A DNA stretch of 64,000 bases from Promicromonospora umidemergens. Its GTDB lineage: Bacteria; Actinomycetota; Actinomycetes; Actinomycetales; Cellulomonadaceae. Below, in pieces: positions 1-64,000 of this stretch (the first letter of the stretch is position 1; every line of letters begins with the position of its first letter). A model generated the notes under the pieces. That model was not told the origin of the DNA and did no database searches. It saw only the letters and a program-made list of their open reading frames with translations. The stretch spans positions 124,001 to 188,000 of the forward strand of contig NZ_JAMTCT010000005.1 of NCBI RefSeq assembly GCF_024171995.1, read 5' to 3'. The translations under genes and the position numbers were made by a program.

Positions 1-188
1 CCAACCCGGGCATCTCCTCGGCCGCGCAGGTCACGTCGATCCCCACGCTCATGGCTTTCCGTGACGGCGTGCTGGTCTTCCGCCAGGCAGGCGCACTGCC
101 CGCCAAGGGCCTCGCCGAGGTCGTCGAGGCCGTGCGCGGTCTCGACATGGAGGTCGTGAAGAAGGACCTCGCAGCGCAGCAGAACTGA
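1..188 (+). CDS. Thioredoxin, C-terminal part (5' end outside window)
   Basis: The frame starting at base 3 is open into the window and ends at TGA 186-188, giving about 61 residues. The text SIPTLMAFRDGVLVF is the classic thioredoxin segment around the cis-proline that packs against the redox active site. It is followed by the usual glycine turn and a C-terminal helix ending in AAQQN. The CxxC active site would lie upstream of the window. The expected role is a cytosolic disulfide reductase. Which paralogue (trxA or another) cannot be decided from this fragment. A strong hairpin follows at 250-291. Confidence 0.85.
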   Translation, partial: NPGISSAAQVTSIPTLMAFRDGVLVFRQAGALPAKGLAEVVEAVRGLDMEVVKKDLAAQQN

Positions 189-249
189 CGCAGTCCGGGC
201 CGGCACTGTCCCCGCTGACGCTGTCCCTGCAGGCACTGTCCCTGAGCGG

Positions 250-291
250 GCCGCGGCGGCTCATCCGGTTCATGGGGTGAGCCGCCGCGGC
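250..291. terminator. Hairpin between thioredoxin and the convergent membrane-protein gene
   Basis: A perfect 14-bp inverted repeat (250-263 with 278-291) encloses a 14-nt loop. It lies between the thioredoxin stop and the 3' end of the convergent gene at 351. It has no long T-run, as is common for high-GC actinobacterial terminators, and could serve both directions. Just upstream the phrase CACTGTCCC recurs in short direct copies (about 205-245). Confidence 0.6.
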
Positions 292-350
292 GTCGTCCGC
301 CCGAGTGAGGCACGCACCGCTGGGGCCGTGGGGCTGCACGGCGGAACCGC

Positions 351-1361
351 CTACCGTCGGATCGGGCGGAGCTCCGCCAGGAGGACTGCTCCCGCGACCG
401 CTGTCGCCGTACCGGCGACGACCTGGACGAGGTCCACGAAGGGAACCACACCCGCCGTCGGCACGGACGCGGCGGGCCCTGCGAGCCTCGTGAGGAGCAG
501 CACCAGCGAGTACGCCCCGCTCGACAGCGTGGCCCCGCCGCCGACCCAGGCGAGCACGACCGGCACCCAGGCGCGTTCTCGACCGGGTCGCCGCCGGACC
601 AGCATGAGAAGACCCATGACCGCCCCGATCGCGAAGAGCGCCGACGTCGCATCGGCGAGCCGTTCGACCGCTCCGCGGCTCTCGACCAGCTGCGGTGTGA
701 GCCCCCAGGTCGCGCCGAGACTCCAGAGCAGGCGCGATGCCGACACCACGGTGAGCAGAGCGACGATCCCCCAGGTGACTGGCAGGAGAGCCGGTCGAGA
801 CGGGCCGCTCGGACGGTCCGAGAGGCGTCCGGTGAGCTCGCGTCCCCAACGAGCGCGCGCATAGAGGACGAACGAGATGGTGATCCCGACTGCCTGCGCG
901 CCGAAACCGAGATACACCAAGGGGCCGACCCACGGCGCGAGCGACCCGTCGCCCACGGACGATGGCTCCGTCGTGACGAATACCGCGACCACGGGCCCCG
1001 TGATGAGGAACGGTGCCAGCAGCCCCATCCCGATCCAGGTCGGAACGAGTACCAGCCATGCCGGTGCACGCAGACCCCAGCTGTGGGTGAAGGCGAGGAT
1101 GATCGCGACCGCGAACAGCTCCATCGCCACCGTCACGAGGTTGCCGCCCTGAACCACCGCGGCGTCCAAGGGGGAGGTCTCGGCGATACCCACCGTCGAG
1201 CCGGAGATCCACATCAGCTTGAGGACCAGGTAGGGCAGGACCGCCGCTACGGCGAGATACCCGACGACGAATCTGGCTCGGCCGTCGCGTCGTGCTGTCG
1301 ACGGTGAGCCCGCCCCACCACGGGGCGCCGTTGTGGAGGACGTCTTGGTTGGAGTGCTCAT
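351..1361 (-). CDS. Multi-pass membrane protein of unknown function
   Basis: The product is 336 aa. After a hydrophilic N-terminus of about 30 residues there are roughly seven to eight hydrophobic segments, for example YLAVAAVLPYLVLKLMW, MELFAVAIILAF and WLVLVPTWIGMGLLAPFLI, separated by short Arg-rich loops. The first segment keeps LKLMWxxGxTVG. I do not recognise a family with confidence. I chose ATG 1361 over an in-frame ATG 30 bases upstream because GGAGG lies eight bases before it on the coding strand. The gene stands alone, converging on thioredoxin. Confidence 0.7.
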   Translation of the reverse strand: MSTPTKTSSTTAPRGGAGSPSTARRDGRARFVVGYLAVAAVLPYLVLKLMWISGSTVGIAETSPLDAAVVQGGNLVTVAMELFAVAIILAFTHSWGLRAPAWLVLVPTWIGMGLLAPFLITGPVVAVFVTTEPSSVGDGSLAPWVGPLVYLGFGAQAVGITISFVLYARARWGRELTGRLSDRPSGPSRPALLPVTWGIVALLTVVSASRLLWSLGATWGLTPQLVESRGAVERLADATSALFAIGAVMGLLMLVRRRPGRERAWVPVVLAWVGGGATLSSGAYSLVLLLTRLAGPAASVPTAGVVPFVDLVQVVAGTATAVAGAVLLAELRPIRR

Positions 1362-1506
1362 CTCTTGAGCCTCCACGTCCACCGTCGCCACTGCCTCACC
1401 CTCGCGGGTGAACCGGCCTGCCCCGTGCGGGTGAGCGTCACCCCGATCGGAAGCCGTCGATCCGCCGTGGCGGTGCCGTGTTCCGGCCGTGCCTGAATCT
1501 ATGAGG

Positions 1507-1588
1507 TGCGCGAGGCGGGACTCGAACCCGCACGTCCGAAGACACCAGGACCTAAACCTGGCGCGGCTGCCAATTACGCCACTCGCGC
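1507..1588 (-). tRNA. tRNA-Leu(TAG)
   Basis: An 82-nt class II tRNA. The acceptor stem GCGCGAG (1588-1582) pairs with CTCGCGC (1514-1508). The T-arm is GCGGG-ACTCGAA-CCCGC read on the plus strand at 1515-1531. A long variable arm is present. The anticodon loop TTTAGGT gives anticodon TAG, reading CUA. CCA is not encoded. Confidence 0.95.
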
Positions 1589-1619
1589 GCGGCGGTCAGT
1601 CTACGGGTTTGCGGGCAGG

Positions 1620-2831
1620 TCAGCGGAATGCGGCGAGCCCCGTGATGTGCCGGCCCAGCACCAGCGTGTGCACCTCGTCCGTGCCCTCGTAGGTGCGCAC
1701 GGACTCCAGGTTGTTCGCGTGCCGCATGGGCGAGTGGTCCAGCGTGACGCCGTTGCCGCCCAGTACGGTGCGAGCTTCCCGGCAGACCTCGATGGCGATG
1801 CGCGCGTTGTTCAGCTTGCCCGCAGAGATCATGTGCCCCTCCAGGCGCCCGGCGTCCTTGAGGCGGCCGAGGCGCAGCGCCATGAGCTGTGCCTTGGTGA
1901 TCTCCAGCGCCATGTCGACGAGCTTGGCCTGCGTGAGCTGGAAGCCCGCGATCGGCGTGCCGAACTGCTCGCGCCCCTTGGCATAGGCCAGTGCTGACTC
2001 GAACGCGTCGCGCGCGGCGCCGACGGTGCCCCACACGATGCCGTACCGGGCCTCGTCCAGGCAGGTGAACGGGCCCGCCAGGCCGGGGTGCTCCGGCAGG
2101 AGGGCGTCGGCGGGCACGCGGACGCCGTCGAGCGTGAGGTCGCACTGCACGGACGCGCGCATCGACAGCTTCGGCTCGATCGGGACGGCCGTGAACCCCT
2201 GCGCCGACGTCGGCACGATGAACCCGCGCACCCGGTCGCGCACGCCGCCGCCGTCGGACGGCTCGGCGACCTTGGCCCAGATGATCGCGAGGTCCGCGAA
2301 CGAGGCCATGCCGATCCACCGCTTGGCGCCGTCCAGGACCCACTCGCCGCCGGTGTCGCCGCCTTCGCTGCCCGGCTCGAACCGGGCCCGCGTGGTCATG
2401 CTCGCCGGGTCGGAGCCCGCGCCCGGCTCCGTGAGCCCGAAGCAGCCGACCAGCTCGCCCGTCGCCATGCGGGGGAGCCAGTGCTGCTTCTGGGCCTCGG
2501 AGCCGTGCTTGTGGATCGCCGTCATCGCGAGGGAGCCCTGCACCGACACGAAGGTGCGGATGCCTGAGTCGCCCGCCTCCAGCTCCTGCGCCGCCAGCCC
2601 GTACTCGACGGCGGACCGGCCGGCGCAGCCGTACCCGTCCAGGTGCATGCCGAGCAGGCCCAGCTCACCGAGCTCCGGGACCAGCTCCTGCGGGAAGTGG
2701 GCATCGGCGAACCAGCGGGCGATGTTCGGCCGGACACGGCGGTCCACGAGCTCGCGCACCCGGTCACGCGTGGCCAGCTCGGCGTCGCTCAGCTCCGCGT
2801 CGAGGTCGAGCAGGTCGGCGGGGGAACCCAT
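1620..2831 (-). CDS. Acyl-CoA dehydrogenase, glutaryl-CoA dehydrogenase-like
   Basis: This 403-aa product has the full acyl-CoA dehydrogenase fold. An N-terminal helical domain is followed by the flavin-binding beta domain (CFGLTEPGAGSDP, then WVLDGAKRWIGMASFADL) and a C-terminal helical domain. RYGIVWGTVGAA, LGGNGVTLDHS and the C-terminal TYEGTDEVH, whose Glu is the expected catalytic base, resemble the glutaryl-CoA dehydrogenase branch more than general fatty-acid enzymes. It would be a cytosolic FAD enzyme passing electrons to ETF. Substrate is inferred only by resemblance. It lies 30 bases downstream of bcp on the same strand and is probably cotranscribed. Confidence 0.85.
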   Translation of the reverse strand: MGSPADLLDLDAELSDAELATRDRVRELVDRRVRPNIARWFADAHFPQELVPELGELGLLGMHLDGYGCAGRSAVEYGLAAQELEAGDSGIRTFVSVQGSLAMTAIHKHGSEAQKQHWLPRMATGELVGCFGLTEPGAGSDPASMTTRARFEPGSEGGDTGGEWVLDGAKRWIGMASFADLAIIWAKVAEPSDGGGVRDRVRGFIVPTSAQGFTAVPIEPKLSMRASVQCDLTLDGVRVPADALLPEHPGLAGPFTCLDEARYGIVWGTVGAARDAFESALAYAKGREQFGTPIAGFQLTQAKLVDMALEITKAQLMALRLGRLKDAGRLEGHMISAGKLNNARIAIEVCREARTVLGGNGVTLDHSPMRHANNLESVRTYEGTDEVHTLVLGRHITGLAAFR

Positions 2832-2861
2832 CAGCTGTGCCTTTCTTGACCGAGTCGGAGG

Positions 2862-3341
2862 TCAGTCGAGCCCGAGGACCTTGCGGATGCGGGCCACGTG
2901 ACCGGTCGCCTTGACGTTGTAGAAGGACTCGGCCACCGTCAGGTCCGGGTTCACCACGAACGTCGAGCGGATGACGCCCACGTACGTCTTGCCGTAGTTC
3001 TGCTTCTCGCCCCAGGCGCCGTACGCCTCCAGCGTCGTGTGGTCCTCGTCGGACGCGAGCGGGAAGGTCAGCGCCTCGGCGTCGGCGAACTTCGCCAGCT
3101 TCGTCACCTTGTCGGGCGAGATGCCGACGACGGCGTAGCCGGCGCCCTGCAGGGACGCCTCGGAGTCGCGGAAGTCGCAGGCCTCCTTGGTGCAGCCCGG
3201 CGTCGCGGCGGCCGGGTAGAAGTACACGATGACGCCCTTGTCGGCGCTGCTCGCCAGGTCGGCGAGGCGGACGGTGGCACCGTCGGCGGTGGGCAGGTTG
3301 AAGTCGGGAGCCTTGTCCCCGGATTCGAGACGAGTGGTCAT
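2862..3341 (-). CDS. bcp: Thiol peroxidase, Bcp/PrxQ-type peroxiredoxin
   Basis: The 159-aa protein carries the peroxiredoxin active-site motif PAAATPGCTKEACDF. The peroxidatic Cys is C50 and the likely resolving Cys is C55, the spacing typical of atypical 2-Cys PrxQ/Bcp enzymes. It reduces hydroperoxides in the cytosol using thioredoxin. The start ATG 3341 has no Shine-Dalgarno site. Instead a TACCGT box (3354-3349) ends seven bases before it, so the mRNA is probably leaderless. The acyl-CoA dehydrogenase gene follows by 30 bases. Upstream lies a run of 22-bp direct repeats shared with the divergent GroES-like gene. Confidence 0.92.
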   Translation of the reverse strand: MTTRLESGDKAPDFNLPTADGATVRLADLASSADKGVIVYFYPAAATPGCTKEACDFRDSEASLQGAGYAVVGISPDKVTKLAKFADAEALTFPLASDEDHTTLEAYGAWGEKQNYGKTYVGVIRSTFVVNPDLTVAESFYNVKATGHVARIRKVLGLD

Positions 3342-3363
3342 GGCCGTAACGGTATCTGCCCGC

Positions 3364-3436
3364 GGGGCTCTCGTGTGCTGCCCCCGGGGCTCTCGTGCGC
3401 TGCCTGCAGGGCTCTCGTGCGCTGCCCGGCGGGCTC
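3364..3436. repeat. Four 22-bp-period direct repeats in the bcp/GroES-like promoter gap
   Basis: The phrase GGGGCTCTCGTGYGCTGCC starts at 3364, 3386 and 3408, with a partial fourth copy (GGGCTC) at 3431. The spacing is 22 bp, close to two helical turns. The repeats sit between two divergent starts at 3341 and 3475. They may be operator sites or simply tandem duplication; nothing in the sequence decides. Confidence 0.75.
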
Positions 3437-3474
3437 AGGTAATCCGGCCCGCCGAGTCGCGTAGCGTTGGTTCC

Positions 3475-3828
3475 GTGAGTACTCCTGCTGTTCCTGATTC
3501 CGCGACCAAGCCTGGCACCCTGCCGATCCGCATGCTGCACGATCGGCTCCTGGTCGAGCCCGAGACGGACTCGGCGGAGCGGCAGTCGACGGCCGGCCTG
3601 GTGATCCCGGCGACCGCCGTCGGGCCCAAGCGGCTCGCGTGGGCGACCGTCGTGGCCAAGGGTGAGCACGTGCGCCAGGTCGACGTCGGGGACCGCGTCC
3701 TCTACGACCCCGAGGAGCGCGCCGAGGTGGACCTGGCAGGCCGCGACTACGTGCTCCTGCGCGAGCGTGACGTGCACGGCGTCGCAGAACGGGACGAGGC
3801 CGACGGCTCGACCGGCCTGTACCTGTAG
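3475..3828 (+). CDS. GroES-like (Cpn10-fold) protein
   Basis: The 117-aa protein contains the Cpn10 pattern LPIRMLHDRLLVEPE, then STAGLVIP (mobile-loop position), then VDVGDRVLYDPEERAEVDLAGRDYVLLRERDV. It is longer than housekeeping GroES (about 97 aa), with an N-terminal extension rich in Ser, Thr and Pro and a short C-terminal tail. No GroEL gene is nearby, so this is probably a second GroES-family protein and not the housekeeping one. I chose GTG 3475 because TAGCGT (3462-3467) lies seven bases before it, implying a leaderless transcript; longer upstream reading gives no plausible protein. Confidence 0.8.
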   Translation: MSTPAVPDSATKPGTLPIRMLHDRLLVEPETDSAERQSTAGLVIPATAVGPKRLAWATVVAKGEHVRQVDVGDRVLYDPEERAEVDLAGRDYVLLRERDVHGVAERDEADGSTGLYL

Positions 3829-3930
3829 ATCGGGCCCTGGCCGGTCGGGCTGTCGCGCAGTTCACAGGCCCGGCCTGCCCGTCCGGTTACCGGTGACGTT
3901 GCTGGTCCTGGTAGTGTTTCACTCCGTTGC

Positions 3931-4006
<76 letters not shown>

Positions 4007-4016
4007 GCACGGCGGT

Positions 4017-4044
4017 CCAGAGGCCCCCTCTCGGGGGTTTCTGG
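4017..4044 (+). terminator. Hairpin between the two tRNA-Lys genes
   Basis: CCAGAGGCCCCC (4017-4028), loop TCTC, then GGGGGTTTCTGG (4033-4044) gives a 12-bp stem with two G-T pairs. It begins eleven bases after tRNA copy 1. It could be a terminator or a processing signal. A TAATCT box at 4097-4102 before copy 2 suggests that copy 2 has its own promoter. Confidence 0.65.
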
Positions 4045-4113
4045 GACGGCTGCCGTGAGGCGGAGGTATTGGTGCGCCAGAGGGTCCAAGCCCTGGTAAT
4101 CTTTCCGTCGCAG

Positions 4114-4186
<73 letters not shown>

Positions 4187-4190
4187 CAAC

Positions 4191-4230
4191 AACGGCGAAG
4201 GCCCCCACCGCGGTGGGGGCCTTCGCCGTT
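4191..4230 (+). terminator. Perfect 40-bp palindrome after tRNA-Lys copy 2
   Basis: The 40 bases equal their own reverse complement (half-site AACGGCGAAGGCCCCCACCG). They start four bases after the tRNA end. The structure is a hairpin of up to about 18 bp with a minimal loop, ending in TT, and would act as a strong terminator in either direction. Confidence 0.85.
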
Positions 4231-4264
4231 CCCGTGGGGTTGACCGCCGTCGCACACCTCCGGG

Positions 4265-4508
4265 CAACCGCAACTTGCGTGTCCGGGTGGCCGCTGTTCT
4301 GTGTCGAACCGCAATCTGAGCGTCCGGACAACCTCCTGTCGGCGCCGAACCGCAACCCAAACGTCCTGCCGCTGGTCCAACCGAAGGCTGCGGGTCAGTA
4401 CGGGGCTCGATGCACGTCCAGCCTTCGGTTCGAGGCCGCCAGGACACTCAGCTTGCCGTTCGGCGCACTCGGGGGCCGGGATAGACGCGGGACTTGCGGT
4501 TCGGCGCC
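4265..4508. repeat. Array 1 of a 25-bp repeat family (forward block then inverted block)
   Basis: The non-coding stretch 4231-4760 holds seven diverged copies of a unit approximated by GGCGCCGAACCGCAA followed by a variable CTNCGCGTC-like tail. Forward copies begin near 4265, 4305, 4343 and 4378. Inverted copies end near 4434, 4466 and 4508. Some forward/inverted pairs share private sequence: CCGAAGGCTG at 4381 matches CAGCCTTCGG at 4420, and CTGAGCGTCC at 4316 matches GGACACTCAG at 4442. Array 2 lies at 40639-40968. I see no coding signal here. Confidence 0.75.
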
Positions 4509-4536
4509 GACACCCAAACACCGACACGGAGAGCAC

Positions 4537-4575
4537 GCCACCAGAGCCACCAGAGCCACCAGAGCCACCAGAGCC
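4537..4575. repeat. 9-bp tandem repeat, about four copies
   Basis: CCAGAGCCA is repeated about four times in tandem just after repeat array 1. Its translation in either direction gives only low-complexity Ser-His-Gln or Gly-Gly-Ser runs, so it is not read as a gene. The rest of 4576-4760 holds nothing recognisable except the ribosome binding site of the next gene (GGGAGGA near 4750). Confidence 0.8.
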
Positions 4576-4760
4576 GATCCTCCCCGCTCGCCCGGACTTC
4601 ACCCGCTCCGGCCAGTCCCCTGACCTGGCCATTCATCCAGGTACCGCACAGTTTGTCCGCAGGTTGCCAGATGCTTCTGTTCCGTTCATCAGCCCAGGTC
4701 AGGTTGACCCCCGGGCGTGTCCAGAGCCGCCCACCTTGACGGAACACAGGGAGGACGGCC

Positions 4761-7700
4761 ATGCGGCCAGTCATCAGGAAACAGCGAGGTCGGCAGCAGG
4801 CCGGTCTCGTCGCAGCGGTCACGGCGGCCACGCTCGTCATGACGGGGTGGGTCGCGACGTCGTCGTCCGCCGCTCCCGGGAACGAGGACGCACCGGCCGA
4901 GGCCACGAGCAGCACGACGGCGAAGGCCCCGCACCAGCCGGAGGACCCTGCCTCGGGCGGCCCGATCCTCACGCCGGAGGACGGCGCGTTCCTCGAGGGG
5001 ACCGCCGCGGTCGCGGCCGTGCCGGTCGCCCCGGGCGACGACGTCGAGAGCCTCACCGTCGACGGCACCGACGTGCCTGGCGCCACCGAGACGCTCGGCA
5101 CCGCGGTCCTCGGCTACGACGTCGGCAGCAACTCCACCGAGGCGCGCTACCAGAACTACGTGTCGGTCAACGGTTCGGAGCCGATCCACCTGCCCGACGC
5201 CGCCGGCGAGCGCGTCGAGCTGGAGATCCCCAACGAGTACCTCGTGACGGGGGAGAACGTCGTCGAGGTGGTCGCGGGGACGTTCACGACGAGCTGCGGC
5301 GCGAACCACGACGACTTCGTGCTGTCCGACTTCACGCTGGAGCCGCTCGGCGAGATGGCCGACGGCGAGGAGAACGAGTACACCTACGCGTTCGGCGACG
5401 GTAGCTGCGGCACCAACACGACGCTGCTGCGCCGTGCCGAGCTGTCGTTCTTCCTGCAGGGCGACCCGCAGGACACGACAGGCCTCAGCGCCGACCTCGA
5501 CACCACGACGCTGGCCAACGGCGAGCACACGATCGAGGCGCGCACCGCGTCGGGCGACGTCACGGCGCACACCGTCCGCGTGAACAACGCGCCGACCGGC
5601 GCGCCGCGCCTCACTCCGGTCGACGGCACCCTCACCAACGGCGCGGTCGTCGTCACGGGCGCCCGTCCGGCGGACGGCGACGGCGGCACGGCCGAGCTCA
5701 CCGTCGACGGCGAGGCTGTCGAGACCACCGACACCCTTGGTTCGGGCGATGCGGCGTTCTCGTTCGACGTCGGCTCGAACTCCGTCGACGGGCGGGCCGC
5801 GAACCTGCTGGTCGTGAACGGGATCGAGACGCCGCTGGGTGGCTCGTACTCCAGCCGCCGCGTGGACGTCACGATCCCCAACGAGTGGCTGCGCCCCGGC
5901 GAGAACACCGTCCAGGTCGTCACGGGGACCTTCGCTGACGACTGCAACCGCGACGACTTCACCATCTCGGACCTCGCGCTGACGCCCGCAGCGGGCACCG
6001 CGTCCGGCGTCGGGCTCGAACCCACCTACAGGATGGGCGACGGCACCTGCGGCTCCAACACCTCGCTGCTGCGGGAGATCACGGCGACCTTCGAGGTCGA
6101 CGCCGCCGCGCGCGGCCTGCGCGCCGACCTCGACACGGCCACGCTGCCCGACGGCGAGCACGAGCTCGCGGCGACCTCAACCACCGGCGAGACCGCCGTC
6201 CGCGCCCTGTTCACGGACAACACCGGCCCGGCGCTCGTGACGGCCACCCCGGCCGACGGCGACCGGCTCACCTCGAGCGTGCCGCTCGCGGTCTCGGTGG
6301 ACGACGCCTCCGGCGTGGTGCAGGGCCCGGACATCACGCTCGACGGCGAGGAGATCACGGTCGGTGACCCGGTCGGGCCCGGCCTCTCCGCCGGCGGCCA
6401 CACCCTGGCGGTCTCCGCGACCGACGGCCTCGGCAACCAGGTGACCCACGAGATCCCGTTCGTCAGCGCGGGCATCCCGGACGTGCCGGCCGACGTCGCA
6501 CCGGCGTCGGGCGCCTCGGACGTGCGCCGGGCGGCGACGCTGAGCGCGAAGGTCGCCGAACCGGACGGCGGGAAGGTCACCACCACCTTCTCCAGCGCCG
6601 AGATCCTCACGCCGACCAGGGCCTGGCAGGGCGAGAGCGACGGCGTGCCGACAGACTTGCGGGTGCCCGGCCAGGAGAAGCTGAGCACCAGGGCGCTGGA
6701 GCCGGGCGACGGCAGGTCCGCGGACTCGCCGACGTCGAGCGACGTGACCTACCAGCGGTTCGACGTGCCGGTCCGCGGCAAGGTCGAGGCGCCGGTGCTG
6801 CGCTGGGAGGGCACCGCCGACCCGGCGCGCCTGGTCAGCCTGCGGGCCTGGAACCCGGACAACGGGGCCTGGGACGTCGTCGCCTCGGCGCGTGGCGCCG
6901 TCGACGGCGCCACGGTGCTCGAGGGCACCGTGACCCGGGACTACGTGGACCGGGGCAAGGTTCACGCCATGGTCACGGGCGAGGACCCCTTCGCGGACGA
7001 CATCGACGCGGGGGACGGCGACCGGTTCGCGAACCCCGACGACTACGACTTCTCGATGGTCCACTACACGGACACGCAGTACCTGTCGGAGGGCGCCGTC
7101 GAGCAGGAGACCGCCGAGGAGCGGGCCGTGTGGGGCAAGGCCTACACGGGCGTCATGGACTGGATCGTCGACAACGCCGAGGAACGCAAGATCGCGTACG
7201 TGGCGCACACCGGCGACATCATCGAGAACAACATCCGGTCGCTCCCGCCGGAGCTCGAGGACCAGGTGGCGGGCGAGTTCGAGTTCGCGTCGGAGGCCCA
7301 GGGCCGGATCGACGCGGCGGGCATCCCGAACGGCGTGGTCGCGGGCAACCACGACAACCAGTCGGGTACCGACCCCGAGCTGTTCGACCAGCACTTCGGG
7401 CCGGGCCGTTACGAGGAGCTCGCCAAGGGCTGGGAGAACGCGACCTACGGCGGTTCCATGGAGCCGGGCTCGAACGAGAACCACTACGACCTGTTCTCGG
7501 CCGGCGGCCTTGACTTCGTGGTGGTGGGTCTGTCCTACGGCGTGACCAGGGACGAGGCCGAGTGGGCAGCGGAGATCTTCGACCGGTACTCCGACCGCAA
7601 CGGCATCCTGCTCACGCACGACTACCTGGAGCCGTCATCGTCGCCCGACGGGCGTGGGGCGAACTTCGGCGGGTCGGACGGGCCGCTGCTGTACAACCTG

Positions 7701-8279
7701 CTCGTCAAGGACAACCCGAACGTGTTCATGGTGCTGGCCGGGCACCGGCACGGCGTGGGCACGAACGTGCGCCCGCCCGTGGTCGGCGACATCGGCGGCG
7801 GCGTGGTCGAGCTGCTCGCGGACTACCAGTTCTACACCGTGTCCGCTGACCAGCTGGGCCTGACGGAGATCGGCGGCTACAAGCCGACCGACCGGCTCCG
7901 GCTGGGTGCGTCGTTCTTCCGCATGCTGCAGTTCGACGTCGACCGCGGCGAGGTGTCCATCGACACCTACTCGCCGCTGCTGGGCGAGTTCGGCGCCACG
8001 GAGTACGACGAGGACCAGCGGTACAACGGGCTCGAGGACAACATGGTGCTGCCGGTCGACCTGACCTCCCGCACCACGACGCTGAGCACCGAGTCCGTGG
8101 TGCTGTACGACCCGGTGCACCAGATCGGCGAGGTCACGGTGAGCTCGGGTGAGGTCGCCTCGGTCCGGTGGGACCGGCTCAAGCCGGGCCGCACCTACGC
8201 CTGGTTCGTCACCGCCCGCACCGCGGGTGGCGGCAGTACGACGGCTCCGCCGGCGTACTTCACCACCGCGCGCCGCTAA
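4761..8279 (+). CDS. Large secreted calcineurin-like phosphoesterase
   Basis: The 1172-aa product begins with a signal peptide (residues 1 to about 38, ending SSSAAPG). Two homologous beta-rich modules follow (about 68-275 and 285-480). Each contains GYDVGSNS or FDVGSNS, an IPNEYL/IPNEWL phrase, a DDF phrase and a paired Cys (SCG...GSCGTNT; DCNRDDF...GTCGSNT), suggesting one disulfide per module. Ig-like segments follow. The metallophosphoesterase domain (about 760-1060) shows YTDTQ, HTGDI, GNHDN, LTHDY and AGHRHG, the metal-binding motifs of this superfamily. A short fibronectin-like tail ends the protein. The start follows GGGAGGA. The exported enzyme probably hydrolyses phosphoesters outside the cell; the substrate is unknown. 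Confidence 0.88.
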   Translation: MRPVIRKQRGRQQAGLVAAVTAATLVMTGWVATSSSAAPGNEDAPAEATSSTTAKAPHQPEDPASGGPILTPEDGAFLEGTAAVAAVPVAPGDDVESLTVDGTDVPGATETLGTAVLGYDVGSNSTEARYQNYVSVNGSEPIHLPDAAGERVELEIPNEYLVTGENVVEVVAGTFTTSCGANHDDFVLSDFTLEPLGEMADGEENEYTYAFGDGSCGTNTTLLRRAELSFFLQGDPQDTTGLSADLDTTTLANGEHTIEARTASGDVTAHTVRVNNAPTGAPRLTPVDGTLTNGAVVVTGARPADGDGGTAELTVDGEAVETTDTLGSGDAAFSFDVGSNSVDGRAANLLVVNGIETPLGGSYSSRRVDVTIPNEWLRPGENTVQVVTGTFADDCNRDDFTISDLALTPAAGTASGVGLEPTYRMGDGTCGSNTSLLREITATFEVDAAARGLRADLDTATLPDGEHELAATSTTGETAVRALFTDNTGPALVTATPADGDRLTSSVPLAVSVDDASGVVQGPDITLDGEEITVGDPVGPGLSAGGHTLAVSATDGLGNQVTHEIPFVSAGIPDVPADVAPASGASDVRRAATLSAKVAEPDGGKVTTTFSSAEILTPTRAWQGESDGVPTDLRVPGQEKLSTRALEPGDGRSADSPTSSDVTYQRFDVPVRGKVEAPVLRWEGTADPARLVSLRAWNPDNGAWDVVASARGAVDGATVLEGTVTRDYVDRGKVHAMVTGEDPFADDIDAGDGDRFANPDDYDFSMVHYTDTQYLSEGAVEQETAEERAVWGKAYTGVMDWIVDNAEERKIAYVAHTGDIIENNIRSLPPELEDQVAGEFEFASEAQGRIDAAGIPNGVVAGNHDNQSGTDPELFDQHFGPGRYEELAKGWENATYGGSMEPGSNENHYDLFSAGGLDFVVVGLSYGVTRDEAEWAAEIFDRYSDRNGILLTHDYLEPSSSPDGRGANFGGSDGPLLYNLLVKDNPNVFMVLAGHRHGVGTNVRPPVVGDIGGGVVELLADYQFYTVSADQLGLTEIGGYKPTDRLRLGASFFRMLQFDVDRGEVSIDTYSPLLGEFGATEYDEDQRYNGLEDNMVLPVDLTSRTTTLSTESVVLYDPVHQIGEVTVSSGEVASVRWDRLKPGRTYAWFVTARTAGGGSTTAPPAYFTTARR

Positions 8280-8309
8280 CGCCCACAACCAACACTGCAT
8301 GGGAGAGAC

Positions 8310-9548
8310 GTGAGACGGATCCTGGCGGGCCTCGTCACGGCTGTCGGCACCGCCGCTCTGCTGGCGTCGGTCGCGCCGCACGCCGCGGCGCACGACGCCA
8401 CGAGCGACGTCTACGCGGAGGTGACCCCGACGGCGTCGGCCGGCGCCGCGCCCGACGACGGCGGGTCGGCGGCTGACGTCACAGCAGTGCTCGACCTCGA
8501 GTACGACCTGCTGATGAAGTCCGCGTGGCTGCGCTCCGAGGCGTACGAGGCGACGGACCGGGACGACCAGCTCGCGCAGCTCGACCAGCACGAGCGGGCC
8601 GTCGACGGGTACGTCACCGACCGGTTCGCCGTCACGTACGACGGCGAGCCGTGCGCCCCGGCGCTGTTCGCCGCCGACGTCGTGGAGCGCGGCGAGCGTC
8701 CCTACGCGTCCCTGACCTACTCCTTCGCGTGCGACGGCGAGCCGGAGGGGGTGCACGAGGTATCCAGCGCCCTGTTCCCGGACGCCGAGTCGTTCGTGCA
8801 CTCCACCGAGACGATCGTCCGGTACACGCTCGACGAGGAGGACGGCTCCGCGGTACTCACCGCGGCGTCGCCGACCCTGACCACGGGGGAGAACCGCTTG
8901 CTCAAGCAGGTGGGCGAGTTCTTCGTGCTGGGGGGCGAGCACCTGCTCTTCGGGCTGGACCACGTGCTGTTCCTGCTGGCGCTGCTGATCGGCGCTCGCA
9001 GGCTGCGCGACATCGTCTGGACCGCTACCGCGTTCACCGTCGCGCACTCGGTGACGTTCCTGCTCGCGGCCCTCGGCGTGGTCTCGGTGCCCGCGATGGT
9101 GGTCGAACCGGTGATCGCGGCGTCCATCGCGGTGGTAGCGGCCGTGGACCTCTACCTGATCTGGCGCGGGCCCGGCGGTGCGCCGCCGGGCACGGTGCGC
9201 GACGGCCTGCGCTGGCGGGCCGACGCCGGGGCACGCGGTGCGCTGACGGCCTGGGAGCGGTGGCGGCTGCCCGTCGTGTTCGCCTTCGGGCTGGTGCACG
9301 GCGTGGGGTTCGCGGGGGCGCTCGGTATCGATGCGGCGTGGTCGTGGACCCTGCTGTGGTCGCTGCTGTCGTTCAACGTGGGCATCGAGGCGGTGCAGCT
9401 CGGGATCATCGCCGTGGTGTTCCCGCTCCTGGTGCTGCTCCGCGTGCGCGCCCCGCGGACCGCCCGGTGGGTGCTCGGGGCGGCGACCGCAGGGATCGTC
9501 GCGGTGGCGCTCTACTGGGTGGTGGAGCGGCTCGCGGGAACGGGGTGA
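8310..9548 (+). CDS. Secreted-then-membrane HupE/UreJ-like protein
   Basis: The 412-aa product starts at GTG 8310 behind GGGAGAGA. It has a signal peptide (about 1-28), an extracytoplasmic domain of about 170 residues, then six to seven transmembrane segments. The membrane part opens with GEHLLFGLDHVLFLLALLIG and continues VAHSVTFLLAALG and FGLVHGVGFAGAL; the regularly placed His residues are the HupE/UreJ-family signature seen in putative nickel or cobalt transport proteins. No urease or hydrogenase genes are nearby, so a metal role is only inferred. It follows the phosphoesterase by 30 bases and is likely in its operon. Confidence 0.75.
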   Translation: MRRILAGLVTAVGTAALLASVAPHAAAHDATSDVYAEVTPTASAGAAPDDGGSAADVTAVLDLEYDLLMKSAWLRSEAYEATDRDDQLAQLDQHERAVDGYVTDRFAVTYDGEPCAPALFAADVVERGERPYASLTYSFACDGEPEGVHEVSSALFPDAESFVHSTETIVRYTLDEEDGSAVLTAASPTLTTGENRLLKQVGEFFVLGGEHLLFGLDHVLFLLALLIGARRLRDIVWTATAFTVAHSVTFLLAALGVVSVPAMVVEPVIAASIAVVAAVDLYLIWRGPGGAPPGTVRDGLRWRADAGARGALTAWERWRLPVVFAFGLVHGVGFAGALGIDAAWSWTLLWSLLSFNVGIEAVQLGIIAVVFPLLVLLRVRAPRTARWVLGAATAGIVAVALYWVVERLAGTG

Positions 9549-9554
9549 CAAGAG

Positions 9555-9630
9555 CACACCGCCGAACGTAGGAGTAGTCGCCTCATGAGCAGCTATGCGG
9601 CGACTACTCCTACGTTCGGTGGGCGGTGTG
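9555..9630. terminator. Long inverted repeat filling a convergent gap
   Basis: A 20-bp perfect stem (9563-9582 with 9599-9618) has a 16-nt loop and is extended by a 9-bp outer stem (CACACCGCC) across a short bulge on the right side. It occupies nearly the whole gap between two convergent stops (9548 and 9634). A bidirectional terminator is the simplest reading. Confidence 0.75.
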
Positions 9631-9633
9631 GCC

Positions 9634-10635
9634 TCAGGGGTGCGCCGACCAGAACTTCTCCAGCTCGGCGTCCAGAGGCCGGGCGACCTGCATGGGTAGC
9701 GAGTGCGTGGTGTCGGGCCAGATCTTGACCTGGGCGTCCGGGATCAGCCTCGCCTTCTCCGCCGCACTCTCGCCGCCGGCCAGCGACGAGTCGCTCGCGA
9801 TCGCCACGTAGACCGGCATCGGCAGGTCCTTCAGCTCAGCGTCGGTCAGCGGGCTCGGACTGGGCAGGCCAGACGAGACGTAGCTCTCGGCGCCGAGGTT
9901 GATCATCCGGGCCAGCGGGTCGTCCGGGTCGACCTCCGCGTCCTCGACGCCGCCGATCTTGTTCAGACCTGCCTCCCGCCACGCTTCCGGGAGGAAAGGC
10001 AACGAGACCGGGATGCTCGCGAGCACCACCGACAAGGGCAGCGTGCCGAGGGTCAGGATCGGCTCGATCAGGGTGAGGCTGGCCAGCCGGTCCGGGTGCC
10101 GCACCGCGACGACGGCGGCCAGCCCGCCGCCCTGCGAGTGGCCCACCAGGTGGGCGCGCTCGATGTTCAGGCCCTCCATGGCCTCGTCGACCCACTGTGC
10201 CGAGTCCCCGAGGTCGCGCATCGGGACCGTCTGCTCGGACATACCCGTGTCGCCGATGGTGTCGAAGGCGTAGACCGTGCGGTGCTCCAGGTAGTGCGGG
10301 AGGTTGTCGGCCCACATCGGGGCGGCGGCCGACCGGCCGGGCAGCAGGACGACGGGGGCGGCGTCGGCCTGCTCCTCGGCGACCCAGACGTAGGCGCGGA
10401 CGGTGCCGAAGCTGGTCTCGACGTCGTGCGTCTCCGTGGGCTCGGGCAGGTGGTCGAGCGCCTCGGCGTACGCGTCCTCGTAGGCCTGGCGCGCCTCCGG
10501 GCTGCGGAAGTGGCCGACGCCGGGGCCGCTGGTCGCGAGGAGCAGCACCAGGCCGCTCGTGGAGATCGCCGCGACGGCAGTGACCAGGACGACCGGCCAC
10601 CGGCGTCGCTTCGGTCCGGGGTGGTTCGTGCGCAT
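9634..10635 (-). CDS. Membrane-anchored alpha/beta hydrolase
   Basis: This is a 333-aa protein with a basic N-terminus and one hydrophobic segment (about 13-33, VVLVTAVAAISTSGLVLLLA) that could be a signal anchor. The alpha/beta hydrolase core shows VVLLPGRSAAAPMW (oxyanion region), AFDTIGDTG, the nucleophile elbow HLVGHSQGGGLA (Ser) and a late DTTHSLP supplying the catalytic His. This indicates an esterase or lipase-like enzyme acting at the outer membrane face; the substrate is not predictable. It diverges from a TetR regulator with a palindromic element between them, so it is probably that regulator's target. Confidence 0.85.
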   Translation of the reverse strand: MRTNHPGPKRRRWPVVLVTAVAAISTSGLVLLLATSGPGVGHFRSPEARQAYEDAYAEALDHLPEPTETHDVETSFGTVRAYVWVAEEQADAAPVVLLPGRSAAAPMWADNLPHYLEHRTVYAFDTIGDTGMSEQTVPMRDLGDSAQWVDEAMEGLNIERAHLVGHSQGGGLAAVVAVRHPDRLASLTLIEPILTLGTLPLSVVLASIPVSLPFLPEAWREAGLNKIGGVEDAEVDPDDPLARMINLGAESYVSSGLPSPSPLTDAELKDLPMPVYVAIASDSSLAGGESAAEKARLIPDAQVKIWPDTTHSLPMQVARPLDAELEKFWSAHP

Positions 10636-10666
10636 CGGAGGGTCCTCTCAGGGCAGCGGGCGTTTT

Positions 10667-10710
10667 GCAATACGATCGCATCGTAACAGGTTGCGATGCA
10701 GCTGTATTGC
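10667..10710. promoter_or_regulatory. Palindromic operator region between hydrolase and TetR gene
   Basis: TACGAT-CGC-ATCGTA (10671-10685) is a perfect short palindrome. A wider inverted repeat pairs GCAATAC...GCATC (10667-10682) with GATGC...GTATTGC (10695-10710), 12 of 16 positions matching. TACGCT at 10711-10716 looks like the -10 box of the TetR gene. The layout fits an autoregulating TetR repressor that also controls the divergent hydrolase. Confidence 0.65.
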
Positions 10711-10722
10711 TACGCTGTGCGC

Positions 10723-11292
10723 ATGCCGAGAATCGTCGACCACGAAGAGCGCCGCCAGCAGATCGTCTTCGCGCTGTGGCTGGTGATCGCAGAGCAGGGG
10801 ATCGAGGGCGTCAGCCTGCGCCACGTGGCCGCGGAGGCCGGCGTCTCGATGGGCCGGATCCAGCACTACTTCGGCACCAAGGAGGCCCTCGTCCTTGCGG
10901 GCTGCACCGCGCTCGTCGACAGCGCGTACGGCGGGTACCTGGAGACCGCCGACGCCGCGCCGCGCGACCGGCTGCTGCACGTCGTGAGCCAGCAGATCCC
11001 CCGGGACGACGGCGGCCGCGTGGGCGTCAGCGTCTGGTACGCCTACGTGGCGAAGTCGATCAACCACACCGCCGTCCGCCAGGTGCTGGCCGAGGCACGG
11101 CGGGGCGCCGAGGAGGAGTGCGTGCGGCTGATCCGCGCCGACCGAGGTGCGGGCGCTGAGGATCCGGCGGCCCTGGACCGGGCCCGCCGTCTGCTCGCGC
11201 TGGCTGACGGACTGACCCTGCGGGTGCTGGTCAGGGACCTCGAGCCGGACGAAGCCGTGGCCATGCTCGAAGCCGAGGTCGACCGGATCTGA
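10723..11292 (+). CDS. TetR-family transcriptional regulator
   Basis: The 189-aa protein has the TetR N-terminal DNA-binding domain: residues about 8-50 include RRQQIVFALWLVIAEQGIEG and the helix-turn-helix VSLRHVAAEAGVSMGRIQHYFGTKEALV. The C-terminal ligand domain is unassigned. I chose ATG 10723, not an ATG 27 bases upstream, because the TetR domain begins here and TACGCT (10711-10716) ends six bases before it, suggesting a leaderless mRNA. The upstream ATG lies inside the operator-like repeat. The likely target is the divergent hydrolase. Confidence 0.9.
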   Translation: MPRIVDHEERRQQIVFALWLVIAEQGIEGVSLRHVAAEAGVSMGRIQHYFGTKEALVLAGCTALVDSAYGGYLETADAAPRDRLLHVVSQQIPRDDGGRVGVSVWYAYVAKSINHTAVRQVLAEARRGAEEECVRLIRADRGAGAEDPAALDRARRLLALADGLTLRVLVRDLEPDEAVAMLEAEVDRI

Positions 11293-11316
11293 CTGCCGAC
11301 CGGATCTGACGGCGGC

Positions 11317-11601
11317 TCAGCCGGAGTGGTCGCTGTCGCCCAGCACACCGCCGAACAGCCTCTCGGTGTTCCGTGCGACTTCGACGTCTCGATCCATCCG
11401 GTTCGCCGCGCTGAACGGCTCGCCGGGTCGGGCCCAGGTGTCGCCGCTCACCCCGCGCCGGATCCACTCGAGGACGAGTCGCGGGCCGTCGACGCCGCGC
11501 CTGTGCACCGTCGCGGTGAGCCGCGCGAGGTCGGCGTCGGACAGCTCGACGACGATCCGGCGGCCGTCGAGCTCGACACGCGAGCAGGAGTGGTCGGTCA
11601 T
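11317..11601 (-). CDS. Small ribbon-helix-helix-like protein beside the PIN toxin
   Basis: This 94-aa protein is not assigned to a named family. Residues about 11-50 (strand RRIVVEL, helix SDADLARLTATVHRRG, second helix VDGPRLVLEWIRRGV) fit the strand-helix-helix pattern of CopG/MetJ DNA-binding proteins. The C-terminal 40 residues are polar. It starts 11 bases after the PIN-toxin stop and is probably cotranscribed with the toxin-antitoxin pair. It may be a second antitoxin or an accessory repressor. Confidence 0.6.
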   Translation of the reverse strand: MTDHSCSRVELDGRRIVVELSDADLARLTATVHRRGVDGPRLVLEWIRRGVSGDTWARPGEPFSAANRMDRDVEVARNTERLFGGVLGDSDHSG

Positions 11602-11612
11602 GGCTTCTCCGC

Positions 11613-12047
11613 TCAGACGTCGTCGGGGAGGACGCGGAACGCTCTGTCCTCGGTGAGCGGGCGGATGCTGCGGAAGCTCCGACGGTCGAGGGTGAGGATC
11701 GCGGTCGTGCAGTAGTCCCGGGCGGTGACCGCGATGACGGCATCCGTGAGGTCAAGGTGGAGATCGTCGTACTGGACCTGCACGCCGCGCGCCGCGCGCA
11801 GGCTCTCGGCGGCGAGCTGGGTGATGATGAATCGGCCCGACGTGGTCTGGCGGACGATCACGTCCATGAGCGTGCCGGCGACCTGGCGGCCGAATCGTCC
11901 CGTGACGAGATGGTCGAGCTCGGCAAGGACGACCGGCGGAACGAGAACGGCGCTCGCGCGGTCGATGACGCTGCGGGCGTCGGAATGTTCGGGCGCGTCG
12001 GTGTCGATCGAGGCGATGATCCCTGAGGTGTCTGCCACGACGATCAT
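11613..12047 (-). CDS. vapC: PIN-domain toxin, VapC-like
   Basis: The 144-aa protein begins IVVADTSGIIASID, where the first conserved acidic residue of PIN nucleases is Asp6. It continues with VLAELDHLV (second acidic position), LHLDLTDAVIAVTARDY and AILTLDRRSFRSIRPL, the conserved Asp-rich PIN core. VapC-type toxins are Mg-dependent RNases that cleave tRNA or rRNA. ATG 12047 overlaps the stop of the antitoxin gene (ATGA), as usual for VapBC. The gene continues into the small RHH-like gene at 11601. Confidence 0.88.
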   Translation of the reverse strand: MIVVADTSGIIASIDTDAPEHSDARSVIDRASAVLVPPVVLAELDHLVTGRFGRQVAGTLMDVIVRQTTSGRFIITQLAAESLRAARGVQVQYDDLHLDLTDAVIAVTARDYCTTAILTLDRRSFRSIRPLTEDRAFRVLPDDV

Positions 12048-12289
12048 TCGGCGCTGGGCTCCGAGCCCATCGACCTGAGGGCCTCGTCCGTCCGGGAGGC
12101 GAAGGTCGGATCGCCGCTCGAGGCGATCGGGAGACCGACTGGCTCGTCCCACACGCGGTGGCGGAGAAGCGCCTGCTGCACACCCTCGCGAATGATCTCG
12201 GCCTCGCTGACGCCGCGGCGAGCGGCGGCGATCTTGAGGTCGCGCAGGTCGTTCTCGTCGAGATAGACCGTGGTCCGCTTGAGAGCCAT
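12044..12289 (-). CDS. vapB: Ribbon-helix-helix antitoxin, VapB-like
   Basis: The protein is 81 aa. The N-terminus ALKRTTVYLDENDLRDLKIA followed by RRGVSEAEIIREGV is a clear RHH_1/CopG fold. The C-terminal half would neutralise the toxin. Start ATG 12289 is preceded six bases upstream by TACCAT (12301-12296), so translation is probably leaderless; an in-frame ATG at 12295 is the alternative. An inverted repeat TATGG-N8-CCATA (12313-12296) spans this box and could be the autoregulatory operator. The 3' end overlaps vapC by four bases. Confidence 0.85.
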   Translation of the reverse strand: MALKRTTVYLDENDLRDLKIAAARRGVSEAEIIREGVQQALLRHRVWDEPVGLPIASSGDPTFASRTDEALRSMGSEPSAE

Positions 12290-12484
12290 CTGCATATGGT
12301 ACGACTGCCATACGTCGACGGGCAGGTCGACAGGTGGTGCGATGGCGCGCATGTTCAGCTCCTCGGTTCGCTGGGGGTCCGGCGTCTGCCCCCAGCCTGC
12401 CGCGCGCTCCCCGCGGCGTGCGCGGCGAGCCGCGAATCCTTGCGGATACGCAATGCTCGGCCCGCACCTCGTACGCTCCTCGGT

Positions 12485-13264
12485 GTGAGCCAGCCAGTTC
12501 CTCCCCGACCCGACGCCGCCGACCGTCCCGAGCTCTCGGGGTTCCGGACCAAGCCGGTCTCCTTCGTGCGCCGGTCCGGCAGGCTCACGGACAAGCAGAA
12601 GCGGATGTGGACCGAGCTCCACTCCACGTACCTCGTGGACGTGCCGCGGGCGATCGCGCGCACCTCCGTCGACCCGGAGTTCGTGCTCGACACGGAAGCC
12701 CTGTTCGGTCGCAGGGCGCCACTGGTCGTGGAGATCGGCTCGGGCCTCGGCGACGCCGTCGTCGACGCCGCTACCACCGACCCCGAGCGCGACTACCTCG
12801 CCGTCGAGGTCTACCAGCCCGGGCTCGCGCACACGATCGCGCGCGCCGAGCGAGCCGGGGCGGCCCTCGGCCAGGACGGGCTGCCCAACCTGCGACTCGT
12901 GCAGGCCAACGCGGCCGAGCTGCTGGCGACCACGATTGCGGCCGGGACCGTGGACGAGCTCTGGGTCTTCTTCCCTGACCCCTGGCACAAGGCGCGCCAC
13001 CACAAGCGCCGCCTCGTCACCGGGGAGTTCGCGGCGCTCGCGGCCCATGTGCTGCGGCCGGGCGGGACGCTGCGGCTCGCGACCGACTGGGCCGAGTACG
13101 CCGAGCAGATGATCGAGGTCCTGGACGCGGACGAGCGCCTCGGCAACGCGCACGGCTCCGGGAACCAGGCACCGCGGTTCGAGCGGCGGGTCCTGACGGG
13201 GTTCGAGCGCAAGGCGCACCTGGCGGGTCGTGCGATCGCGGACCTGACGTACCTCCGCCGCTGA
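12485..13264 (+). CDS. trmB: tRNA (guanine-N7)-methyltransferase
   Basis: This 259-aa SAM-dependent methyltransferase makes m7G46 in tRNA. VVEIGSGLGDAVVDAA is the SAM-binding motif I. YLAVEVYQPGLAH, NLRLVQANAAEL and the TrmB signature VFFPDPWHKARHHKRRL follow, then LRLATDWAEYAE. GTG 12485 is chosen because TACGCT (12472-12477) ends seven bases before it, fitting a leaderless start, and because no family similarity exists upstream. Downstream is the DUF485/ActP operon. Confidence 0.93.
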   Translation: MSQPVPPRPDAADRPELSGFRTKPVSFVRRSGRLTDKQKRMWTELHSTYLVDVPRAIARTSVDPEFVLDTEALFGRRAPLVVEIGSGLGDAVVDAATTDPERDYLAVEVYQPGLAHTIARAERAGAALGQDGLPNLRLVQANAAELLATTIAAGTVDELWVFFPDPWHKARHHKRRLVTGEFAALAAHVLRPGGTLRLATDWAEYAEQMIEVLDADERLGNAHGSGNQAPRFERRVLTGFERKAHLAGRAIADLTYLRR

Positions 13265-13320
13265 CGCTCGCTGACCGGTCCTGCCGGCCCGTCCCAGCCA
13301 GAGGGGCGGGTGAAATGTAA

Positions 13321-13410
13321 CGACTTGGTCAAGTCGGAAAATCGTCGAGGATCTGATTGCCTCGAGTATGTGAAATAAGGAACATTGGGCGCGGTGCGAA
13401 GGGCGCACCG
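13321..13410 (+). promoter_or_regulatory. Regulatory region upstream of the acetate-uptake operon
   Basis: Three dyads precede the operon. CGACTT-GGTC-AAGTCG (13321-13336) is a perfect operator-like palindrome. CGAGG-N8-CCTCG follows within 13346-13363. CGGTGCG-AAGGG-CGCACCG (13392-13410) is a likely leader hairpin. GGAGG before ATG 13456 is the ribosome binding site. This is the only AT-richer stretch nearby and probably carries the regulated promoter. The regulator is not identified. Confidence 0.5.
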
Positions 13411-13455
13411 GGTCGCGGGCCAGTGCGCGTGTCCCCATGAGCCAATGGAGGCGTC

Positions 13456-13794
13456 ATGAGTGACGTACCGGCCCCAGGGCCTGTCGAAACCGATTACCAA
13501 CGTGTCGAGCGATCGGAAGAGTTCCAGAGCCTCCGCAAGGCTTTCCGGAACTTCGTCTTCCCGATGACCGCGCTGTTCCTCGTGTGGTATCTGCTCTACG
13601 CGGTCCTGAGCACCTACGCGCACGAGTTCATGAGCATCCGGGTCGGCGGGACCTTCACGGTCGGCCTGATCTTCGGGCTGCTGCAGTTCGTGTCCACGTT
13701 CGTGATCACGACGCTGTACGCGCGGTGGGCGAACAACAAGTTCGACGCCCGGGCACGGGCCATGCGCGAAGAGATCGAGGAGGGTCAGCTGTGA
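13456..13794 (+). CDS. DUF485 membrane protein, partner of ActP
   Basis: The 112-aa protein has two transmembrane helices (FVFPMTALFLVWYLLYAVLS and VGLIFGLLQFVSTFVITTLYARWA). The FRxFVFPMTxLFLxWYLxYV pattern and the closing YARWANNKFD are typical of DUF485. Such proteins are nearly always encoded just before ActP-type acetate permeases and are assumed to be a small subunit or stabiliser. The gene starts behind GGAGG and ends in a GTGA overlap with the next gene. Confidence 0.9.
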   Translation: MSDVPAPGPVETDYQRVERSEEFQSLRKAFRNFVFPMTALFLVWYLLYAVLSTYAHEFMSIRVGGTFTVGLIFGLLQFVSTFVITTLYARWANNKFDARARAMREEIEEGQL

Positions 13795-15437
13795 ACACGA
13801 TCGCCATGGCCGCTGAGGCAACGAACGTCGGCAACATCTGGATCAACATCGGCATCTTCGGTGCGTTCGTGCTGGTCACGCTCGTCGTCGTCTTCCGGGT
13901 GTCCCGACAGAACAAGAGCGCGGCGGACTTCTACGCAGGTGGCCGCAACTTCACCGGCACGCAGAACGGCACGGCGATCGCGGGCGACTACCTGTCCGCC
14001 GCGAGCTTCCTCGGCATCGCGGGTGCCATCGCCATCAACGGGTACGACGGCTTCCTGTACTCGATCGGCTTCCTCGTGGCCTGGCTCGTGGCGCTGCTGC
14101 TGGTCGCCGAGCTGCTGCGCAACACCGGCAAGTTCACGATGGCCGACGTGCTGTCGTTCCGGCTGAAGCAGCGCCCGATCCGCCTGGCCGCCGCGATCTC
14201 GACGCTCGCCGTGGTCTTCTTCTACCTGCTGGCCCAGATGGCCGGCGCGGGCGGTCTCGTCGCGCTCCTCCTCGGCGTCACCGATCCGGTCGGCCAGGGC
14301 GTCGTCATCGCGGTGGTCGGCGCGCTCATGATCCTGTACGTGCTGGTGGGCGGCATGAAGGGCACCACGTGGGTGCAGATCATCAAGGCGACGCTGCTCA
14401 TCGCAGGCGCTGCTGTCATGACGGTGTGGGTGCTCGCCAGCTTCGGCTTCAGCATCACCGCAGTGATGCAGGAGGCCGTGAGCGTGGCAGGCGAGGGCGG
14501 TGAGGCCCTCCTCGAGCCGGGCAAGAAGTACGGCGTCTCGGGTATCACGCAGCTCGACTTCCTGTCCCTCGCGCTGGCCCTGGTGCTCGGCACCGCGGGC
14601 CTCCCGCACGTGCTGATGCGCTTCTACACGGTGCCGTCGGCGAAGGAAGCCCGGAAGTCGGTCGTCGTCGCGATCTGGCTGATCGGCATCTTCTACCTGT
14701 TCACCCTGGTGCTCGGGTACGGCGCGGCGGCCCTCGTCGGGCCGGAGGCGATCCTCGCGGCGCCAGGCGGGGCCAACTCCGCCGCGCCACTGCTCGCGTT
14801 CGAGCTCGGTGGCGAGATCTTGCTCGGCATCATCGCGGCGGTCGCCTTCGCGACCATCCTCGCGGTGGTGGCCGGACTGACCATCACCGCGGCGGCCAGC
14901 TTCTCCCACGACATCTACGCCTCCATCATCAAGAAGGGGCAGGTGGCGCCGGACGGCGAGGTCAAGGTGGCCCGCTGGACGGTAGTGGTGATCGGCATCG
15001 TCGCGATCATCGGTGGAATCTTCGCCAACGGGCAGAACATCGCGTTCCTCGTGGCGCTGGCCTTCTGTGTGGCGGCGTCGGCGAACCTGCCGACGATCAT
15101 CTACTCCCTGTTCTGGAAGCGGTTCAACACGTCCGGCGCGCTGTGGAGCATCTACGGCGGCCTGAGCTCGACGATCCTGCTGATCATCTTCTCGCCGGTC
15201 GTGTCGGGCAAGGTCGACCCGGCCACCGGAGCCAGCCTGTCGATGATCAAGGACCCCTCGATCGACTTCCACTGGTTCCCGCTCGACAACCCGGGCATCG
15301 TGACGATCCCGCTCGCGTTCGTGCTCGGCATCGTCGGCACGTACCTGAGCAAGGAGCGGTCGCACCCGGAGAAGTACGCCGAGATGGAGGTCCGTTCCCT
15401 CACGGGCGCAGGCGCGGAGAAGGCGACGGCCCACTGA
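13791..15437 (+). CDS. actP: Cation/acetate symporter, ActP-like
   Basis: The 548-aa sodium:solute symporter has about 13 transmembrane helices. Typical features are the N-terminal FYAGGRNFTGTQNGTAIAGDYLSAASFLGIAG, LLVAELLRNTGKFTMADVL, the LPHVLMRFYTVPSAKEARKS loop and LPTIIYSLFWKRFNTSGALW, all characteristic of the ActP group that takes up acetate or short monocarboxylates with a cation. GTG 13791 overlaps the DUF485 stop by four bases and sits behind GAGGAGGG. An in-frame ATG at 13806 is a weaker alternative. Confidence 0.92.
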   Translation: MNTIAMAAEATNVGNIWINIGIFGAFVLVTLVVVFRVSRQNKSAADFYAGGRNFTGTQNGTAIAGDYLSAASFLGIAGAIAINGYDGFLYSIGFLVAWLVALLLVAELLRNTGKFTMADVLSFRLKQRPIRLAAAISTLAVVFFYLLAQMAGAGGLVALLLGVTDPVGQGVVIAVVGALMILYVLVGGMKGTTWVQIIKATLLIAGAAVMTVWVLASFGFSITAVMQEAVSVAGEGGEALLEPGKKYGVSGITQLDFLSLALALVLGTAGLPHVLMRFYTVPSAKEARKSVVVAIWLIGIFYLFTLVLGYGAAALVGPEAILAAPGGANSAAPLLAFELGGEILLGIIAAVAFATILAVVAGLTITAAASFSHDIYASIIKKGQVAPDGEVKVARWTVVVIGIVAIIGGIFANGQNIAFLVALAFCVAASANLPTIIYSLFWKRFNTSGALWSIYGGLSSTILLIIFSPVVSGKVDPATGASLSMIKDPSIDFHWFPLDNPGIVTIPLAFVLGIVGTYLSKERSHPEKYAEMEVRSLTGAGAEKATAH

Positions 15438-15443
15438 CCCCTC

Positions 15444-15500
15444 GTCGAGTGCTGGATATCTGCGGGATCATCTGACCTGTAGATACCCAGCACTCGACGC
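15444..15500. terminator. Long inverted repeat filling a convergent gap
   Basis: CGTCGAGTGCTGG-A-TATCT (15444-15462) pairs with 15482-15500 at 18 of 19 positions, leaving a 19-nt loop. It takes up nearly the whole 68-bp gap between the stops of actP (15437) and the convergent molybdoenzyme (15506). The stem sequence is unrelated to those at 9555 and 28282. Confidence 0.75.
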
Positions 15501-15505
15501 TGTTC

Positions 15506-17830
15506 TCAGCTGGCCGGTTCGAGGCGGATGACTATCGACTTCGAGGCCGGGGTGTTGCTGCCCTCGGCCGTGTGGTCCAGCGGCACCAGCACGTTCGCCT
15601 CCGGGAAGTACGCGGCGGCGCACCCGCGCGCCGTCGGGAACGCGATGACGCGAAACCCAGGAGCCCGGCGCTCCTCCGTGCTCCCGTCCCGTCCGGACCA
15701 CTCGCTGACCAGGTCCACCGTGTCGCCGTCGGCGAACCCGAGGGCCGTCAGGTCCTCGGGGCGCACGAACACGACGCGCCGTCCGCCCTTCACCCCGCGG
15801 TACCGGTCGTCGAGGCCGTAGACGGTGGTGTTGAACTGGTCGTGGGAGCGGACCGTCTGGAGCAGCAGGCGACCCTCCGGCACCTGGACCACCTCGAGCT
15901 CGTTCACCGTGAAGTTGGCCTTGTCGGTCGCCGTCGGGAACAGGCGGGCATCGCGGGGCGGGTGCGGCAGCACGAACCCGCCGGGCTCGGCGACCCGCCG
16001 CTCGAAGTCGTCGAAGCCCGGGATCACGCGGGAGATCGAGTCGCGGATGCGCGAGTAGTCATCGGCGAACTCCTCCCACGGTGTGCCGTCCTGGGGCCCG
16101 AGCGCCCGGCGGGCCAGGTCGCAGAGAATGGCCGTCTCGCTGCGCAGGTGGTCCGACGCCGGGGCCAGCCGTCCCCGCGAGGTGTGCACCACGCTCATGG
16201 AGTCCTCGACCGTGACGACCTGCTCGCGCCCGCCCGTGCGGTCCCGCTCCGTGCGGCCCAGGCAGGGCAGGACCAGCGACCGCTTGCCCGGCAGCACGTG
16301 GGAGCGGTTGAGCTTGGTCGAGACGTGCACCGTGAGCGGGACCTCACGCAGCGCGGCCTCGGTGACGGCGCTGTCCGGCGTGGCGGCGGCGAAGTTGCCG
16401 CCGACGGCCATGAAGACCCGCAGCTGTCCGTCGCGCAGGGCCCGGACGGTGTCCACGACGTCGAGCCCGGGGGCGCGCGGCGGCTCGAAGCCGAACTCCG
16501 TGGCCAGCGCGTCGAGGAACGGCTCGGTGGGGCGCTCCCAGATGCCCATGGTGCGGTCGCCCTGTACGTTGCTGTGCCCGCGCACCGGGCAGGCGCCGGC
16601 GCCCGGGCGGCCGACGTTTCCCCGCAGCAGCAGGAAGCTCACGACCTCGCGGATGGTCGCCACCGCCTGCTTGTGCTGGGTGAGCCCCATCGCCCAGCAG
16701 ACGATGACCTTCTCGGACGCGAGGACGTCGCCCACGAAGTCCTCGATCTCCGACCGCTCCAGGCCGGTCGCCGCGTCGACGTCGGCCCAGTCGAGGCTGC
16801 GCCACGCGGCCGCCGCCTCGGCGAACCCGGAGGTGTGCTCGGCGATGAACTCGTGGTCCAGGACGCCCTGGTGCCCGGCGGTGCGGGCGTCGTCGTCGGC
16901 CTCCAGGAGCAGGCGGTTGACCGCCTGGAAGAGCGCCAGGTCGCCGGCGAGGCGGACCTGGAGGAACCGGTCGGCGAGCTTGGTGCCCTGCCCGACCACG
17001 CCGCGCACCCGCTGCGGGTTCTTGAAGGTCTGCAGGCCGGCCTCGGGCAGCGGGTTGATCGCCACGATCCGCGCGCCGCGGTCCTTGGCCTCCTCGAGCG
17101 CGCTGAGCATGCGCGGGTGGTTGGTCCCGGGATTCTGCCCGACGACGACGATCAGGTCCGCGTGGTCGGTGATGTCCTCCAGGGACACGCTGCCCTTGCC
17201 GATGCCCAGCGTCTCGACCAGGGCGGTGCCGGACGACTCGTGGCACATGTTCGAGCAGTCCGGCAGGTTGTTCGTGCCGAGCTTGCGGGCGAGGAGCTGG
17301 TAGAGGAACGCCGCCTCGTTGCTCGTGCGCCCGGAGGTGTAGAACGCGGCCTGGTCCGGCGAGTCGAGGCCGCGCAGCTCGGTCGAGACCAGGTCGAGGG
17401 CCTCGTCCCAGGACACGGGCCGGTAGTGGTCGGAACCCTCCTCGCGCAGCATCGGCTCGGTGAGGCGGCCGGACTTGCCCAGCCGGTGGTCGGTCCAGGT
17501 CGCCAGCTCGGAGATCGGGTGCTCGGCGAAGAACGTCGCGTCCGCGCGCTTGCGGGTGGACTCCTCGGCGACGGCCTTGGCGCCGTTCTCGCAGAACTCC
17601 GCCAGGTGCGGCTTGCCGGGCTCCGGCCAGGCGCACCCGGGGCAGTCGAAGCCGCCGTGCTGGTTGAGCAGGGGGAGCGTGCGCAGGCCGCTCGCGACAC
17701 CCGCCTCCCCGAAGACGTGGGCCAGGCCATGGACCACCCCGGGCACACCTGCAGCACTGCTCTTCGGTGGCCCGACGCGCAGGCTCTTCTCGGGGGCGTC
17801 GGTGCGGGCTTCGTCGCTCACGTCGGTCAC
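15506..17830 (-). CDS. FdhF/YdeP-family molybdopterin oxidoreductase
   Basis: The 774-aa protein belongs to the molybdopterin oxidoreductase superfamily. Landmarks are GFDCPGCAWPEP near residue 55, AAFYTSGRTSNEAAFLYQLL, DCSNMCHESSG, VVGQNPGTNHPRML, CPVRGHSNVQGDRTMGIWERP, and the C-terminal dinucleotide-binding domain beginning LLLQTVRSHDQFNTTVYG. The single N-terminal CxxC, not a full 4Fe-4S motif, matches the FdhF/YdeP branch rather than the classical formate dehydrogenase alpha subunit. The substrate is uncertain. It diverges from fdhD, which usually sulfurates this cofactor. GTG 17830 is used; GTG 17821 is equally possible. Confidence 0.88.
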   Translation of the reverse strand: MTDVSDEARTDAPEKSLRVGPPKSSAAGVPGVVHGLAHVFGEAGVASGLRTLPLLNQHGGFDCPGCAWPEPGKPHLAEFCENGAKAVAEESTRKRADATFFAEHPISELATWTDHRLGKSGRLTEPMLREEGSDHYRPVSWDEALDLVSTELRGLDSPDQAAFYTSGRTSNEAAFLYQLLARKLGTNNLPDCSNMCHESSGTALVETLGIGKGSVSLEDITDHADLIVVVGQNPGTNHPRMLSALEEAKDRGARIVAINPLPEAGLQTFKNPQRVRGVVGQGTKLADRFLQVRLAGDLALFQAVNRLLLEADDDARTAGHQGVLDHEFIAEHTSGFAEAAAAWRSLDWADVDAATGLERSEIEDFVGDVLASEKVIVCWAMGLTQHKQAVATIREVVSFLLLRGNVGRPGAGACPVRGHSNVQGDRTMGIWERPTEPFLDALATEFGFEPPRAPGLDVVDTVRALRDGQLRVFMAVGGNFAAATPDSAVTEAALREVPLTVHVSTKLNRSHVLPGKRSLVLPCLGRTERDRTGGREQVVTVEDSMSVVHTSRGRLAPASDHLRSETAILCDLARRALGPQDGTPWEEFADDYSRIRDSISRVIPGFDDFERRVAEPGGFVLPHPPRDARLFPTATDKANFTVNELEVVQVPEGRLLLQTVRSHDQFNTTVYGLDDRYRGVKGGRRVVFVRPEDLTALGFADGDTVDLVSEWSGRDGSTEERRAPGFRVIAFPTARGCAAAYFPEANVLVPLDHTAEGSNTPASKSIVIRLEPAS

Positions 17831-18049
17831 GCTGCCGACCCTACGCCGGAAGTGTCCGTGTCGGGAGAGGGATGCTGGTCGGGGTGGTTTGGTGGTGGAC
17901 TGCGTGCGGGCCGGGCTGTTCGGTGTCGTGCCGGATGGCCCTTTCGGTGGTGCCGGGAAGGGTGGGAACCGGAGGGCCGGGCGACCGGGGGCCAGGAAGT
18001 CGGGCCGAGGCAGTCTCGCATGTGGGGGGCGGAGTGCAAGACTGGCGGC

Positions 18050-18940
18050 ATGGGAGTCGTCACTGACCGACGGCGCGTCGTCCGCGTCCGTGACCGCGCT
18101 CGCTCGGAGCGGCCGGACACGCTGGCCGTCGAGGAGCCACTGATGGTCCGGCTGGTCGGGCCCGGCGCGCGGGCCGCAGCGCCGCTGCCGCTCGGCAGGG
18201 TGGTACCGGTGGGCGGGGTGCCGGCGGACGGCGCCGCGCCTGAGGCGCAGTCCGCCGGGACCACGCTGACCGTGACGATGCGTACTCCCGGCGACGACTT
18301 CGACCTCGTGGCCGGCTGGCTGGTCTCGGAAGGTGCGGTGGCCGCGCCGGACGACATAGCGGCGATGCGCCTGTGCCCCGACGAGGACAACACCGTCGAG
18401 GTGGCGCTCGCGCGCGGCGTCGAGCCCCCGCGGCAGCGGGCCTTCGCGACGACCAGCGCGTGCGGGGTCTGCGGGTCGGACACCGCGGTGGAGGTGCGGG
18501 CCGCGCTGCGGTGGCCGGTCACGGGTGACCCGGTGACAGTCGGCGCCGAGGTGATCACGTCGCTGCCCGACCGGCTGCGCGAACGTCAGCGCGCCTTCGA
18601 GCGGACCGGCGGCCTGCATGCCGCAGGCCTGTTCACCGCCGACGGCGAACCGCTGTACGTCCGCGAGGACGTCGGCAGGCACAACGCCGTCGACAAGGTG
18701 GTCGGGGCGGCGCTGCGCGACGGCGCCCTGCCCGCCGCCGGGACGATCCTCCAGGTCAGCGGGCGAGCGTCGTTCGAGCTGGTGCAGAAGGCCGCGCGGG
18801 CCGGTATCCCGGTGCTCTCCGCCATCTCGGCGCCGTCTACCCTCGCGGTGGACCTCGCCGACGAGTGCGGACTGACCCTGCTCGGCTTCGTGCGCGGCGA
18901 CTCGATGAACGTCTATTCGCGGGCGGACCGGGTGCTCTGA
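18050..18940 (+). CDS. fdhD: Formate dehydrogenase sulfurtransferase FdhD
   Basis: The 296-aa protein carries the conserved FdhD Cys pair in FATTSACGVCG (C138 and C141), which relays sulfur from a desulfurase to the bis-MGD cofactor. LTVTMRTPGDDFDLVAGWL, TGGLHAAGLF, VREDVGRHNAVDKVVG, SGRASFELVQKA and FVRGDSMNVYS complete the family signature. It diverges from the FdhF/YdeP enzyme with 219 bp between starts, so the pair forms one functional unit. I see no Shine-Dalgarno site close to ATG 18050. The GC-rich intergenic stretch holds nothing else I can name. Confidence 0.93.
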   Translation: MGVVTDRRRVVRVRDRARSERPDTLAVEEPLMVRLVGPGARAAAPLPLGRVVPVGGVPADGAAPEAQSAGTTLTVTMRTPGDDFDLVAGWLVSEGAVAAPDDIAAMRLCPDEDNTVEVALARGVEPPRQRAFATTSACGVCGSDTAVEVRAALRWPVTGDPVTVGAEVITSLPDRLRERQRAFERTGGLHAAGLFTADGEPLYVREDVGRHNAVDKVVGAALRDGALPAAGTILQVSGRASFELVQKAARAGIPVLSAISAPSTLAVDLADECGLTLLGFVRGDSMNVYSRADRVL

Positions 18941-19178
18941 CTCGGTCGAGGCGGGGCGCACCTGGCTGAGACGAGGGTGCGCGGGGCGGTCTCACGTGGC
19001 CCACGCACCTCGTTGGCCGAGCAGCTGCGCCCTCAGCGGAGCAGAGGTCGTGCGGCCCGGCGGTGAGTCGCGCGGCGACACGTACGAAACTCGCTGATCG
19101 AACCACTTCTTACGACAGGGGGCAGACACCTGCCTGCTCCAGAAGCCACGCATCGACGCTCGCTCAGTGAGGGAGACT
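18941..19178. other. Intergenic stretch with nested imperfect inverted repeats
   Basis: ACGAGG-G-TGCG (18971-18981) pairs with CGCACCTCGT (19004-19013), one base bulged. Further partial pairing lies outside it (GCGCA 18956-18960 with TGCGC near 19025-19029). It probably acts as the fdhD terminator. The last bases (GAGGGAG, 19168-19174) are the ribosome binding site of the next gene. I see no small gene here. Confidence 0.45.
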
Positions 19179-20153
19179 ATGCTCCGGTTCCACTTCACGT
19201 CCGACGATCTCGCACGGGTCCGGATCGCACCCGGAGCCGACCCGATGTGGGAGACGCTGCTCAGCGCCCACCTGGTCAACGAGCTCCGAGAGGTCCGGAC
19301 GTTCGGGGTGTGGCGCTCGCGGGTCGTCGCCGACCTGCCCCGGCTTGCTCTGCCGTACCTGCACCTGACGCCTCCCCGCGGGTACTCGCCGGACTTCCTC
19401 ACGCCGGCCGACGGGACGACCGACTTCGCCGATGGGCTGGACGGCGTCCTCTTCACGCACCGGGACCGGCTGCGGACCGACATCGACCGCCTCTGCGAGC
19501 AGAAGGACGTCTCGACGTGGGCGTCGGACCTCCGGGACGGCCTGGTCAAGGCGGTGGACGGGCTGGGTGCGACGATGTCCGCCTACCACGCCCACGCGAT
19601 CGAGCCGTACTGGGCACGGATCCGTGCCGCGGTGGACGCCGACCTCATGGTCCGCGCTCGGGTGGTGGCGATGAGTGGTGTGGAAGGTGTGCTGTCGTCC
19701 CTGCACTCCACCGTGACCTGGGACGCACCGGTCCTGACGATCGACAACCCGACCGTGGATCGTGACGTCCACCTGACGGGACGCGGGCTGCGGCTGGTGC
19801 CCTCGTACTTCTGCTGGCGCAAGCCCATGACCTTCGCCGATCCGGAGCTCGAGCCGGTGCTCCTTTTCCCGATCGAGCACTGCGTGAGCCTGGTCGGCGC
19901 CCCGGGGGCCGACCAGCGGGCGCCGCTGGCCAGCCTGCTGGGCCGGACACGTGCGGCTGCGCTGCAGGCGCTGGTGCAGCCGGCGACGACGTCGGGGCTG
20001 GCCCGGCGGCTCGGAGCCTCCCTGGCCTCCGCGTCGGAGCACGCGACCGTGCTGCGCAGGGCCGGGCTGATCCGCTCCACACGGTGCGGGAACCAGACGT
20101 CTCACGAGCTCACCGCGTTGGGCCACGGGTTGCTGAGCGGTTCGCCGGCCTGA
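19179..20153 (+). CDS. Winged-helix (ArsR-like) transcriptional regulator
   Basis: The 324-aa protein opens LRFHFTSDDLARVRIAPGADPMWE. This N-terminus is common in actinobacterial regulators of the DUF5937 plus ArsR-type class. The C-terminal 75 residues form a winged helix: LLGRTRAAALQALVQPATTSGLARRLGASLASASEHATVLRRAGLI, where the recognition helix is SASEHATVLRRAG. The middle 200 residues are probably a sensor domain with unknown ligand. ATG 19179 follows GAGGGAG with ideal spacing and beats the in-frame GTG at 19167. The gene is isolated, so its targets are unknown. Confidence 0.8.
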   Translation: MLRFHFTSDDLARVRIAPGADPMWETLLSAHLVNELREVRTFGVWRSRVVADLPRLALPYLHLTPPRGYSPDFLTPADGTTDFADGLDGVLFTHRDRLRTDIDRLCEQKDVSTWASDLRDGLVKAVDGLGATMSAYHAHAIEPYWARIRAAVDADLMVRARVVAMSGVEGVLSSLHSTVTWDAPVLTIDNPTVDRDVHLTGRGLRLVPSYFCWRKPMTFADPELEPVLLFPIEHCVSLVGAPGADQRAPLASLLGRTRAAALQALVQPATTSGLARRLGASLASASEHATVLRRAGLIRSTRCGNQTSHELTALGHGLLSGSPA

Positions 20154-20174
20154 CTGAGCTGGTACGAGAGAGCG

Positions 20175-20225
20175 CGTCGCGCCCCGCGCGCCCGCGACTG
20201 GGGGGCGGGGGCGCGGGGCGCGACG
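20175..20225. terminator. GC-rich bidirectional hairpin
   Basis: CGTCGCGCCCCGCGC (20175-20189) pairs perfectly with 20211-20225, giving a 15-bp stem between the convergent regulator (stop 20153) and the secreted protein (stop 20246). Confidence 0.75.
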
Positions 20226-20245
20226 TCGGCAGGTGGGTCAGAGGG

Positions 20246-20800
20246 TCAGCAGTTGCGGACGAACCAGACCGGGCTCCAGCCGCCGAAGTCGCCCCGGTTC
20301 ACGGAGCGGATCTCGTAGGCCGTCGACGCGGGCGCGACCTGGGTCGAGCCGTTCTGGCCGTAGAACCGGGCGACGGTCCCTCTGGTCTGGTTGTTGTTGA
20401 ACCCGCCGTTGCCGATCCAGTTGGACAGGGCGTACTTGTGGCAGTTGTACAGGTGGAAGATCTTCCACTTGTCGTGGCTGGTGTCCCAGGCCCAGGCACA
20501 GAGCGTGGCGTACTCGCACGTGTACTCGCCGCCGGGGTTGGCGTACGAGACGGCCACGGTCGGGCTGATGGTCGGCACCGCCATGGCGCCGAAGTCACCG
20601 CCGGACCTGGCCTCGGCTGGTGCCGGAGGCAGGACGAATGTCCGGTCCTGCGTGGAGACGTCGGTGACGCGGGTGCCGTCCGGTGCGACTGAGCCCTGGC
20701 CGGCGTCGGATGCCTGCGCCACCTGGGAGCCGCCGACAACGAGGAGGAGCGCCGTCAGTAGTCCCGACAGCGTGGTGAATGTTCGCTTCTGGGTTGTCAT
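20246..20800 (-). CDS. Small secreted Cys-rich protein, peptidase-inhibitor I36/crystallin-like
   Basis: The 184-aa protein has a signal peptide (residues 1 to about 31, ending QVAQAS) and a propeptide-like Gly/Ser/Thr stretch. The C-terminal domain of about 95 residues contains CEYATLCAWAW, YNCHKYALSNWIGNGGFNNNQT and a final Cys. The LC-W, YxLSNW and NNNQT pattern resembles small secreted actinobacterial proteins grouped with I36 peptidase inhibitors or beta/gamma-crystallin folds. Four Cys in the domain suggest two disulfides. Inhibitor activity is only inferred. It is monocistronic. Confidence 0.65.
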   Translation of the reverse strand: MTTQKRTFTTLSGLLTALLLVVGGSQVAQASDAGQGSVAPDGTRVTDVSTQDRTFVLPPAPAEARSGGDFGAMAVPTISPTVAVSYANPGGEYTCEYATLCAWAWDTSHDKWKIFHLYNCHKYALSNWIGNGGFNNNQTRGTVARFYGQNGSTQVAPASTAYEIRSVNRGDFGGWSPVWFVRNC

Positions 20801-20977
20801 CCCATCTTCCGTCCTGCCCCGTGCTCACATCACCCGACCCTGTGCCGGGCTGCTGCGCGGAACACCCCGAATCTAGGAACAGAGGAGTCCCGCCGCGGCG
20901 ACGTTCGGCAGCGGATGAAAGTTTCGGCGCAGGCCGAAATGCCGTCCTGCGGCGTACCAGGGTGTGCGCCGAGGCCG

Positions 20978-21112
20978 TTACCCCGCGAAGAGCGGGATGA
21001 CGCTCCTGATCGTCTGGAACAGCCCGTAGGCCAGCGGGACGGTCACGACGAGCCAGGTGACGACCAGTCGCGGGACCTGGCTCGACGTCGGTTCCGGGGT
21101 CGGCTCCGGCAT
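20978..21112 (-). CDS. MFS transporter small subunit (44 aa)
   Basis: A 44-aa protein, MPEPTPEP... followed by one transmembrane helix (VVTWLVVTVPLAYGLFQTI) and the tail RSVIPLFAG. It begins two bases after the stop of the OFA-type MFS gene and has GGAAAGG upstream. Small one-helix proteins with the LxxxWLxVxxPLxYGLxxT pattern accompany OFA-family carriers in actinobacteria and are annotated as MFS small subunits. It is easily missed because of its length. It may stabilise or regulate the carrier. Confidence 0.8.
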   Translation of the reverse strand: MPEPTPEPTSSQVPRLVVTWLVVTVPLAYGLFQTIRSVIPLFAG

Positions 21113-21114
21113 GG

Positions 21115-22512
21115 TCACACCTTTCCCTCGGCGAACGCGCCGGCGGAGCCTGCGGGCTCGTGGAACCGGGCCGCGACCGGCCGGATCAGGATGTTGGCCA
21201 CGAACCCGACCGCGAGCACGCCCACCATGGTGAACAGCGCGGGCCGGTAGTCGGCCGCGACGAGCTCGCCCGGCGTCCCCTGCGCGTCGAGGAACCCGTT
21301 GATGATCAGCGGGCCTGCGATGCCCGCAGCGGACCACGCGGTGAGCAGGCGGCCGTGGATGGCGCCCACCTGGAACGTGCCGAACAGGTCGCGCAGGTAG
21401 GCGGGGGCCGTCGAGAACCCGCCGCCGTAGAAGGAGATGATCACGGCGGCGACGAGCACGAAGATCATGGTGGACAGGTGCCCGACGGTGGCCAGGAGGA
21501 CGTACAGGACCATCCCGACGCCCAGGTACAGGACGTAGGTCGGCTTGCGACCGATGTAGTCCGACGTCGACGACCACACGAAGCGGCCCGCCATGTTGAA
21601 CAGGGACAGGAACGCGACGAAGCCGGCCGCCGTCGTCGGCGCGACCGAGGACATGCCGCCGCTGCGGAAGAAGTCCTGGATCATCGGTGCGGCCTGTTCC
21701 AGGATGCCGATTCCCGCCGTCACGTTGCAGAACAGGGCGATCCACAGGAACCAGAACTGCGGGGTCCTGATGGCGTTGGCCGCCGAGACGTCGGCGGCCG
21801 ACACCATGGGCTTGGCGGTCACCGCACCGGCGTCGAAGCCGGCCGGCGTCCAGCCGGGCGGCGGAACCTTCACCGTGAACACGCCCAGCATCATCACGAG
21901 GAAGTACCCGACGCCCAGGGTGACGAAGAGCGAGGTGACGGCGCTGCCGGAGGCCACGGAGGTGGGGTCGGCAGGGTCGTAGCCGCTGTCGTAGAGGGCC
22001 ATGAGCTGGCGGGACAGCGGCGAGGCGACGAGCGCACCGCCACCGAACCCCATGATCGCCATGCCGGTAGCCAGGCCCGGGCGGTCCGGGAACCACTTGA
22101 TCAGCGTGGACACCGGCGAGATGTAGCCGATGCCGAGCCCGATCCCGCCGAGGAAGCCGTACCCGAGGTAGACCAGCCACAGCTGAGACGTCGCGATGCC
22201 GAGCGCGCCGACCAGGAACCCGGAGGCCCAGAAGCAGGCGGAGGCGAACATCGCCGCGCGGGGTCCTGCGCGCTCCACCCAGGTGCCGAGGACCGCTGCC
22301 GACAGTCCGAGCATGACGATGGCGATGGAGAAGATGACGCCGATCGCCGTCAGGCTCGACTCGAAGTGGTTGACCAGGGCGTTCTTGTAGACGCTGGTGG
22401 CGTACGCCTGGCCGATGCAGAGATGGATGGCGAGCGCCGCCGGCGGGATGAGCCACCTGCTGTAACCGGGCTTGGCTACCGTGTGCTCGCGGTCGAGGAA
22501 CGACAGCGCCAC
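21115..22512 (-). CDS. OFA-family MFS carrier (oxalate/formate antiporter type)
   Basis: The 465-aa protein has 12 transmembrane helices. IHLCIGQAYATSVYKNALVNHF near the N-terminus, WVERAGPRAAMFASACFWASGFLVGALG between helices 2 and 3, GGIGLGIGYISPVSTLIKWFPDRPGLATGMAIMGFGGGA, and LFNMAGRFVWSSTSDYIGRKPTY are hallmarks of the oxalate/formate antiporter branch. The actual monocarboxylate is unknown. The GTG start follows GAGGAGG with six-base spacing. It shares a transcript with the 44-aa gene. The FdhF/FdhD pair 3 kb away makes a formate link possible but not shown. Confidence 0.87.
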   Translation of the reverse strand: MALSFLDREHTVAKPGYSRWLIPPAALAIHLCIGQAYATSVYKNALVNHFESSLTAIGVIFSIAIVMLGLSAAVLGTWVERAGPRAAMFASACFWASGFLVGALGIATSQLWLVYLGYGFLGGIGLGIGYISPVSTLIKWFPDRPGLATGMAIMGFGGGALVASPLSRQLMALYDSGYDPADPTSVASGSAVTSLFVTLGVGYFLVMMLGVFTVKVPPPGWTPAGFDAGAVTAKPMVSAADVSAANAIRTPQFWFLWIALFCNVTAGIGILEQAAPMIQDFFRSGGMSSVAPTTAAGFVAFLSLFNMAGRFVWSSTSDYIGRKPTYVLYLGVGMVLYVLLATVGHLSTMIFVLVAAVIISFYGGGFSTAPAYLRDLFGTFQVGAIHGRLLTAWSAAGIAGPLIINGFLDAQGTPGELVAADYRPALFTMVGVLAVGFVANILIRPVAARFHEPAGSAGAFAEGKV

Positions 22513-22662
22513 GGAGCACCTCCTCGTGCTCGGGGGATCCTGCCGCGGTAATACGGTTTCACCCGTTTTGTTTGCGCACGCTACTGGCGGTGGATGCTCC
22601 GGTCAATGGTCGGCGGCATTCGCGTCGGCGCTCGTCCGCGCCCGTCTCCTGACCTGGCGGGG

Positions 22663-23968
22663 TCAGTGCTGGGGGCTGCGCACGGCCGCCAGGAAGAGTG
22701 GCAGGGCGGTCTCGGTGTGGGCGATGCGCAGGAGGTACGGGCGGTCGACGACCATCCGGGCAGCGGGCGCGGTCGGCATCGCGCCGCTCGTCTCCACGCC
22801 GATCTCGGTGACGGCGGCCGCGACGGTGCCGTCCGCGTCCAGGCTCAGGTAGGCCTGCTGCCACACCTGGCTCACCTGCAGCGGTTCGGCGGTCGTGATG
22901 CCGGACAGGTCGGGCCCGTCGTACAAGCCCCCCAACCCGGCCTCCGCCAGTGCAGGGGCCAGGTCAAGGGCGGGCGGCTCCAGCTCCAGCGTCGGCATGG
23001 CGAGCTCGACGGTCCGCGGCGGCGCGTCGTCGAGGGTGCTCGTGAGCGCCGTCAGGGTCTCGGGAGAGACCTCCGCCGGATCCGTGCCGGCGGGCGGCAG
23101 GAGCACGTCCGCGTGGAACGCGTCGACGTAGGGCAGGCGGACGGCGGCCCAGCCGCCACTCTCGGCATAGGCCCACGACTGGGCACCGTGCAGCATCTCG
23201 GTGGGTTCCGTGCCGTCGGGTCCGGTGAAGTCCTCGTCGCGGGTGGCGCTCTCCTCGAACGGGGTCTCCCAGGCCGCCGCGAGCAGCACCGCGTTCTGCA
23301 GCACCAGGCGCAGCGCCGGGTCCGGCTCGAGCGCCGACTCCTCGATCAGACCGCCGGTGTGGTGGTCCACCCAGGCGTCCAGGACCGCCTTGCCCTCGTC
23401 GGTACCCAGGTCGGTGCCCTGCACACCCGCGTCGAACGCGGTGGCGAGCGCGTCGAGATAGTCCTGCTCGACGGCGAGGCCGTCGTCGAGCACCGCCTGG
23501 TTCGCCAGGTGCAGCACCGGACGGTCGGGGAGCTCGTCGTCCTGCACGACGCCCGGATCGCCGTCGTGCTTCGCGAGCGCACCCTGCAGCGCGTTGTAGG
23601 CGGACGTGCGGTCCTCGCCCGGGGCGCCCAGCGCCGCGTCCAGGGACGCGGCGGTCTCCCCGCGGGCCCCCTCTGCGAGCAGCGCCAGGGCGAAGGCCAG
23701 CGACGCCGGGGAGACCAGGGTGTTCGCGTCGGGCTCCGCGGTGGCGCCCAGCGCGAGCAGGCCGAGCTCCTCGGTGGCGCGGGCGGCGTCGGCGCTCGCG
23801 GTTGCGTCGGCGGGCGTGACGACCAGCCGCGCGGGCGTCGGAGCGCTCCATGCCCTCGTCAGGGCCGGGCCCGCAGGCGGCCAGGGCGAGGACGGCTGTC
23901 GCGACCACCGCGGTGGTCGCCGTCCTCCGGTGGTGAGGGGTGCGAGGGGTGGGGCGGCGACGCTGCAC
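22663..23968 (-). pseudogene. Serpin lipoprotein, apparently frameshifted near its N-terminus
   Basis: The serpin domain (about 390 aa) reads in one frame: ATEELGLLALGA, NTLVSPASLAFALALLAEGARGET, MPTLELEP, LSLDADGTVAAAVTEIGV (hinge of the reactive-centre loop) and VDRPYLLRIAHTETALPLFLAAV. The upstream export signal reads in another frame: GTG 23968 behind AGGAGGAAAAC, then ATTAVVATAVLALAAC, a lipobox. The two frames would join near 23840-23880, where runs of G and C occur. A single-base indel therefore separates lipoprotein signal and inhibitor. It may be a real inactivation, phase variation or a sequencing error. The reactive loop proteolytic target is unknown. Confidence 0.8.
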
Positions 23969-24180
23969 GTTTTCCTCCTGAGGTACTGGCGCTGGGGTAC
24001 CGGCGCGGGTCCTGACCTGTCTGTGTGGTGACCTGGCCCGGCCTTGCAGCGACCCGCGCGTACCTGGCGCCCAGGCCACCGGGATGTCCCGGCGGCTGAC
24101 ACGCACTGCAGGATGCGACAAGTGTCAGTGGTGCCAGGCACAATCTGTCCCGACCTTCTACACGTGAGGCAAGGAACAAA

Positions 24181-26595
24181 GTGGCAAGCATCAACCGGCG
24201 GATCGCCGAGGAGCTGGGTGTTCGGGACGGGCAGGTGACGGCGGCGGTCGACCTGCTCGACGGCGGCGCGACAGTGCCGTTCATCGCCCGCTACCGCAAG
24301 GAGGCCACTGGCACGCTCGACGACGCGCAGCTGCGCACCCTCGAGGAGCGGCTGCGGTACCTGCGTGAGCTGGAGGAACGGCGCGCGGCGATCCTGTCGT
24401 CGGTCCAGGAGCAGGGCAAGCTCACGGACGAGCTGCGCGCCCAGATCCTCTCGGCGGAGACGAAGTCGCGCCTGGAGGACATCTATCTCCCGTACAAGCC
24501 GAAGCGGCGCACCAAGGCGCAGATCGCGCGCGAGGCCGGCCTGGAGCCGCTCGCCCTCGCGCTGCTCGGCGACCCGGCGCTCGACCCGGCGACGGCCGCC
24601 GGACCGTACGTCGACGCGGACAAGGGCGTGGCCGACACAGACGCGGCGCTCGCCGGCGCCCGCGCGATCCTCGTGGAGCGCATGGGCGAGGACGCCGACC
24701 TGATCGGCACGCTGCGCGAGCGGCTCTGGAAGCGGGGGCGCATGCTGTCCGCCGTCCGCGACGGCGCGCAGGACAAGGGCGCCAAGTTCTCCGACTACTT
24801 CGAGTTCTCCGAGGCGCTGTCCAGCCTGCCCTCGCACCGGGTGCTCGCTCTCTTCCGGGGCGAGAAGGAGGACGTGCTGGACCTGACGATCGAGCCGGAG
24901 GAGGGCATCGAGGCCGGTGTGCCGACGTCGTACGAGGCGACCATCGCGCACCAGTTCGACATCGCGAACCAGGGTCGTCCGGGCGATCGCTGGCTCACCG
25001 ACACCGTGCGCTGGGCCTGGCGCACCAAGATCCTGGTGCACCTCGGCATCGACGTGCGGCTGCGGCTGCGCTCGGAGGCGGAGGACGAGGCCGTGCGCGT
25101 GTTCGCGGCCAACCTGCGCGACCTGCTCCTTGCGGCACCCGCCGGCACACGGGCCACGATGGGCCTCGACCCGGGGCTGCGCACCGGCGTCAAGGTCGCT
25201 GTCGTGGACGCGACGGGCAAGGTCGTCGAGTACGCGACGATCTATCCGCACGTGCCGGCGAACCGCTGGGAGGAGTCGCTCGCCACGCTGGCGGCCCTGG
25301 CCAAGAAGCACGACGTCGACCTGGTGGCGATCGGCAACGGGACGGGGTCGCGCGAGACCGAGCGGCTCGCCGCCGATCTCATGAAGAGGGCGCCGGAGCT
25401 CGGCCTGACCAAGGCCATCGTGTCCGAGGCGGGGGCGTCGGTGTACTCGGCGTCCGCCTACGCGAGCGCGGAGCTGCCCGACCTCGACGTGTCCATCCGG
25501 GGAGCGGTCTCCATCGCGCGCCGGCTGCAGGACCCGCTCGCCGAGCTCGTGAAGATCGACCCCAGGTCGATCGGCGTGGGCCAGTACCAGCACGACATCA
25601 CCGAGACCAAGCTGTCGCGGTCGCTGGACGCCGTGGTCGAGGACTGCGTGAACGGTGTGGGGGTCGACCTCAACACCGCCTCCGTCCCGCTGCTGTCGCG
25701 TGTCTCGGGCATCACCTCGACGCTCGCGGAGAACATCGTGTCGTTCCGCGACACCAACGGTCCGTACTCGTCGCGTGCGGGGCTCAAGAAGGTGCCGCGG
25801 CTGGGACCCAAGGCGTTCGAGCAGTGCGCGGGGTTCCTCAAGGTCTCGGGCGGCGGCGAGCCGCTGGACTCGTCGTCGGTGCACCCCGAGGCGTACCCGC
25901 TGGCGCGGCGCATCGTGACGGCGTCGGGTGCCGACGTCCAGGCCCTGATCGGCAACGGCAGCGCGCTGCGTACGCTGCGGCCCACCGACTTCGTCGACGA
26001 GACGTTCGGGCTGCCGACGGTCACCGACATCTTCGCCGAGCTGGAGAAGCCGGGCCGCGACCCGCGCCCGGCGTTCACCACCGCGTCCTTCGCGGAGGGT
26101 GTCGAGACGCTCGGCGACCTGGTGCCAGGCATGGTGCTCGAAGGACAGGTCACGAACGTCGCCGCGTTCGGCGCGTTCGTGGACATCGGGGTGCACCAGG
26201 ACGGTCTCGTGCACGTCTCGGCGATGTCCAAGAACTTCGTCAGCGACCCGCGGGAGGTCGTGAAGTCCGGGGACATCGTCAAGGTCAAGGTCATGGACGT
26301 GGACCTGCAGCGCAAGCGGGTCGCCCTCACCTTGCGCCTTGACGACGAGATCGGTGCGGACACCGGCGGTCGTACGTCCGGCGGATCCCGAGCCGGCGGG
26401 CAGGGCTCCCGGCAGGACGGCCAGGGCGGCGGTGGTCAGCGCGGCGGACGCCAGGGTGGTGGACGGCCGGGCGGTGGCGAGGGCCGTGGCCGGGACGGGC
26501 GCGGTCAGGGCTCGGGCGGGCAGGCCGGCCGCGGGCGACCCGCGCCCGCGGACACCGCGATGGCGGACGCGCTGCGCAAGGCAGGCCTCGCCTGA
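24181..26595 (+). CDS. tex: Tex-family RNA-binding protein
   Basis: The 804-aa protein shows the Tex layout. The N-terminal helical domain has [27 protein letters not shown] and [28 protein letters not shown]. The YqgF-like domain begins [18 protein letters not shown] helix-hairpin-helix segment has [20 protein letters not shown] and [20 protein letters not shown]. The S1 domain (about 650-720) has [26 protein letters not shown]. The last 85 residues are a Gly/Arg/Gln-rich tail, longer than usual, possibly RNA-binding. It acts in the cytosol on transcription or RNA turnover. GTG 24181 follows AAGGA. Confidence 0.95.
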
Positions 26596-26723
26596 CTGGT
26601 CAGGCGCCGCGGCCGGGTCAGACGCACTGGTCATCCGAGTGAACCGTACGTCTGACCGATTCGTAAGGTTCCGAGCTGGCGTATCCCCTGGCGACCGGCC
26701 CGCCAGGGGGCCACGATGACGAC

Positions 26724-28280
26724 ATGAGCCTTTCTGAAGAGTCGTTCGACGTCATCGTGATCGGCGGAGGGCCGGTGGGGGAGAACGCGGCCGACCGCGC
26801 CTCGCGCACCGGTCTCTCCGTCGCCCTGGTCGAGTCGGAGCTCCTGGGCGGTGAGTGCTCCTACTGGGCCTGCATGCCGTCCAAGGTGCTGCTGCGCGCG
26901 GGCGCGGTCCGCGCTCTCGCGCGCGAGACGCCTGGCCTGCGGGATCCCGGCGCGCCCGACATCGCCGCCGTCTTCGCCCGCCGCGACGAGATCACGAGCA
27001 ACTGGGACGACTCCGGGCAGGTCTCCTGGGTCGAAGGTGCCGGCCTGACGCTGGTGCGCGGGCACGGCCGACTGGCCGGCGAGCGGCTCGTCGAGGTCAC
27101 GGTGCCGGAGAGCGGTGCCGCCTCCGAGAGCGGTCTCGGGGAGGCAGAGGCGGGGGCGACCCCGGTGACCCGGCTGCTGCGGGCTCGGCACGCGGTGATC
27201 GTCGCGACCGGCAGCGTGCCGGTCCTGCCGGACACCCCGGGGCTGGCGGAGGCGGCACCCTGGTCGAGCCGCGAGGCGACGTCGGCGGAGGCGGTCCCCG
27301 AGTCGCTGGTGGTCGTCGGCGGCGGCGTGGTCGGTGTCGAGATGGCGAACGCGTACGCGGACCTCGGCGCGCAGGTGACGCTGGTGTCGCGCGGCGGGCT
27401 GCTGTCGGGCGCGGAGCCGTTCGCCGGTGAGATGGTCGCCGAGTCGCTGAGCGGGCTGGGGGTGGACGTCCGCACGGGCACCGAGGTCGGCTCGGTCGAG
27501 CGGCCCGGCGTCGGGCTCGAGGGCGGCGTGCCGGGCCCGGTGACCGTCACCCTGTCCGACGGCGGGAAGATCACCGCCGCCGAGATCCTCGTGGCGACCG
27601 GCCGCGTGCCGCGCACGGGCGACCTCGGCGTGGAGAGCGTGGGCCTGGACGGGTCGGCGCTCGGCCGTGGTGGAGCCCTGGTCGTCGACGAGTCGATGCA
27701 GGTCAGCGGCGTCTCGGGCGGCTGGCTGTACGCGTGCGGTGACGTAACGGGCCGCGCGCCGACCACCCACCAGGGCAAGTACCAGGCGCGCGTCGTCGGC
27801 GACGTGGTCGCCGCGCGGTACGGCACGGAGGTGGGGGACCGCAGCCCCACGAGCGGCGACCCGGAGCCCGCCGTCGGGCAGGAGGGCAAGGCCTGGTCAC
27901 GGTATGCCGCCTCCGCCGACCGCACGGCCCGTGTGCAGGTGGTGTTCACGCGGCCGCAGGTGAGCTGGGTGGGGCCGACGGAGCACGAGGCACGCGCGGC
28001 GGGGCTTCCCGTGGAGGCGGTGTCGTACGACCTGTCCTGGGTGGGCGGGGCGAGCGTGGAGTCGCCCGGCTACTCGGGCCGGGCCCAGGTGCTGATCGAC
28101 ACGCAGCGACGGGTCCTCGTGGGCGCGACCTTCGTGGGCCCCGATGCCGGGGAGATGCTGCACGCCGCGACCATCGCCGTCGTCGGAGAGGTGCCGCTGG
28201 ACCGCTTGTGGCACGCGGTCCCCGCCTACCCGACGGTCAGCGAGGTCTGGCTCCGCTTCCTGGAGTCCTACGGCCTCTGA
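26724..28280 (+). CDS. FAD-dependent pyridine nucleotide-disulfide oxidoreductase
   Basis: The 518-aa class I flavoprotein disulfide reductase has FAD site IVIGGGPVGENAADRA, redox motif GGECSYWACMPSKVLLR (Cys pair spaced C-x4-C, in place of the usual GGTCLNVGCIPSK), NAD(P) site LVVVGGGVVGVEMANAYADLG, second FAD segment LYACGDVTGR, and C-terminal interface GEMLHAATIAVVGEVPLDRLWHAVPAYPTVSEVW. It lacks the His-x4-Glu of lipoamide dehydrogenase in its usual form (HAVPAYPTVSE is close), so substrate is open. It is probably a cytosolic reductase of a small disulfide, quinone or metal. It is monocistronic. Confidence 0.88.
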   Translation: MSLSEESFDVIVIGGGPVGENAADRASRTGLSVALVESELLGGECSYWACMPSKVLLRAGAVRALARETPGLRDPGAPDIAAVFARRDEITSNWDDSGQVSWVEGAGLTLVRGHGRLAGERLVEVTVPESGAASESGLGEAEAGATPVTRLLRARHAVIVATGSVPVLPDTPGLAEAAPWSSREATSAEAVPESLVVVGGGVVGVEMANAYADLGAQVTLVSRGGLLSGAEPFAGEMVAESLSGLGVDVRTGTEVGSVERPGVGLEGGVPGPVTVTLSDGGKITAAEILVATGRVPRTGDLGVESVGLDGSALGRGGALVVDESMQVSGVSGGWLYACGDVTGRAPTTHQGKYQARVVGDVVAARYGTEVGDRSPTSGDPEPAVGQEGKAWSRYAASADRTARVQVVFTRPQVSWVGPTEHEARAAGLPVEAVSYDLSWVGGASVESPGYSGRAQVLIDTQRRVLVGATFVGPDAGEMLHAATIAVVGEVPLDRLWHAVPAYPTVSEVWLRFLESYGL

Positions 28281-28281
28281 C

Positions 28282-28343
28282 CTTCGAGGCCTAAGTTTCT
28301 TCGTTCTGGAGCCGTCCAGAGCGAAGAAACTTAGGCCTCGAAG
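28282..28343. terminator. 29-bp near-perfect hairpin in a convergent gap
   Basis: The left arm 28282-28303 (CTTCGAGGCCTAAGTTTCTT...) pairs perfectly over 22 bp with 28322-28343. The inner TTCTGGA/TCCAGAG adds seven more pairs (one G-T), closing on a GCCG loop. It starts two bases after the reductase stop and ends 29 bp before the convergent stop at 28373. Confidence 0.85.
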
Positions 28344-28372
28344 AGGGTCGGGCGAGAGGTCGGGCGTGGTGG

Positions 28373-29404
28373 CTACTCGGTCGGGGTGAGCGAGCCGTCC
28401 GAGCTGAAGACGAGGCCGAGCGTGACCTCGCCCTGCTGAAGCGCCGACTTGGTCAGCGGACCACCAGCGTCGAGCGAGCGGAACTCCGCGAACTCCAGGC
28501 CGTAGGTCTCCACGAGGCCCGGCTGGCAGAACGGACGCTCCGTGCACTCCGGCGGGCCGCCCAGCACGAGCCCGCCGCAGGCCTCGGCGAGCTCGCTGAG
28601 CGTGGCGACACCGTGCTCGTCCGCGAAGGCCTTGGTCACGGCGAACGCGTTCTGGTCCTGCGCGGGGGAGGGCTCGCCGAACACGAGGCCGATCTCCTGG
28701 CCCAGCCCGGTGAGCGCCTCGACGGTGGCGCCGAGGTCGCTGCTCGCCACCGCCGCGGCGTCGGCCCCGTTGACGTCCTTGTTGATGAACTCCGTGAGGG
28801 TGCCCACGTACTCGGGGATCACCTGGACCTGCTCGCCGTCCTCCAGGGCGGGGAGGTAGGCCTCACGGTTGCCGATGGTGGTGACCTCGGCGTCGTAGCC
28901 GGCGGAGTTCAGCACCGTCGCGTAGATGGTGCCGAGCGTGGCGCTCTCCGCGAAGTCGGCGGCGCCGACGACGATCGTGCCGCTGCCGCTCTGCTCCGGG
29001 TCGTCGAGGCCTGCCTCGGCCACGAACTCCTCCGCGACCTCCTTCGAGGTGCGGCGCTCGACGTCCACCGCCTTGTTCAGGCCGATGAGGGTGTCGGTGT
29101 CGAGTGCGGCCGAGACCGTGTCGAGGAGCGGGATCAGCGTGTCGTCGCCCTCGACGGCCGCCGCGTTGACCGCCGGGATGATGTTGTCGACGGTCTGCAG
29201 CTGCTTGTCGTCCTCGAGCACCACGAGCTCGTCGCCGGGTACTGCCTCGCAAGCGGCAGCGCTCGAGCCGCTCGTCGAGGCGCTGCCGACGGTCCCTCCG
29301 GCTGAGCCCGGTTCGCCGCAAGCGGTCAGGAGAGTGAGGCTGACGACGGCTGCTGCGGCGCCGAGCGCCCTGGGCAGGGACACATGCGTACGGGGGAACT
29401 TCAT
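28373..29404 (-). CDS. Osmoprotectant ABC transporter substrate-binding lipoprotein
   Basis: The 343-aa lipoprotein has lipobox LLTAC with the modified Cys at C29. The type-2 periplasmic binding fold of glycine betaine/choline/carnitine receptors shows in IVVGAADFAESATLGTIYATVL, IGNREAYLPALEDGEQVQVIPEYVGTLTEFI and NAFAVTKAFADEHGVATLSELAEACGGLVLGGPPECTERPF. It would deliver a compatible solute to the permeases at 31050-32389. It is separated from them by an SDR/TetR pair, unlike the usual contiguous operon. Confidence 0.88.
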   Translation of the reverse strand: MKFPRTHVSLPRALGAAAAVVSLTLLTACGEPGSAGGTVGSASTSGSSAAACEAVPGDELVVLEDDKQLQTVDNIIPAVNAAAVEGDDTLIPLLDTVSAALDTDTLIGLNKAVDVERRTSKEVAEEFVAEAGLDDPEQSGSGTIVVGAADFAESATLGTIYATVLNSAGYDAEVTTIGNREAYLPALEDGEQVQVIPEYVGTLTEFINKDVNGADAAAVASSDLGATVEALTGLGQEIGLVFGEPSPAQDQNAFAVTKAFADEHGVATLSELAEACGGLVLGGPPECTERPFCQPGLVETYGLEFAEFRSLDAGGPLTKSALQQGEVTLGLVFSSDGSLTPTE

Positions 29405-29522
29405 CGAAATATCTCCGAACGTGGGTGACGTACAGCTGTTCTACGGCTTTGATCGCTCCCATTCGACCCCGGCGGACGGGCGATGGCAAGGGGAAAACCC
29501 GCTCGTGAGGATGTCGTTACAT

Positions 29523-30344
29523 TCAGTGGTGTGCTGCGGCGATCCCCGCGTTGCGCGAGCGGGCGCCGAACGAGCCGGAGAGGAGCACGGCGCGGCGTCG
29601 GGTGAAGAGACGCCCCAGCTCGGAGGCGATCGCGTTGCCCCGGCCCGAGACGACGCTGGGCCGGCGGTTGCCGCGGTCCAGTGAGCGCAGGCCCGTCTCG
29701 ACGACCTGCCCGGGCGTCTGGTAGCTGCCGTTGTAGGCGCCGCCCGCGAGGTCGTCGAAGAACTCGGTGCGGGTCAGGCCCGGGGCGAGGGACAGCACGC
29801 GGAGACCGTTCGACCGCGACTCGTACCACAGCGCCTCGGTGAAGCTCAGGACGAAGGCCTTGGCGGCCGAGTAGACGGCCATGTCGGGCCCGGGCAGGTA
29901 GGCGGCCATGCTCGCGACATTGACCAGGACCCCGCGCCCGGACTGCCGGAGGGGCTCGATGAACGCGCGGGAGATGTCGACGAGGTTCGCCACGTCGACG
30001 GCGATCTCGTCCTGCAAGCGATCCGGGTCCTCCTCGTGGAAGGGGCCGTCGGTGCCGAAGCCGGCGTTGTTGACGAGGCCGGTCACGGTGAGACCGCGCG
30101 TCGCGACCTCGTCGGCGAGGGCCTGCCCGGCGCCGCGCACGCTGAGGTCAAGGGCGATCGGGGTGGCGCGCACGCCGTGGTCGCGTTCGACCTCGCTCGC
30201 GAGCTCTTGCAGGCGGTCGAGGCGGCGGGCGACCAGGATCACGTCGGAGCCGCGCTTCGCGAGGGCTCGTGCGAAGGCGGCCCCGATCCCGGAGCTGGCG
30301 CCGGTGACGATGGTGGTCTGCGAGGTGAAGTCGATGTCGGCCAT
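29523..30344 (-). CDS. Short-chain dehydrogenase/reductase
   Basis: The 273-aa classical SDR has the NAD(P)-binding TIVTGASSGIGAAFARALAKRG, with VARRLDRL suggesting NADP preference. It continues with GLVNNAGFGTDGPF, NVASMAAYLPGPDMAVYSAAKAF (catalytic Ser and YxxxK) and LAPGLTRTEFF. The C-terminal tail ending RSRNAGIAAAHH is longer than average. ATG 30344 is preceded by TACAGT (30355-30350) and TTGCAC (30379-30374) with an 18-bp spacer, a good leaderless promoter that overlaps the TetR palindrome, so repression by the divergent TetR is likely. The physiological substrate is unknown. Confidence 0.9.
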   Translation of the reverse strand: MADIDFTSQTTIVTGASSGIGAAFARALAKRGSDVILVARRLDRLQELASEVERDHGVRATPIALDLSVRGAGQALADEVATRGLTVTGLVNNAGFGTDGPFHEEDPDRLQDEIAVDVANLVDISRAFIEPLRQSGRGVLVNVASMAAYLPGPDMAVYSAAKAFVLSFTEALWYESRSNGLRVLSLAPGLTRTEFFDDLAGGAYNGSYQTPGQVVETGLRSLDRGNRRPSVVSGRGNAIASELGRLFTRRRAVLLSGSFGARSRNAGIAAAHH

Positions 30345-30364
30345 GCTGCACTGTAGGCAGAGTG

Positions 30365-30379
30365 TTGCACTGAGTGCAA
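30365..30379. promoter_or_regulatory. Perfect 15-bp operator palindrome between SDR and TetR genes
   Basis: TTGCACT-G-AGTGCAA is perfectly palindromic. Its right arm read on the minus strand (TTGCAC) is the -35 box of the SDR promoter. On the plus strand it lies upstream of TAAGAT (30396-30401), the presumed -10 of the TetR gene. A bound repressor would block the SDR and probably its own gene. Confidence 0.7.
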
Positions 30380-30407
30380 GCATTAGCACCGAGGGTAAGA
30401 TCACCAC

Positions 30408-31004
30408 ATGGACTCGACTCCCGTCACCCCGAGCCTGCGCGAGCGAACGCGCAGGGCCGTCCATGCCGAGATCACGGACACGGCCCTGCGCCTGTTCGCG
30501 GAGCAGGGCTTCGAGGCGACCACCGTCGACCAGATCGCGGCCGCGGCGGGGATCTCGAGGCGGTCGTTCTTCCACTACTTCGGGAGCAAGGAGGACGTCG
30601 TCCTGGGTGACCTCGAGGCGCTCGGGCTGCGCGTGCGCGACGCGCTCGAGGCGCGCCCGGCGGCGGAGACGGCCTGGGAGGCGCTGCGTGCGGCACTCAA
30701 GACCCTGCAGGGCCCTGACACCGACGCCGTGACGGAGCTGCAGATCGCGGGCATGTACGCGGACGCGCCGTCGCTCCGCGCGAAGCACCTCGAGAAGCAC
30801 CTCCGCTGGCAGGAGCTGTTCGCCCCGGAGATCGAGCGTCGTCTCGGCATCGCACCGGGCGCCACGGCCGACCCGCGCGCCCGTGCCGTCATCGCGGCGG
30901 CGCTCGCCTGCCTCGACATAGCCGTCGAGGCCTGGCGGGAGTCGGGCGGCACGGCTGATCCCGTGGACCTGTTCGACGCGGCAGTCGCGGCGGTCCGGGC
31001 CTGA
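30408..31004 (+). CDS. TetR-family transcriptional regulator
   Basis: The 198-aa protein has the TetR N-terminal domain (about 10-58): RERTRRAVHAEITDTALRLFAEQGFEATTVDQIAAAAGISRRSFFHYFGSKEDVVL, with the recognition helix ISRRSFFHYF. The C-terminal domain resembles the MftR-type fold seen in many actinobacterial TetRs (MYADAPSLRAKHLEKHLRWQELFAPEIERRLG); that assignment is tentative. TAAGAT ends six bases before ATG 30408, so the transcript is probably leaderless. The divergent SDR is the evident target. Confidence 0.92.
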   Translation: MDSTPVTPSLRERTRRAVHAEITDTALRLFAEQGFEATTVDQIAAAAGISRRSFFHYFGSKEDVVLGDLEALGLRVRDALEARPAAETAWEALRAALKTLQGPDTDAVTELQIAGMYADAPSLRAKHLEKHLRWQELFAPEIERRLGIAPGATADPRARAVIAAALACLDIAVEAWRESGGTADPVDLFDAAVAAVRA

Positions 31005-31009
31005 CGCCA

Positions 31010-31046
31010 GGGGTCCCCGGCGCCGCGGCCCTGACCGGCGCCGAGG
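31010..31046. terminator. Hairpin between TetR and convergent permease
   Basis: AGGGG...CGGCGCC (about 31010-31025) can pair with GGCGCCGAGGCCCC (about 31037-31050) with small bulges. It fills the 45-bp gap between the stops at 31004 and 31050 and extends into the permease stop region. Confidence 0.45.
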
Positions 31047-31049
31047 CCC

Positions 31050-31733
31050 CTACCGCACGCCGGCCCGCAGCGGGGCCGGGGTGGCCAGGCGCTGCCCGAT
31101 CGCGAGCACCGCGTCGATCGCGAGGCAGAGCGCAGCGACCAGCACGCCGCCCGCCAGCACCTCGCCGTACCGCTGCGTACCCATGCCGAGCGCGATGATC
31201 TGACCCAGTCCACCGCCCCCGGCGAGCGCCGCGAGCGGGATGGTGGCGACCACCTGCACGATGGTGGTCCGCAGCCCGGCGGAGACGAGCGTGGTGGCGA
31301 GCGGCAGCTCGACCTGCAGCAGGATGCGGCCACCGCTCATGCCCATGCCGCGGGCCGCGTCGCGGGCGTCCGGGTCGGCGCCGCGTACGCCCTCGTAGGT
31401 GTTGACCAGGAGTACGGGCACGGCGAAGAACGCGGCGGCGATGACGGTGGCGGTGTTGCCGAACAGCCCGCCGGCGGCGAGCAGGAAGATGATGCCGAGC
31501 GTCGGCAGCGCGCGGGAGGCGTTGGTGAGCCAGACGACCAGGCCCGCGCCCCGTCCGCTGTGTCCCAGCCAGGCACCCAGCGGGATCGCCAGCGCGGCCG
31601 CTGCAGCGGTGGCCGCTGCGGTCATGAGCAGGTGCTCGCCGGTCAGCTCCAGCACGCCGCCCGGCTCGGTCCAGGTCAGCGGATCGTTGAGCCACACGAG
31701 GGCTTCGTCGACGACGCCGGTGGTGGCGCTCAT
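31050..31733 (-). CDS. Osmoprotectant ABC transporter permease (second)
   Basis: This 227-aa inner-membrane permease of the OpuCB/OpuCD type has five to six helices: HLLMTAAATAAAAALAIPLGAWLGH, ASRALPTLGIIFLLAAG, AAFFAVPVLLVNTYEGV, the EAA-like loop ARDAARGMGMSGGRILLQVELPLATTLVSAGLRTTIVQVVATIPLAALAGGGGLG. ATG 31733 overlaps the stop of the other permease gene (ATGA), so they are translationally coupled. It works with the second permease, the ATPase at 32432 and probably the receptor at 28373. Confidence 0.9.
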   Translation of the reverse strand: MSATTGVVDEALVWLNDPLTWTEPGGVLELTGEHLLMTAAATAAAAALAIPLGAWLGHSGRGAGLVVWLTNASRALPTLGIIFLLAAGGLFGNTATVIAAAFFAVPVLLVNTYEGVRGADPDARDAARGMGMSGGRILLQVELPLATTLVSAGLRTTIVQVVATIPLAALAGGGGLGQIIALGMGTQRYGEVLAGGVLVAALCLAIDAVLAIGQRLATPAPLRAGVR

Positions 31734-32389
31734 GAGGTCCTCCCGCGCAGCCAGGGGGTCAGGGCTCTGCCTGCCGCCCAGAGCGCGAGGTCCAGCACCA
31801 GGGCGAGCAGGATCGTCGCGAGCGTGGCCGTCATGATCTCGGCCCGGTAGAAGTTGTTGCGGAAGCCCTGGAACATGAGCTGTCCCAGCCCCCCGTACCC
31901 GACGATGACGCCGACGGTGACCAGCGCGACGGTGGACACGGTGGCCAGCCGCAGGCCGGCGACGATGCTCGGCAGCGCGCTCGGCATGGCCACCTGGACG
32001 AGCAGCCGCGCCGGCCCGTAGCCCAGGCCCCGGGCGGCGTCGATGACGGCCGGGTCCACGGTGGCGAGCCCGGCCACCGTGTTGCGCAGGATGATGAGCA
32101 GGGCGTAGACCACGAGGCCCACCAGGACGGGCGTGCGGCCGATCCCGAGCAGCGGCGCGAGGATCGCGAACAGGGCCAGCGACGGCACCGTGTACATGAC
32201 GGCGACCGCGCCGAGCACCGGCCCGGACAGCCACCGGGACCGGGAGATCAGGACCCCCAGCGGGACGGCGATGGCCGCGGAGATCGCGACGGCCTCGATG
32301 GTCAGTCCGGCGTGCTCGACGGTGCGCTGCCACAGGAGGGGCGCGTTGTCGACCACGTAGGACCAGGAGAACCAGGGATTACCGGGCAT
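31730..32389 (-). CDS. Osmoprotectant ABC transporter permease (first)
   Basis: The 219-aa permease starts MPGNPWFSWSYVVDNAPLLWQRTVEHAGLTIEAV, the usual amphipathic opening of this family. Helices include ISAAIAVPLGVLIS and VLGAVAVMYTVPSLALFAILAP. The EAA loop is DAARGLGYGPARLLVQVAMPSALPSIVAGLRLATVSTVALVTVGVIVG. Its ATG is embedded in a 48-bp palindrome shared with the divergent ATPase gene; TAGGTT ends seven bases before it, giving a leaderless promoter. Confidence 0.9.
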   Translation of the reverse strand: MPGNPWFSWSYVVDNAPLLWQRTVEHAGLTIEAVAISAAIAVPLGVLISRSRWLSGPVLGAVAVMYTVPSLALFAILAPLLGIGRTPVLVGLVVYALLIILRNTVAGLATVDPAVIDAARGLGYGPARLLVQVAMPSALPSIVAGLRLATVSTVALVTVGVIVGYGGLGQLMFQGFRNNFYRAEIMTATLATILLALVLDLALWAAGRALTPWLRGRTS

Positions 32390-32434
32390 GCCTGAGAACC
32401 TACCGTGGTGACACCCGGTAGGTTCTCAGGCATG
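32387..32434. promoter_or_regulatory. 48-bp symmetric divergent promoter containing both start codons
   Basis: Nineteen-base arms (32387-32405 and 32416-32434) are perfect reverse complements around a 10-bp centre. Each arm reads CGGTAGGTTCTCAGGCATG outward: a TAGGTT -10-like box, seven bases, then the ATG of the permease (minus strand) or ATPase (plus strand). Both genes would therefore be leaderless, expressed from mirror-image promoters, and open to one dimeric regulator. Confidence 0.75.
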
Positions 32435-33514
32435 GCTGCCCGAACCGTGATCGAGCTGGATTCCGTCCGTAAGGCATACGGGGACGGCACCGTAGCTGTC
32501 GAGGAGCTGAGCTTCGCCGTCCGCGAGCACGAGGTGCTCGCGCTGGTCGGCCCGTCGGGCTGCGGCAAGTCCACCACGCTGCGCATGGTCAACCGCCTGG
32601 TGGAGCCGACGTCCGGCCGCATCCTGCTGAACGGCGAGGACGTGACCACCGCCGATCCAGTGGCTCTGCGCCGCCGGATCGGGTATGTGATCCAGAACGT
32701 CGGGCTGTTCCCGCACCGGACCGTCGAGGCGAACATCTCGACGGTACCTGCCCTGCTGGGCTGGGACCGCAAGCGCACGCGGGCGCGCGTCAGCGAGCTC
32801 CTCGACCTGGTGGGTCTGCCAGCCGCGACCTACGCGAAGCGGTACCCGCACGAGCTGTCCGGGGGCGAACGGCAGCGCATCGGCGTCGCCAGGGCCCTGG
32901 CCACCGACCCACCGGTGCTGCTGATGGACGAGCCGTTCGGCGCCGTCGACCCGGAGTTCCGCAGGCATCTGCAGACGGAGTTCGCGCAGATCCAGGCCGA
33001 GACCGGAACCACAGTGATCCTCGTCACGCACGACATCGACGAGGCGGCTCGCCTCGGTGACCGCATCGCCGTGCTGTCGCGCGGCGGACGGCTCGAACAG
33101 GTGGCGAGCCCGCTCGCGGTGCTGGCGCACCCGGCGTCGGACCGGGTGCGGGACTTCATCGGCGACGGGTCCGCCTCGCGCATGCTCGCTCTCGCCCAGG
33201 TGCAGGCGAACGATCTGGAGAGCGCGGACCGGATAGTCCAGCCGGCTCCGGCCCCCGTGCGGCTCGGCGCACGGCTCACCGACGCGTTCGAGGCGGTGGC
33301 GGCGCTGCCGGGCTCGGCGATGGGCCGCGTGCCGGTCGTCGGCGAGTCGGGCAGCATCTTCGGGTCGCTCACCGCTGACGGGATCCTCGGCGCGCTGCGG
33401 CGGGCCGCGGACGCCGCGGCGGCCGACCCGGGCGCCGCGATCGCCCAGGACGCGAGAGAAGACGCGACGGAGGACGCCGTACAGGACGAGCCCGGCCGCG
33501 AACCGGCAGTGTGA
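32432..33514 (+). CDS. Osmoprotectant ABC transporter ATPase
   Basis: The 360-aa ATPase has Walker A GPSGCGKSTTLRMVNRL, Q-loop VIQNVGLFPH, signature LSGGERQRIGVARAL, Walker B VLLMDEPFGAVDPEFR and H-loop VTHDIDEA. The IGYVIQNVGLFPHRTVEANI text is typical of the OpuCA/ProV betaine-choline group. The last 130 residues include a CBS-like segment (GRVPVVGESGSIFGSLTADGILGAL) and an acidic Ala-rich tail; the domain usually senses ionic strength. It diverges from its permeases across a perfect palindrome. Confidence 0.92.
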   Translation: MAARTVIELDSVRKAYGDGTVAVEELSFAVREHEVLALVGPSGCGKSTTLRMVNRLVEPTSGRILLNGEDVTTADPVALRRRIGYVIQNVGLFPHRTVEANISTVPALLGWDRKRTRARVSELLDLVGLPAATYAKRYPHELSGGERQRIGVARALATDPPVLLMDEPFGAVDPEFRRHLQTEFAQIQAETGTTVILVTHDIDEAARLGDRIAVLSRGGRLEQVASPLAVLAHPASDRVRDFIGDGSASRMLALAQVQANDLESADRIVQPAPAPVRLGARLTDAFEAVAALPGSAMGRVPVVGESGSIFGSLTADGILGALRRAADAAAADPGAAIAQDAREDATEDAVQDEPGREPAV

Positions 33515-33581
33515 CGGACGCCGCGTCTCGCGGGTGGGCGGGCCGGGACCTCGCGGAAGCGGTCGGCGATAGTCTCGGTGC

Positions 33582-34478
33582 GTGACCAACGCCCGTGTAG
33601 CCCTCGCGACCTGCTCCCAGCTACCCGACCTCCACAAGGACGATGTGCCGCTGATCGCCGCGCTGGCCGAGCGCGGCGTGACCGCCGAGCCCGCGGTGTG
33701 GGACGACCCGGCAGTGGACTGGTCGGCGTACGACCTCGTCCTTGTCCGCTCCACCTGGGACTACTCGCCGCGCCACGACGAGTTCGTCGCGTGGGCACGC
33801 GCCCTGCCCAAGGTGGTCAACTCCGCCGACGTCATCGAGTGGAACACCGACAAGCGGTACCTGCGGGAGCTCGACGCCGCCGGCGTCCCGGTGATCCCGA
33901 CGATCTGGCTCGACCCCGCGCGGCACCTGTCCAAGCGCGCGGTGCACACCCGGATGCCCGCGTTCGGCGACTTCGTCGTCAAGCCGGTCGTGAGCGCGGG
34001 CGCTCGGGACGCCGGCCGGTACCAGCCCGTCTCCGCCGAGTCGCGGGGGCGCGCCATCGCGCACGCCGTCCGGCTGCTCGACGAAGGCCGCTGGGTGATG
34101 ATCCAGCCGTACGTCACCTCCGTGGACACGGCCGGCGAGACCTGCCTGATCTTCATCGACGGTGAGCTCACGCACGCGGTGCGCAAGAACGCGCTGCTCA
34201 CCGGCCCGGCCGAGGACTCGGGGGAGCTGTACGCGGCCGAGGAGATGTCCGCCTTCGAGGCCACGCCGGCGCAGATCGAGGTGGCGCAGCGCGCGCTCGC
34301 CGTGGCCAGGGAGGCGACCGGCTCCGACCTCACCTACGCGCGCGTCGACCTGGTCTCCGGCGACGACGGCGCGCCCATGGTCATCGAGCTGGAGCTCACC
34401 GAGCCGTCGCTCTGGATGAAGTACGGGTCGGGCGTCGAGGACAAGCTCGCCGACGCCGTGGTCAAGCTGCTGGGCTGA
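33582..34478 (+). CDS. ATP-grasp domain protein
   Basis: The 298-aa protein begins ALATCSQLPDLHKDDVPLIAALAERG and contains VLVRSTWDYSPRHDEFVAWA, WNTDKRYLRELDAAGVPVIPTIWL, FVVKPVVSAGARDAGRY (ATP lysine region), WVMIQPYVTSVDTAGETCLIFIDGE and MVIELELTEPSLWM (metal-binding Glu residues). This is the compact ATP-grasp type related to RimK/DcsG-like ligases. It probably joins a carboxylate to an amine or thiol; substrates are unknown. GTG 33582 follows TAGTCT (33570-33575) by six bases, so it is likely leaderless. It is monocistronic. Confidence 0.85.
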   Translation: MTNARVALATCSQLPDLHKDDVPLIAALAERGVTAEPAVWDDPAVDWSAYDLVLVRSTWDYSPRHDEFVAWARALPKVVNSADVIEWNTDKRYLRELDAAGVPVIPTIWLDPARHLSKRAVHTRMPAFGDFVVKPVVSAGARDAGRYQPVSAESRGRAIAHAVRLLDEGRWVMIQPYVTSVDTAGETCLIFIDGELTHAVRKNALLTGPAEDSGELYAAEEMSAFEATPAQIEVAQRALAVAREATGSDLTYARVDLVSGDDGAPMVIELELTEPSLWMKYGSGVEDKLADAVVKLLG

Positions 34479-34568
34479 TTCGCGGGGGTCTCTCCATCGA
34501 ATGGTTGAGACGAGAACCGAACTCTTCGGCGATGCCGGAGGCCCTGCCTGGTTGATGAAGTTGCTGCC

Positions 34569-36671
34569 ATGGCAGAAACACGCGTGCGTGCACGCTTCTC
34601 AGACCGGTTGACCTCCCGCAGGGGTGCGTGGCTCTCGATCGGTATCGCAGTGCTGGTCCTCGTCACGCTGTTCGGTGCGTTCGGTCAGGCGACGGCACCC
34701 ACGGGGAATGACGCCGCCCCGCCCGACTCCGAGTCGGCGCGGGTGAGCGAGCTGCTCGCGCAGTTCCCGGACGCCGACGAGCAGTCGGTGCTCGTCGTCG
34801 CCTCCCGCGCCGACGGCGGCGACCTCACGGACGCCGACATGCAGTCGCTCGACGGGCTGGTGCCGGTGCTCGACGAGCAGACCGGCCTGTCGACGTCGGG
34901 CCCCCTGCCGAGCGAGGACGGAGCGGCTGCCGTGCTGATCGCCCCCGTCACCCTCGGCGCGGACAACGCGGAGACGGCAGACGTCATCACGGACCTGCGG
35001 GCGGAGCTCGCCGCCCACCCCGTGAGCGGGCTGGACCTGCAGGTCACGGGCGGCCCGGCGTTCGGGGCCGACGTGACCTCAGCGTTCGACGGGGCGGACT
35101 TCACGCTCCTCGCCGTCACCGTCCTCATCGTGGCCGTCCTGCTCGTGCTCACGTACCGCTCACCCGTGCTGTGGCTGGTCCCGCTCGTGGTGGTCGCGCT
35201 GGCGGACCGGCTCGCCGGCCTCGTGACGGCGTCGGCCGGGTCGGCACTGGACCTGCAGTTCGACTCGGGCATCATCAGCGTGCTGGTCTTCGGCGCCGGG
35301 ACGAACTACGCGCTGCTGCTGATCTCCCGGTACCGCGAGGAGCTCCTGACGCACGAGGACCACCGCACGGCCCTCGCCGTGGCCTGGCGCAGGACCGCAC
35401 CCGCCATCGTGGCGTCCAACGTGACGGTGGTGCTGTCCCTGCTCACCCTGGTGCTCGCCGTCATCCCCGGTACCAGGGGACTGGGCATCACGTCCGCCGT
35501 CGGCCTCGTGATCGCGCTGGTCGCCGTCCTGCTCGTGCTGCCGCCCGTCCTGGCCGTCTGCGGCCGCAGGGTGTTCTGGCCGTTCGTGCCGAGGCCGGGC
35601 ATCGCAGCCGGCCACGGCAGGGCGTGGCGAGCCGTCGCGGTGCGCGTCGTACGCAGGCCGCTGGTCGCGCTCGGCGCCGGCGCCGTGCTGCTCGCCGTCA
35701 TGGGCACGGGGCTGATCGGCACGTCCGTCGGCCTGGACCAGACCGAGAAGTTCCGGGTCCCGTCCGAGTCGGCCGCGGGCCTCGAGGTGCTCGCCGACCA
35801 CTTCCCGCCCGGCGAGTCCCAGCCGATCTTCGTGGTCGCGAACACCCCGGGCGCCCAGGACGTCGCCGACGTGGCCGCGGGCCTCGACGGCGTCGTGCGG
35901 GCCACCGTGGTCGGGCAGACCGACGACGGCGACCTCAGCAAGATCATGGTGACCGGCCAGTACGCCCCTGGCACCCCGGAAAGTCTCGACCTCGTCGCCC
36001 AGCTGCGCGACCAGGTGGACACCGTTCCAGGGGCCGACGCCCTCGTGGGCGGCGCCATCGCCACCGACCTCGACGCGAGGGCCGGCAACGAGCAGGACCT
36101 CCTGCTCGTGGCGCCGCTCGTGCTCGCCGTGAGCTTCGTGGTGCTGCTCGTGGTCCTGCGGTCCGTCGTGGCGCCCGTCGTCCTGCTGCTGGTCAACGTG
36201 GCCAGCGCGGCGGCGGCGATCGGCGCGGGCGCCTGGCTCAGCCGGATCCTGTTCGACCAGCACGCACTGGACCTGCAGGTGCCGCTCCTGTCCTTCCTGT
36301 TCCTGGTCGCGCTCGGCATCGACTACACGATCTTCCTGGTCCACCGGGCACGGACCGAGGCGGCGGCGCACGGGACACGGGAGGCCATGGTGCGCGCCGT
36401 CGCCGGGACGGGCAGCGTCATCACCAGCGCAGGGATCGTCCTCGCCGGCGTGTTCGCCGCGCTCGGCCTGCTGCCGCTCGTGACACTCGGCCAGCTGGGC
36501 CTGATCGTCGGCATCGGGGTGGTCGTGGACACCCTCGTGGTCCGCACCGTCATCGTGCCCGCACTGTTCAGCCTGTTCGGCGACCGGATCTGGTGGCCTC
36601 GTGCTCCACGGCGGAAAGACGGAGAATCAGCGCATGAGCACCGCGCAGACCACCCCGCACTCGTGGGGTGA
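34569..36671 (+). CDS. MMPL/RND-family membrane transporter
   Basis: The 700-aa protein has 12 predicted helices in two repeats. Helix 1 is WLSIGIAVLVLVTLFGAFG, then an extracellular loop with ARVSELLAQFPDADEQSVLVVASR. The RND core is YALLLISRYREELLTHEDHRTALAVAWRRTAPAIVASNVTVVLSLLTLV. The second half repeats this with FLFLVALGIDYTIFLVHRARTEAAAHGTREAMVRAV. Asp/Tyr pairs such as GIDYTIF drive proton-coupled export in this family. It probably exports lipids or hydrophobic compounds. Its last 38 bases overlap the histidine kinase gene, suggesting cotranscription and regulation by that two-component system. Confidence 0.92.
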   Translation: MAETRVRARFSDRLTSRRGAWLSIGIAVLVLVTLFGAFGQATAPTGNDAAPPDSESARVSELLAQFPDADEQSVLVVASRADGGDLTDADMQSLDGLVPVLDEQTGLSTSGPLPSEDGAAAVLIAPVTLGADNAETADVITDLRAELAAHPVSGLDLQVTGGPAFGADVTSAFDGADFTLLAVTVLIVAVLLVLTYRSPVLWLVPLVVVALADRLAGLVTASAGSALDLQFDSGIISVLVFGAGTNYALLLISRYREELLTHEDHRTALAVAWRRTAPAIVASNVTVVLSLLTLVLAVIPGTRGLGITSAVGLVIALVAVLLVLPPVLAVCGRRVFWPFVPRPGIAAGHGRAWRAVAVRVVRRPLVALGAGAVLLAVMGTGLIGTSVGLDQTEKFRVPSESAAGLEVLADHFPPGESQPIFVVANTPGAQDVADVAAGLDGVVRATVVGQTDDGDLSKIMVTGQYAPGTPESLDLVAQLRDQVDTVPGADALVGGAIATDLDARAGNEQDLLLVAPLVLAVSFVVLLVVLRSVVAPVVLLLVNVASAAAAIGAGAWLSRILFDQHALDLQVPLLSFLFLVALGIDYTIFLVHRARTEAAAHGTREAMVRAVAGTGSVITSAGIVLAGVFAALGLLPLVTLGQLGLIVGIGVVVDTLVVRTVIVPALFSLFGDRIWWPRAPRRKDGESAHEHRADHPALVG

Positions 36672-37893
36672 CACCGGCAGGACGCCGCGGTCGAGGGCGC
36701 CCGCCCTGCGTTCCATGCAGGTCGGCCAGCACGTGATAGCGGCCGTCCTGACCGTCGTCGGCGCCGCACGGGCGATCGCGATGGGCACCCCGATCGCCCC
36801 GGCCCTCGCCGCGGCGGTCGCGGTGATCGTCTGGTACGCCGCAGGCATCACAGCGGCGCCCGGCGTGCGCAGCGCCCGCGCCGCGCGGTGGTGGCTCATC
36901 GGGCTCGCGGTGGTGTGGGTGGCCGCCGTGGCGGTCTCCGAGGAGTTCGTGTGGGTGGCCTTCCTCATCTGGCTGCTCGCCGGGCACCTTCTGCCCCCGT
37001 GGCCGTCCGTCGGTTTCTCCGTCCTCGTCCTCGCCGTCGTCGCGCTCGCCCCGGTCGTGCACGACGGCACGCCCAGCTATGCGGGGTTCTTCGGCCCGCT
37101 GATCGGCGGGGTGTTCGCCCTCGGGATCTCTCGTGGCTACCTGGAGCTGCTGCGCGACGCGCGCGAACGAGAACGGCTCGTCGCCTCGCTGCGGCAGACC
37201 CAGGACGAGATGGCGGCCATCCAGGAGGAGCTCGCGCTCACCCAGCGTCAGTCCGGCGCCGTCGCGGAGCGGACCCGGCTCTCCCGCGACATCCACGACA
37301 CCGTCGCGCAGGGCCTCTCGTCGATCCGCCTGCTCGCGCACGCCGCGGCGGACCGCACGTCCGACGTCGACGCCGGCCGGGCCCTCCAGCAGGTCGAAGG
37401 GCTGGCCGGGGACAACCTCGTGGACGTGCGCCGGATCGTCGCGGCGCTCGCGCCGTCCGAGCTGGAGGACGACGCGCTCGCCGCGGCGCTCCGGCGCATG
37501 CTGGACCGGCTGCGCGCCGAGACCGGCCTCACCGCCGACCTGCGGGTCGACGACACCGTCCCGCCGCTCCCCACGGCAGCCGAGGTGGCGCTCCTGCGCA
37601 CCGCGCAGTCGGCGCTCGCGAACGTCCGCCTGCACGCGGCCGCCGACCGGGTGGTGGTGAGCCTCGTCGACGCCGACGACACGGTGCGGCTCGACATCCT
37701 CGACGACGGGCGTGGGTTCGACGTCGACGCGTGGAACGCCACCGCCGCGACCGGGGGTTCGAGCTACGGCCTGCACTTCATGCGCTCACGGCTGCGGGAG
37801 CTCGGCGGCGGGCTCGACGTCGAGAGCACGCCGGGCGACGGCACGGCACTGTCGGCCTACCTGCCGCTCGGACCGACCCCGAAGGAGATCTGA
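36634..37893 (+). CDS. Sensor histidine kinase, NarL-partner type
   Basis: The 419-aa protein has about six N-terminal membrane helices (residues 33-165) with very short loops, so the signal is probably sensed in the membrane. A coiled coil (about 172-205) leads to the HisKA_3 dimerisation helix, with phospho-acceptor H221 in LSRDIHDTVAQGLSSI. The HATPase ends with LDILDDGRGFD and SYGLHFMRSRLRELGGGLDVEST. ATG 36634 is preceded by GGAGA and lies inside the MMPL 3' end. The response regulator begins at the very next base after its stop. Confidence 0.92.
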   Translation: MSTAQTTPHSWGDTGRTPRSRAPALRSMQVGQHVIAAVLTVVGAARAIAMGTPIAPALAAAVAVIVWYAAGITAAPGVRSARAARWWLIGLAVVWVAAVAVSEEFVWVAFLIWLLAGHLLPPWPSVGFSVLVLAVVALAPVVHDGTPSYAGFFGPLIGGVFALGISRGYLELLRDARERERLVASLRQTQDEMAAIQEELALTQRQSGAVAERTRLSRDIHDTVAQGLSSIRLLAHAAADRTSDVDAGRALQQVEGLAGDNLVDVRRIVAALAPSELEDDALAAALRRMLDRLRAETGLTADLRVDDTVPPLPTAAEVALLRTAQSALANVRLHAAADRVVVSLVDADDTVRLDILDDGRGFDVDAWNATAATGGSSYGLHFMRSRLRELGGGLDVESTPGDGTALSAYLPLGPTPKEI

Positions 37894-38523
37894 ATGGCGG
37901 TCACCGTGCTGCTCGTCGACGACCATCCTGTGGTGCGCACCGGCCTGCGTGCCGTCTTCGACGCGCGCCAGGACGTCACCGTCGTCGGCGAGGCGGCGAC
38001 AGGGGAGGAAGCGGTGCTGCTTGCCGAGCACCTGCACCCCGACGTCGTCCTGTGCGACCTCCGGCTCGGTGAGGGGATGGACGGTGTGACCGCTACCGGA
38101 GCGCTCCGCGCGCTGCGGCCCGCACCCGCCGTCCTCATCCTCACGACGTTCGACCGCGACGCGGACATCCTCGGCGCCATCGAGGCCGGCGCGGCCGGCT
38201 ACCTCCTCAAGGACGTGCCACCGGACACGATCGTCGAGGCGCTCCACACCGCTGCGGCCGGGCAGGTGTTCCTCGCGCCCGATCTCGCGACCCGGGTGAT
38301 GAGCGGGATGCGGCAGCCGAGGCCGCGCCTGACCACGCGCGAGCTCGACGTGCTCGGGCACCTCGTGACGGGAGCGTCGAACAAGGAGATCGCGCGTGCG
38401 CTCTTCGTCACCGAGGCGACCATCAAGAGCCACCTGGTGCACATCTTCACCAAGCTCGACGTCGACAGCCGGGCCCGGGCGATCCACGTGGCCCGGGAGG
38501 CCGGACTGATCCGGGAAGGGTGA
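37894..38523 (+). CDS. LuxR/NarL-type response regulator
   Basis: The 209-aa protein has a receiver domain with acidic pair D9/D10, phospho-acceptor D55 in VVLCDLRLG, Thr in LILTTFDRD and the Lys in YLLKDVPP. The C-terminal GerE helix-turn-helix is LTTRELDVLGHLVTGASNKEIARALFVTEATIKSHLVHIFTKLDV. It is immediately adjacent to the kinase gene. The MMPL transporter upstream is the most likely target. Confidence 0.95.
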   Translation: MAVTVLLVDDHPVVRTGLRAVFDARQDVTVVGEAATGEEAVLLAEHLHPDVVLCDLRLGEGMDGVTATGALRALRPAPAVLILTTFDRDADILGAIEAGAAGYLLKDVPPDTIVEALHTAAAGQVFLAPDLATRVMSGMRQPRPRLTTRELDVLGHLVTGASNKEIARALFVTEATIKSHLVHIFTKLDVDSRARAIHVAREAGLIREG

Positions 38524-38550
38524 TCCCCGGGCTTTACCAAGGTGGACGAG

Positions 38551-38596
38551 AAAGCGGCAGGCCCGGGAGCATTTCTGCTACCTGACCTGCCGCTTT
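38551..38596. terminator. Bidirectional hairpin between response regulator and tRNA-His
   Basis: AAAGCGGCAGG (38551-38561) pairs perfectly with CCTGCCGCTTT (38586-38596), with a 24-nt loop. The AAA/TTT ends give a short U-tract in both directions, fitting termination of both the regulator gene and the convergent tRNA. Confidence 0.8.
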
Positions 38597-38598
38597 GC

Positions 38599-38675
38599 TG
38601 GGGTGAGCGACGGGACTTGAACCCGCGGCCCTCGCGACCACAACGCGATGCTCTACCAGCTGAGCTACGCCCACC
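38599..38675 (-). tRNA. tRNA-His(GTG)
   Basis: Acceptor GTGGGCG (38674-38668) pairs with CGCTCAC (38609-38603). The extra G-1 (38675) faces the C73 discriminator (38602), the hallmark of tRNA-His. Anticodon loop TTGTGGT gives GTG. CCA is encoded (38601-38599). A hairpin follows at 38551-38596. Confidence 0.97.
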
Positions 38676-38745
38676 ATGTCCGCCGATCTGGACCGGCGAC
38701 CGTCGAAAAGCATACATGGTCAGCGGCCCCGGACCGAACTGAAAG

Positions 38746-39381
38746 CTACGGGGCGACCTGCTTGGTGACGGACGTCTCGGCCACACGCTCCGCCGCGGCG
38801 CGCGAGGTCGCGGTGTCGGGGCCGGGCTGGGCCGGGAACAGGACCTCGCGGTAGTAGCGCAGCTCGTCGATCGACTCGAGGATGTCGGCCAGCGCGCGGT
38901 GCCCGCCGCCCTTCTTCGGCGAAGCGAAATAGACGCGCGGGTACCAGCGTCGCGCCAGCTCCTTGATCGACGACACGTCGACGATCCGGTAGTGCAGGTG
39001 CTCCACCAGCGCAGGCATGTGCAGGTCGAGGAACGACTTGTCCGTGCCGACGGAGTTGCCGGCCAGCGGTGCCTTGCGAGGTTCGGGTACCCACTCGCGG
39101 ACGTAGGCCAGGATCTGCTCCTGCGCCTCCTCGAGGGTCAGCCCCCCGTCGAGCTCGTCGAGCAGTCCGGACGTGGTGTGCATGGTGCGCACGAAGTCGT
39201 TCATCTGCGCCAGGGCCTCGGCCGGAGGTTTCACGAGGACATCGACACCGGTGCCAAGGACGTTGAGGTCGGAGTCCGTGACGATAGCCGCGACCTCGAC
39301 GAGCGCGTCAGCACGCAGGTCGAGTCCGGTCATCTCGCAGTCGATCCAGACGATGCGCTCGTTGGGGTTGGGAAGGCTCAC
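38746..39381 (-). CDS. orn: Oligoribonuclease
   Basis: The 211-aa DEDDh 3'-5' exoribonuclease degrades short RNA oligonucleotides to nucleotides. The N-terminus IVWIDCEMTGLDLRADALVEVAAIVTDSDLNVLG holds the first Asp and Glu; LAGNSVGTDKSFLDLHMPALVEHLHYRIVDVSSIKELARRWYP holds the second Asp; GGGHRALADILESIDELRYYREVLF holds the catalytic His and last Asp. The C-terminus is slightly longer than the Escherichia coli enzyme (about 181 aa). It lies next to tRNA-His, an arrangement I recall from other actinobacteria. Confidence 0.95.
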   Translation of the reverse strand: MSLPNPNERIVWIDCEMTGLDLRADALVEVAAIVTDSDLNVLGTGVDVLVKPPAEALAQMNDFVRTMHTTSGLLDELDGGLTLEEAQEQILAYVREWVPEPRKAPLAGNSVGTDKSFLDLHMPALVEHLHYRIVDVSSIKELARRWYPRVYFASPKKGGGHRALADILESIDELRYYREVLFPAQPGPDTATSRAAAERVAETSVTKQVAP

Positions 39382-39480
39382 GCTGCTCAGCCTATTCCGT
39401 CCGGGGCCGAGGGGCTGACGCGGACGGTGCTGCGGGCACCCACCCGACGGCCGAAGCCGGTCGGATCCGTTCCTGAGTCG

Positions 39481-39543
39481 TGTTCAGCAGGCTTGGAGGA
39501 GCTCTGATGACCGGCTTGGCGGTTGCCTGGAGCCTGCTGAACA
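39481..39543. repeat. 13-bp inverted repeat with long loop
   Basis: TGTTCAGCAGGCT (39481-39493) pairs perfectly with 39531-39543, leaving a 37-nt loop. It lies about 100 bp upstream of orn, not between convergent genes. Its role is unknown; it resembles the other long intergenic inverted repeats here. Confidence 0.65.
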
Positions 39544-39553
39544 GGAGTCAGTT

Positions 39554-39607
39554 CCCCCGGGCCGGGCCGGGCCGGGCCGGGCCGGGCCGGCCCGGGCCGG
39601 GCCGGGC
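39554..39607. repeat. CCGGG simple repeat tract
   Basis: About ten 5-bp CCGGG/GGGCC units run in tandem. They probably arose by slippage and can form strong G- or C-rich structures. No coding potential is seen. Together with the inverted repeat at 39481 and the hairpin at 39613 it accounts for most of the gap 39382-39703. Confidence 0.85.
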
Positions 39608-39612
39608 AACAG

Positions 39613-39656
39613 AAAGGCCCTCCCGCAGGGCGACCGGAGTCGTCCGAGGAAGGGCC
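39613..39656 (-). terminator. Hairpin downstream of the 49-aa gene
   Basis: On the minus strand GGCCCT...AGGGCC (39656-39616) forms a stem with internal structure, followed directly by TTTCTGTT. It is placed about 50 bases after the stop of the small gene at 39704, supporting that gene. Confidence 0.7.
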
Positions 39657-39703
39657 AGGATGTTCGACGCCGGAGGTGCTGGGCCGGGCCGATCAGCTGT
39701 CGG

Positions 39704-39853
39704 TCAGATCAGGCGGAGTCGCTTGACGCGCTTGTTGGTGTGGCGCTCGGGGCGCTCACGCAGCGCGCGCTCCTGCGCACCGACGATCTCCGCGCGACGC
39801 GCGATCTCGGCAACCTGGGCGCGGCCGATGTAGTACGCGGTCTGGGCATGCAT
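39704..39853 (-). CDS. 49-aa basic protein of unknown function
   Basis: The small ORF begins MHAQTAYYIGRAQVAEIARR and ends KRVKRLRLI. It has a predicted amphipathic helix and a very basic C-terminus. ATG 39853 follows GGAAGGAA at about nine bases, and a terminator-like hairpin with T-run lies downstream (39613-39656). Codon use is typical for the window. I do not recognise a family. RNA binding or membrane association is a guess from its charge. Confidence 0.65.
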   Translation of the reverse strand: MHAQTAYYIGRAQVAEIARRAEIVGAQERALRERPERHTNKRVKRLRLI

Positions 39854-40089
39854 GTCTGGGGTTCCTTCCGAGGGGTGGGGAGAGAGTGACGGTGCCTGGG
39901 GAGCTCACCGGCCGGGTCGCGGCTGGTGTCCCGCACTGTTTCCGTCGTGTTACATCCTCCCAGATTCCGGAAATCACGCGCAAGGCGGACAGCCGTGATC
40001 TGCGGCACCATTCCGGGCATCGCGGCCTCTCGCGAGACCATTTCCGGTGTTTTGGCTCAGTGCAGTGACGTGGGCCACTGAACGGACGG

Positions 40090-40132
40090 CGCCGAAGCAG
40101 AGCGGGTGCGGTACACGCGCTCTGCTTCGGCG
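40090..40132 (-). terminator. 15-bp perfect hairpin after the 59-aa gene
   Basis: CGCCGAAGCAGAGCG (40090-40104) pairs perfectly with 40118-40132, with a 13-nt loop. It starts about ten bases past the stop of the small gene ending at 40143. Confidence 0.8.
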
Positions 40133-40142
40133 TCCGTGGGGG

Positions 40143-40322
40143 TCATGCCGATCGCGCGCGCAGGGCAGGTGCCTGTGCGCGGCTGTCGTTGCCGTGTGCG
40201 GCGCCGGCCTCGGCCTTGCGTCGCTTCTGCTCCTGACGGAGCGTGCGTGAACGCCGAAATTCCTCGGCGTCGCGGAGGCGGTCCCGGTGAAGGGAGAGCG
40301 CCAGGTCGTACTCGGTATGCAC
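40143..40322 (-). CDS. 59-aa charged protein of unknown function
   Basis: The small ORF from GTG 40322 reads VHTEYDLALSLHRDRLRDAEE, then a highly basic stretch RRSRTLRQEQKRRKAE and a low-complexity tail. Support comes from actinobacterial third-position GC and the strong hairpin directly behind its stop (40090-40132). A longer in-frame reading upstream is arginine-rich and unconvincing. Its size, orientation and helix-then-basic layout resemble the 49-aa gene 300 bp away, though I cannot align them. Confidence 0.5.
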   Translation of the reverse strand: MHTEYDLALSLHRDRLRDAEEFRRSRTLRQEQKRRKAEAGAAHGNDSRAQAPALRARSA

Positions 40323-40592
40323 GTGAGTGCCCTTCGTGACGCTGGAGGTGTCGGTCTCCCGACATGGGTCTGGCCGGACCCTGTCCACCGCCCGGTATGG
40401 GACCGGACGGACGTCACCGCGGTGTGCCCTGAGCCTCCCAGGTAGCACTCGGGCGGCGCACGGCTTTTTCTCGCAGGCCATCGATCTAGTTTCCTTGCGC
40501 AAGTTTCCTTTAGCGTCCTCGTCGCACTGCGCCTACGAGACGAGCCCGCCATCGGCTCCTCGAGCCAGGTGTGATGTCCAGGGAGATCGTTC

Positions 40593-40628
40593 CTGGGGCT
40601 GGGGCTGGGGCTGGGGCTGGGGCCGGGG
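40593..40628 (+). repeat. CTGGGG hexamer repeat, G-quadruplex-prone
   Basis: Five tandem CTGGGG units plus CCGGGG give six runs of four G on the plus strand with two-base loops, an almost ideal intramolecular G-quadruplex sequence. It lies between the 59-aa gene (start 40322) and repeat array 2. The stretch 40323-40592 holds no gene I can support. Confidence 0.85.
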
Positions 40629-40638
40629 TGCGACGGCG

Positions 40639-40968
40639 GCGAACCGCAGCTTGCGTGTGAGGTGAGCGCCCAGGGGCGCCGAGCCGCAGGTTGCGTGTGA
40701 CGTAGGCCGTCCGGGAGCGCCGAGCCGCAGGTTACGAGTCGCCGTCGGTGCCGAGCCGCAAGGAACACGTCCACCGGACCCCGCATCGACTCGTAACCTT
40801 CGGCTGGCGCCCACCCCGACGCGTAGGTTGCGGTTCGGCGCCCCTGGGACGGCTCCCGGACGTGCAGCTTGCGGTTCGGCAGCCCTAGAGCGTCCCCAAG
40901 GGGTGCAGCTTGCGGTTCGGCACCCGCCGGAGCGATCCACGAGACGCGCAGGTTGCGGTTCGGCGCCG
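40639..40968. repeat. Array 2 of the 25-bp repeat family (forward block then inverted block)
   Basis: Nine diverged copies of the same unit as array 1. Forward copies begin near 40639, 40676, 40718 and 40749; inverted copies end near 40810, 40843, 40883, 40924 and 40968, most closing with TTGCGGTTCGGCGCC. The forward copy at 40726-40741 and the inverted copy at 40788-40805 share a private tail (GGTTACGAGTCG with CGACTCGTAACC), as expected for arms of one large nested hairpin. It sits just downstream of the PknG operon's last gene. Confidence 0.8.
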
Positions 40969-41014
40969 GAATCGCAAGCCAGCCGCTACCGAAGAACCTC
41001 CCTGGACATCACAG

Positions 41015-41938
41015 CTACGCCTCGCCCGGGAGCGCCTTGCGGATGACCAGGCGCGTCCAGGCACCGATGAAGATCCGGTCGCCCTCCTCGATCTCCTTGC
41101 GTACGCCCTGGGTCAGCGGGGTGTCCGGCAGGGGGTCGCCCGTGGCAGCGACGAAGGTGCCGTTCGACGACCCCAGGTCCTCCACCCACCAGCGCAGCCC
41201 GTCGGTGGTCAGCTGGCAGTGGCGCCGTGACACTCCTGGGTCGCTGCCGCAGTCGACGTCGGGCCGGATGCCGCGGGACTGCGACGGCCGCCCCACCAGG
41301 AGGCTGCGCTGCCGCAGCGTGACCAGGCCGGGCAGGCCGGCGGACGGCATCGGGTCCTCTGGCCGCTCGTGCGCGTACCAGTCGGGATCGACCCAGATCT
41401 CCGCCACCCAGGTGTCGTCGCCCGGCACCGGCGGCGCGCTGAGCCCGGCACCGCCCGGCGACGGCGCGGGCGCGCTGCCCGACGACGGTGTGGGCGCACC
41501 GCTCGGCGGCACCGGCCCACCCGACCGGTGGTCGAGCCCGTCGAGACCTGCGGCCTGCGGCGGTGCCGCGGGCCGAGACACCGGTGCGGGCACGCTCGAC
41601 GACGGCGGGGCTGCTGCCGGCGGGGCCGCGCCCAGGTCCAGCACCGACGACGGCGGCGGTGCGGGCGCGGCCGGTGTGCCGGTGGTGAAGTCGTACCCGC
41701 AGTTCTCGCAGAACAGCGACCCGGCGGGGGAGGGCTCGCCACAGTTGGGACAGGTCACGGGGCCGCCGGACGAGGCCTCGGACGGAGCCTCGGACGAGGT
41801 CTCGACCGGCTCGGCCCCCGGTTGCCCGGGCCCGGCTCCTGGCCCGGCCGCCGACGCCCCGGCGGGGATGGGCGTGCCGCACACGTCGCAGTAGTCCGTG
41901 GCCGTGCTGTTGTGGCCTTCCGGGCAGGTGACCGTCAT
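41015..41938 (-). CDS. FHA-domain protein with two N-terminal zinc ribbons
   Basis: The 307-aa protein starts with two zinc-ribbon-like Cys sets (CPEGHNSTATDYCDVCGTP and CPNCGEPSPAGSLFCENCGYDF), followed by a 120-residue Pro/Ala/Ser linker. The C-terminal FHA domain (about 210-300) shows SLLVGRPSQS, DPGVSRRHCQL and DLGSSNGTFV, the phosphothreonine-binding loops. It is the last gene of the PknG operon and overlaps the vWA gene by four bases. By analogy with GarA/OdhI, FHA partners of PknG in relatives, it is the natural reader or substrate. The linker contains ETSS, only loosely like the GarA phosphosite. Confidence 0.9.
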   Translation of the reverse strand: MTVTCPEGHNSTATDYCDVCGTPIPAGASAAGPGAGPGQPGAEPVETSSEAPSEASSGGPVTCPNCGEPSPAGSLFCENCGYDFTTGTPAAPAPPPSSVLDLGAAPPAAAPPSSSVPAPVSRPAAPPQAAGLDGLDHRSGGPVPPSGAPTPSSGSAPAPSPGGAGLSAPPVPGDDTWVAEIWVDPDWYAHERPEDPMPSAGLPGLVTLRQRSLLVGRPSQSRGIRPDVDCGSDPGVSRRHCQLTTDGLRWWVEDLGSSNGTFVAATGDPLPDTPLTQGVRKEIEEGDRIFIGAWTRLVIRKALPGEA

Positions 41939-43233
41939 GCGCGCCGTACCCGGGTCGTCTTGGTGGATGCGGTGTCGAGTGCCATCTCGTCCAGCTTGGC
42001 GGTATTCCGCTTGAGCCGCACGGTGCCCTCCTCCACGTTCTCCACCTCCACGATCTTGCGCAGGCGCGAGGTGGCGTCGTCGTTGCCGGTCTCGGCGGCG
42101 AGCTGGACGGCGCGGCCGAGCTTCACCGTCGCCGTCGCCTCGTCGCCGGCGGCCTTCGCGGCCAGGCCCTCCTGGATGGCCGAGGCGAGCTCCGCCTGGC
42201 CCGTGTAGTGCGCCACCTCGGGGCTGATCCGGGCGGTGAGCGTCGAGTCGTCCGACCACTTTGCCTTGACCAGGCCGGACGCCGTCACGTCGGCACCCAC
42301 GGCGACCTGGACCCGGGCCGCGAGCTGCTCGGAGCCCACCGGCTTCGACGGCACGCGGACCGCCACGTGGTACTCGCGGGTCTCGTCGGCCCACGCGCCC
42401 GTCGGGTACGCGCTGGTGAGGGCGTTCACCTCGGTCCGGCGGCCGGTGAGGTCGTCGACCTCCGGCGCGACCTGCCGGACGAACAGGACCTGCGAGCCCT
42501 GCGGTGCCCACACGCGGAGGTCCACCGAGGCGACGCCGCGGGCCATGGACTTGCGCACCAGGGCGGCGAAGTCCTCGGCGATGTCCTCCGGCCGCGCGAT
42601 GAGGTCGACGGTGCCGAGCAGGGCGGTCGAGATCTTGCGCAGCTCGTCGACCACCCAGCGGTCGCCGACGCCGCGGGCGTCGCACTGGAAGTGCCCGGTG
42701 ACTTCCGCGATCATCTGGTTCAGGTGGGCGGACGGCTCGGACTCGTTCTTGCCGTCCGTCAGCAGGATCAGGTGCTTCTGGGCCACCGGGACGGCAGCGA
42801 AGAGGTCGTCGGCGAGGCGGAGCCAGGACGAGATGGCGGTGCCGCCGGCCGCCGCCATGGTGGAGATGGCGCGCTTGGCCTCGCTGCGGGCGCCGGGCTC
42901 CATCGCCACCATCGGCACGCGCGCGTTGGGATACGGGAAGATCCGGGACGCCACGTGCGAGCCGCCGATGATCGCGAACAGCGTGCCGTCGGGGATCTGG
43001 TCCACGGCGACGGCCGCGGCGTGCTTGGCGGCCTCCATGTTGCGGCCCTGCATGGACCCGGAGGTGTCGACGGCGACGATCTCGGCGACACCGTCCGCGC
43101 CGGCGTCCGCGCCGGCGACAGCGCGCTGGGTGGTCCCGGCGCCCGTGCACGTCACGGCGACGACGGCGTGCACGTCGGTGGCGCCGTCGGACAGGAACTC
43201 GTTCTGGAAGACCTCGGCGGAGAACTCGGCCAC
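41935..43233 (-). CDS. von Willebrand factor A domain protein
   Basis: The 432-aa protein has an intact MIDAS start AVDTSGSM (Asp56, Ser58, Ser60) and continues through the vWA fold (LFAIIGGSHVASRIFPYP, GGTAISSWLRLADDLFAAVP, HLILLTDGKNES). A beta-rich domain follows and a C-terminal helical domain (about 350-432). No signal peptide is seen, so it is cytosolic. GTG 43233 lies behind AGAGGAG. Cytosolic vWA proteins often act with AAA+ ATPases; one is encoded in this operon at 50227. It starts 25 bases after the phosphatase stop. Confidence 0.9.
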   Translation of the reverse strand: MAEFSAEVFQNEFLSDGATDVHAVVAVTCTGAGTTQRAVAGADAGADGVAEIVAVDTSGSMQGRNMEAAKHAAAVAVDQIPDGTLFAIIGGSHVASRIFPYPNARVPMVAMEPGARSEAKRAISTMAAAGGTAISSWLRLADDLFAAVPVAQKHLILLTDGKNESEPSAHLNQMIAEVTGHFQCDARGVGDRWVVDELRKISTALLGTVDLIARPEDIAEDFAALVRKSMARGVASVDLRVWAPQGSQVLFVRQVAPEVDDLTGRRTEVNALTSAYPTGAWADETREYHVAVRVPSKPVGSEQLAARVQVAVGADVTASGLVKAKWSDDSTLTARISPEVAHYTGQAELASAIQEGLAAKAAGDEATATVKLGRAVQLAAETGNDDATSRLRKIVEVENVEEGTVRLKRNTAKLDEMALDTASTKTTRVRRA

Positions 43234-43258
43234 GGTGGCTCCTCTCGGTAACGGCAGG

Positions 43259-44368
43259 CTATCGCTGCTCGGTGACAGTGGGGGAGACACGGGCGAGCGC
43301 CGCGGTGATGTTGTCCCGCCCGCCCTGTGCGTTGGCCCAGCGCACGAGCGCCGCGGCCGTGGTGTGCGGGTCGCCGGAGCCGGCGAACCGCCGCACGAGG
43401 TCATTCATCTCGTGCGCGTCGGAGCAGTAGTTCCACAGGCCGTCCGAGCAGACCAGCAGCCAGCCGGGCCCGGAAGGGACGGTCGCGGCACAGCGGGCGT
43501 CGGTGTCCGGGGCGTCGGGACCGAGCCACCGCGTGATGGCGTGCGCCTGCGGCGACGTCTCCGCCTGCGCCCGCGGCACGCCCGCCGCGATCATCTCCTG
43601 GGCCCAGGAGTCGTCGACGCTGAGCTGCTCCGCCTGGCCGGAGTCCGGCAGCCAGTACACGCGGGAGTCGCCCAGCCAGCCGGCGACCACGAGACCCTGG
43701 TCCACGACGGCGGCCACGAAGGTGCACGACGGCGGGTCGTCCGTCACGTCCTTGCCCTTCGTCGCGGCGAGCTGCTCCGCCGCACCCCGCACGGCCTGGC
43801 TCGCGGCGCGCGACGCGGCGACCATGGCGTAGGTCCACCCGGCGACGCGGCGGCTGGTCGCGCCCTCGACGGAGCTCGACCCCTCGGGCCCGTAGGCCAC
43901 CAGCACGTCCCGTGCGGCCCGGCTCGCGGCGAGCGAGGCGATGTCGGAGTCGGGTGCGCTCGACACGCCGTCGCACACGACGAGGGCGGCGAAGGTGCCG
44001 CCGGCGGCGAGCGCCATCGCGTCCTCGTTGCGGGCGTGCCGCACGCCCCGGTCGCAGACGCCGGCGACCCAGTCGGCAGGGCGTTCCTCGAAGTGGTCGC
44101 GCTCGGACTGGCCGGGCGTGCCGCAGTCGGCGCAGTACCCGTCCGGTGCGATGGTGCCGCCGCAGGCGCCGCACCGGCGTGCGGAGGAGTCGCCCGTCGC
44201 GGGGTCGGGGTCCACCACCGTGGGAGCCGGCTCGAGGGTGACCTCGGAGGGAGCGGTCCCCTCGGCGCTGCCCAGCGGTGTGCCGCAGTTCTCGCAGAAT
44301 CTGGCGCGGGGCGCCGCGTTCTCTCCGCAGTTGGGGCAGCGGGCGAGGCTACTGTCGTCGGCGCTCAT
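43259..44368 (-). CDS. PP2C-type Ser/Thr protein phosphatase with zinc ribbons
   Basis: The 369-aa protein begins with two zinc-ribbon modules (ARCPNCGENAAPRARFCENCGTP, and CGACGGTIAPDGYCADCGTPG). The PP2C domain (about 100-360) carries GVCDRGVRHARNEDAMAL and ALVVCDGVSS (metal-binding Asp), VAGWLGDSRVYWL, ITRWLG, WLLVCSDGLWNYC and GGRDNITAALARV. It should remove phosphate from PknG targets or from PknG itself. AAGGAGA precedes the ATG. The 123 bases between pknG and this gene form the largest gap inside the operon and may hold a secondary promoter. Confidence 0.93.
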   Translation of the reverse strand: MSADDSSLARCPNCGENAAPRARFCENCGTPLGSAEGTAPSEVTLEPAPTVVDPDPATGDSSARRCGACGGTIAPDGYCADCGTPGQSERDHFEERPADWVAGVCDRGVRHARNEDAMALAAGGTFAALVVCDGVSSAPDSDIASLAASRAARDVLVAYGPEGSSSVEGATSRRVAGWTYAMVAASRAASQAVRGAAEQLAATKGKDVTDDPPSCTFVAAVVDQGLVVAGWLGDSRVYWLPDSGQAEQLSVDDSWAQEMIAAGVPRAQAETSPQAHAITRWLGPDAPDTDARCAATVPSGPGWLLVCSDGLWNYCSDAHEMNDLVRRFAGSGDPHTTAAALVRWANAQGGRDNITAALARVSPTVTEQR

Positions 44369-44491
44369 GTCTGGGTCGGTCTCCTTGCGTCCGTCAGGGC
44401 TCGCACCCCGCGACTGTCTTTCAGCGGATCACCGTGAGCGGTTCACCGTCCGGCTGTTGGTGTGCGCCGGGTTCCGGGTCGGGCGTACCGC

Positions 44492-46774
44492 TCAACGCAT
44501 CGTCCACCGCCGTACGGAGTTTGCCCGGTCGACGAGCGCCACGCGCTCCGAGCGGTCGTCGGTGAGGTGGGCGAGGTCGCGCAGGGCGACCTCGAGGCGG
44601 TCCCGCAGCTCTGGCTCGCTGGCCTCGGCGCCGGCCACCCGCACGCTCGGGTCGGGTCCGCCGCGGGTGACCAGGCCGAGCGCGCCGGAGAGGGCGTCGA
44701 CGGTGACAGCGGCCTTGGGGCGGTCGGGGACGTGGGCGGCATCGAGCCCGGCGACGGCGTCGGACAGGTCGACCAGGGTGCGCCGTGCGCCGACCAGCAG
44801 GTGGGCCCGCCGCAGGCGGGCGTCGGGGAACGAGCCTCGGGTGGGGCCCACCAGGTCGAGGGCACGGAGGGCGCCGTCGAGGTCGCCACCCGACGACCGC
44901 ACGCGGGCGAGGCCGAACGCGGCGGCGCCGGTGTAGTTGGCGTCGGCTCGCGCGATGGTGCTGTACAGCTGCTCCGCGACGCCGGGCTCGCCCGAGACCT
45001 CGCAGACGGTGGCGAGGGCGAGCTTCGGCGCGGGCTCGCCGGGAACCTGCCCGTAGACGGCGTTGAAGGACGCGCGGGCCGAGGCGGGGTTGCCGGTCGA
45101 GAGGTGCCCGAGGCCCTCCATCCAGGCGGCGCGCCACTCCCACGGGTCGTGCTCGAGGATCTGTGCGACGGTGGCACGCAGCCGGTCGTCGTCGCCGGCC
45201 TCGATGGCGGCGCGCGCCATGGCGAGCCGTACCTCGACGGTGGCCTCGCCGGCTCCGGCGAGCGCCACCATGCGGGCCGCCGGGTCGGCGACGTTCACGC
45301 CGGCCAGCCAGGACGCCAGCGGGTCGGTGGAGTCCACCTTCAGCAGGGGGAGCTCGTGCCAGCCCAGGGCACCCTCGGCGCCGTCGAGCGGCGGCACGCC
45401 GAACAGGACCGACTCCGCCGACGTCGTGGCGGTGTACCCGCGGCCCTTGTCGGTGGCGACGACCTCGCGGAGCACCCCGAGGAGCTGGACGCGGGCCTCG
45501 TCGACCCCGGCGAACCGGTCGGCGGGCTCCGGCGCGCACGCCTTGGCGAGCCAGCGGTAGAACGAGTCGTACTTCTGGAAGACGGGTGTGTCGGCGACCG
45601 GCGGGAAGGACGCCTGGTACACCGTGGTGTTGCCGCGGAAGTCCAGCACGAGGGAGGCCAGGGTGCGGCCGAGCGTGAAGATGTCGGACGCGACGGACGG
45701 CCCGATCTCGGCGACCTCTGGCGCCTGGTAGCCGACGGTGCCGTAGATCGCGGACTGGAGGTCGTCGGTGCGGCGTACGCCGCCCATGTCGATCAGCTTG
45801 ACGCCGTCGCCCTGGGCGATGATGTTGTCCGGCTTGAAGTCGCAGTAGAGCAGGCCGCGGTCGTGCAGGTAGCTGAAAGCGGGCAGCACCTCGAGGAGGT
45901 ACGCGATGGCCTGGTCGACGGGCAGCGGCCGGGCCTGCCCGGCACCCAGGTCACGGCGTTCCTTGAGCACGTCCTTGAGCGACTTGCCGCCCACGAACTC
46001 CATGACGGTGTAGCCGAGACCCTCGTGGAGCACGAAGTTGAAGATCTCGACGATCAGCGGGTGCTCGACCTCTGCGAGGTACTGCCGCTCGGCGACGGCA
46101 GCCTCGTACGCCTCCTTGTCGCCCGAGTTGAGCAGGCCCTTGAGGACCACCCAGCGACCGCTGACGTTGCGGTCGCGGGCCAGGTAGATCCAGCCGAGGC
46201 CACCGTGGGCGAGGCAGCCGACCACCTCGTACTGGCGGGCCACGAGGTCACCCGCCTTGAGCGCGGGGGCGAAGTCGTATCTTGCGCCGCAGTGGCCGCA
46301 GAACCCGGCGATGCGGCCGGGCACGCCCTCCCTGGTCCGCCCCACCGGCTGCCCGCACGTGGGGCAGTACCGCTTGCTCTCCGCGAGCTCCGGCGTGGCC
46401 ATGACGGCCTGCAGCGGGTCGGCCACCGGGGTGTGCGGCACCGTGGTGAGGCCCGCGCCCAGCCGGTGCCCGCGCAGGCGCGTCGAGCCGGTGCCCACCC
46501 GTCGCGTCTGGTAGGTGCCCGGCGCCACGCGGGCCGAGCCGAGGGCCGTCGACGCGAGGCGGGACGAGCTGGTGCGCCCGGTGGAGGGCTGCTCCATGGC
46601 TCCGGGCAGCCCGTCAGAGGAACGCACCGTCGTGTCGTCGGCACCCCACGCTGCCGCGACCGCCGCGAGCGCACCACCTGCGGGGTTGCCGCCCGCCGGC
46701 GCCCCGCACACGTTGCAGTAGCCGTCCTCGATGGTGCCGCGGCAGCCCGGCTCGGCGCACGTCTGTGTCGTCAT
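44492..46774 (-). CDS. pknG: PknG-type Ser/Thr protein kinase with TPR region
   Basis: The 760-aa soluble kinase has an N-terminal zinc ribbon (C6, C11, C20, C23), a disordered region, a rubredoxin-like module (C127, C130, C149, C152) and the kinase domain (about 170-430): GGLGWIYLA glycine loop, VVLKGL lysine, LLYCDFKPDNII catalytic loop and LIDMGGVRR in place of DFG. These match the unusual PknG subfamily. The C-terminal half is TPR-like helical repeats. Compared with mycobacterial PknG it has an extra N-terminal ribbon. It overlaps the upstream helical-protein gene by four bases. Confidence 0.95.
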   Translation of the reverse strand: MTTQTCAEPGCRGTIEDGYCNVCGAPAGGNPAGGALAAVAAAWGADDTTVRSSDGLPGAMEQPSTGRTSSSRLASTALGSARVAPGTYQTRRVGTGSTRLRGHRLGAGLTTVPHTPVADPLQAVMATPELAESKRYCPTCGQPVGRTREGVPGRIAGFCGHCGARYDFAPALKAGDLVARQYEVVGCLAHGGLGWIYLARDRNVSGRWVVLKGLLNSGDKEAYEAAVAERQYLAEVEHPLIVEIFNFVLHEGLGYTVMEFVGGKSLKDVLKERRDLGAGQARPLPVDQAIAYLLEVLPAFSYLHDRGLLYCDFKPDNIIAQGDGVKLIDMGGVRRTDDLQSAIYGTVGYQAPEVAEIGPSVASDIFTLGRTLASLVLDFRGNTTVYQASFPPVADTPVFQKYDSFYRWLAKACAPEPADRFAGVDEARVQLLGVLREVVATDKGRGYTATTSAESVLFGVPPLDGAEGALGWHELPLLKVDSTDPLASWLAGVNVADPAARMVALAGAGEATVEVRLAMARAAIEAGDDDRLRATVAQILEHDPWEWRAAWMEGLGHLSTGNPASARASFNAVYGQVPGEPAPKLALATVCEVSGEPGVAEQLYSTIARADANYTGAAAFGLARVRSSGGDLDGALRALDLVGPTRGSFPDARLRRAHLLVGARRTLVDLSDAVAGLDAAHVPDRPKAAVTVDALSGALGLVTRGGPDPSVRVAGAEASEPELRDRLEVALRDLAHLTDDRSERVALVDRANSVRRWTMR

Positions 46775-47874
46775 CGGTTTCCCTTCGGAAGATCGCGCAC
46801 GAGCATCTCGAGCTGCTCGGTGAAGTGCCGTGCCATGGCGAGGTCGCAGGGCGCGGCGTCCAGCGCTTCGCGCGCCTCGTCCTCGCCCGCCTTCACGGTG
46901 GACGACGTCGCCCGGCCGTTGCCCTGGGCCTTCGTCATCAGGTTCTTGACGCGGTAGCGCAGCTCGGCGCGTTCGCGCAGTGGTGCGGTGTAGGCGTCCT
47001 CGACCCGCTCCATGGCCCGTTCGACGGCGCCCAGCCGCTGGACGTAGGTCGTCAGCCGGTCGGGCTCGTCCGGGACGTCACCGAGGCGGGTCACGTCCGG
47101 GACCGCGAGCCGCGGCGGGTCCGTGATCTCCCTGCGGCAGCGTTCCGCCACGCGGGTGAGCACGGGCGTCCGGTCCGCCAGGGTGGTGCGCAGCGCGACG
47201 GCGCGCTCCCGGTCCTTGGCGAGCGACCGGCGCCTGGCGGTCGCCACGATGAGGTCCCGCTCGGCGCGGGCGACGTCGTCCTCGAGCGCGCCGAGCGGCC
47301 CGGTCACGTCGGCTCCGCGGGCGGCGTCGGAGGTGAGGCGGGCGAGCCGGTCGCGCAGGCGGGCGACGACGGCGTCGTCCTCGGTGTCGGCGGACGCGTG
47401 GGCGGCGTCCTCGGCCCGGACGATGCCGCCGGACAGGGCCCGCAGGCGAGCGGTGACGTCGGCGGCGTGCGGGTCGAACGAGAGCCGGGTGGCGAGCTGG
47501 TCGGCCTGGGCGTCGCACAGGCGCGCGGCGTCGACGAGGGAGAGGAGCGACGTGGCGGGGTCGCCGCCGAGGCGGCCCCAGATCAGCTGGGACATGCGTT
47601 CGCGGGCGACGGCGTCCGCTCGGCCGGAGTCCCACACCGTGACCAGCTCGTCCGTGCGCGTGCGTACCGCCTGCCACAGGGTCAGGGCCAGCACGATGTC
47701 GGCCGTCACGGCGTTCTCGCCGGAGTGACGGGCCGTGGAGTCCAGCCGGTCGAGGTCGGCGCGGCGTGCGTCGAGCCACGCCTGGAGGTCCGACAGGTAG
47801 GTCAGCAGCGCAGCGGGCTCTGCCGCCACGCCGAGTGCGCCGGGCGGCGCCGGTGCGCGTTGCACCCTGGTCAC
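46771..47874 (-). CDS. Helical protein of unknown function between GlnH and PknG
   Basis: This 367-aa protein is almost entirely alpha-helical, Arg/Ala/Leu/Asp-rich, with heptad-like stretches (for example ALLTYLSDLQAWLDARRADLDRLD, RAERDLIVATARRRSLAKDRERAVALRTTLADRT). It has no signal peptide or membrane helix, so it is cytosolic. I recognise no domain. It overlaps both neighbours by four bases, so stoichiometric production with GlnH and PknG is likely. A scaffold or adaptor between the membrane sensor and the kinase is plausible. It has no counterpart in the three-gene mycobacterial locus as I know it. Confidence 0.8.
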   Translation of the reverse strand: MTRVQRAPAPPGALGVAAEPAALLTYLSDLQAWLDARRADLDRLDSTARHSGENAVTADIVLALTLWQAVRTRTDELVTVWDSGRADAVARERMSQLIWGRLGGDPATSLLSLVDAARLCDAQADQLATRLSFDPHAADVTARLRALSGGIVRAEDAAHASADTEDDAVVARLRDRLARLTSDAARGADVTGPLGALEDDVARAERDLIVATARRRSLAKDRERAVALRTTLADRTPVLTRVAERCRREITDPPRLAVPDVTRLGDVPDEPDRLTTYVQRLGAVERAMERVEDAYTAPLRERAELRYRVKNLMTKAQGNGRATSSTVKAGEDEAREALDAAPCDLAMARHFTEQLEMLVRDLPKGNR

Positions 47875-48896
47875 GGCGTCCGCCCGTAGACGGGCTCCGG
47901 TGCGGTGGGCGCTGGACCGAGCGCGTCACCCAGCCAGCGCTCGTAGGACTCCTCCCACTGCCCGCCGGCGACCATGTCCTCCAGCACGCCGTTCACGAAC
48001 CGCACCATGTCCGGCTGGTCGGCGGGCACGCCGACGCCGTAGGGCTCGTCGCTCACGGGATCGCCCACCACCTTCGCGTACGGGTCCTGCGCGGCGAAGC
48101 CCGCCAGGACCGTGTCGTCGCCGGTGATGGCGTCCACCGCGCCCTGCTGGAACAGGACCAGGCAGGTGGTGTGGGTGGCGGCCGGCACCGCCTCGACGCC
48201 CTCCCACTCCCCGAGCCGCTCCAGGGTGGTGGTGCCCTCGGGCGCGCAGACCCGCTGCCCGGAGAGGTCGTCGATGCTCGCGACGTCCGACGTCGAGGGC
48301 ACCAGCAGCTTCTGGCCGGCGTGGTAGTACTCCGCCGAGAACGCGATGTTCTCCCAGCGCTCGCAGTTGATGGTGAAGGCACGGGCCACGATGTCGACCT
48401 GGTGGTCCTGCAGCACGGCCTCGCGGTCGCCCGACGTGATCACGCGGTACTGGATCGCGTCCGGGTCGCCGAAGATCGCCTCGGCCACCTGGCGGGCCAC
48501 GTCGATGTCGAAGCCCTCGATGTCGCTCGTGAACGGGTCACGGGAACCCATCAGCAGGGTGTCCGCCGAGACACCCACGCGGAGGAAGCCTTGCTCGCGG
48601 ATGTCGGCCATCGTGGAGCCGGACGTCACCTCCGGGCTGCCGCCCGGGTCCAGCGACGCGACGGCAGGCTGCCCGTCACCGCAGTCCTGGGCCGCGGTGG
48701 CCGTGCCGGACGCCGCGGCGCCGCTCGGCGCCTGCGGGGCGGACTCCTGCACGGACTCCTGCGTCGTCGAGCTCATCCCGGCAGCGCCGGTGAGCAGGTG
48801 CGTCGTCGTCTCGGGCGCGCACGCCGCCGTCGTGCCGACCAGGGCGAGCGCGACGAGGGCTGTGACGATCGGTCTGCGGGCTGCGCGCGTGCTCAT
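47871..48896 (-). CDS. glnH: GlnH-like amino-acid-binding lipoprotein
   Basis: This 341-aa lipoprotein has a lipobox ending at Cys26 (GTTAAC) and a Ser/Thr/Ala-rich spacer. It then has a family 3 solute-binding domain: FLRVGVSADTLLMGSRDPFTSDIEGFDIDVARQVAEAIF, VDIVARAFTINCERWENIAFSAEYY, GQRVCAPEGTTTLERL and PYGVGVPADQPDMVRFVNGVL. In mycobacteria the equivalent protein binds aspartate/glutamate and signals through GlnX to PknG. No ABC permease is present, supporting a sensory and not a transport role. It overlaps glnX by four bases. Confidence 0.92.
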   Translation of the reverse strand: MSTRAARRPIVTALVALALVGTTAACAPETTTHLLTGAAGMSSTTQESVQESAPQAPSGAAASGTATAAQDCGDGQPAVASLDPGGSPEVTSGSTMADIREQGFLRVGVSADTLLMGSRDPFTSDIEGFDIDVARQVAEAIFGDPDAIQYRVITSGDREAVLQDHQVDIVARAFTINCERWENIAFSAEYYHAGQKLLVPSTSDVASIDDLSGQRVCAPEGTTTLERLGEWEGVEAVPAATHTTCLVLFQQGAVDAITGDDTVLAGFAAQDPYAKVVGDPVSDEPYGVGVPADQPDMVRFVNGVLEDMVAGGQWEESYERWLGDALGPAPTAPEPVYGRTP

Positions 48897-50230
48897 CGGT
48901 ACTCCTTCAGACGGACGTTCATCCCGGCGGCAGCGGCCACGGCCCCTGCGACACCGAGCACGAGGGCGATCCAGGCCGCGACCTGCGCGGTGGTCGCCGC
49001 TGAGCCGAGCCGGTCGACCGCATCCTTGCTCGTGGTCTCGACCTCGGCCTGGGCCCGGTCGGAGAACGCGGCGAAGGCGGCGCCCGCCGAGTCGTCGGCC
49101 GGGGACGTCGCGGCCTGCACGGCGGCGTCCCAGTCGTTCCCGTCGTCCAGCGCACGGATCTCGGCGTGCTTGGCGTCCCACTCGTCCAGCAGCTCCGCGG
49201 GTCCGGGGACACCCGCGCCGCCGCCCTCGGTGCTGAGGGTGGCGTCCTCCGCCTCGCCCAGGAGGTCCCGCGCCGCGGCGACCGACGTCTGGTAGGACTC
49301 CTCGAACTCGCCGCCCGAGCCGCGCTTGATCAGCGTGAACGACTCCATCGACTTCGCGTCGGTGGCCAGCGACAGGGCCTCCGACGTGGCGACGGTCGCC
49401 GCGTACGGGCCGCTCGCGACCGACCTGGCCACGCCGTTGCCGCCCAGCACGGCGGCCGTCACCACCACGCCGCCCACCAGGAGAGCGGCGCTCGCGGCGG
49501 CCAGCCCGGTGTTCAGGACGCGGTGCGTGCGCCGGGCGAGCCAGAGCTGGACGGCGCCCAGCGCCACCAGCGACAGCAGCACGAACAGCAGCAGCGCCTG
49601 GGCGAGGGAGACGGAACCCATGTCGGCGTCGACCCGCTGCGACGTCGAGACCGCCACCTCGTCGATGGTCGGCAGCACCTCGTCACGTAGCGCCGACGAC
49701 GCCTGGTCCAGGTAGGCGGCGCCGACGGGGAAGCCCTGCCGGTTGTTCGCCCGGGCCGACTCGACCAGACCCGCGTAGCGCTGCACCGAGTCGGACACCG
49801 CGGCGAGGTCGGCGGCCTCGCCGTCGCCCCGCGCGGTCGCCGCAAGGGACGGGACGGCCTGCGCGGCCTCGGACAGGCTCGTCTCGTAGCGGTCACGCGC
49901 CTCCGCGGGCTCCAGCCCGCCCACCAGGAACGCGTTGGTCGCCGTCGCGTCCGCCGACACCAGGTCGTTGCGCAGCTCCTGCGTGCCCACCAGCTGGGCC
50001 GCGTCCCGCTGTGCGTCCCGCAGGGCCGCGGACTGGCCGTTGCCCGCGAGGAAGCCGGTCACGCCCAGCAGCAGGCACGCCACCACTGCCACCGTCGTGG
50101 CCAGCGCCAGCCGGCCCGGCGTGGTCGCCAGGCCTGCCGCGAACCGGGACCCCGGGATGGTGGGCGCCGGCCCGGCGCCCGTGCCGGGTGCGGGCGAGCC
50201 CGGGTTCGTCGTCGTCAGCGGTGCGGTCAC
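48893..50230 (-). CDS. glnX: GlnX-like transmembrane sensor
   Basis: The 445-aa membrane protein has helix 1 (about 40-63, LALATTVAVVACLLLGVTGFLAG), an extracellular helical domain of about 145 residues, two central helices (about 210-230 and 243-265), a second extracellular helical domain, and a last helix near 415-435 ending NVRLKEYR. The duplicated helical-domain layout resembles four-helix-bundle receptors of chemoreceptor type and matches the position of GlnX next to GlnH. It probably transmits ligand binding by GlnH across the membrane. It overlaps the AAA+ ATPase gene by four bases. Confidence 0.85.
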   Translation of the reverse strand: MTAPLTTTNPGSPAPGTGAGPAPTIPGSRFAAGLATTPGRLALATTVAVVACLLLGVTGFLAGNGQSAALRDAQRDAAQLVGTQELRNDLVSADATATNAFLVGGLEPAEARDRYETSLSEAAQAVPSLAATARGDGEAADLAAVSDSVQRYAGLVESARANNRQGFPVGAAYLDQASSALRDEVLPTIDEVAVSTSQRVDADMGSVSLAQALLLFVLLSLVALGAVQLWLARRTHRVLNTGLAAASAALLVGGVVVTAAVLGGNGVARSVASGPYAATVATSEALSLATDAKSMESFTLIKRGSGGEFEESYQTSVAAARDLLGEAEDATLSTEGGGAGVPGPAELLDEWDAKHAEIRALDDGNDWDAAVQAATSPADDSAGAAFAAFSDRAQAEVETTSKDAVDRLGSAATTAQVAAWIALVLGVAGAVAAAAGMNVRLKEYR

Positions 50231-51588
50231 GTGGTGGCCTCGCTGTCAGTCCCGATGTCCACGACATCCTCCAGGTCTTCCGGGACCAGCGTGCGCAGCT
50301 GGTCCAGCGTCGGTCGTTCAACGTCCCGCAGGCGCCAGGCGTGCCGGGCAACTGCGGAATCCAGCACATTGCGTGCCCACCGTCCGTTGCCGAAGCCCTC
50401 GCCGCGTGCCTGGTCCGCCGCCAGGCGGTCGAACCGCTCCAGCGCGGCCGGTTCCGGCTCGAAGTCGGCGGCCCGTGCCATGGACCCGAAGATCTGCCGC
50501 AGCTCGTCGGAGGAGTAGTCCTCGAACGTGATGGTACGGGCGAACCGGCTCTCCAGGCCCGGGTTGGTGCCGATGAACCGGGCCATCGGGCCGGGGTAGC
50601 CGGCCACGACGACCACGAGGTCGTCGCGGTGGTCCTCCATGTCCTTGACGAGGGTATCGACGGCCTCGCGACCGTACTGGTCCTCGGCCAGGGCGTACGC
50701 CTCGTCGATGAACAGCACGCCACCCAGGGCACGCTCCACCACCGCGGTCGTCTTCTCGGCCGTCTGACCCAGGTAGCCCGCCACCAGCTCGGACCGGTCC
50801 ACCTCCACGAGGTGCCCCTTGTCCAGCAGGCCCAGTGCCCGGTAGATCCCGGCGACGAGCCGGCCCACGGTCGTCTTGCCAGTGCCGGGGTTGCCGACGA
50901 ACACCAGGTGGCGTGTCAGCGTCGGAGCGCTCAGGCCTGCCTCGCCGCGGAGGCGCTCGATGCGGAGGAGCTCGGTCTGGCGGTGTATCTCGTCTTTGAC
51001 CCGTCCTAGTCCGATGAGCTGGTCTAGCTCTTCCAGGAGTTCTTCCAGGGTTTTCTCTGGTTCTGGTTCCGGTTCTGGTTCCGGTTCTGGTTCTGGGGCG
51101 GGTTCTTCGGACCCCACGGCCTTTCCTGTTCCGTCGCCTTCGCTGGTGGGGAACTGTGGCTGGGTGGTGGTTGGTGCCTTGTCTCGGCCCTGGGCCGCGC
51201 TGCGGTGGACTGCCTTGGTGCCCTCTGCCGCTGCGATGGCGCTGATGCTGGGGTCGCCAAGGTTTGCCGCGGCGTCGACGACGGCGGCCAGTGCTTCTGC
51301 GTACCGGGTGCTGTGGGGGGAGCCGGTCGCGATGAGGTTGTTGAGCAGGTCGGTGGGGGCGTTGCGCCAGCGGCGGGCGCTCATGGCGGCGTCGAAGAAC
51401 GGCTGCAGGCTGCCCGACGCCGGACGGGCGGTCGCGGCGATCCAGTCCGCCGGGGCGCCGGTGGACGACTCGGCCACCGCTGCCGCCAGCCGTTCGCCCT
51501 CGGTGCGTGCGGCAGGGCCGCTCACGCCGGCCGCGGTGGCTGTCGCGGCGAGGGCGTCGAGGGCTGCGGCGAACGCCGTCGTGCTCAC
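50227..51588 (-). CDS. CbbX/EccA-like AAA+ ATPase
   Basis: This 453-aa protein has an Ala-rich helical N-terminal domain (1-130), then a linker with a run of alternating Glu-Pro (about 162-178). The AAA+ module follows: Walker A VGNPGTGKTT (231-240), Walker B GGVLFIDEAYALA (about 282-294), VVVVAGYPGPMARFI (sensor 1 region) and NGRWARNVLDSA (sensor 2 region). The GYPGPM text is typical of the CbbX/EccA-CT group. No type VII secretion genes are present, so EccA function is not implied. GTG 51588 follows GGAGG. It overlaps the next upstream gene by four bases. Confidence 0.9.
   Translation of the reverse strand: MSTTAFAAALDALAATATAAGVSGPAARTEGERLAAAVAESSTGAPADWIAATARPASGSLQPFFDAAMSARRWRNAPTDLLNNLIATGSPHSTRYAEALAAVVDAAANLGDPSISAIAAAEGTKAVHRSAAQGRDKAPTTTQPQFPTSEGDGTGKAVGSEEPAPEPEPEPEPEPEPEKTLEELLEELDQLIGLGRVKDEIHRQTELLRIERLRGEAGLSAPTLTRHLVFVGNPGTGKTTVGRLVAGIYRALGLLDKGHLVEVDRSELVAGYLGQTAEKTTAVVERALGGVLFIDEAYALAEDQYGREAVDTLVKDMEDHRDDLVVVVAGYPGPMARFIGTNPGLESRFARTITFEDYSSDELRQIFGSMARAADFEPEPAALERFDRLAADQARGEGFGNGRWARNVLDSAVARHAWRLRDVERPTLDQLRTLVPEDLEDVVDIGTDSEATT
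51056..51112 (-). repeat. Glu-Pro codon repeat within the AAA+ gene
   Basis: On the coding strand CCAGAA/CCGGAA hexamers repeat about eight times, encoding the Glu-Pro linker. These codons end in A, unlike the C/G-ending codons elsewhere in the gene, and the neighbouring linker (about 51000-51200) is also T- and A-rich at third positions. Confidence 0.75.
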
Positions 51589-52160
51589 GGGGCCTCCAGG
51601 GGTCGGTGACCCGGCCCGGTCTCGGGGCCCGACGACCCGGGGGGCGCCAGGGTGCCGGGGGCCGACCCGGGGAGCGTCAGGCCCGACGTGCCGAACTTCT
51701 CCTCGAGGAACCGGCCGTGGGCCACGAGGGCGACGGCGTCGGCCCGCGACACGGCGTCGGAGATCTTGTCGATCGTGGCGCCCAGCAGGTCCAGCTGGTC
51801 GCACAGGATCATGAGCGACGTCTTGCCGCGGTCGACGACGCGCCGGTCGGCGAAGTCACGCGGGAGGCGCAGGTAGGCGTCGACGGCCTCGGGCAGGTAG
51901 CTCGTCGCGGTGGCGACCACGGTGTGCGCCTGCTGGGAGCCGGCGCCGAGCCGGTCGAGGCGGGGCGCCATCTCGTGCACGGTCTCGGCCACCCGCTGCA
52001 CCCGGGCGGTCACGGCGGCGGGCGCCCTTCCGGTCGCGCGCTCCAGCACCGCGTCGACGGACGTCACGATCTGCTCGGTCGTGGGCGGGGCCGGGATCGC
52101 GACGGTCTGCTCCACCTCCTCGGCGCGTCCGCCGCCGAAGAGTCGCCGCCACCAGCTCAT
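51585..52160 (-). CDS. Conserved helical protein of the TelA-AAA+ pair, function unknown
   Basis: The 191-aa protein starts MSWWRRLFGGGRAEEVEQ; the WWRRLFGGG opening could touch the membrane. A mainly helical body follows (IVTSVDAVLERATGRAPAAVTARVQRVAETVHEMAPRLDRL, then LPEAVDAYLRLPRDFADRRVVDRGKTSLMILCDQLDLL), ending in a disordered Pro/Gly tail. I do not recognise the family. ATG 52160 has GGAGG five bases upstream; the longer reading from 52184 lacks this. It overlaps the AAA+ gene by four bases and follows telA by 20 bases. Confidence 0.75.
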   Translation of the reverse strand: MSWWRRLFGGGRAEEVEQTVAIPAPPTTEQIVTSVDAVLERATGRAPAAVTARVQRVAETVHEMAPRLDRLGAGSQQAHTVVATATSYLPEAVDAYLRLPRDFADRRVVDRGKTSLMILCDQLDLLGATIDKISDAVSRADAVALVAHGRFLEEKFGTSGLTLPGSAPGTLAPPGSSGPETGPGHRPLEAP

Positions 52161-52180
52161 GCCTGCCTCCGAGCCCGCCG

Positions 52181-53401
52181 TCACGGGGTGTTGAGGTCGA
52201 GAGAACCGCTCGCCACGCCGTCGGTGTTGGTGCGTCGTGCTCGCTCCACGTACTCCGTGGCCTTGGTGGTCTCGGTCTGCAGCACGCCGATGGTCTGCGA
52301 CATCGAGTCGAGCGCCCGCAGCTTGAAGTCGCTGATCGAGTCCATCGTGGCGTAGATGTTGGCGAACGCCTCCTGCAGCTGCTCGATGCCGACCGTCGAG
52401 CTGGCGGCCTGCTCCTGGATGGTCGCCGACTGGTCGGCGAGCATCTTGGAGGTCGAGGCGATCATGTTCGACGTCGTGGTGTTCAGGGCACCGATCTGGT
52501 CCAGAACGAGCTTCTGGTTCGCGAGCGCCTGCGCCACGATGACGGCGGTGCGCAGCGCGGAGACCGTCGTGGTGGTGGCGCGGTCGACGCCCTTCGTGAG
52601 CTCGATGTTGTTCTTGATGATGATGTCGATCGCGAGGTAGCCCTGGATCGAGACCGCGAGCTGCGTGAGCAGGTCCTGGTGCTTCTGGCGCACGTAGAAC
52701 AGTACGTCCTCGGACAGCGCCTTGGCCCGCTCGGGCTCGGCGATCTGGAGCTCGGCGATCTTCGTGGCGAGCTGGGCATCGAGGCGCTCGGCCACGTAGA
52801 TGTACTGGTTCAGGCGCGCCATCGTGTCCCAGAGGTTCTGCTTCTCCAGGTTGAGCGCGGCGTTGTCCTTGCGCAGCTCGTCCTGGCCGTTGTAGAGCGC
52901 CTGGATGATGGCGTTGAGCTGGCCCTGCGCGGACTCGTAGCGGCGGAAGTAGTCCTGGATCTTGTCGCCGAACGGGATGACGCCGAGGAACTTGCGCCCG
53001 ACGCTCGCCTCGGACGGGTCCAGGTCCTCGACGGTGCGGCGCAGCTCCAGCAGGGTCTGACCCACCTTGGAGCCGTCGGCCAGGCCGCCCTCCTTGAGGG
53101 CCCGGACGGGCGTGGCGAGCAGCCGGTTGCTGGAGTCGGCGGCCTGCCGGATGTCCTGGTCGCCCATGGTGCGCACGTCGTCGGCGCGCGTGGCGAACTC
53201 CGGGCTCTTGGTGTCGGCGCTGAGGAGGCCGTCGAGGTAGGTGCTGACCTTCTTGTCGAGCGCGGGCGCCGCGGCGGGGTCCACCTTCGGTGCGATCTTG
53301 GGCGCCTGGGTCGCTGCGACGGGCTGGACCGGGTCGGGTGCGCTGAGCACGAGGGGCTCGGCGGCGGAGGCGGGTGGTTGAAGCGGCATCGGCTCGGTCA
53401 T
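52181..53401 (-). CDS. TelA-like toxic-anion-resistance family protein
   Basis: The 406-aa protein has a Pro/Ala-rich N-terminus and then the TelA family core. Landmarks are FLGVIPFGDKIQDYFRRYESAQGQLNAIIQALYNGQDELRKDNAALNLEKQNLW, YIYVAERLDAQLATKI, FYVRQKHQDLLTQLAVSIQGYLAIDIIIKNNIELTKGVDRATTTTVSALRTAV and LEQ-type repeats to the end. Family members are linked with tellurite resistance and envelope stress, but the biochemical role is unknown. ATG 53401 follows GAGGAG. It is the first gene of the PknG operon, so its promoter drives the set. Confidence 0.88.
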   Translation of the reverse strand: MTEPMPLQPPASAAEPLVLSAPDPVQPVAATQAPKIAPKVDPAAAPALDKKVSTYLDGLLSADTKSPEFATRADDVRTMGDQDIRQAADSSNRLLATPVRALKEGGLADGSKVGQTLLELRRTVEDLDPSEASVGRKFLGVIPFGDKIQDYFRRYESAQGQLNAIIQALYNGQDELRKDNAALNLEKQNLWDTMARLNQYIYVAERLDAQLATKIAELQIAEPERAKALSEDVLFYVRQKHQDLLTQLAVSIQGYLAIDIIIKNNIELTKGVDRATTTTVSALRTAVIVAQALANQKLVLDQIGALNTTTSNMIASTSKMLADQSATIQEQAASSTVGIEQLQEAFANIYATMDSISDFKLRALDSMSQTIGVLQTETTKATEYVERARRTNTDGVASGSLDLNTP

Positions 53402-53429
53402 CGGTGCTCCTCGCGATAGGGCGTCCGAA

Positions 53430-53442
53430 CGCGGCGAGTATA
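53430..53442 (-). promoter_or_regulatory. Likely -10 element of the telA-glnX-glnH-pknG operon
   Basis: TATACT (53442-53437 on the minus strand) is the best -10 match upstream of the operon, about 36 bases before ATG 53401. I see no convincing -35 box. The leader would be about 30 nt and include GAGGAG. Confidence 0.5.
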
Positions 53443-53590
53443 TGCCGCGGGCCATCACCGCTGGGGGCGGAGGCGCTGCCCGGCGGGGTGAGAACGAGGG
53501 GGCGTCCGGGAGAGTTCCCGGCGGGTGGTGGGCGTGGCCGGCGGCAGGGTCAGGCGGTGCGGAGACGGCGCCGCTCGGCGGCACTTCGAT

Positions 53591-53980
53591 TCATGGCTGG
53601 TGGGCAAACATCTCGATGTCTTCGAGCGCTGTCTCGGCGAATCCCCGAGTCTTCTGGTGTTGCCTGAGCTCCTCCAGCAGCGGAAGTACACGCGCCGTGT
53701 CGAGCTGCCCATGAACTCGCGCGACATGTCCCAGGCTGGTAGCGGCGATGGCTCGTACATTGGCGTTGGGGTGTTGGAGGAGAGAGACGAACTCTTCCTG
53801 TAGCCATTTCCAATCATCGACGTTGAACGCTGCGGCGATCATTGCCCCACAGAGTTCTTGCGCATCATCCTTCTCGATCGCCTCGAGCAGTTCTTCCCGT
53901 CCACCGGCTCCGGGTTCCCGGTACTCCATTGTCGCTGGATCTTTACCTTCCTGTTCACTCGCCGTTCTTGATAAGTGCAT
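53591..53980 (-). CDS. HEAT-repeat-like protein, candidate immunity protein
   Basis: The 129-aa protein has two to three HEAT-like helix pairs: LLEAIEKDDAQELCGAMIAAAF, DDWKWLQEEFVSLLQHPNANVRAIAATSLGHVARVHG and ARVLPLLEELRQHQKTRGFAETALEDIEMFA. HEAT-like proteins are frequent immunity partners of polymorphic toxins. It lies last in the toxin locus, behind the orphan toxin tip, which is where that tip's immunity gene is expected. An internal ATG at 53929 is an alternative start. GC is lower than the window average, suggesting acquisition. Confidence 0.65.
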   Translation of the reverse strand: MHLSRTASEQEGKDPATMEYREPGAGGREELLEAIEKDDAQELCGAMIAAAFNVDDWKWLQEEFVSLLQHPNANVRAIAATSLGHVARVHGQLDTARVLPLLEELRQHQKTRGFAETALEDIEMFAHQP

Positions 53981-53995
53981 CGAAGTTTTCTCGCC

Positions 53996-54150
53996 TCATT
54001 TGGAGATGGGTCGTCGAAGATGGAGTAGGACAAGTGCGGCAGCGGCGATCTTGGTGATTCGCCAGGGGTCCAGTGTGATGCGGTGCTCGTGACCGTCTTT
54101 AGGGTGGTCGCGGGCACGGCGAGACTGGCGCGATAGGTGATCAACGAGGG
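53996..54150 (-). other. Start-less ORF remnant between orphan toxin tip and HEAT gene
   Basis: A minus-strand frame ending at TGA 53998-53996 reads HPKDGHEHRITLDPWRITKI, then an Ala/Leu-rich hydrophobic stretch, but has no ATG, GTG or TTG before the next upstream stop. It looks like a piece of a real gene, perhaps a leftover of another cassette. The rest of 54150-54264 has an inverted CCCGCAGG/CCTGCGGG pair near 54237-54261 that could end the orphan tip's transcript. Confidence 0.35.
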
Positions 54151-54264
54151 CCCTCGCTGGTGGGGATCAGGTTGTCTTGGCGGACTCCCGATCCTTCCGG
54201 TCAGGACCCCGCGTCCCGACCTCGAAACACCGTGAACCCGCAGGTCAAATCCCCTGCGGGCGCC

Positions 54265-54684
54265 TCAGCCTTCATGCCAGTCGTAGCCGTCGGTCCATCC
54301 CGACGGCAAGTCCTGGGGCCTTGCCCACCGAGTTTTGCCGGGCGTCACGTGAACACCCGGAACTACTTCCCAATCGGGACCCTGTGGGTAGATTGCCTCG
54401 GAGAATGACATGTCGTCTGGATGCAACCACACGCATTCAGCGCGGTCGCAGAATAGGATTGCCGAGCCTTGGTCCGCGATCAGTGGTCGCAGGAGACCCT
54501 GGTCAAGATTCGGGCACCCATATACGAGCCCTGAAGGTGACGTGAACGTGCCGTCCGCCTGCCTTGTCAGGCTGCTGTGCCCGGCGTTGTGGACGGGGAT
54601 CGGTGTGGCGCCGGCGTGGACATAGATCGCCTTCGCGAACTCCACCCGCGCTGCCATCTCAAGCGGGGTAACCGCTCTGGTCAC
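54265..54684 (-). CDS. Orphan polymorphic-toxin tip with Hint C-terminal remnant
   Basis: The 139-aa protein contains AKAIYVHAGATPIPVHNAGHSS near its start, nearly the same as YYVHAGSTPILVHNAGHT at the end of the Hint domain of the full toxin at 55061. The remaining 100 residues (GTFTSPSGLVYG ... GWTDGYDWHEG) differ completely from the full toxin's tip and match no family I know. This is the structure of an orphan C-terminal cassette used to swap toxin tips by recombination. GTG 54684 overlaps the immunity stop (GTGA). Whether it is translated is uncertain. Confidence 0.7.
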   Translation of the reverse strand: MTRAVTPLEMAARVEFAKAIYVHAGATPIPVHNAGHSSLTRQADGTFTSPSGLVYGCPNLDQGLLRPLIADQGSAILFCDRAECVWLHPDDMSFSEAIYPQGPDWEVVPGVHVTPGKTRWARPQDLPSGWTDGYDWHEG

Positions 54685-55061
54685 AATCCCGTGGGGTAGA
54701 TTTCCAAGTCGTCCGGGGCGATAGCGACCGTCGCTCCGACAAGGTCGCCCGACGGGCTGTCGTCCAGTTCAACTTGCACGATCGAACCGCCAATTTTTAC
54801 CATGAGAATTCCATCGTCAAAAAACTCTATAACCGTCCCGACGATGAGGTCTGACGGAACGTTGCGGGCAGCCTCGGCGCTGGCATGGCTAGCGATGTCA
54901 CCCCAAGCGCGGGAGTTTGGAAACTCCAGTTCGACATCGACACTCTCTCCGGAGTTGACCGGTGAATCTCCGCGCCACACACCGAGAATGGGGCCGATAT
55001 CCGTTTGTATACGGAGATCCGACCCTTGTCCGTCAATGCTGGCGAGCACGACTCCATGCAT
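54681..55061 (-). CDS. Putative immunity protein of the Hint-domain toxin
   Basis: The 126-aa acidic, beta-rich protein (HGVVLASIDGQGSDLRIQTD; VGTVIEFFDDGILMVKIGGS; VAIAPDDLEIYPTGL) has no signal peptide. I recognise no named family. Its ATG overlaps the toxin's TAA stop (TAATG), the tight coupling expected of toxin-immunity pairs. Its lower GC matches the toxin tip region. Immunity function is inferred from position, size and acidity only. Confidence 0.65.
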   Translation of the reverse strand: MHGVVLASIDGQGSDLRIQTDIGPILGVWRGDSPVNSGESVDVELEFPNSRAWGDIASHASAEAARNVPSDLIVGTVIEFFDDGILMVKIGGSIVQVELDDSPSGDLVGATVAIAPDDLEIYPTGL

Positions 55062-56773
55062 TACCAAGATCCCTTCGGGTGCGGAACTCTGACGACTACG
55101 TTATCCACGTTCCAGATGCCCGCGGCCTCGTCATAGGCCCATGTCTCCTCATGATAGTGAAACTTTGTGGGCTTGCTGTTCATCTCGTGCGGGCCGAATC
55201 GAATGCTGCGCCGACCGTCCTCCGATACGACTCGATGGGGGTCTGGCTGCCCGGTCCGGGGATGGATGTTCGTGTGCTGCCCCTCACCGAGGAAGTTGTT
55301 CATCCGCTCGACGGCGTCGCCAGGCTTCACTGGCTTCGGGGCGTAGGTCTCAACTTCTTTGACCGGTGCATTCGCCTTGTTGGCGCCGGCAGCGGTGTGG
55401 CCCGCGTTGTGGACGAGGATCGGCGTACTGCCCGCATGAACGTAGTAGTTGTGGTGAGTTTCGACGTGGAAGTTGTAGACCGGCTCCACGCCAGCCTCGG
55501 TTCGCTGCTCGGTCTCGATCGCCTCGACCGGGACCGTGGTGCCGTCGGGGGTGACCAGCAGGTCGCCTACGTTCAGGAACGCGGCGTCCAGCCAGCCGCG
55601 GTCGTGGACCATGAACGGGTGCTCGGCCGTGGTCGACACCACGGACCCGTTGATCGTCAGGTGGAACAGCTCGGTCGTGCTGCGCACGAACGTCTCGACG
55701 ACCAGCTGCAGCTCGTCCCGGGCGGTGACGACGTCGTGGGCCCAGACCTTGTCCCCGACCTGGATCGTCTCGATCGGGCGGGGGCCGTCGGGGGTGTGGA
55801 TGAGGGTCCCGGCGACGAAGCACTTGCCGAACCCGAACTTGCACCACCCCTTGCTCATCGCCTGCCGGAACCCACCCGACTTCGCGATGGTCTTCGACAA
55901 CCCCATCGCGGCCTTCGCGGCGCCACCCAGACCGATCAACGACAGCGCGGCACCGGCGATCGCGATCCCGGCCTCGGCCCAGGAGCGTTCACCCGTAGCG
56001 GCGAGGGTGATGTTCGCGACCGCACTGACTATGGCCGCCACTGCCGCGATGACGATCAGCACTCCCGCCAGGGCGGTGCCGACGACGGGGATGAACGCGA
56101 CGATGATCGCGAGGATCCCGGCGATGGTGGAGATCATGTCGGCGATGTCCGCGATCGCGGCGACGAGCTTGGAACCCCAGTTGTCCCACCACCCATCATT
56201 CAGATCATCGGAGGAGGTGATCTCCTCGATCTGGTCGACCGCATGCTCCGCCGCCCGGTCCCGATCCGAGACCGCGGACTCGACCGTGGACTTCGCGGAG
56301 TTGAGTACCCCGGCAGCCTGGTCCGCGTCACCACCAGCCTGCTGGGCCTTTTGTTCGTACTCGGCCTTCTCGGCCTCGTCCTTCGCGCCATCGGCGAGGT
56401 CCTGCCACCGGTCCTTCGACCCCGCAGCCGCCTGCGCCGCATCCTGCGCCTCACGAGCCCGGTCCAACGCCGCCAACGTCTCACCCTGCACCCGCTCCAG
56501 AGACGACGCGTACCCCACCAGCGCGTCACCCGCGGCGACGTAACGGGAGTGGGCCTTACGGATCTCACCGATGGTGTCTTCCTTGGCACTCATCAACGAG
56601 TCCACGGCCTGCGAGATCGTCCCCTCGACATCCAACCGGGACATCGACGACGCCGCGTTGTCGATCGACCGGGCAACCTCCTGATACTCCTGCCCACCCG
56701 AAAGCACCAGCACCGGATCACCCGGCGTCGGATCAGCGTCCAACCCGACGGGCGACCAATCAGACGGCCTCAT
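55061..56773 (-). CDS. Polymorphic toxin with helical N-terminus, Hint domain and variable tip
   Basis: The 570-aa product has an N-terminal helical region (1-190) with repeated coiled-coil stretches of the LXG/WXG secretion type, a hydrophobic Gly/Ala/Ile block (about 205-300), and a pretoxin Hint domain (about 318-455). The Hint domain starts CFVAGTLIHTPDGPRPIETIQVGDKVW (nucleophile C318), includes STTAEHPFMVHDRGW and closes YVHAGSTPILVHNAGH. The tip (about 456-570) includes RMNNFLGEGQHTNIHP and RFGPHEM...FHYHEETW, His/Glu-rich and nuclease-like, but I cannot name its family. No type VII secretion apparatus is in the window. The Hint domain would release the tip by autoproteolysis. Confidence 0.85.
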   Translation of the reverse strand: MRPSDWSPVGLDADPTPGDPVLVLSGGQEYQEVARSIDNAASSMSRLDVEGTISQAVDSLMSAKEDTIGEIRKAHSRYVAAGDALVGYASSLERVQGETLAALDRAREAQDAAQAAAGSKDRWQDLADGAKDEAEKAEYEQKAQQAGGDADQAAGVLNSAKSTVESAVSDRDRAAEHAVDQIEEITSSDDLNDGWWDNWGSKLVAAIADIADMISTIAGILAIIVAFIPVVGTALAGVLIVIAAVAAIVSAVANITLAATGERSWAEAGIAIAGAALSLIGLGGAAKAAMGLSKTIAKSGGFRQAMSKGWCKFGFGKCFVAGTLIHTPDGPRPIETIQVGDKVWAHDVVTARDELQLVVETFVRSTTELFHLTINGSVVSTTAEHPFMVHDRGWLDAAFLNVGDLLVTPDGTTVPVEAIETEQRTEAGVEPVYNFHVETHHNYYVHAGSTPILVHNAGHTAAGANKANAPVKEVETYAPKPVKPGDAVERMNNFLGEGQHTNIHPRTGQPDPHRVVSEDGRRSIRFGPHEMNSKPTKFHYHEETWAYDEAAGIWNVDNVVVRVPHPKGSW

Positions 56774-57069
56774 CTACCCCACCCCTGAGCAGCAACGACA
56801 ACGACGCGGCTGAGCGTACCCAGCACGCGGCACGAGGGCTACGAATCGTGAGCGCCTCGCTGCGCGCCGTGGGCACGTAGCCATTCCCCCCACCGGTTCT
56901 CCCGTCCCACGTGCCGCCGTCGCAGCGGCCGCGCCCTCATCGTCGCAGGCCTGGTGGATCGAAATGGAGCGCAGATGTCTAGTTTCACCCGGCAGGGCTC
57001 TCCCCATGGCCGCAGGCCACCACTACGGTCGTCGACGGTCGCCGCGCCCGCGGCGAGTCTGGAGGCAAT

Positions 57070-58470
57070 ATGTCCTGCACCACCCTGGTGCGCCCCGCCG
57101 TGACGAGACGTCTTCTCGGCTTCGGTGCCATCGGCGCCCTGGCGCTAGGTGGCATGGTGATCGCCGCGGGGCCCGCACAGGCCGACCCCGAACCGAGCAC
57201 CGTCCTCGTCACCGCCGAAGAAGTCAGCAGCTTCGGTACCCCGACCGAGGTCGCGCTGACCGACCACTACCTTTTCGTCGAGGTTCGGTCCGCGTCCGGG
57301 TCGCAGGTCATCTGGCGTGACCGCGTGGATCCGGCGGCGGTGTGGAGCACGGAGCTCGGTGGGGCGCCGCTCGTCGGTGAGCTTGTCGCGGCAGAGGTCG
57401 ACGTCGTGCAGATCGACCAGGGGGACACGAACCTGATCGCCTGGGCACGTGACGGCGGCGGCAGCCGGAGCACGGCGACGAGTACGACCCTGGGCGCCGG
57501 AGCCCAGTACCTGGCCGTGCGCCAGGGCTCGTCCGCGGTCGTGCAACCCGTCACCGCACCGACGGACACGCTCACGGTCCCGGCTTCCTTCGACGGGGAC
57601 AGCCGGGGAGTCGCTCTCGCGGGTGACGACGTCGTCGTGATGGACGACCAGTTCACCTTGACGCGGTACGACATCGTGACCGGCGGGGTCCTCGAGCAGC
57701 GGCCGGAGGTCTGCTCGTCAGACTTCAACGGCTTCGCTGTCGTCGACGACGCGGACGAACGCTTCACCGTGTTGGCGTGCAGGGAAGGTGGGCTGCTGCT
57801 CGACCTCGAGGAGGTCTACCGCGACTACAAGGTTCTCGAGCCGGGTGGCGGTGCGTCGACTCGCGTCCCGGTGCAGCTCGGCCCTGGCGTCGTCGTGGGC
57901 GAGTACTCGTACGACTACGGGTACGCCACGGGAGCAGAAGGGGTCTTCGGCGGTGTCACGAGATCCCTCGCGGTCCCTTCCGACGGCAACACCAACCTGC
58001 CGGAGTTCGACCTGGACGACGCCGGTACGACGGTTGCCTATGTCGACGCCGCCGATGACGTGCGTGCCGTGGACCTGACCTCGATCGCATCGCCGGTGGC
58101 GACCGAGCCGACGGACAGTCGCGCACCGCGGGTGGACCGTCTCAGCATCGGCGCGGAGTGGATCAGCGGCATGCCAGGGCACGCGTCGGATCCGGACTAC
58201 ACGGTAGCGGCGTCGGCGTCGGACGATGGTGACGTCTACTTCCGTCCGAGCGGACTTGCTCGGGTGGAGCTCCGTTACCGACAGAAGCTGGTCCACGAGG
58301 ACACCTTCGGTGACCATGTCGTCGTACTGGGCGACACGGCCGACGTCACGAGTCCGCAGGGATCGACGACGTGCTGGTCGGCTCGCGCCACTGACAACGC
58401 GGGCAACGTCGGCACGTGGACTGCCTATGGTGAGTCAGAGCAGTGCATCACGATCGGGCGCAACGGCTGA
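57070..58470 (+). CDS. Secreted protein of unknown function
   Basis: The 466-aa product has a signal peptide (1 to about 38, ending GPAQADPEP). The body is beta-rich with repeated strand-turn units (LTDHYLFVEVR, DTNLIAWARDGGG, DDVVVMDDQFTLTRYDIVTGGVL, DAGTTVAYVDAADDVRAVDLTS), suggesting a beta-propeller. The last 110 residues look like an Ig-like domain closing with CWSARATDNAGNVGTW and C near the end. Start ATG follows GGAGG. It diverges from the toxin gene across 296 bp that hold no gene I can support. Function is unknown. Confidence 0.7.
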   Translation: MSCTTLVRPAVTRRLLGFGAIGALALGGMVIAAGPAQADPEPSTVLVTAEEVSSFGTPTEVALTDHYLFVEVRSASGSQVIWRDRVDPAAVWSTELGGAPLVGELVAAEVDVVQIDQGDTNLIAWARDGGGSRSTATSTTLGAGAQYLAVRQGSSAVVQPVTAPTDTLTVPASFDGDSRGVALAGDDVVVMDDQFTLTRYDIVTGGVLEQRPEVCSSDFNGFAVVDDADERFTVLACREGGLLLDLEEVYRDYKVLEPGGGASTRVPVQLGPGVVVGEYSYDYGYATGAEGVFGGVTRSLAVPSDGNTNLPEFDLDDAGTTVAYVDAADDVRAVDLTSIASPVATEPTDSRAPRVDRLSIGAEWISGMPGHASDPDYTVAASASDDGDVYFRPSGLARVELRYRQKLVHEDTFGDHVVVLGDTADVTSPQGSTTCWSARATDNAGNVGTWTAYGESEQCITIGRNG

Positions 58471-58547
58471 CCATGCCTCCCGGAACGGGCCGGACGTCCA
58501 CGCGTACCTGGGACGGCCGGCCCGTTCGCTCGTCCGGGCGGCGTAGC

Positions 58548-59150
58548 TCAGTCCAGCGTGCCGCGCGGCTCTCGCCGGACCAGCCGCCACGCGGACGGCA
58601 GCAGCATGCCGGCGATCGCCCCCTTGATCAGGCCGCCCACGATGAACGGTGTGAGCCCGGCGGCGACGGCCTCGGCCGGATCCAGCCCTGCTACCAACGC
58701 CAGCCACGGCACGCCGACGGCGAAGATCAGCGCCTGGCCGAAGACGCCGAGAGCAAGGGTGCGCAGCGGGGTGCGGTCCCACCCGCGTTCGGCGAGCCTG
58801 CCCATCACTGCCGCGGCGACGACGAACCCGATGAGGTACCCGCCGGTCGGGCCGGCCACCACCGAGATCCCGCCGGCGCCGTCGGAGTACACAGGGAGCC
58901 CGAGCCCGCCGAGCAGGACGTAAGCGCCCATCGCGGTCACACCACGGCGCATCCCCATGGTGGCACCGACAAGGATGACGGCGAGGGTCTGGCCGGTGAC
59001 CGGCACGGGCGAACCCGGCACCGGTATGGCGACCTGTGCGAGCAGTGCGGTGAGCAGCACGGCTCCGCCGACCAGCGCGACGTCACGCGCCCAGGTGCCG
59101 GACCAGGGCCGCAGGAGGTAGTCAGGAGGGGTGGTAGCAGCGATCGACAT
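58548..59150 (-). CDS. bioY: Biotin transporter BioY
   Basis: This 200-aa membrane protein has six helices. AQVAIPVPGSPVPVTGQTLAVILVGATMGMRRGVTAMGAYVLLGGLGLPVYSDGAGG is the BioY signature (the PVPVTGQT and GLPV regions form the S-component biotin site). GPTGGYLIGFVVAA and PFIVGGLIKGAIA follow. As an S component it normally works with an energy-coupling module; none is encoded here, so it either uses a shared ECF module or works alone. ATG 59150 has GGAG about six bases upstream. Confidence 0.93.
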   Translation of the reverse strand: MSIAATTPPDYLLRPWSGTWARDVALVGGAVLLTALLAQVAIPVPGSPVPVTGQTLAVILVGATMGMRRGVTAMGAYVLLGGLGLPVYSDGAGGISVVAGPTGGYLIGFVVAAAVMGRLAERGWDRTPLRTLALGVFGQALIFAVGVPWLALVAGLDPAEAVAAGLTPFIVGGLIKGAIAGMLLPSAWRLVRREPRGTLD

Positions 59151-59273
59151 GTGTACTCCAGGTTGTTGGGCGGCTACCAGTATCGCGAGCCGTGTTGGTG
59201 CTGACCGAGACTCCGCTCTGGCCGGAACTACCCACACCGAGCACCAAGGCGGCTTGGCAAGCAACCTTGCGCG

Positions 59274-59393
59274 ATGGATGAGGTCGAGGAGATAGGGCAC
59301 CGTTCGAAGTGGGGAATCCAGTTCGTGGTCTTCCACGCGATGGAAGCCCGAGACAAGTTCCTGACGCCGAAGGAGAGGGGCGAGGTGAGGTGA
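59274..59393 (+). CDS. 39-aa ORF upstream of a second small ORF
   Basis: The ORF begins MDEVEEIGHRSKWGIQFVVF and ends PKERGEVR. The following ORF begins two bases after its stop, and the stop region (GAGGTGAGG) is that ORF's ribosome binding site. It may be a short coupled gene or the tail of a decayed one. No family recognised. Confidence 0.35.
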   Translation: MDEVEEIGHRSKWGIQFVVFHAMEARDKFLTPKERGEVR

Positions 59394-59395
59394 CC

Positions 59396-59575
59396 ATGAG
59401 GATCGAGGATCTGAACCTGACACCTGAGGAGCGGGCGGAGCTGGAGGCCTGGGGTGAACAGATGGCAGCCAAGGCCGCTACCGAGGAGTACACCGAGCGG
59501 TTGCGGCCGACCCCCCCGGCGCTACTGGAGCTACAGCGAGCCGCGGCCAGAGTTGAGTCCCCGATAGTGGTGTAG
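59396..59575 (+). CDS. 59-aa acidic helical protein
   Basis: The small protein begins MRIEDLNLTPEERAELEAWG and continues as one amphipathic helix to AAARVESPIVV. The strong site GAGGTGAGG precedes ATG 59396. Size, acidity and coupling to the 39-aa ORF resemble antitoxin-like or small regulatory pairs, but there is no motif to prove it. Confidence 0.5.
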   Translation: MRIEDLNLTPEERAELEAWGEQMAAKAATEEYTERLRPTPPALLELQRAAARVESPIVV

Positions 59576-59667
59576 CGCGGTCGCCGGGTCCGTCGTCATC
59601 GCGGCCGCGACGGCTGGGTCGGGGCGCGGCTGGCGCTGGCCTGCGGGCCGCCCGGGGCTGCTCGGCT

Positions 59668-59790
59668 GCCGAGTGCAGACTTGGTCGCGCCCGAGTTCAG
59701 CGACTGCAGAGATTGTTGCGGGTAGCGGCCGTCAAACCGCAACCATGTCTGCAGTCGCCTGCTCGGGGTGCTACGAAGTCTGCACTCGGC
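59668..59790. repeat. Nested 123-bp imperfect hairpin
   Basis: The outer 15-bp stem (59668-59682 with 59776-59790) is perfect. The middle CCCGAG/CTCGGG (59690-59695 with 59762-59767) and inner 22-bp stem (59700-59721 with 59736-59757, 20 of 22 paired) continue the same structure. It lies in the 320-bp gap 59576-59895. The remainder of that gap holds only the ABC operon's upstream sequence, with no clear promoter. Confidence 0.8.
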
Positions 59791-59895
59791 CGGGGGGTGT
59801 GGCGCGTGCCACTGTGCGTCGGCGGACGGAATACGACCGGCCGGGCCTGCGGTTTGGGAGCATGAACGGAGTCGTTCGGATCACCTCCAGACAGG

Positions 59896-61563
59896 ATGCA
59901 CATCGCCATGCCTTCGCGCCGGTTCTCCCGCTCGCGTGCTGCCGTCGTCTTAGCGGCCGCCGTCGTACTCCTGGTCACCGCCTGTTCTCCCGGTGGCGGG
60001 TCGACCAGCGAGCCGACCGGCGAACCCGTCACCGGGGGAACGCTCACCTACGCCTCCGGCGACGCCGAACCCTCGTGCCTCGACCCGCACGTCGGCGGCA
60101 ACTACCCGCAGGCGCTCATCGCGACCCAGTACCTCGAGTCGCTCGTCTCGCTGGACGAGGACGGCGAGGTCATCCCCTGGCTCGCCACCGAGTGGCAGGA
60201 GAGCGACGACGGGATGGCGTGGGAGTTCACCCTCCGCGAGGACGTGACGTTCACCGACGGCACGCCGTTCGACGCCGAGGCGGTCGCCGCCAACATCGCG
60301 CACGTGCAGGACCCCGCGACGGCGTCGTCCACCGGTTATCTCGCGCTGGCGAAGGTCGAGGACGTCGTGGCCGTCGACGACCACACGGTCCGCCTGGAGC
60401 TGAGCGCTCCCGACAGTGCGCTGCTGGAGTCGCTCTCGCAGGTCTGGGTGGCCATGGAGTCGCCGAAGGCCCTGGAGCGCAGCCAGGACGAGAACTGCGC
60501 GGCACCGGTCGGCACCGGCCCGTTCGTCGTCGACGGGTGGGAGCGCCAGGACTCGGTGACGCTCGTCCGGAACGAGGACTACACGTCTCCGCCCGCCGAC
60601 GCCGAGGGCACCAACCTCCCGTACCTCGACTCGATCGTGTGGCGCTTCATCCCCGACTCCGCGAGCCGCTACGCCGCGCTCCAGTCCGGTGAGGTGCAGG
60701 TCATCGACAACGCGCAGCCCGACACCATCCAGTCGGCCGAACCCGACGAGGCGATCGAGGAGCTGGACGCACCCCGCCCCGGCGCCGCCAACCGGATCGA
60801 GCTCAACTCGAGCAAGGCACCGTTCGACGACGAGCGCGTCCGCGAGGCGTTCATCCGCTCGGTGAACGTGGACGAGGGCATCGAAGGCCTGTTCTTCGGG
60901 ACCGCCGAGCGCTCGTACTCGCCGCTGTCCAGCGTCGAGCCGCTGGGGCTGAGCCTGCCCGAGCTCTTCACCGTCGACACCGACGCCGCCGCGAGCCTGC
61001 TGGACGAGGCAGGCTGGGCCGAGCGCGACGCCGAGGGCTACCGCGTCAAGGACGGCGAGCGCCTCACCCTCGACTTCCCGGTGAGCACCAACCAGTCCAT
61101 CCCGGCCGAGCAGTCCCTGTTCGAGCAGATCCAGGCGGACGCCAAGACGGCGGGCTTCGAGATCAAGCTCCACCCGCTCGACCTGTCGAGCTGGTACGGC
61201 GCGCTCGCCGAGAACGACTACGACCTCGTGAGCGCCCCGTACACGAAGGTCGGCCCGGACGTGCTGCGGATCCTGTACCACTCGGCCAGCATCGAGCCGG
61301 CGCCGAGCGGCTACTTCGCAAACCTCGCTCAGGTGGACGACCCAGCGGTCGACGACCTGCTCACCCGGGCCTCCACGACGAGCAACCCCGACGACCGCGA
61401 GAGCCTGTACGAGCAGGCCCAGCGGGTCATCCTCGAGGGGTACTACATCCTGCCCCTGTACGACCAGCAGAACCACTTCCTGTACTCGTCGACCGTGCAG
61501 GGTCTGCGGGCGATGCCGACGGTGTCGACGCCGACGTTCGCCGAGGCCTGGCTGGCCTCTTGA
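59896..61563 (+). CDS. Dipeptide/oligopeptide ABC transporter substrate-binding lipoprotein
   Basis: The 555-aa lipoprotein has lipobox VTAC with Cys30. The SBP_bac_5 family core shows LTYASGDAEPSCLDPHVGGNYPQALIATQYLESLV, WLATEWQESDDGMAWEFTLREDVTFTDGTPFDAEAVAANIAHV, VGTGPFVVDGWERQDSVTLVRNEDY and a C-terminal YYILPLYDQQNHF. The ligand may be peptides, nickel or other solutes; the family does not decide. ATG 59908 is an alternative start. It is the first gene of an operon with two permeases and an ATPase. Confidence 0.93.
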   Translation: MHIAMPSRRFSRSRAAVVLAAAVVLLVTACSPGGGSTSEPTGEPVTGGTLTYASGDAEPSCLDPHVGGNYPQALIATQYLESLVSLDEDGEVIPWLATEWQESDDGMAWEFTLREDVTFTDGTPFDAEAVAANIAHVQDPATASSTGYLALAKVEDVVAVDDHTVRLELSAPDSALLESLSQVWVAMESPKALERSQDENCAAPVGTGPFVVDGWERQDSVTLVRNEDYTSPPADAEGTNLPYLDSIVWRFIPDSASRYAALQSGEVQVIDNAQPDTIQSAEPDEAIEELDAPRPGAANRIELNSSKAPFDDERVREAFIRSVNVDEGIEGLFFGTAERSYSPLSSVEPLGLSLPELFTVDTDAAASLLDEAGWAERDAEGYRVKDGERLTLDFPVSTNQSIPAEQSLFEQIQADAKTAGFEIKLHPLDLSSWYGALAENDYDLVSAPYTKVGPDVLRILYHSASIEPAPSGYFANLAQVDDPAVDDLLTRASTTSNPDDRESLYEQAQRVILEGYYILPLYDQQNHFLYSSTVQGLRAMPTVSTPTFAEAWLAS

Positions 61564-62543
61564 CCCTTCCCGTCCCCACCACGGGGGCCCGCAGGAGGCC
61601 GGCGCCGGGCAACCGGCGCTGGCTGCTGCTGCGCGCGGGCGGCGTGGTGTTCGTGCTGTGGGCCGCCGCGACCATCACGTTCTTCGCGCTGCGGCTCGTC
61701 CCCGGCGACCCGGCCCAGGCGATCCTCGGGGGCCCCGGCTCGCAGGCGGGTCCCGAGGCGCTGGAGCAGGTCCGCCGCGAGTACGGCCTCGACCAGCCGC
61801 TCGTGGTGCAGTACCTCACCTACCTCGGGCGGCTGCTGACCGGCGACCTCGGGCAGTCGTACTCGCTGCACGAACCGGTGGCGACGGCGATCGGCGAGCA
61901 GTTCGGGGCCACGCTCACCCTCGCCCTGTGCTCCCTCGCGCTCGCCTGGGCGCTCGCGTGCGCCCTGGCCGCCTGGAGCGTGCGGGGCGGGCGGGTCGCC
62001 TGGGCCATCGGCTCAGGGCTCGAGCTGGTGGCGGCCGCCGTGCCGCACTTCTGGCTCGCGACCGTCCTGATCCTGTTCTTCAGCCTCACTCTCGGCGTCC
62101 TGCCCCCGGTCAGCGTGCCGGGCCCGCTCGGCATCGTGCTACCTGCGCTCACCCTCGCTATCCCGCTGGCCGGGTTCCTCGGCCAGGTCATGCGCGAGTC
62201 CCTCCTGACCGCCATGGAGTCGCCGTTCGTCACCACCGCGCGCGCCCGCGGCGAGAGCGAGGTCCGCATCTTCTGGCGGCACACGCTCCGGCACGCGGCG
62301 ATCCCCGCCGTCGGCCTCTCCGGCTGGGCGTTCGGGTCGCTGATCAGCGGTGCGGTCGTCGTCGAGGCGGTCTTCGCCCGCCAGGGCCTCGGCCGCAGCC
62401 TCTTGTCGGCGGTCCAGCTGCGTGATGTCACCCTGGTCACCGGCATCGTGCTCGTGGTCGCGCTCGCCTACACGGTCATGACGCTGCTGACCGACCTCGC
62501 CGACCGGGCCATCGACCCGCGCACACGGGCGGTGACGCAATGA
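61560..62543 (+). CDS. ABC transporter permease, DppB-like
   Basis: The 327-aa permease has the DppB features FALRLVPGDPAQAILGG, GLDQPLVVQYLTYLGRLLTGDLGQSY and EAA loop TARARGESEVRIFWRHTLRHAAIPAVGLSGWAFGSLISGAVVVEAVFARQGLGRSL. It uses a TTG start at 61560 that overlaps the stop of the binding-protein gene (TTGA), implying translational coupling and probably modest initiation. Six membrane helices are visible. Confidence 0.92.
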   Translation: MTLPVPTTGARRRPAPGNRRWLLLRAGGVVFVLWAAATITFFALRLVPGDPAQAILGGPGSQAGPEALEQVRREYGLDQPLVVQYLTYLGRLLTGDLGQSYSLHEPVATAIGEQFGATLTLALCSLALAWALACALAAWSVRGGRVAWAIGSGLELVAAAVPHFWLATVLILFFSLTLGVLPPVSVPGPLGIVLPALTLAIPLAGFLGQVMRESLLTAMESPFVTTARARGESEVRIFWRHTLRHAAIPAVGLSGWAFGSLISGAVVVEAVFARQGLGRSLLSAVQLRDVTLVTGIVLVVALAYTVMTLLTDLADRAIDPRTRAVTQ

Positions 62544-63382
62544 GCGGCCCGCGCTCCGCCGTCGTCGGCGCCCCCGCGTTCCGGCCGACCGTCGGTGAGG
62601 CGCTCGCCGGCGTGGTCCTGGTGCTCCTCCTCGTCGCTGCGCTCTGGCCGAACCTGCTGGCCCCTGGGGACCCGCTCGCCACCGCGCCCGCCGATGCCTT
62701 CAAGGGCCCGTCGCCCGCGCACCTGTTCGGGACGGACGAGTCCGGCCGCGACATCTACACCCGCGTGGTCCACGGCGCGTCCGAGTCGCTCCTGATCGGC
62801 GTCCTGGCGACGGCGATCGGCATCGGCCTCGCGATTGTCCTCGGCTTCGTCGCGGGCCTCGGCCCGCGCTGGCTCGACTTCGGCACCACCCGGGTGGTCG
62901 AGGTGCTCTTCGCCTTCCCTGGCCTGCTGCTCGCGCTGCTCTTCATCGTCGTCACGGGGCCGGGCGTGCTGAGCTCGACCATCGCCGTCGGCCTGGCCAC
63001 CGCGCCCGGATACGCGCGCATCATCCGGTCCCAGGTGCGCCGGGCGGCGTCCGCCGAGTTCGTCGAGGCCGCGCGCGTCCTGGGGCGCGGCCGCCTGTGG
63101 ATCGTGGCCCGCCACATCCTGCCGAACGTGACAGCCGCGCTGTTCGTGCTCGCGACCCTCGGGCTCGGGCAGGCGATCATCTGGGTGTCGTCCCTGAGCT
63201 ACCTCGGCCTGGGCGCCGTACCGCCCGCCGCGGAGTGGGGAGCGATGCTCGCGGCCGGCCGGACCTACATCGCGAACTTCTGGTGGATGACGTTCTTCCC
63301 CGGCCTCGCGATCGTCGCCAGCGCCGCCGCTGCGACCGTCGTCGGGCGCGGCATCCAGAAGCGGAACAGGAGCGCGGTATGA
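62540..63382 (+). CDS. ABC transporter permease, DppC-like
   Basis: The 280-aa permease has LFGTDESGRDIYTRVVHGASESLLIGVLATAIGIGLAIVLGFVAG, typical of DppC, and the EAA loop EAARVLGRGRLWIVARHILPNVTAALFVLATLGLGQAIIWVSSLSYLGLGAVPPAAEWGAML. ATG 62540 overlaps the upstream stop (ATGA), and its own stop overlaps the next start. Confidence 0.93.
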   Translation: MSGPRSAVVGAPAFRPTVGEALAGVVLVLLLVAALWPNLLAPGDPLATAPADAFKGPSPAHLFGTDESGRDIYTRVVHGASESLLIGVLATAIGIGLAIVLGFVAGLGPRWLDFGTTRVVEVLFAFPGLLLALLFIVVTGPGVLSSTIAVGLATAPGYARIIRSQVRRAASAEFVEAARVLGRGRLWIVARHILPNVTAALFVLATLGLGQAIIWVSSLSYLGLGAVPPAAEWGAMLAAGRTYIANFWWMTFFPGLAIVASAAAATVVGRGIQKRNRSAV

Positions 63383-64000
63383 CGGGGCCGGAAGCGAGAG
63401 GGCCGGAGCCGACGGGGCCGGAGTCGACAGGGCTGGACCCGACAGGGCCCGCGCCGGCGCCCGTGCTGAACGTCCGGGACCTGGTCGTCACGTTCCCCGA
63501 GCGTCGCGGGGCGGGGCGCCGTGGCGAGCGGCGTGTCGTCGACGGCGTCAGCTTCCACGTGGCGGCCGGCGAGTGCGTGGCGATCGTCGGCGAGTCCGGC
63601 TCGGGCAAGAGCGTCACCGCGCGCAGCATCGTCGGCCTCGCGGGGGAGGGCGCCCGGGTCTCGGCCGCTGAGCTGACCGTCGCCGGGCAGGACGTGCTGG
63701 CGCTGTCCGGACGCCCCCTGCGCAGGCTGCGCGGCGGCACCGTCGGCCTGATCGCGCAGGACGCGCTCGTCTCCCTGGACCCGCTGCGCCCCGTCGGCCG
63801 GGAGATCGGGGACACGCTCGCCCTGCACACGAACCTCGACGCCGCCGGGCGGCACGCCCGCACGCTCGAGCTCCTCGACCGGGTAGGCCTGCCGGACGCC
63901 GCGCTGCGCGCGCGCCAGCGCCCCGGCCAGCTCTCCGGCGGGCAACGCCAGCGGGCCCTCATCGCGTCCGGCATCGCGGGCGAACCAGAGCTCGTCATCG
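63379..64000 (+). CDS. ABC transporter ATPase, DppD/OppD-like (3' end outside window)
   Basis: The first 207 residues are visible. An unusual N-terminal Pro/Gly/Thr/Glu repeat (PEARGPEPTGPESTGLDPTG), encoded by direct repeats of GGGCCGGA-like sequence, precedes the ATPase core. That core has Walker A IVGESGSGKSVTARSIVGL, Q-loop GLIAQDALVSLDPLRPVGREI and signature LSGGQRQRALIASGIAG. The window ends at the beginning of Walker B (PELVI). ATG 63379 overlaps the DppC-like stop by four bases. Confidence 0.92.
   Translation, partial: MTGPEARGPEPTGPESTGLDPTGPAPAPVLNVRDLVVTFPERRGAGRRGERRVVDGVSFHVAAGECVAIVGESGSGKSVTARSIVGLAGEGARVSAAELTVAGQDVLALSGRPLRRLRGGTVGLIAQDALVSLDPLRPVGREIGDTLALHTNLDAAGRHARTLELLDRVGLPDAALRARQRPGQLSGGQRQRALIASGIAGEPELVI

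Follow-up and report, generated by a model that had tools for sequence, protein, structure and literature searches.

A ten-gene operon around glnX, glnH and pknG is conserved in many soil actinobacteria

Among bacterial Ser/Thr kinases, PknG has received much study. Which genes make up its operon in soil actinobacteria, and do they form one system? We addressed this in a stretch of 64,000 nt from Promicromonospora umidemergens (GCF_024171995.1, NZ_JAMTCT010000005.1, forward-strand positions 124,001-188,000), the whole of which we call the window. Ten genes lie here on the minus strand, as do all features given below, and run from 53401 to 41015 in the order telA, h191, AAA, glnX, glnH, h367, pknG, PP2C, vWA and FHA. 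We found no description of a ten-gene pknG operon in the open-licence literature. In the cited portions of the work on Mycobacterium and Corynebacterium, the conserved unit is described as a three-gene operon (PMC8546545, PMC6069109), the link from GlnX/GlnH through PknG to GarA/OdhI is genetic (PMC6069109, PMC9769921, PMC8546545), and contact between GlnH and GlnX, or between GlnX and PknG, is an assumption rather than a demonstrated fact (PMC9769921).

A sequence-only reading of the window had listed the coordinates, strand, order and junctions of these genes, and recomputing them returned the same values. Six junctions are 4-base overlaps and the other three are gaps of 20, 123 and 25 bases. 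With the window included, the 4-base overlap recurs at AAA/glnX (100/103 loci), h367/pknG (107/116) and pknG/PP2C (102/122), and is rare at PP2C/vWA (17/111) and telA/h191 (13/118). With an alternative GTG at 52184, telA and h191 of the window would also overlap by 4 bases. Because such overlaps recur across loci, the junction pattern is not chance. The 123-base gap between pknG and PP2C is a minority state at that junction and could hold a promoter ahead of PP2C. A scan that covers actinobacterial promoters poorly returned no promoter-like sites, and terminator-like sites at chance level.

All ten genes occur in the same order in 37 of the 80 fetched pknG-centred loci, in addition to the window. 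The sequence-only reading had made the unity of the operon depend on whether the genes beside pknG persist in close relatives. They mostly do: all ten were kept in 10/10 fetched loci of the same genus and in 19/25 other fetched loci of the same family, but one genus within the family has only glnX-glnH-pknG-PP2C, and genome G429 only glnX-glnH-pknG-FHA. With the operon's TelA as query, 80 loci were recovered; among those reaching far enough, h191 came next in 71/72, AAA was present in 64/67 and pknG in 61/63. Two loci (L124, which contains 100 N, and L144) carry telA-h191 with no pknG match within ~10 kb, and another (L165) has telA without h191. Across a sample of 198 genomes of the family, with h191 counted by strong matches, 82 had both h191 and pknG, 5 only pknG, 2 only h191, and more than half (109) neither. 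Genes outside the unit are kept only within lineages and its borders are sharp; the best upstream flank family was found in 14/101 loci and the best downstream one in 15/39, mostly in single lineages. The ten-gene unit is conserved in many soil actinobacteria. Passive clustering, in which neighbouring housekeeping signalling genes stay together by chance or slow rearrangement, could draw on the density of actinobacterial genomes and on the shared ancestry of many of these loci. It is contradicted by co-occurrence as a block in a family where the unit is patchy, by the recurring overlaps and by the unconserved flanks, and we dropped it as extremely improbable.

On the sensor side, GlnX (50230-48893) is a transmembrane signal transducer that scores 300.4 bits against NF058618 (cut-off 250). 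It was filed under this subfamily and not under the equivalog NF041460 ('protein kinase G-activating protein GlnX') because its 137 bits there fall below the cut-off of 780. GlnH (48896-47871) is a solute-binding lipoprotein (SBP_bac_3) to which, among solved structures, mycobacterial GlnH is closest in sequence (6h1u, E 1e-65). Hand-mapped from the 6h1u alignment, the pocket residues R147, T162, S164, R169, W232 and D250 correspond to R, A, T, R, H and D in the window: three are identical, S164 is conservatively T, and T162 and W232 are changed. As two of six residues differ from the aspartate pocket, 'extracellular aspartate/glutamate' is an unsafe input for the window. GlnH is an optional member of the operon, missing in 16/100 telA-type operons, which keep the remaining parts. 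With the altered pocket and these losses, the link from extracellular amino acids to PknG, noted earlier for mycobacteria, cannot safely be carried over to this operon.

The window shares with the GlnH-GlnX-PknG-OdhI/GarA pathway the order glnX, glnH, pknG, a GlnX above the NCBIfam subfamily cut-off, the rubredoxin-kinase-TPR domain order of PknG and a GarA orthologue in the genome. It differs in having h367 between glnH and pknG, PP2C, vWA and FHA downstream, telA, h191 and AAA upstream, an extra PknG zinc ribbon and two changed GlnH pocket residues, and some relatives have no GlnH.

The Ser/Thr kinase gene pknG (46774-44492; PF16919, PF00069, PF16918; PknG 2pzi, E 7e-136) encodes a protein of ribbon-rubredoxin-kinase-TPR layout. 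Its N-terminal zinc-ribbon motif (46703..46759; CAEPGCRGTIEDGYCNVCG) resembles the PP2C and FHA ribbons and is new here. The motif tracks the presence of vWA: its regular expression matched in 110/115 loci with vWA, and of the 21 loci that lack vWA and extend far enough, 19 have no ribbon. The five vWA loci without a match comprise three with a ribbon form in which the last Cys is changed and two distant paralogues. For the most part, the presence or absence of the ribbon follows that of the vWA gene, at separate places in the tree. One locus (L063) keeps the PknG ribbon and yet has no vWA or FHA match with 8 kb to spare, and another (L085) has a ribboned PknG without any other operon gene. 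Zinc ribbons are common protein-binding modules, and the association between ribbon and vWA is partly shared ancestry.

GarA is encoded away from the operon (156 bits to the OdhI model, cut-off 200; the genome's best match), in what we take, by reading of its neighbours, to be a DUF881-garA-merR type locus. A GarA match was present in 18/18 genomes tested, including 11/11 GlnH-less ones. The N-terminus of this GarA carries DTTA, reminiscent of the ETTS motif given in the cited part of PMC8546545. PknG-GlnX-GlnH might act only on GarA, as in mycobacteria; telA/h191/AAA and PP2C/vWA/FHA would then make up a distinct stress machine, placed on the same transcript only for co-regulation. The GarA matches in all genomes tested agree with such an arrangement, as do the three-gene operons that, in the cited parts of PMC6069109 and PMC9769921, function without the other genes. 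However, PknG itself changes with the module, through the ribbon, which in most cases accompanies vWA and is lacking where vWA is, and it is GlnH, not the module, that the 16 telA-type operons have lost. We consider a GarA-only output unlikely.

Downstream of pknG, the PP2C-type phosphatase (44368-43259; PF13672; NF033484, 97 bits) carries a double zinc ribbon, the first at 44282-44338 and the second, of DGYC type like that of PknG, at 44120..44173. Short operons that retain PP2C have one PP2C ribbon instead of two (4/4), and fewer than two are also found in 9/99 telA-type and 3/17 vWA-type loci. The genome encodes two further PP2Cs, one of them PstP-like by position, and either could serve PknG. 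The vWA protein (43233-41935, GTG start; PF13768 (VWA_3), PF18571) has a MIDAS motif and a VWA_3_C domain, with MIDAS residues intact in 88/88. The last gene encodes the FHA protein (41938-41015; PF00498, DZR), with two N-terminal ribbons at 41876-41926 and 41696-41752. The metal-site residues of PP2C and the phosphothreonine-site residues of FHA are conserved across loci, and there is almost no variation at catalytic and ligand positions across the operon's proteins.

The first gene, telA-like (53401-52181, ATG, 406 aa), matches PF05816 (TelA) with 310 bits (cut-off 30) and is the only TelA match in the genome (E<=0.001); its profile had no match among solved chains at E<=0.01. Two proteins are all-helical and without a Pfam family: h191 (52160-51585, 191 aa; AlphaFold2 mean pLDDT 86) and h367 (47874-46771, 367 aa, with long helices; mean pLDDT 95). 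Neither AlphaFold2 model matched a solved structure with E<=0.001, and scanning each member of the two families against Pfam turned up single stray matches only. A viral-contig scan with h367 gave 14 pattern matches, of which zero were confirmed.

The AAA+ ATPase (51588-50227, GTG; AAA and AAA_lid_6) is of the CbbX/SpoVK/EccA type, with an N-terminal ~180 aa outside known families. Among solved structures it matches CbbX (3syk, E 8e-60) and EccA1 (9lur, E 7e-52), and its Walker residues are intact in 104/104. It belongs to the same AAA+ subfamily as CbbX, EccA and SpoVK but falls below all three NCBIfam equivalog cut-offs and has its own N-terminal region, and no Rubisco, ESX or spore genes are among the ten. 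We rejected a part of type VII secretion, the EccA likeness being AAA+ subfamily similarity only, and a MoxR AAA+/vWA pair, with AAA_5 at 14.4 bits against a cut-off of 22 and the best matches being CbbX/SpoVK/EccA.

Two known systems offer comparisons. In TelA/Ter stress systems, a TelA protein has vWA and AAA+ partners; TelA, vWA and AAA+ are shared here, coupled to PknG, and none of the ten genes has a TerC or TerD Pfam match. The threonine phosphorylation pathway of type VI secretion, PpkA-PppA-Fha, combines a membrane-side sensor, kinase, PP2C, FHA reader and AAA+ in one locus. By analogy, the operon may be alike in its way of working, with PknG as the kinase; none of the ten genes is a type VI secretion structural gene, and the flanks are not conserved.

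The telA-type operons fall together in the PknG tree: their single clade holds 50 rows, telA being present in 45 and lacking in the other 5, which are nested among them. The PP2C-vWA-FHA form is more widespread than both the telA-type operon and the three-gene form, and occurs in other lineages without telA, h191 and AAA. The AAA+/vWA pair claimed earlier is thus not obligate. The three-gene form, like that of mycobacteria, is nested among larger operon forms and therefore looks like a reduction, which shifts the earlier picture away from a three-gene core with additions. The broader spread of the PP2C-vWA-FHA form would also suit a main output on the vWA/FHA/AAA/TelA assembly, with GarA mostly phosphorylated here by other kinases (PknB type); only in the mycobacterial line, with its reduced operon, would PknG have become the leading control on GarA. 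GlnH-less operons retain the other parts, in genomes that all had a GarA match where tested. Against this, PknG retains its rubredoxin, kinase and TPR domains, and the DTTA of GarA recalls the ETTS motif in PMC8546545, as cited above; we regard it as distinctly unlikely. Tentatively, the ancestral role of PknG may have been the running of a remodelling machine tethered to the membrane and switched by phosphorylation. It would have comprised a vWA scaffold, a helical partner, an FHA reader and its own PP2C eraser, with AAA+, TelA and h191 joining later. Kinase and phosphatase would have plugged into vWA by a like zinc-ribbon tag, with exchangeable sensors, and the mycobacterial three-gene operon would be the remnant after loss of machine and tag.

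We favour, with a probability of roughly 0.6, one signalling operon: an extended GlnX-GlnH-PknG system in which a membrane-gated kinase/phosphatase pair has two outputs, GarA and an assembly of vWA, AAA+ and TelA for which FHA is the reader; the latter output we infer. This model builds on the order and conservation of the genes, the borders of the unit, genes that are present or lost together, active sites that are intact, the ribbon/vWA association and the presence of GarA. The single device for sensing, writing, erasing and reading proposed earlier is supported by the linkage of the genes, by their loss together and by their intact active sites, and the interactions within it are predicted. 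GlnX, with GlnH where present, would pass a signal from outside or from the membrane on to PknG, at its TPR domain. PknG would phosphorylate threonines both on GarA/OdhI, whose gene lies elsewhere, and on partners inside the unit, and the operon's PP2C would remove these phosphates. Both enzymes may be held on a vWA-containing scaffold by their like zinc ribbons, with vWA (or h367) as the probable binding partner of these ribbons. The FHA protein would bind a phosphorylated partner and couple it to the AAA+ remodeller, TelA, h191 and h367. Amino-acid status would in this way set membrane- or stress-linked remodelling and 2-oxoglutarate flux.

The larger unit names candidates for PknG: a phosphatase and an FHA reader, both linked to it, a docking motif that tracks vWA, and a membrane or stress output. 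They bear on PknG's dedicated phosphatase, on its partners beyond GarA and on the role of its N-terminal region, and each is testable in soil actinobacteria. Naturally occurring variants are at hand in the GlnH-less operons, whose input may be a different one. The known PknG operon has three genes, and the larger conserved unit suggests that this textbook version may be stripped-down.

On re-reading of the window, the ten-gene minus-strand run (53401-41015; in operon order telA, h191, AAA+, glnX, glnH, h367, pknG, PP2C, vWA and FHA) had the extent and order that the sequence-only reading had claimed, and its junctions matched as well: six overlap by 4 bases and three are gaps of 20, 123 and 25 bases. 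Family scans of the window proteins backed the gene names and assigned the AAA+ protein to the CbbX/SpoVK/EccA type, with scores below the cut-off for each of these three equivalogs. These scans assigned no family to h191 and h367, the 191-aa and 367-aa helical products, whose AlphaFold2 models are helical and mostly confident (mean pLDDT 86 and 95) and matched no solved structure at E<=0.001. TelA has a single copy in its own genome, and its nearest named relative among the best 80 of at least 580 confirmed matches is that of Promicromonospora kroppenstedtii (95%).

The PknG rubredoxin family search exceeded its cut-off in 42/396 genomes of the phylum sample, 147/393 of the class sample, 87/198 of the family and 23/59 relatives. 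We compared 80 pknG-centred loci of at most 20 kb, picked for genus spread and thus non-random, and 80 named loci retrieved with TelA of the operon (the top 80 of at least 580 confirmed). Open frames were labelled with profiles that started from the ten proteins of the window and were extended over the fetched loci in successive rounds. This comparison of gene order around pknG, proposed with the initial claim of a single system, revealed all ten genes in complete order on one strand in 37/80 pknG-centred loci plus the window. The complete order was present in all ten same-genus loci fetched, in 19/25 remaining loci of the family (eight genera), and in two additional families from the order and three more from the class. 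Exact 4-base overlaps, window included, were found at h191/AAA (87/110), AAA/glnX (100/103), glnX/glnH (107/119), glnH/h367 (69/93), h367/pknG (107/116), pknG/PP2C (102/122) and vWA/FHA (39/66), and were uncommon at PP2C/vWA (17/111) and telA/h191 (13/118).

No gene beyond the ten was widely kept among the loci compared: the top upstream neighbour family occurred in 14/101 loci, chiefly of a Nocardioides-type lineage, and the top downstream one in 15/39, chiefly of the own and nearest genera. Downstream in the window lies an RNase_T-family exonuclease (38746-39381, minus strand), which we take to be oligoribonuclease-like and whose neighbourhood is kept no further than its own genus and the nearest ones. 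Upstream, a polymorphic-toxin-like protein with T7SS_signal and PT-HINT domains (55061-56773, minus strand) is followed by small ORFs; the stretch 54265-54684, which had no Pfam match, resembles by eye a remnant of a similar C-terminus.

Among named loci with sufficient reach, TelA was followed by h191 in 71/72 (exception L165), AAA in 64/67 (exceptions L086, a draft with 700 N, L124, with 100 N, and L144) and pknG in 61/63 (exceptions L124 and L144). L124 and L144 carry telA-h191 with no AAA or pknG match within ~10 kb, and L165, with telA and no h191, is from a MAG named Acidimicrobiaceae. A hand tally of 198 family genomes gave both strong h191 (at least 130 bits) and pknG in 82, pknG alone in 5, h191 alone in 2 and neither in 109, with 18 genomes that had only weak h191 matches (<60 bits) scored as absent (two among the 5, sixteen among the 109). 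Four of the pknG-alone genomes are from a single short-operon genus and the fifth is G429; of the h191-alone genomes, one is 92% complete and one is in 350 contigs. By this tally, the block is mostly retained or absent whole within genera. The family genomes G515 and G516 (locus L085) gave 6 and 4 matches to the pknG rubredoxin family, two of them within one 20-kb locus in L085.

Residues that we take to be functionally important were strongly conserved. Counted without the window row, the five checked PknG kinase residues were invariant (142/142 rows), as were the vWA MIDAS residues (88/88), the AAA+ Walker residues (104/104) and FHA G216, R217, S237 and N259 (62/62), and PP2C metal and core residues were kept in 120/120 rows except at R113 and E115. 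FHA R238 is His in 14/18 rows of vWA-type operons (PP2C/vWA/FHA without the telA module of telA, h191 and AAA), and H240 is Gln in 6/43 rows of telA-type operons, which have that module.

PknG in these operons carries an N-terminal zinc-ribbon motif ahead of the known rubredoxin (window residues 6-24). PP2C carries two ribbons, the second of the DGYC type as in PknG, and the FHA protein also carries two. A single regex found the PknG motif in 100/101 telA-type loci (exception L086), 15/18 vWA-type loci and 4/24 with neither. With a slightly wider regex, 110/115 vWA-bearing loci were positive; in L048, L053 and L059 this motif is altered at its last Cys, and L039 and L040 are distant kinase paralogues. 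The motif was missing in 19/21 vWA-less loci reaching 3.5 kb beyond pknG (including L086; exceptions L063 and L085), and was present in all seven further vWA-less loci, which are too short past pknG to score. L063 is a telA-to-PP2C operon that retains the PknG ribbon, with no vWA or FHA match in the following 8 kb. Motif losses occupy at least four tree positions (mycobacteria-like, L051, the short-operon genus and L019). The short-operon genus retains PP2C with a single ribbon (4/4), a state not exclusive to it, as 9/99 telA-type and 3/17 vWA-type loci also have a PP2C with one ribbon or none. Because the motif is mostly lost together with vWA, and because L019 retains FHA with both ribbons beside a ribbonless PknG and L058 has vWA and the PknG motif with no PP2C or FHA match, the pattern suggests that the putative ribbon partner is vWA or h367, the likeness between ribbons being at the motif level.

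A midpoint-rooted PknG tree of 85 chosen rows, built by a quick method, placed every telA-type operon within one 50-row clade (support 100). Five rows in this clade lack telA: three from the short-operon genus, L019 and L085, where pknG is an extra copy, another pknG of the same genome lying next to h191. Operons with PP2C, vWA and FHA and without the telA module are scattered over several deeper lineages, including a family with 6-11 Mb genomes that we infer to be Streptomyces and one genome apparently of another class. Locus L036, from a genome apparently of another class, has h367-pknG-PP2C-vWA-FHA, after which glnH and glnX are encoded on the other strand. One family without the telA module has glnX-glnH downstream of FHA; this family and one more cluster with the mycobacteria-like family and its three-gene operons (support 93, inner branching without support). 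Read most simply, this pattern has PP2C-vWA-FHA as the older arrangement and the three-gene operon as a reduced one, with repeated gain as a possible alternative. The large genomes of L039 and L040 have a normal pknG and, next to a vWA gene, a second and distant PknG-like kinase.

The solved structure nearest to the window GlnH is that of mycobacterial GlnH. Hand-mapping of the six ligand-contact residues given in PMC6069109 found three kept, with S164 replaced by Thr, T162 by Ala and W232 by His; at the W232 position, telA-type GlnH has His in most and Trp in 0/84 rows shown (of 85). The ligand is predicted to be an amino acid, not necessarily aspartate, since T162 and W232 are changed. glnH is missing in 16/100 telA-type operons (L106, L107, L109, L122, L123, L126, L133, L142, L143, L147, L150, L153, L154, L162, L163 and L164), where GlnX matches were weak or below 60 bits. 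The GlnX-like membrane protein of these operons is very divergent, and L106 has an additional 504-aa ORF with hydrophobic segments at this place. Perhaps these operons are the same machine with a different input. The window GlnX query found no GlnX outside the operon in 11 glnH-less genomes (both matches were in-operon), and it misses the operon's own divergent copy in 9 of the 11, so that a divergent outside copy could escape too.

On the output side, PstP is the sole annotated PP2C in many Actinobacteria according to PMC6554272. The window's own genome has two PP2C matches besides that of the operon. GarA (OdhI), a known PknG substrate, is encoded away from the operon, by our reading at a DUF881-garA-merR type locus, and matches of at least 103 bits were found in 18/18 genomes tested, 11 of them GlnH-less.

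The ten-gene operon would work like the T6SS kinase-phosphatase-FHA switch but falls outside that group; it belongs to the GlnX-GlnH-PknG kind as an extended form, of which we found no description in the open-licence papers searched. We propose, with a probability of about 60%, that GlnX would gate PknG, the operon PP2C would oppose it, ribbons would tether both to a vWA-containing scaffold, and the FHA protein would link phospho-state to an AAA+/TelA assembly in addition to GarA.
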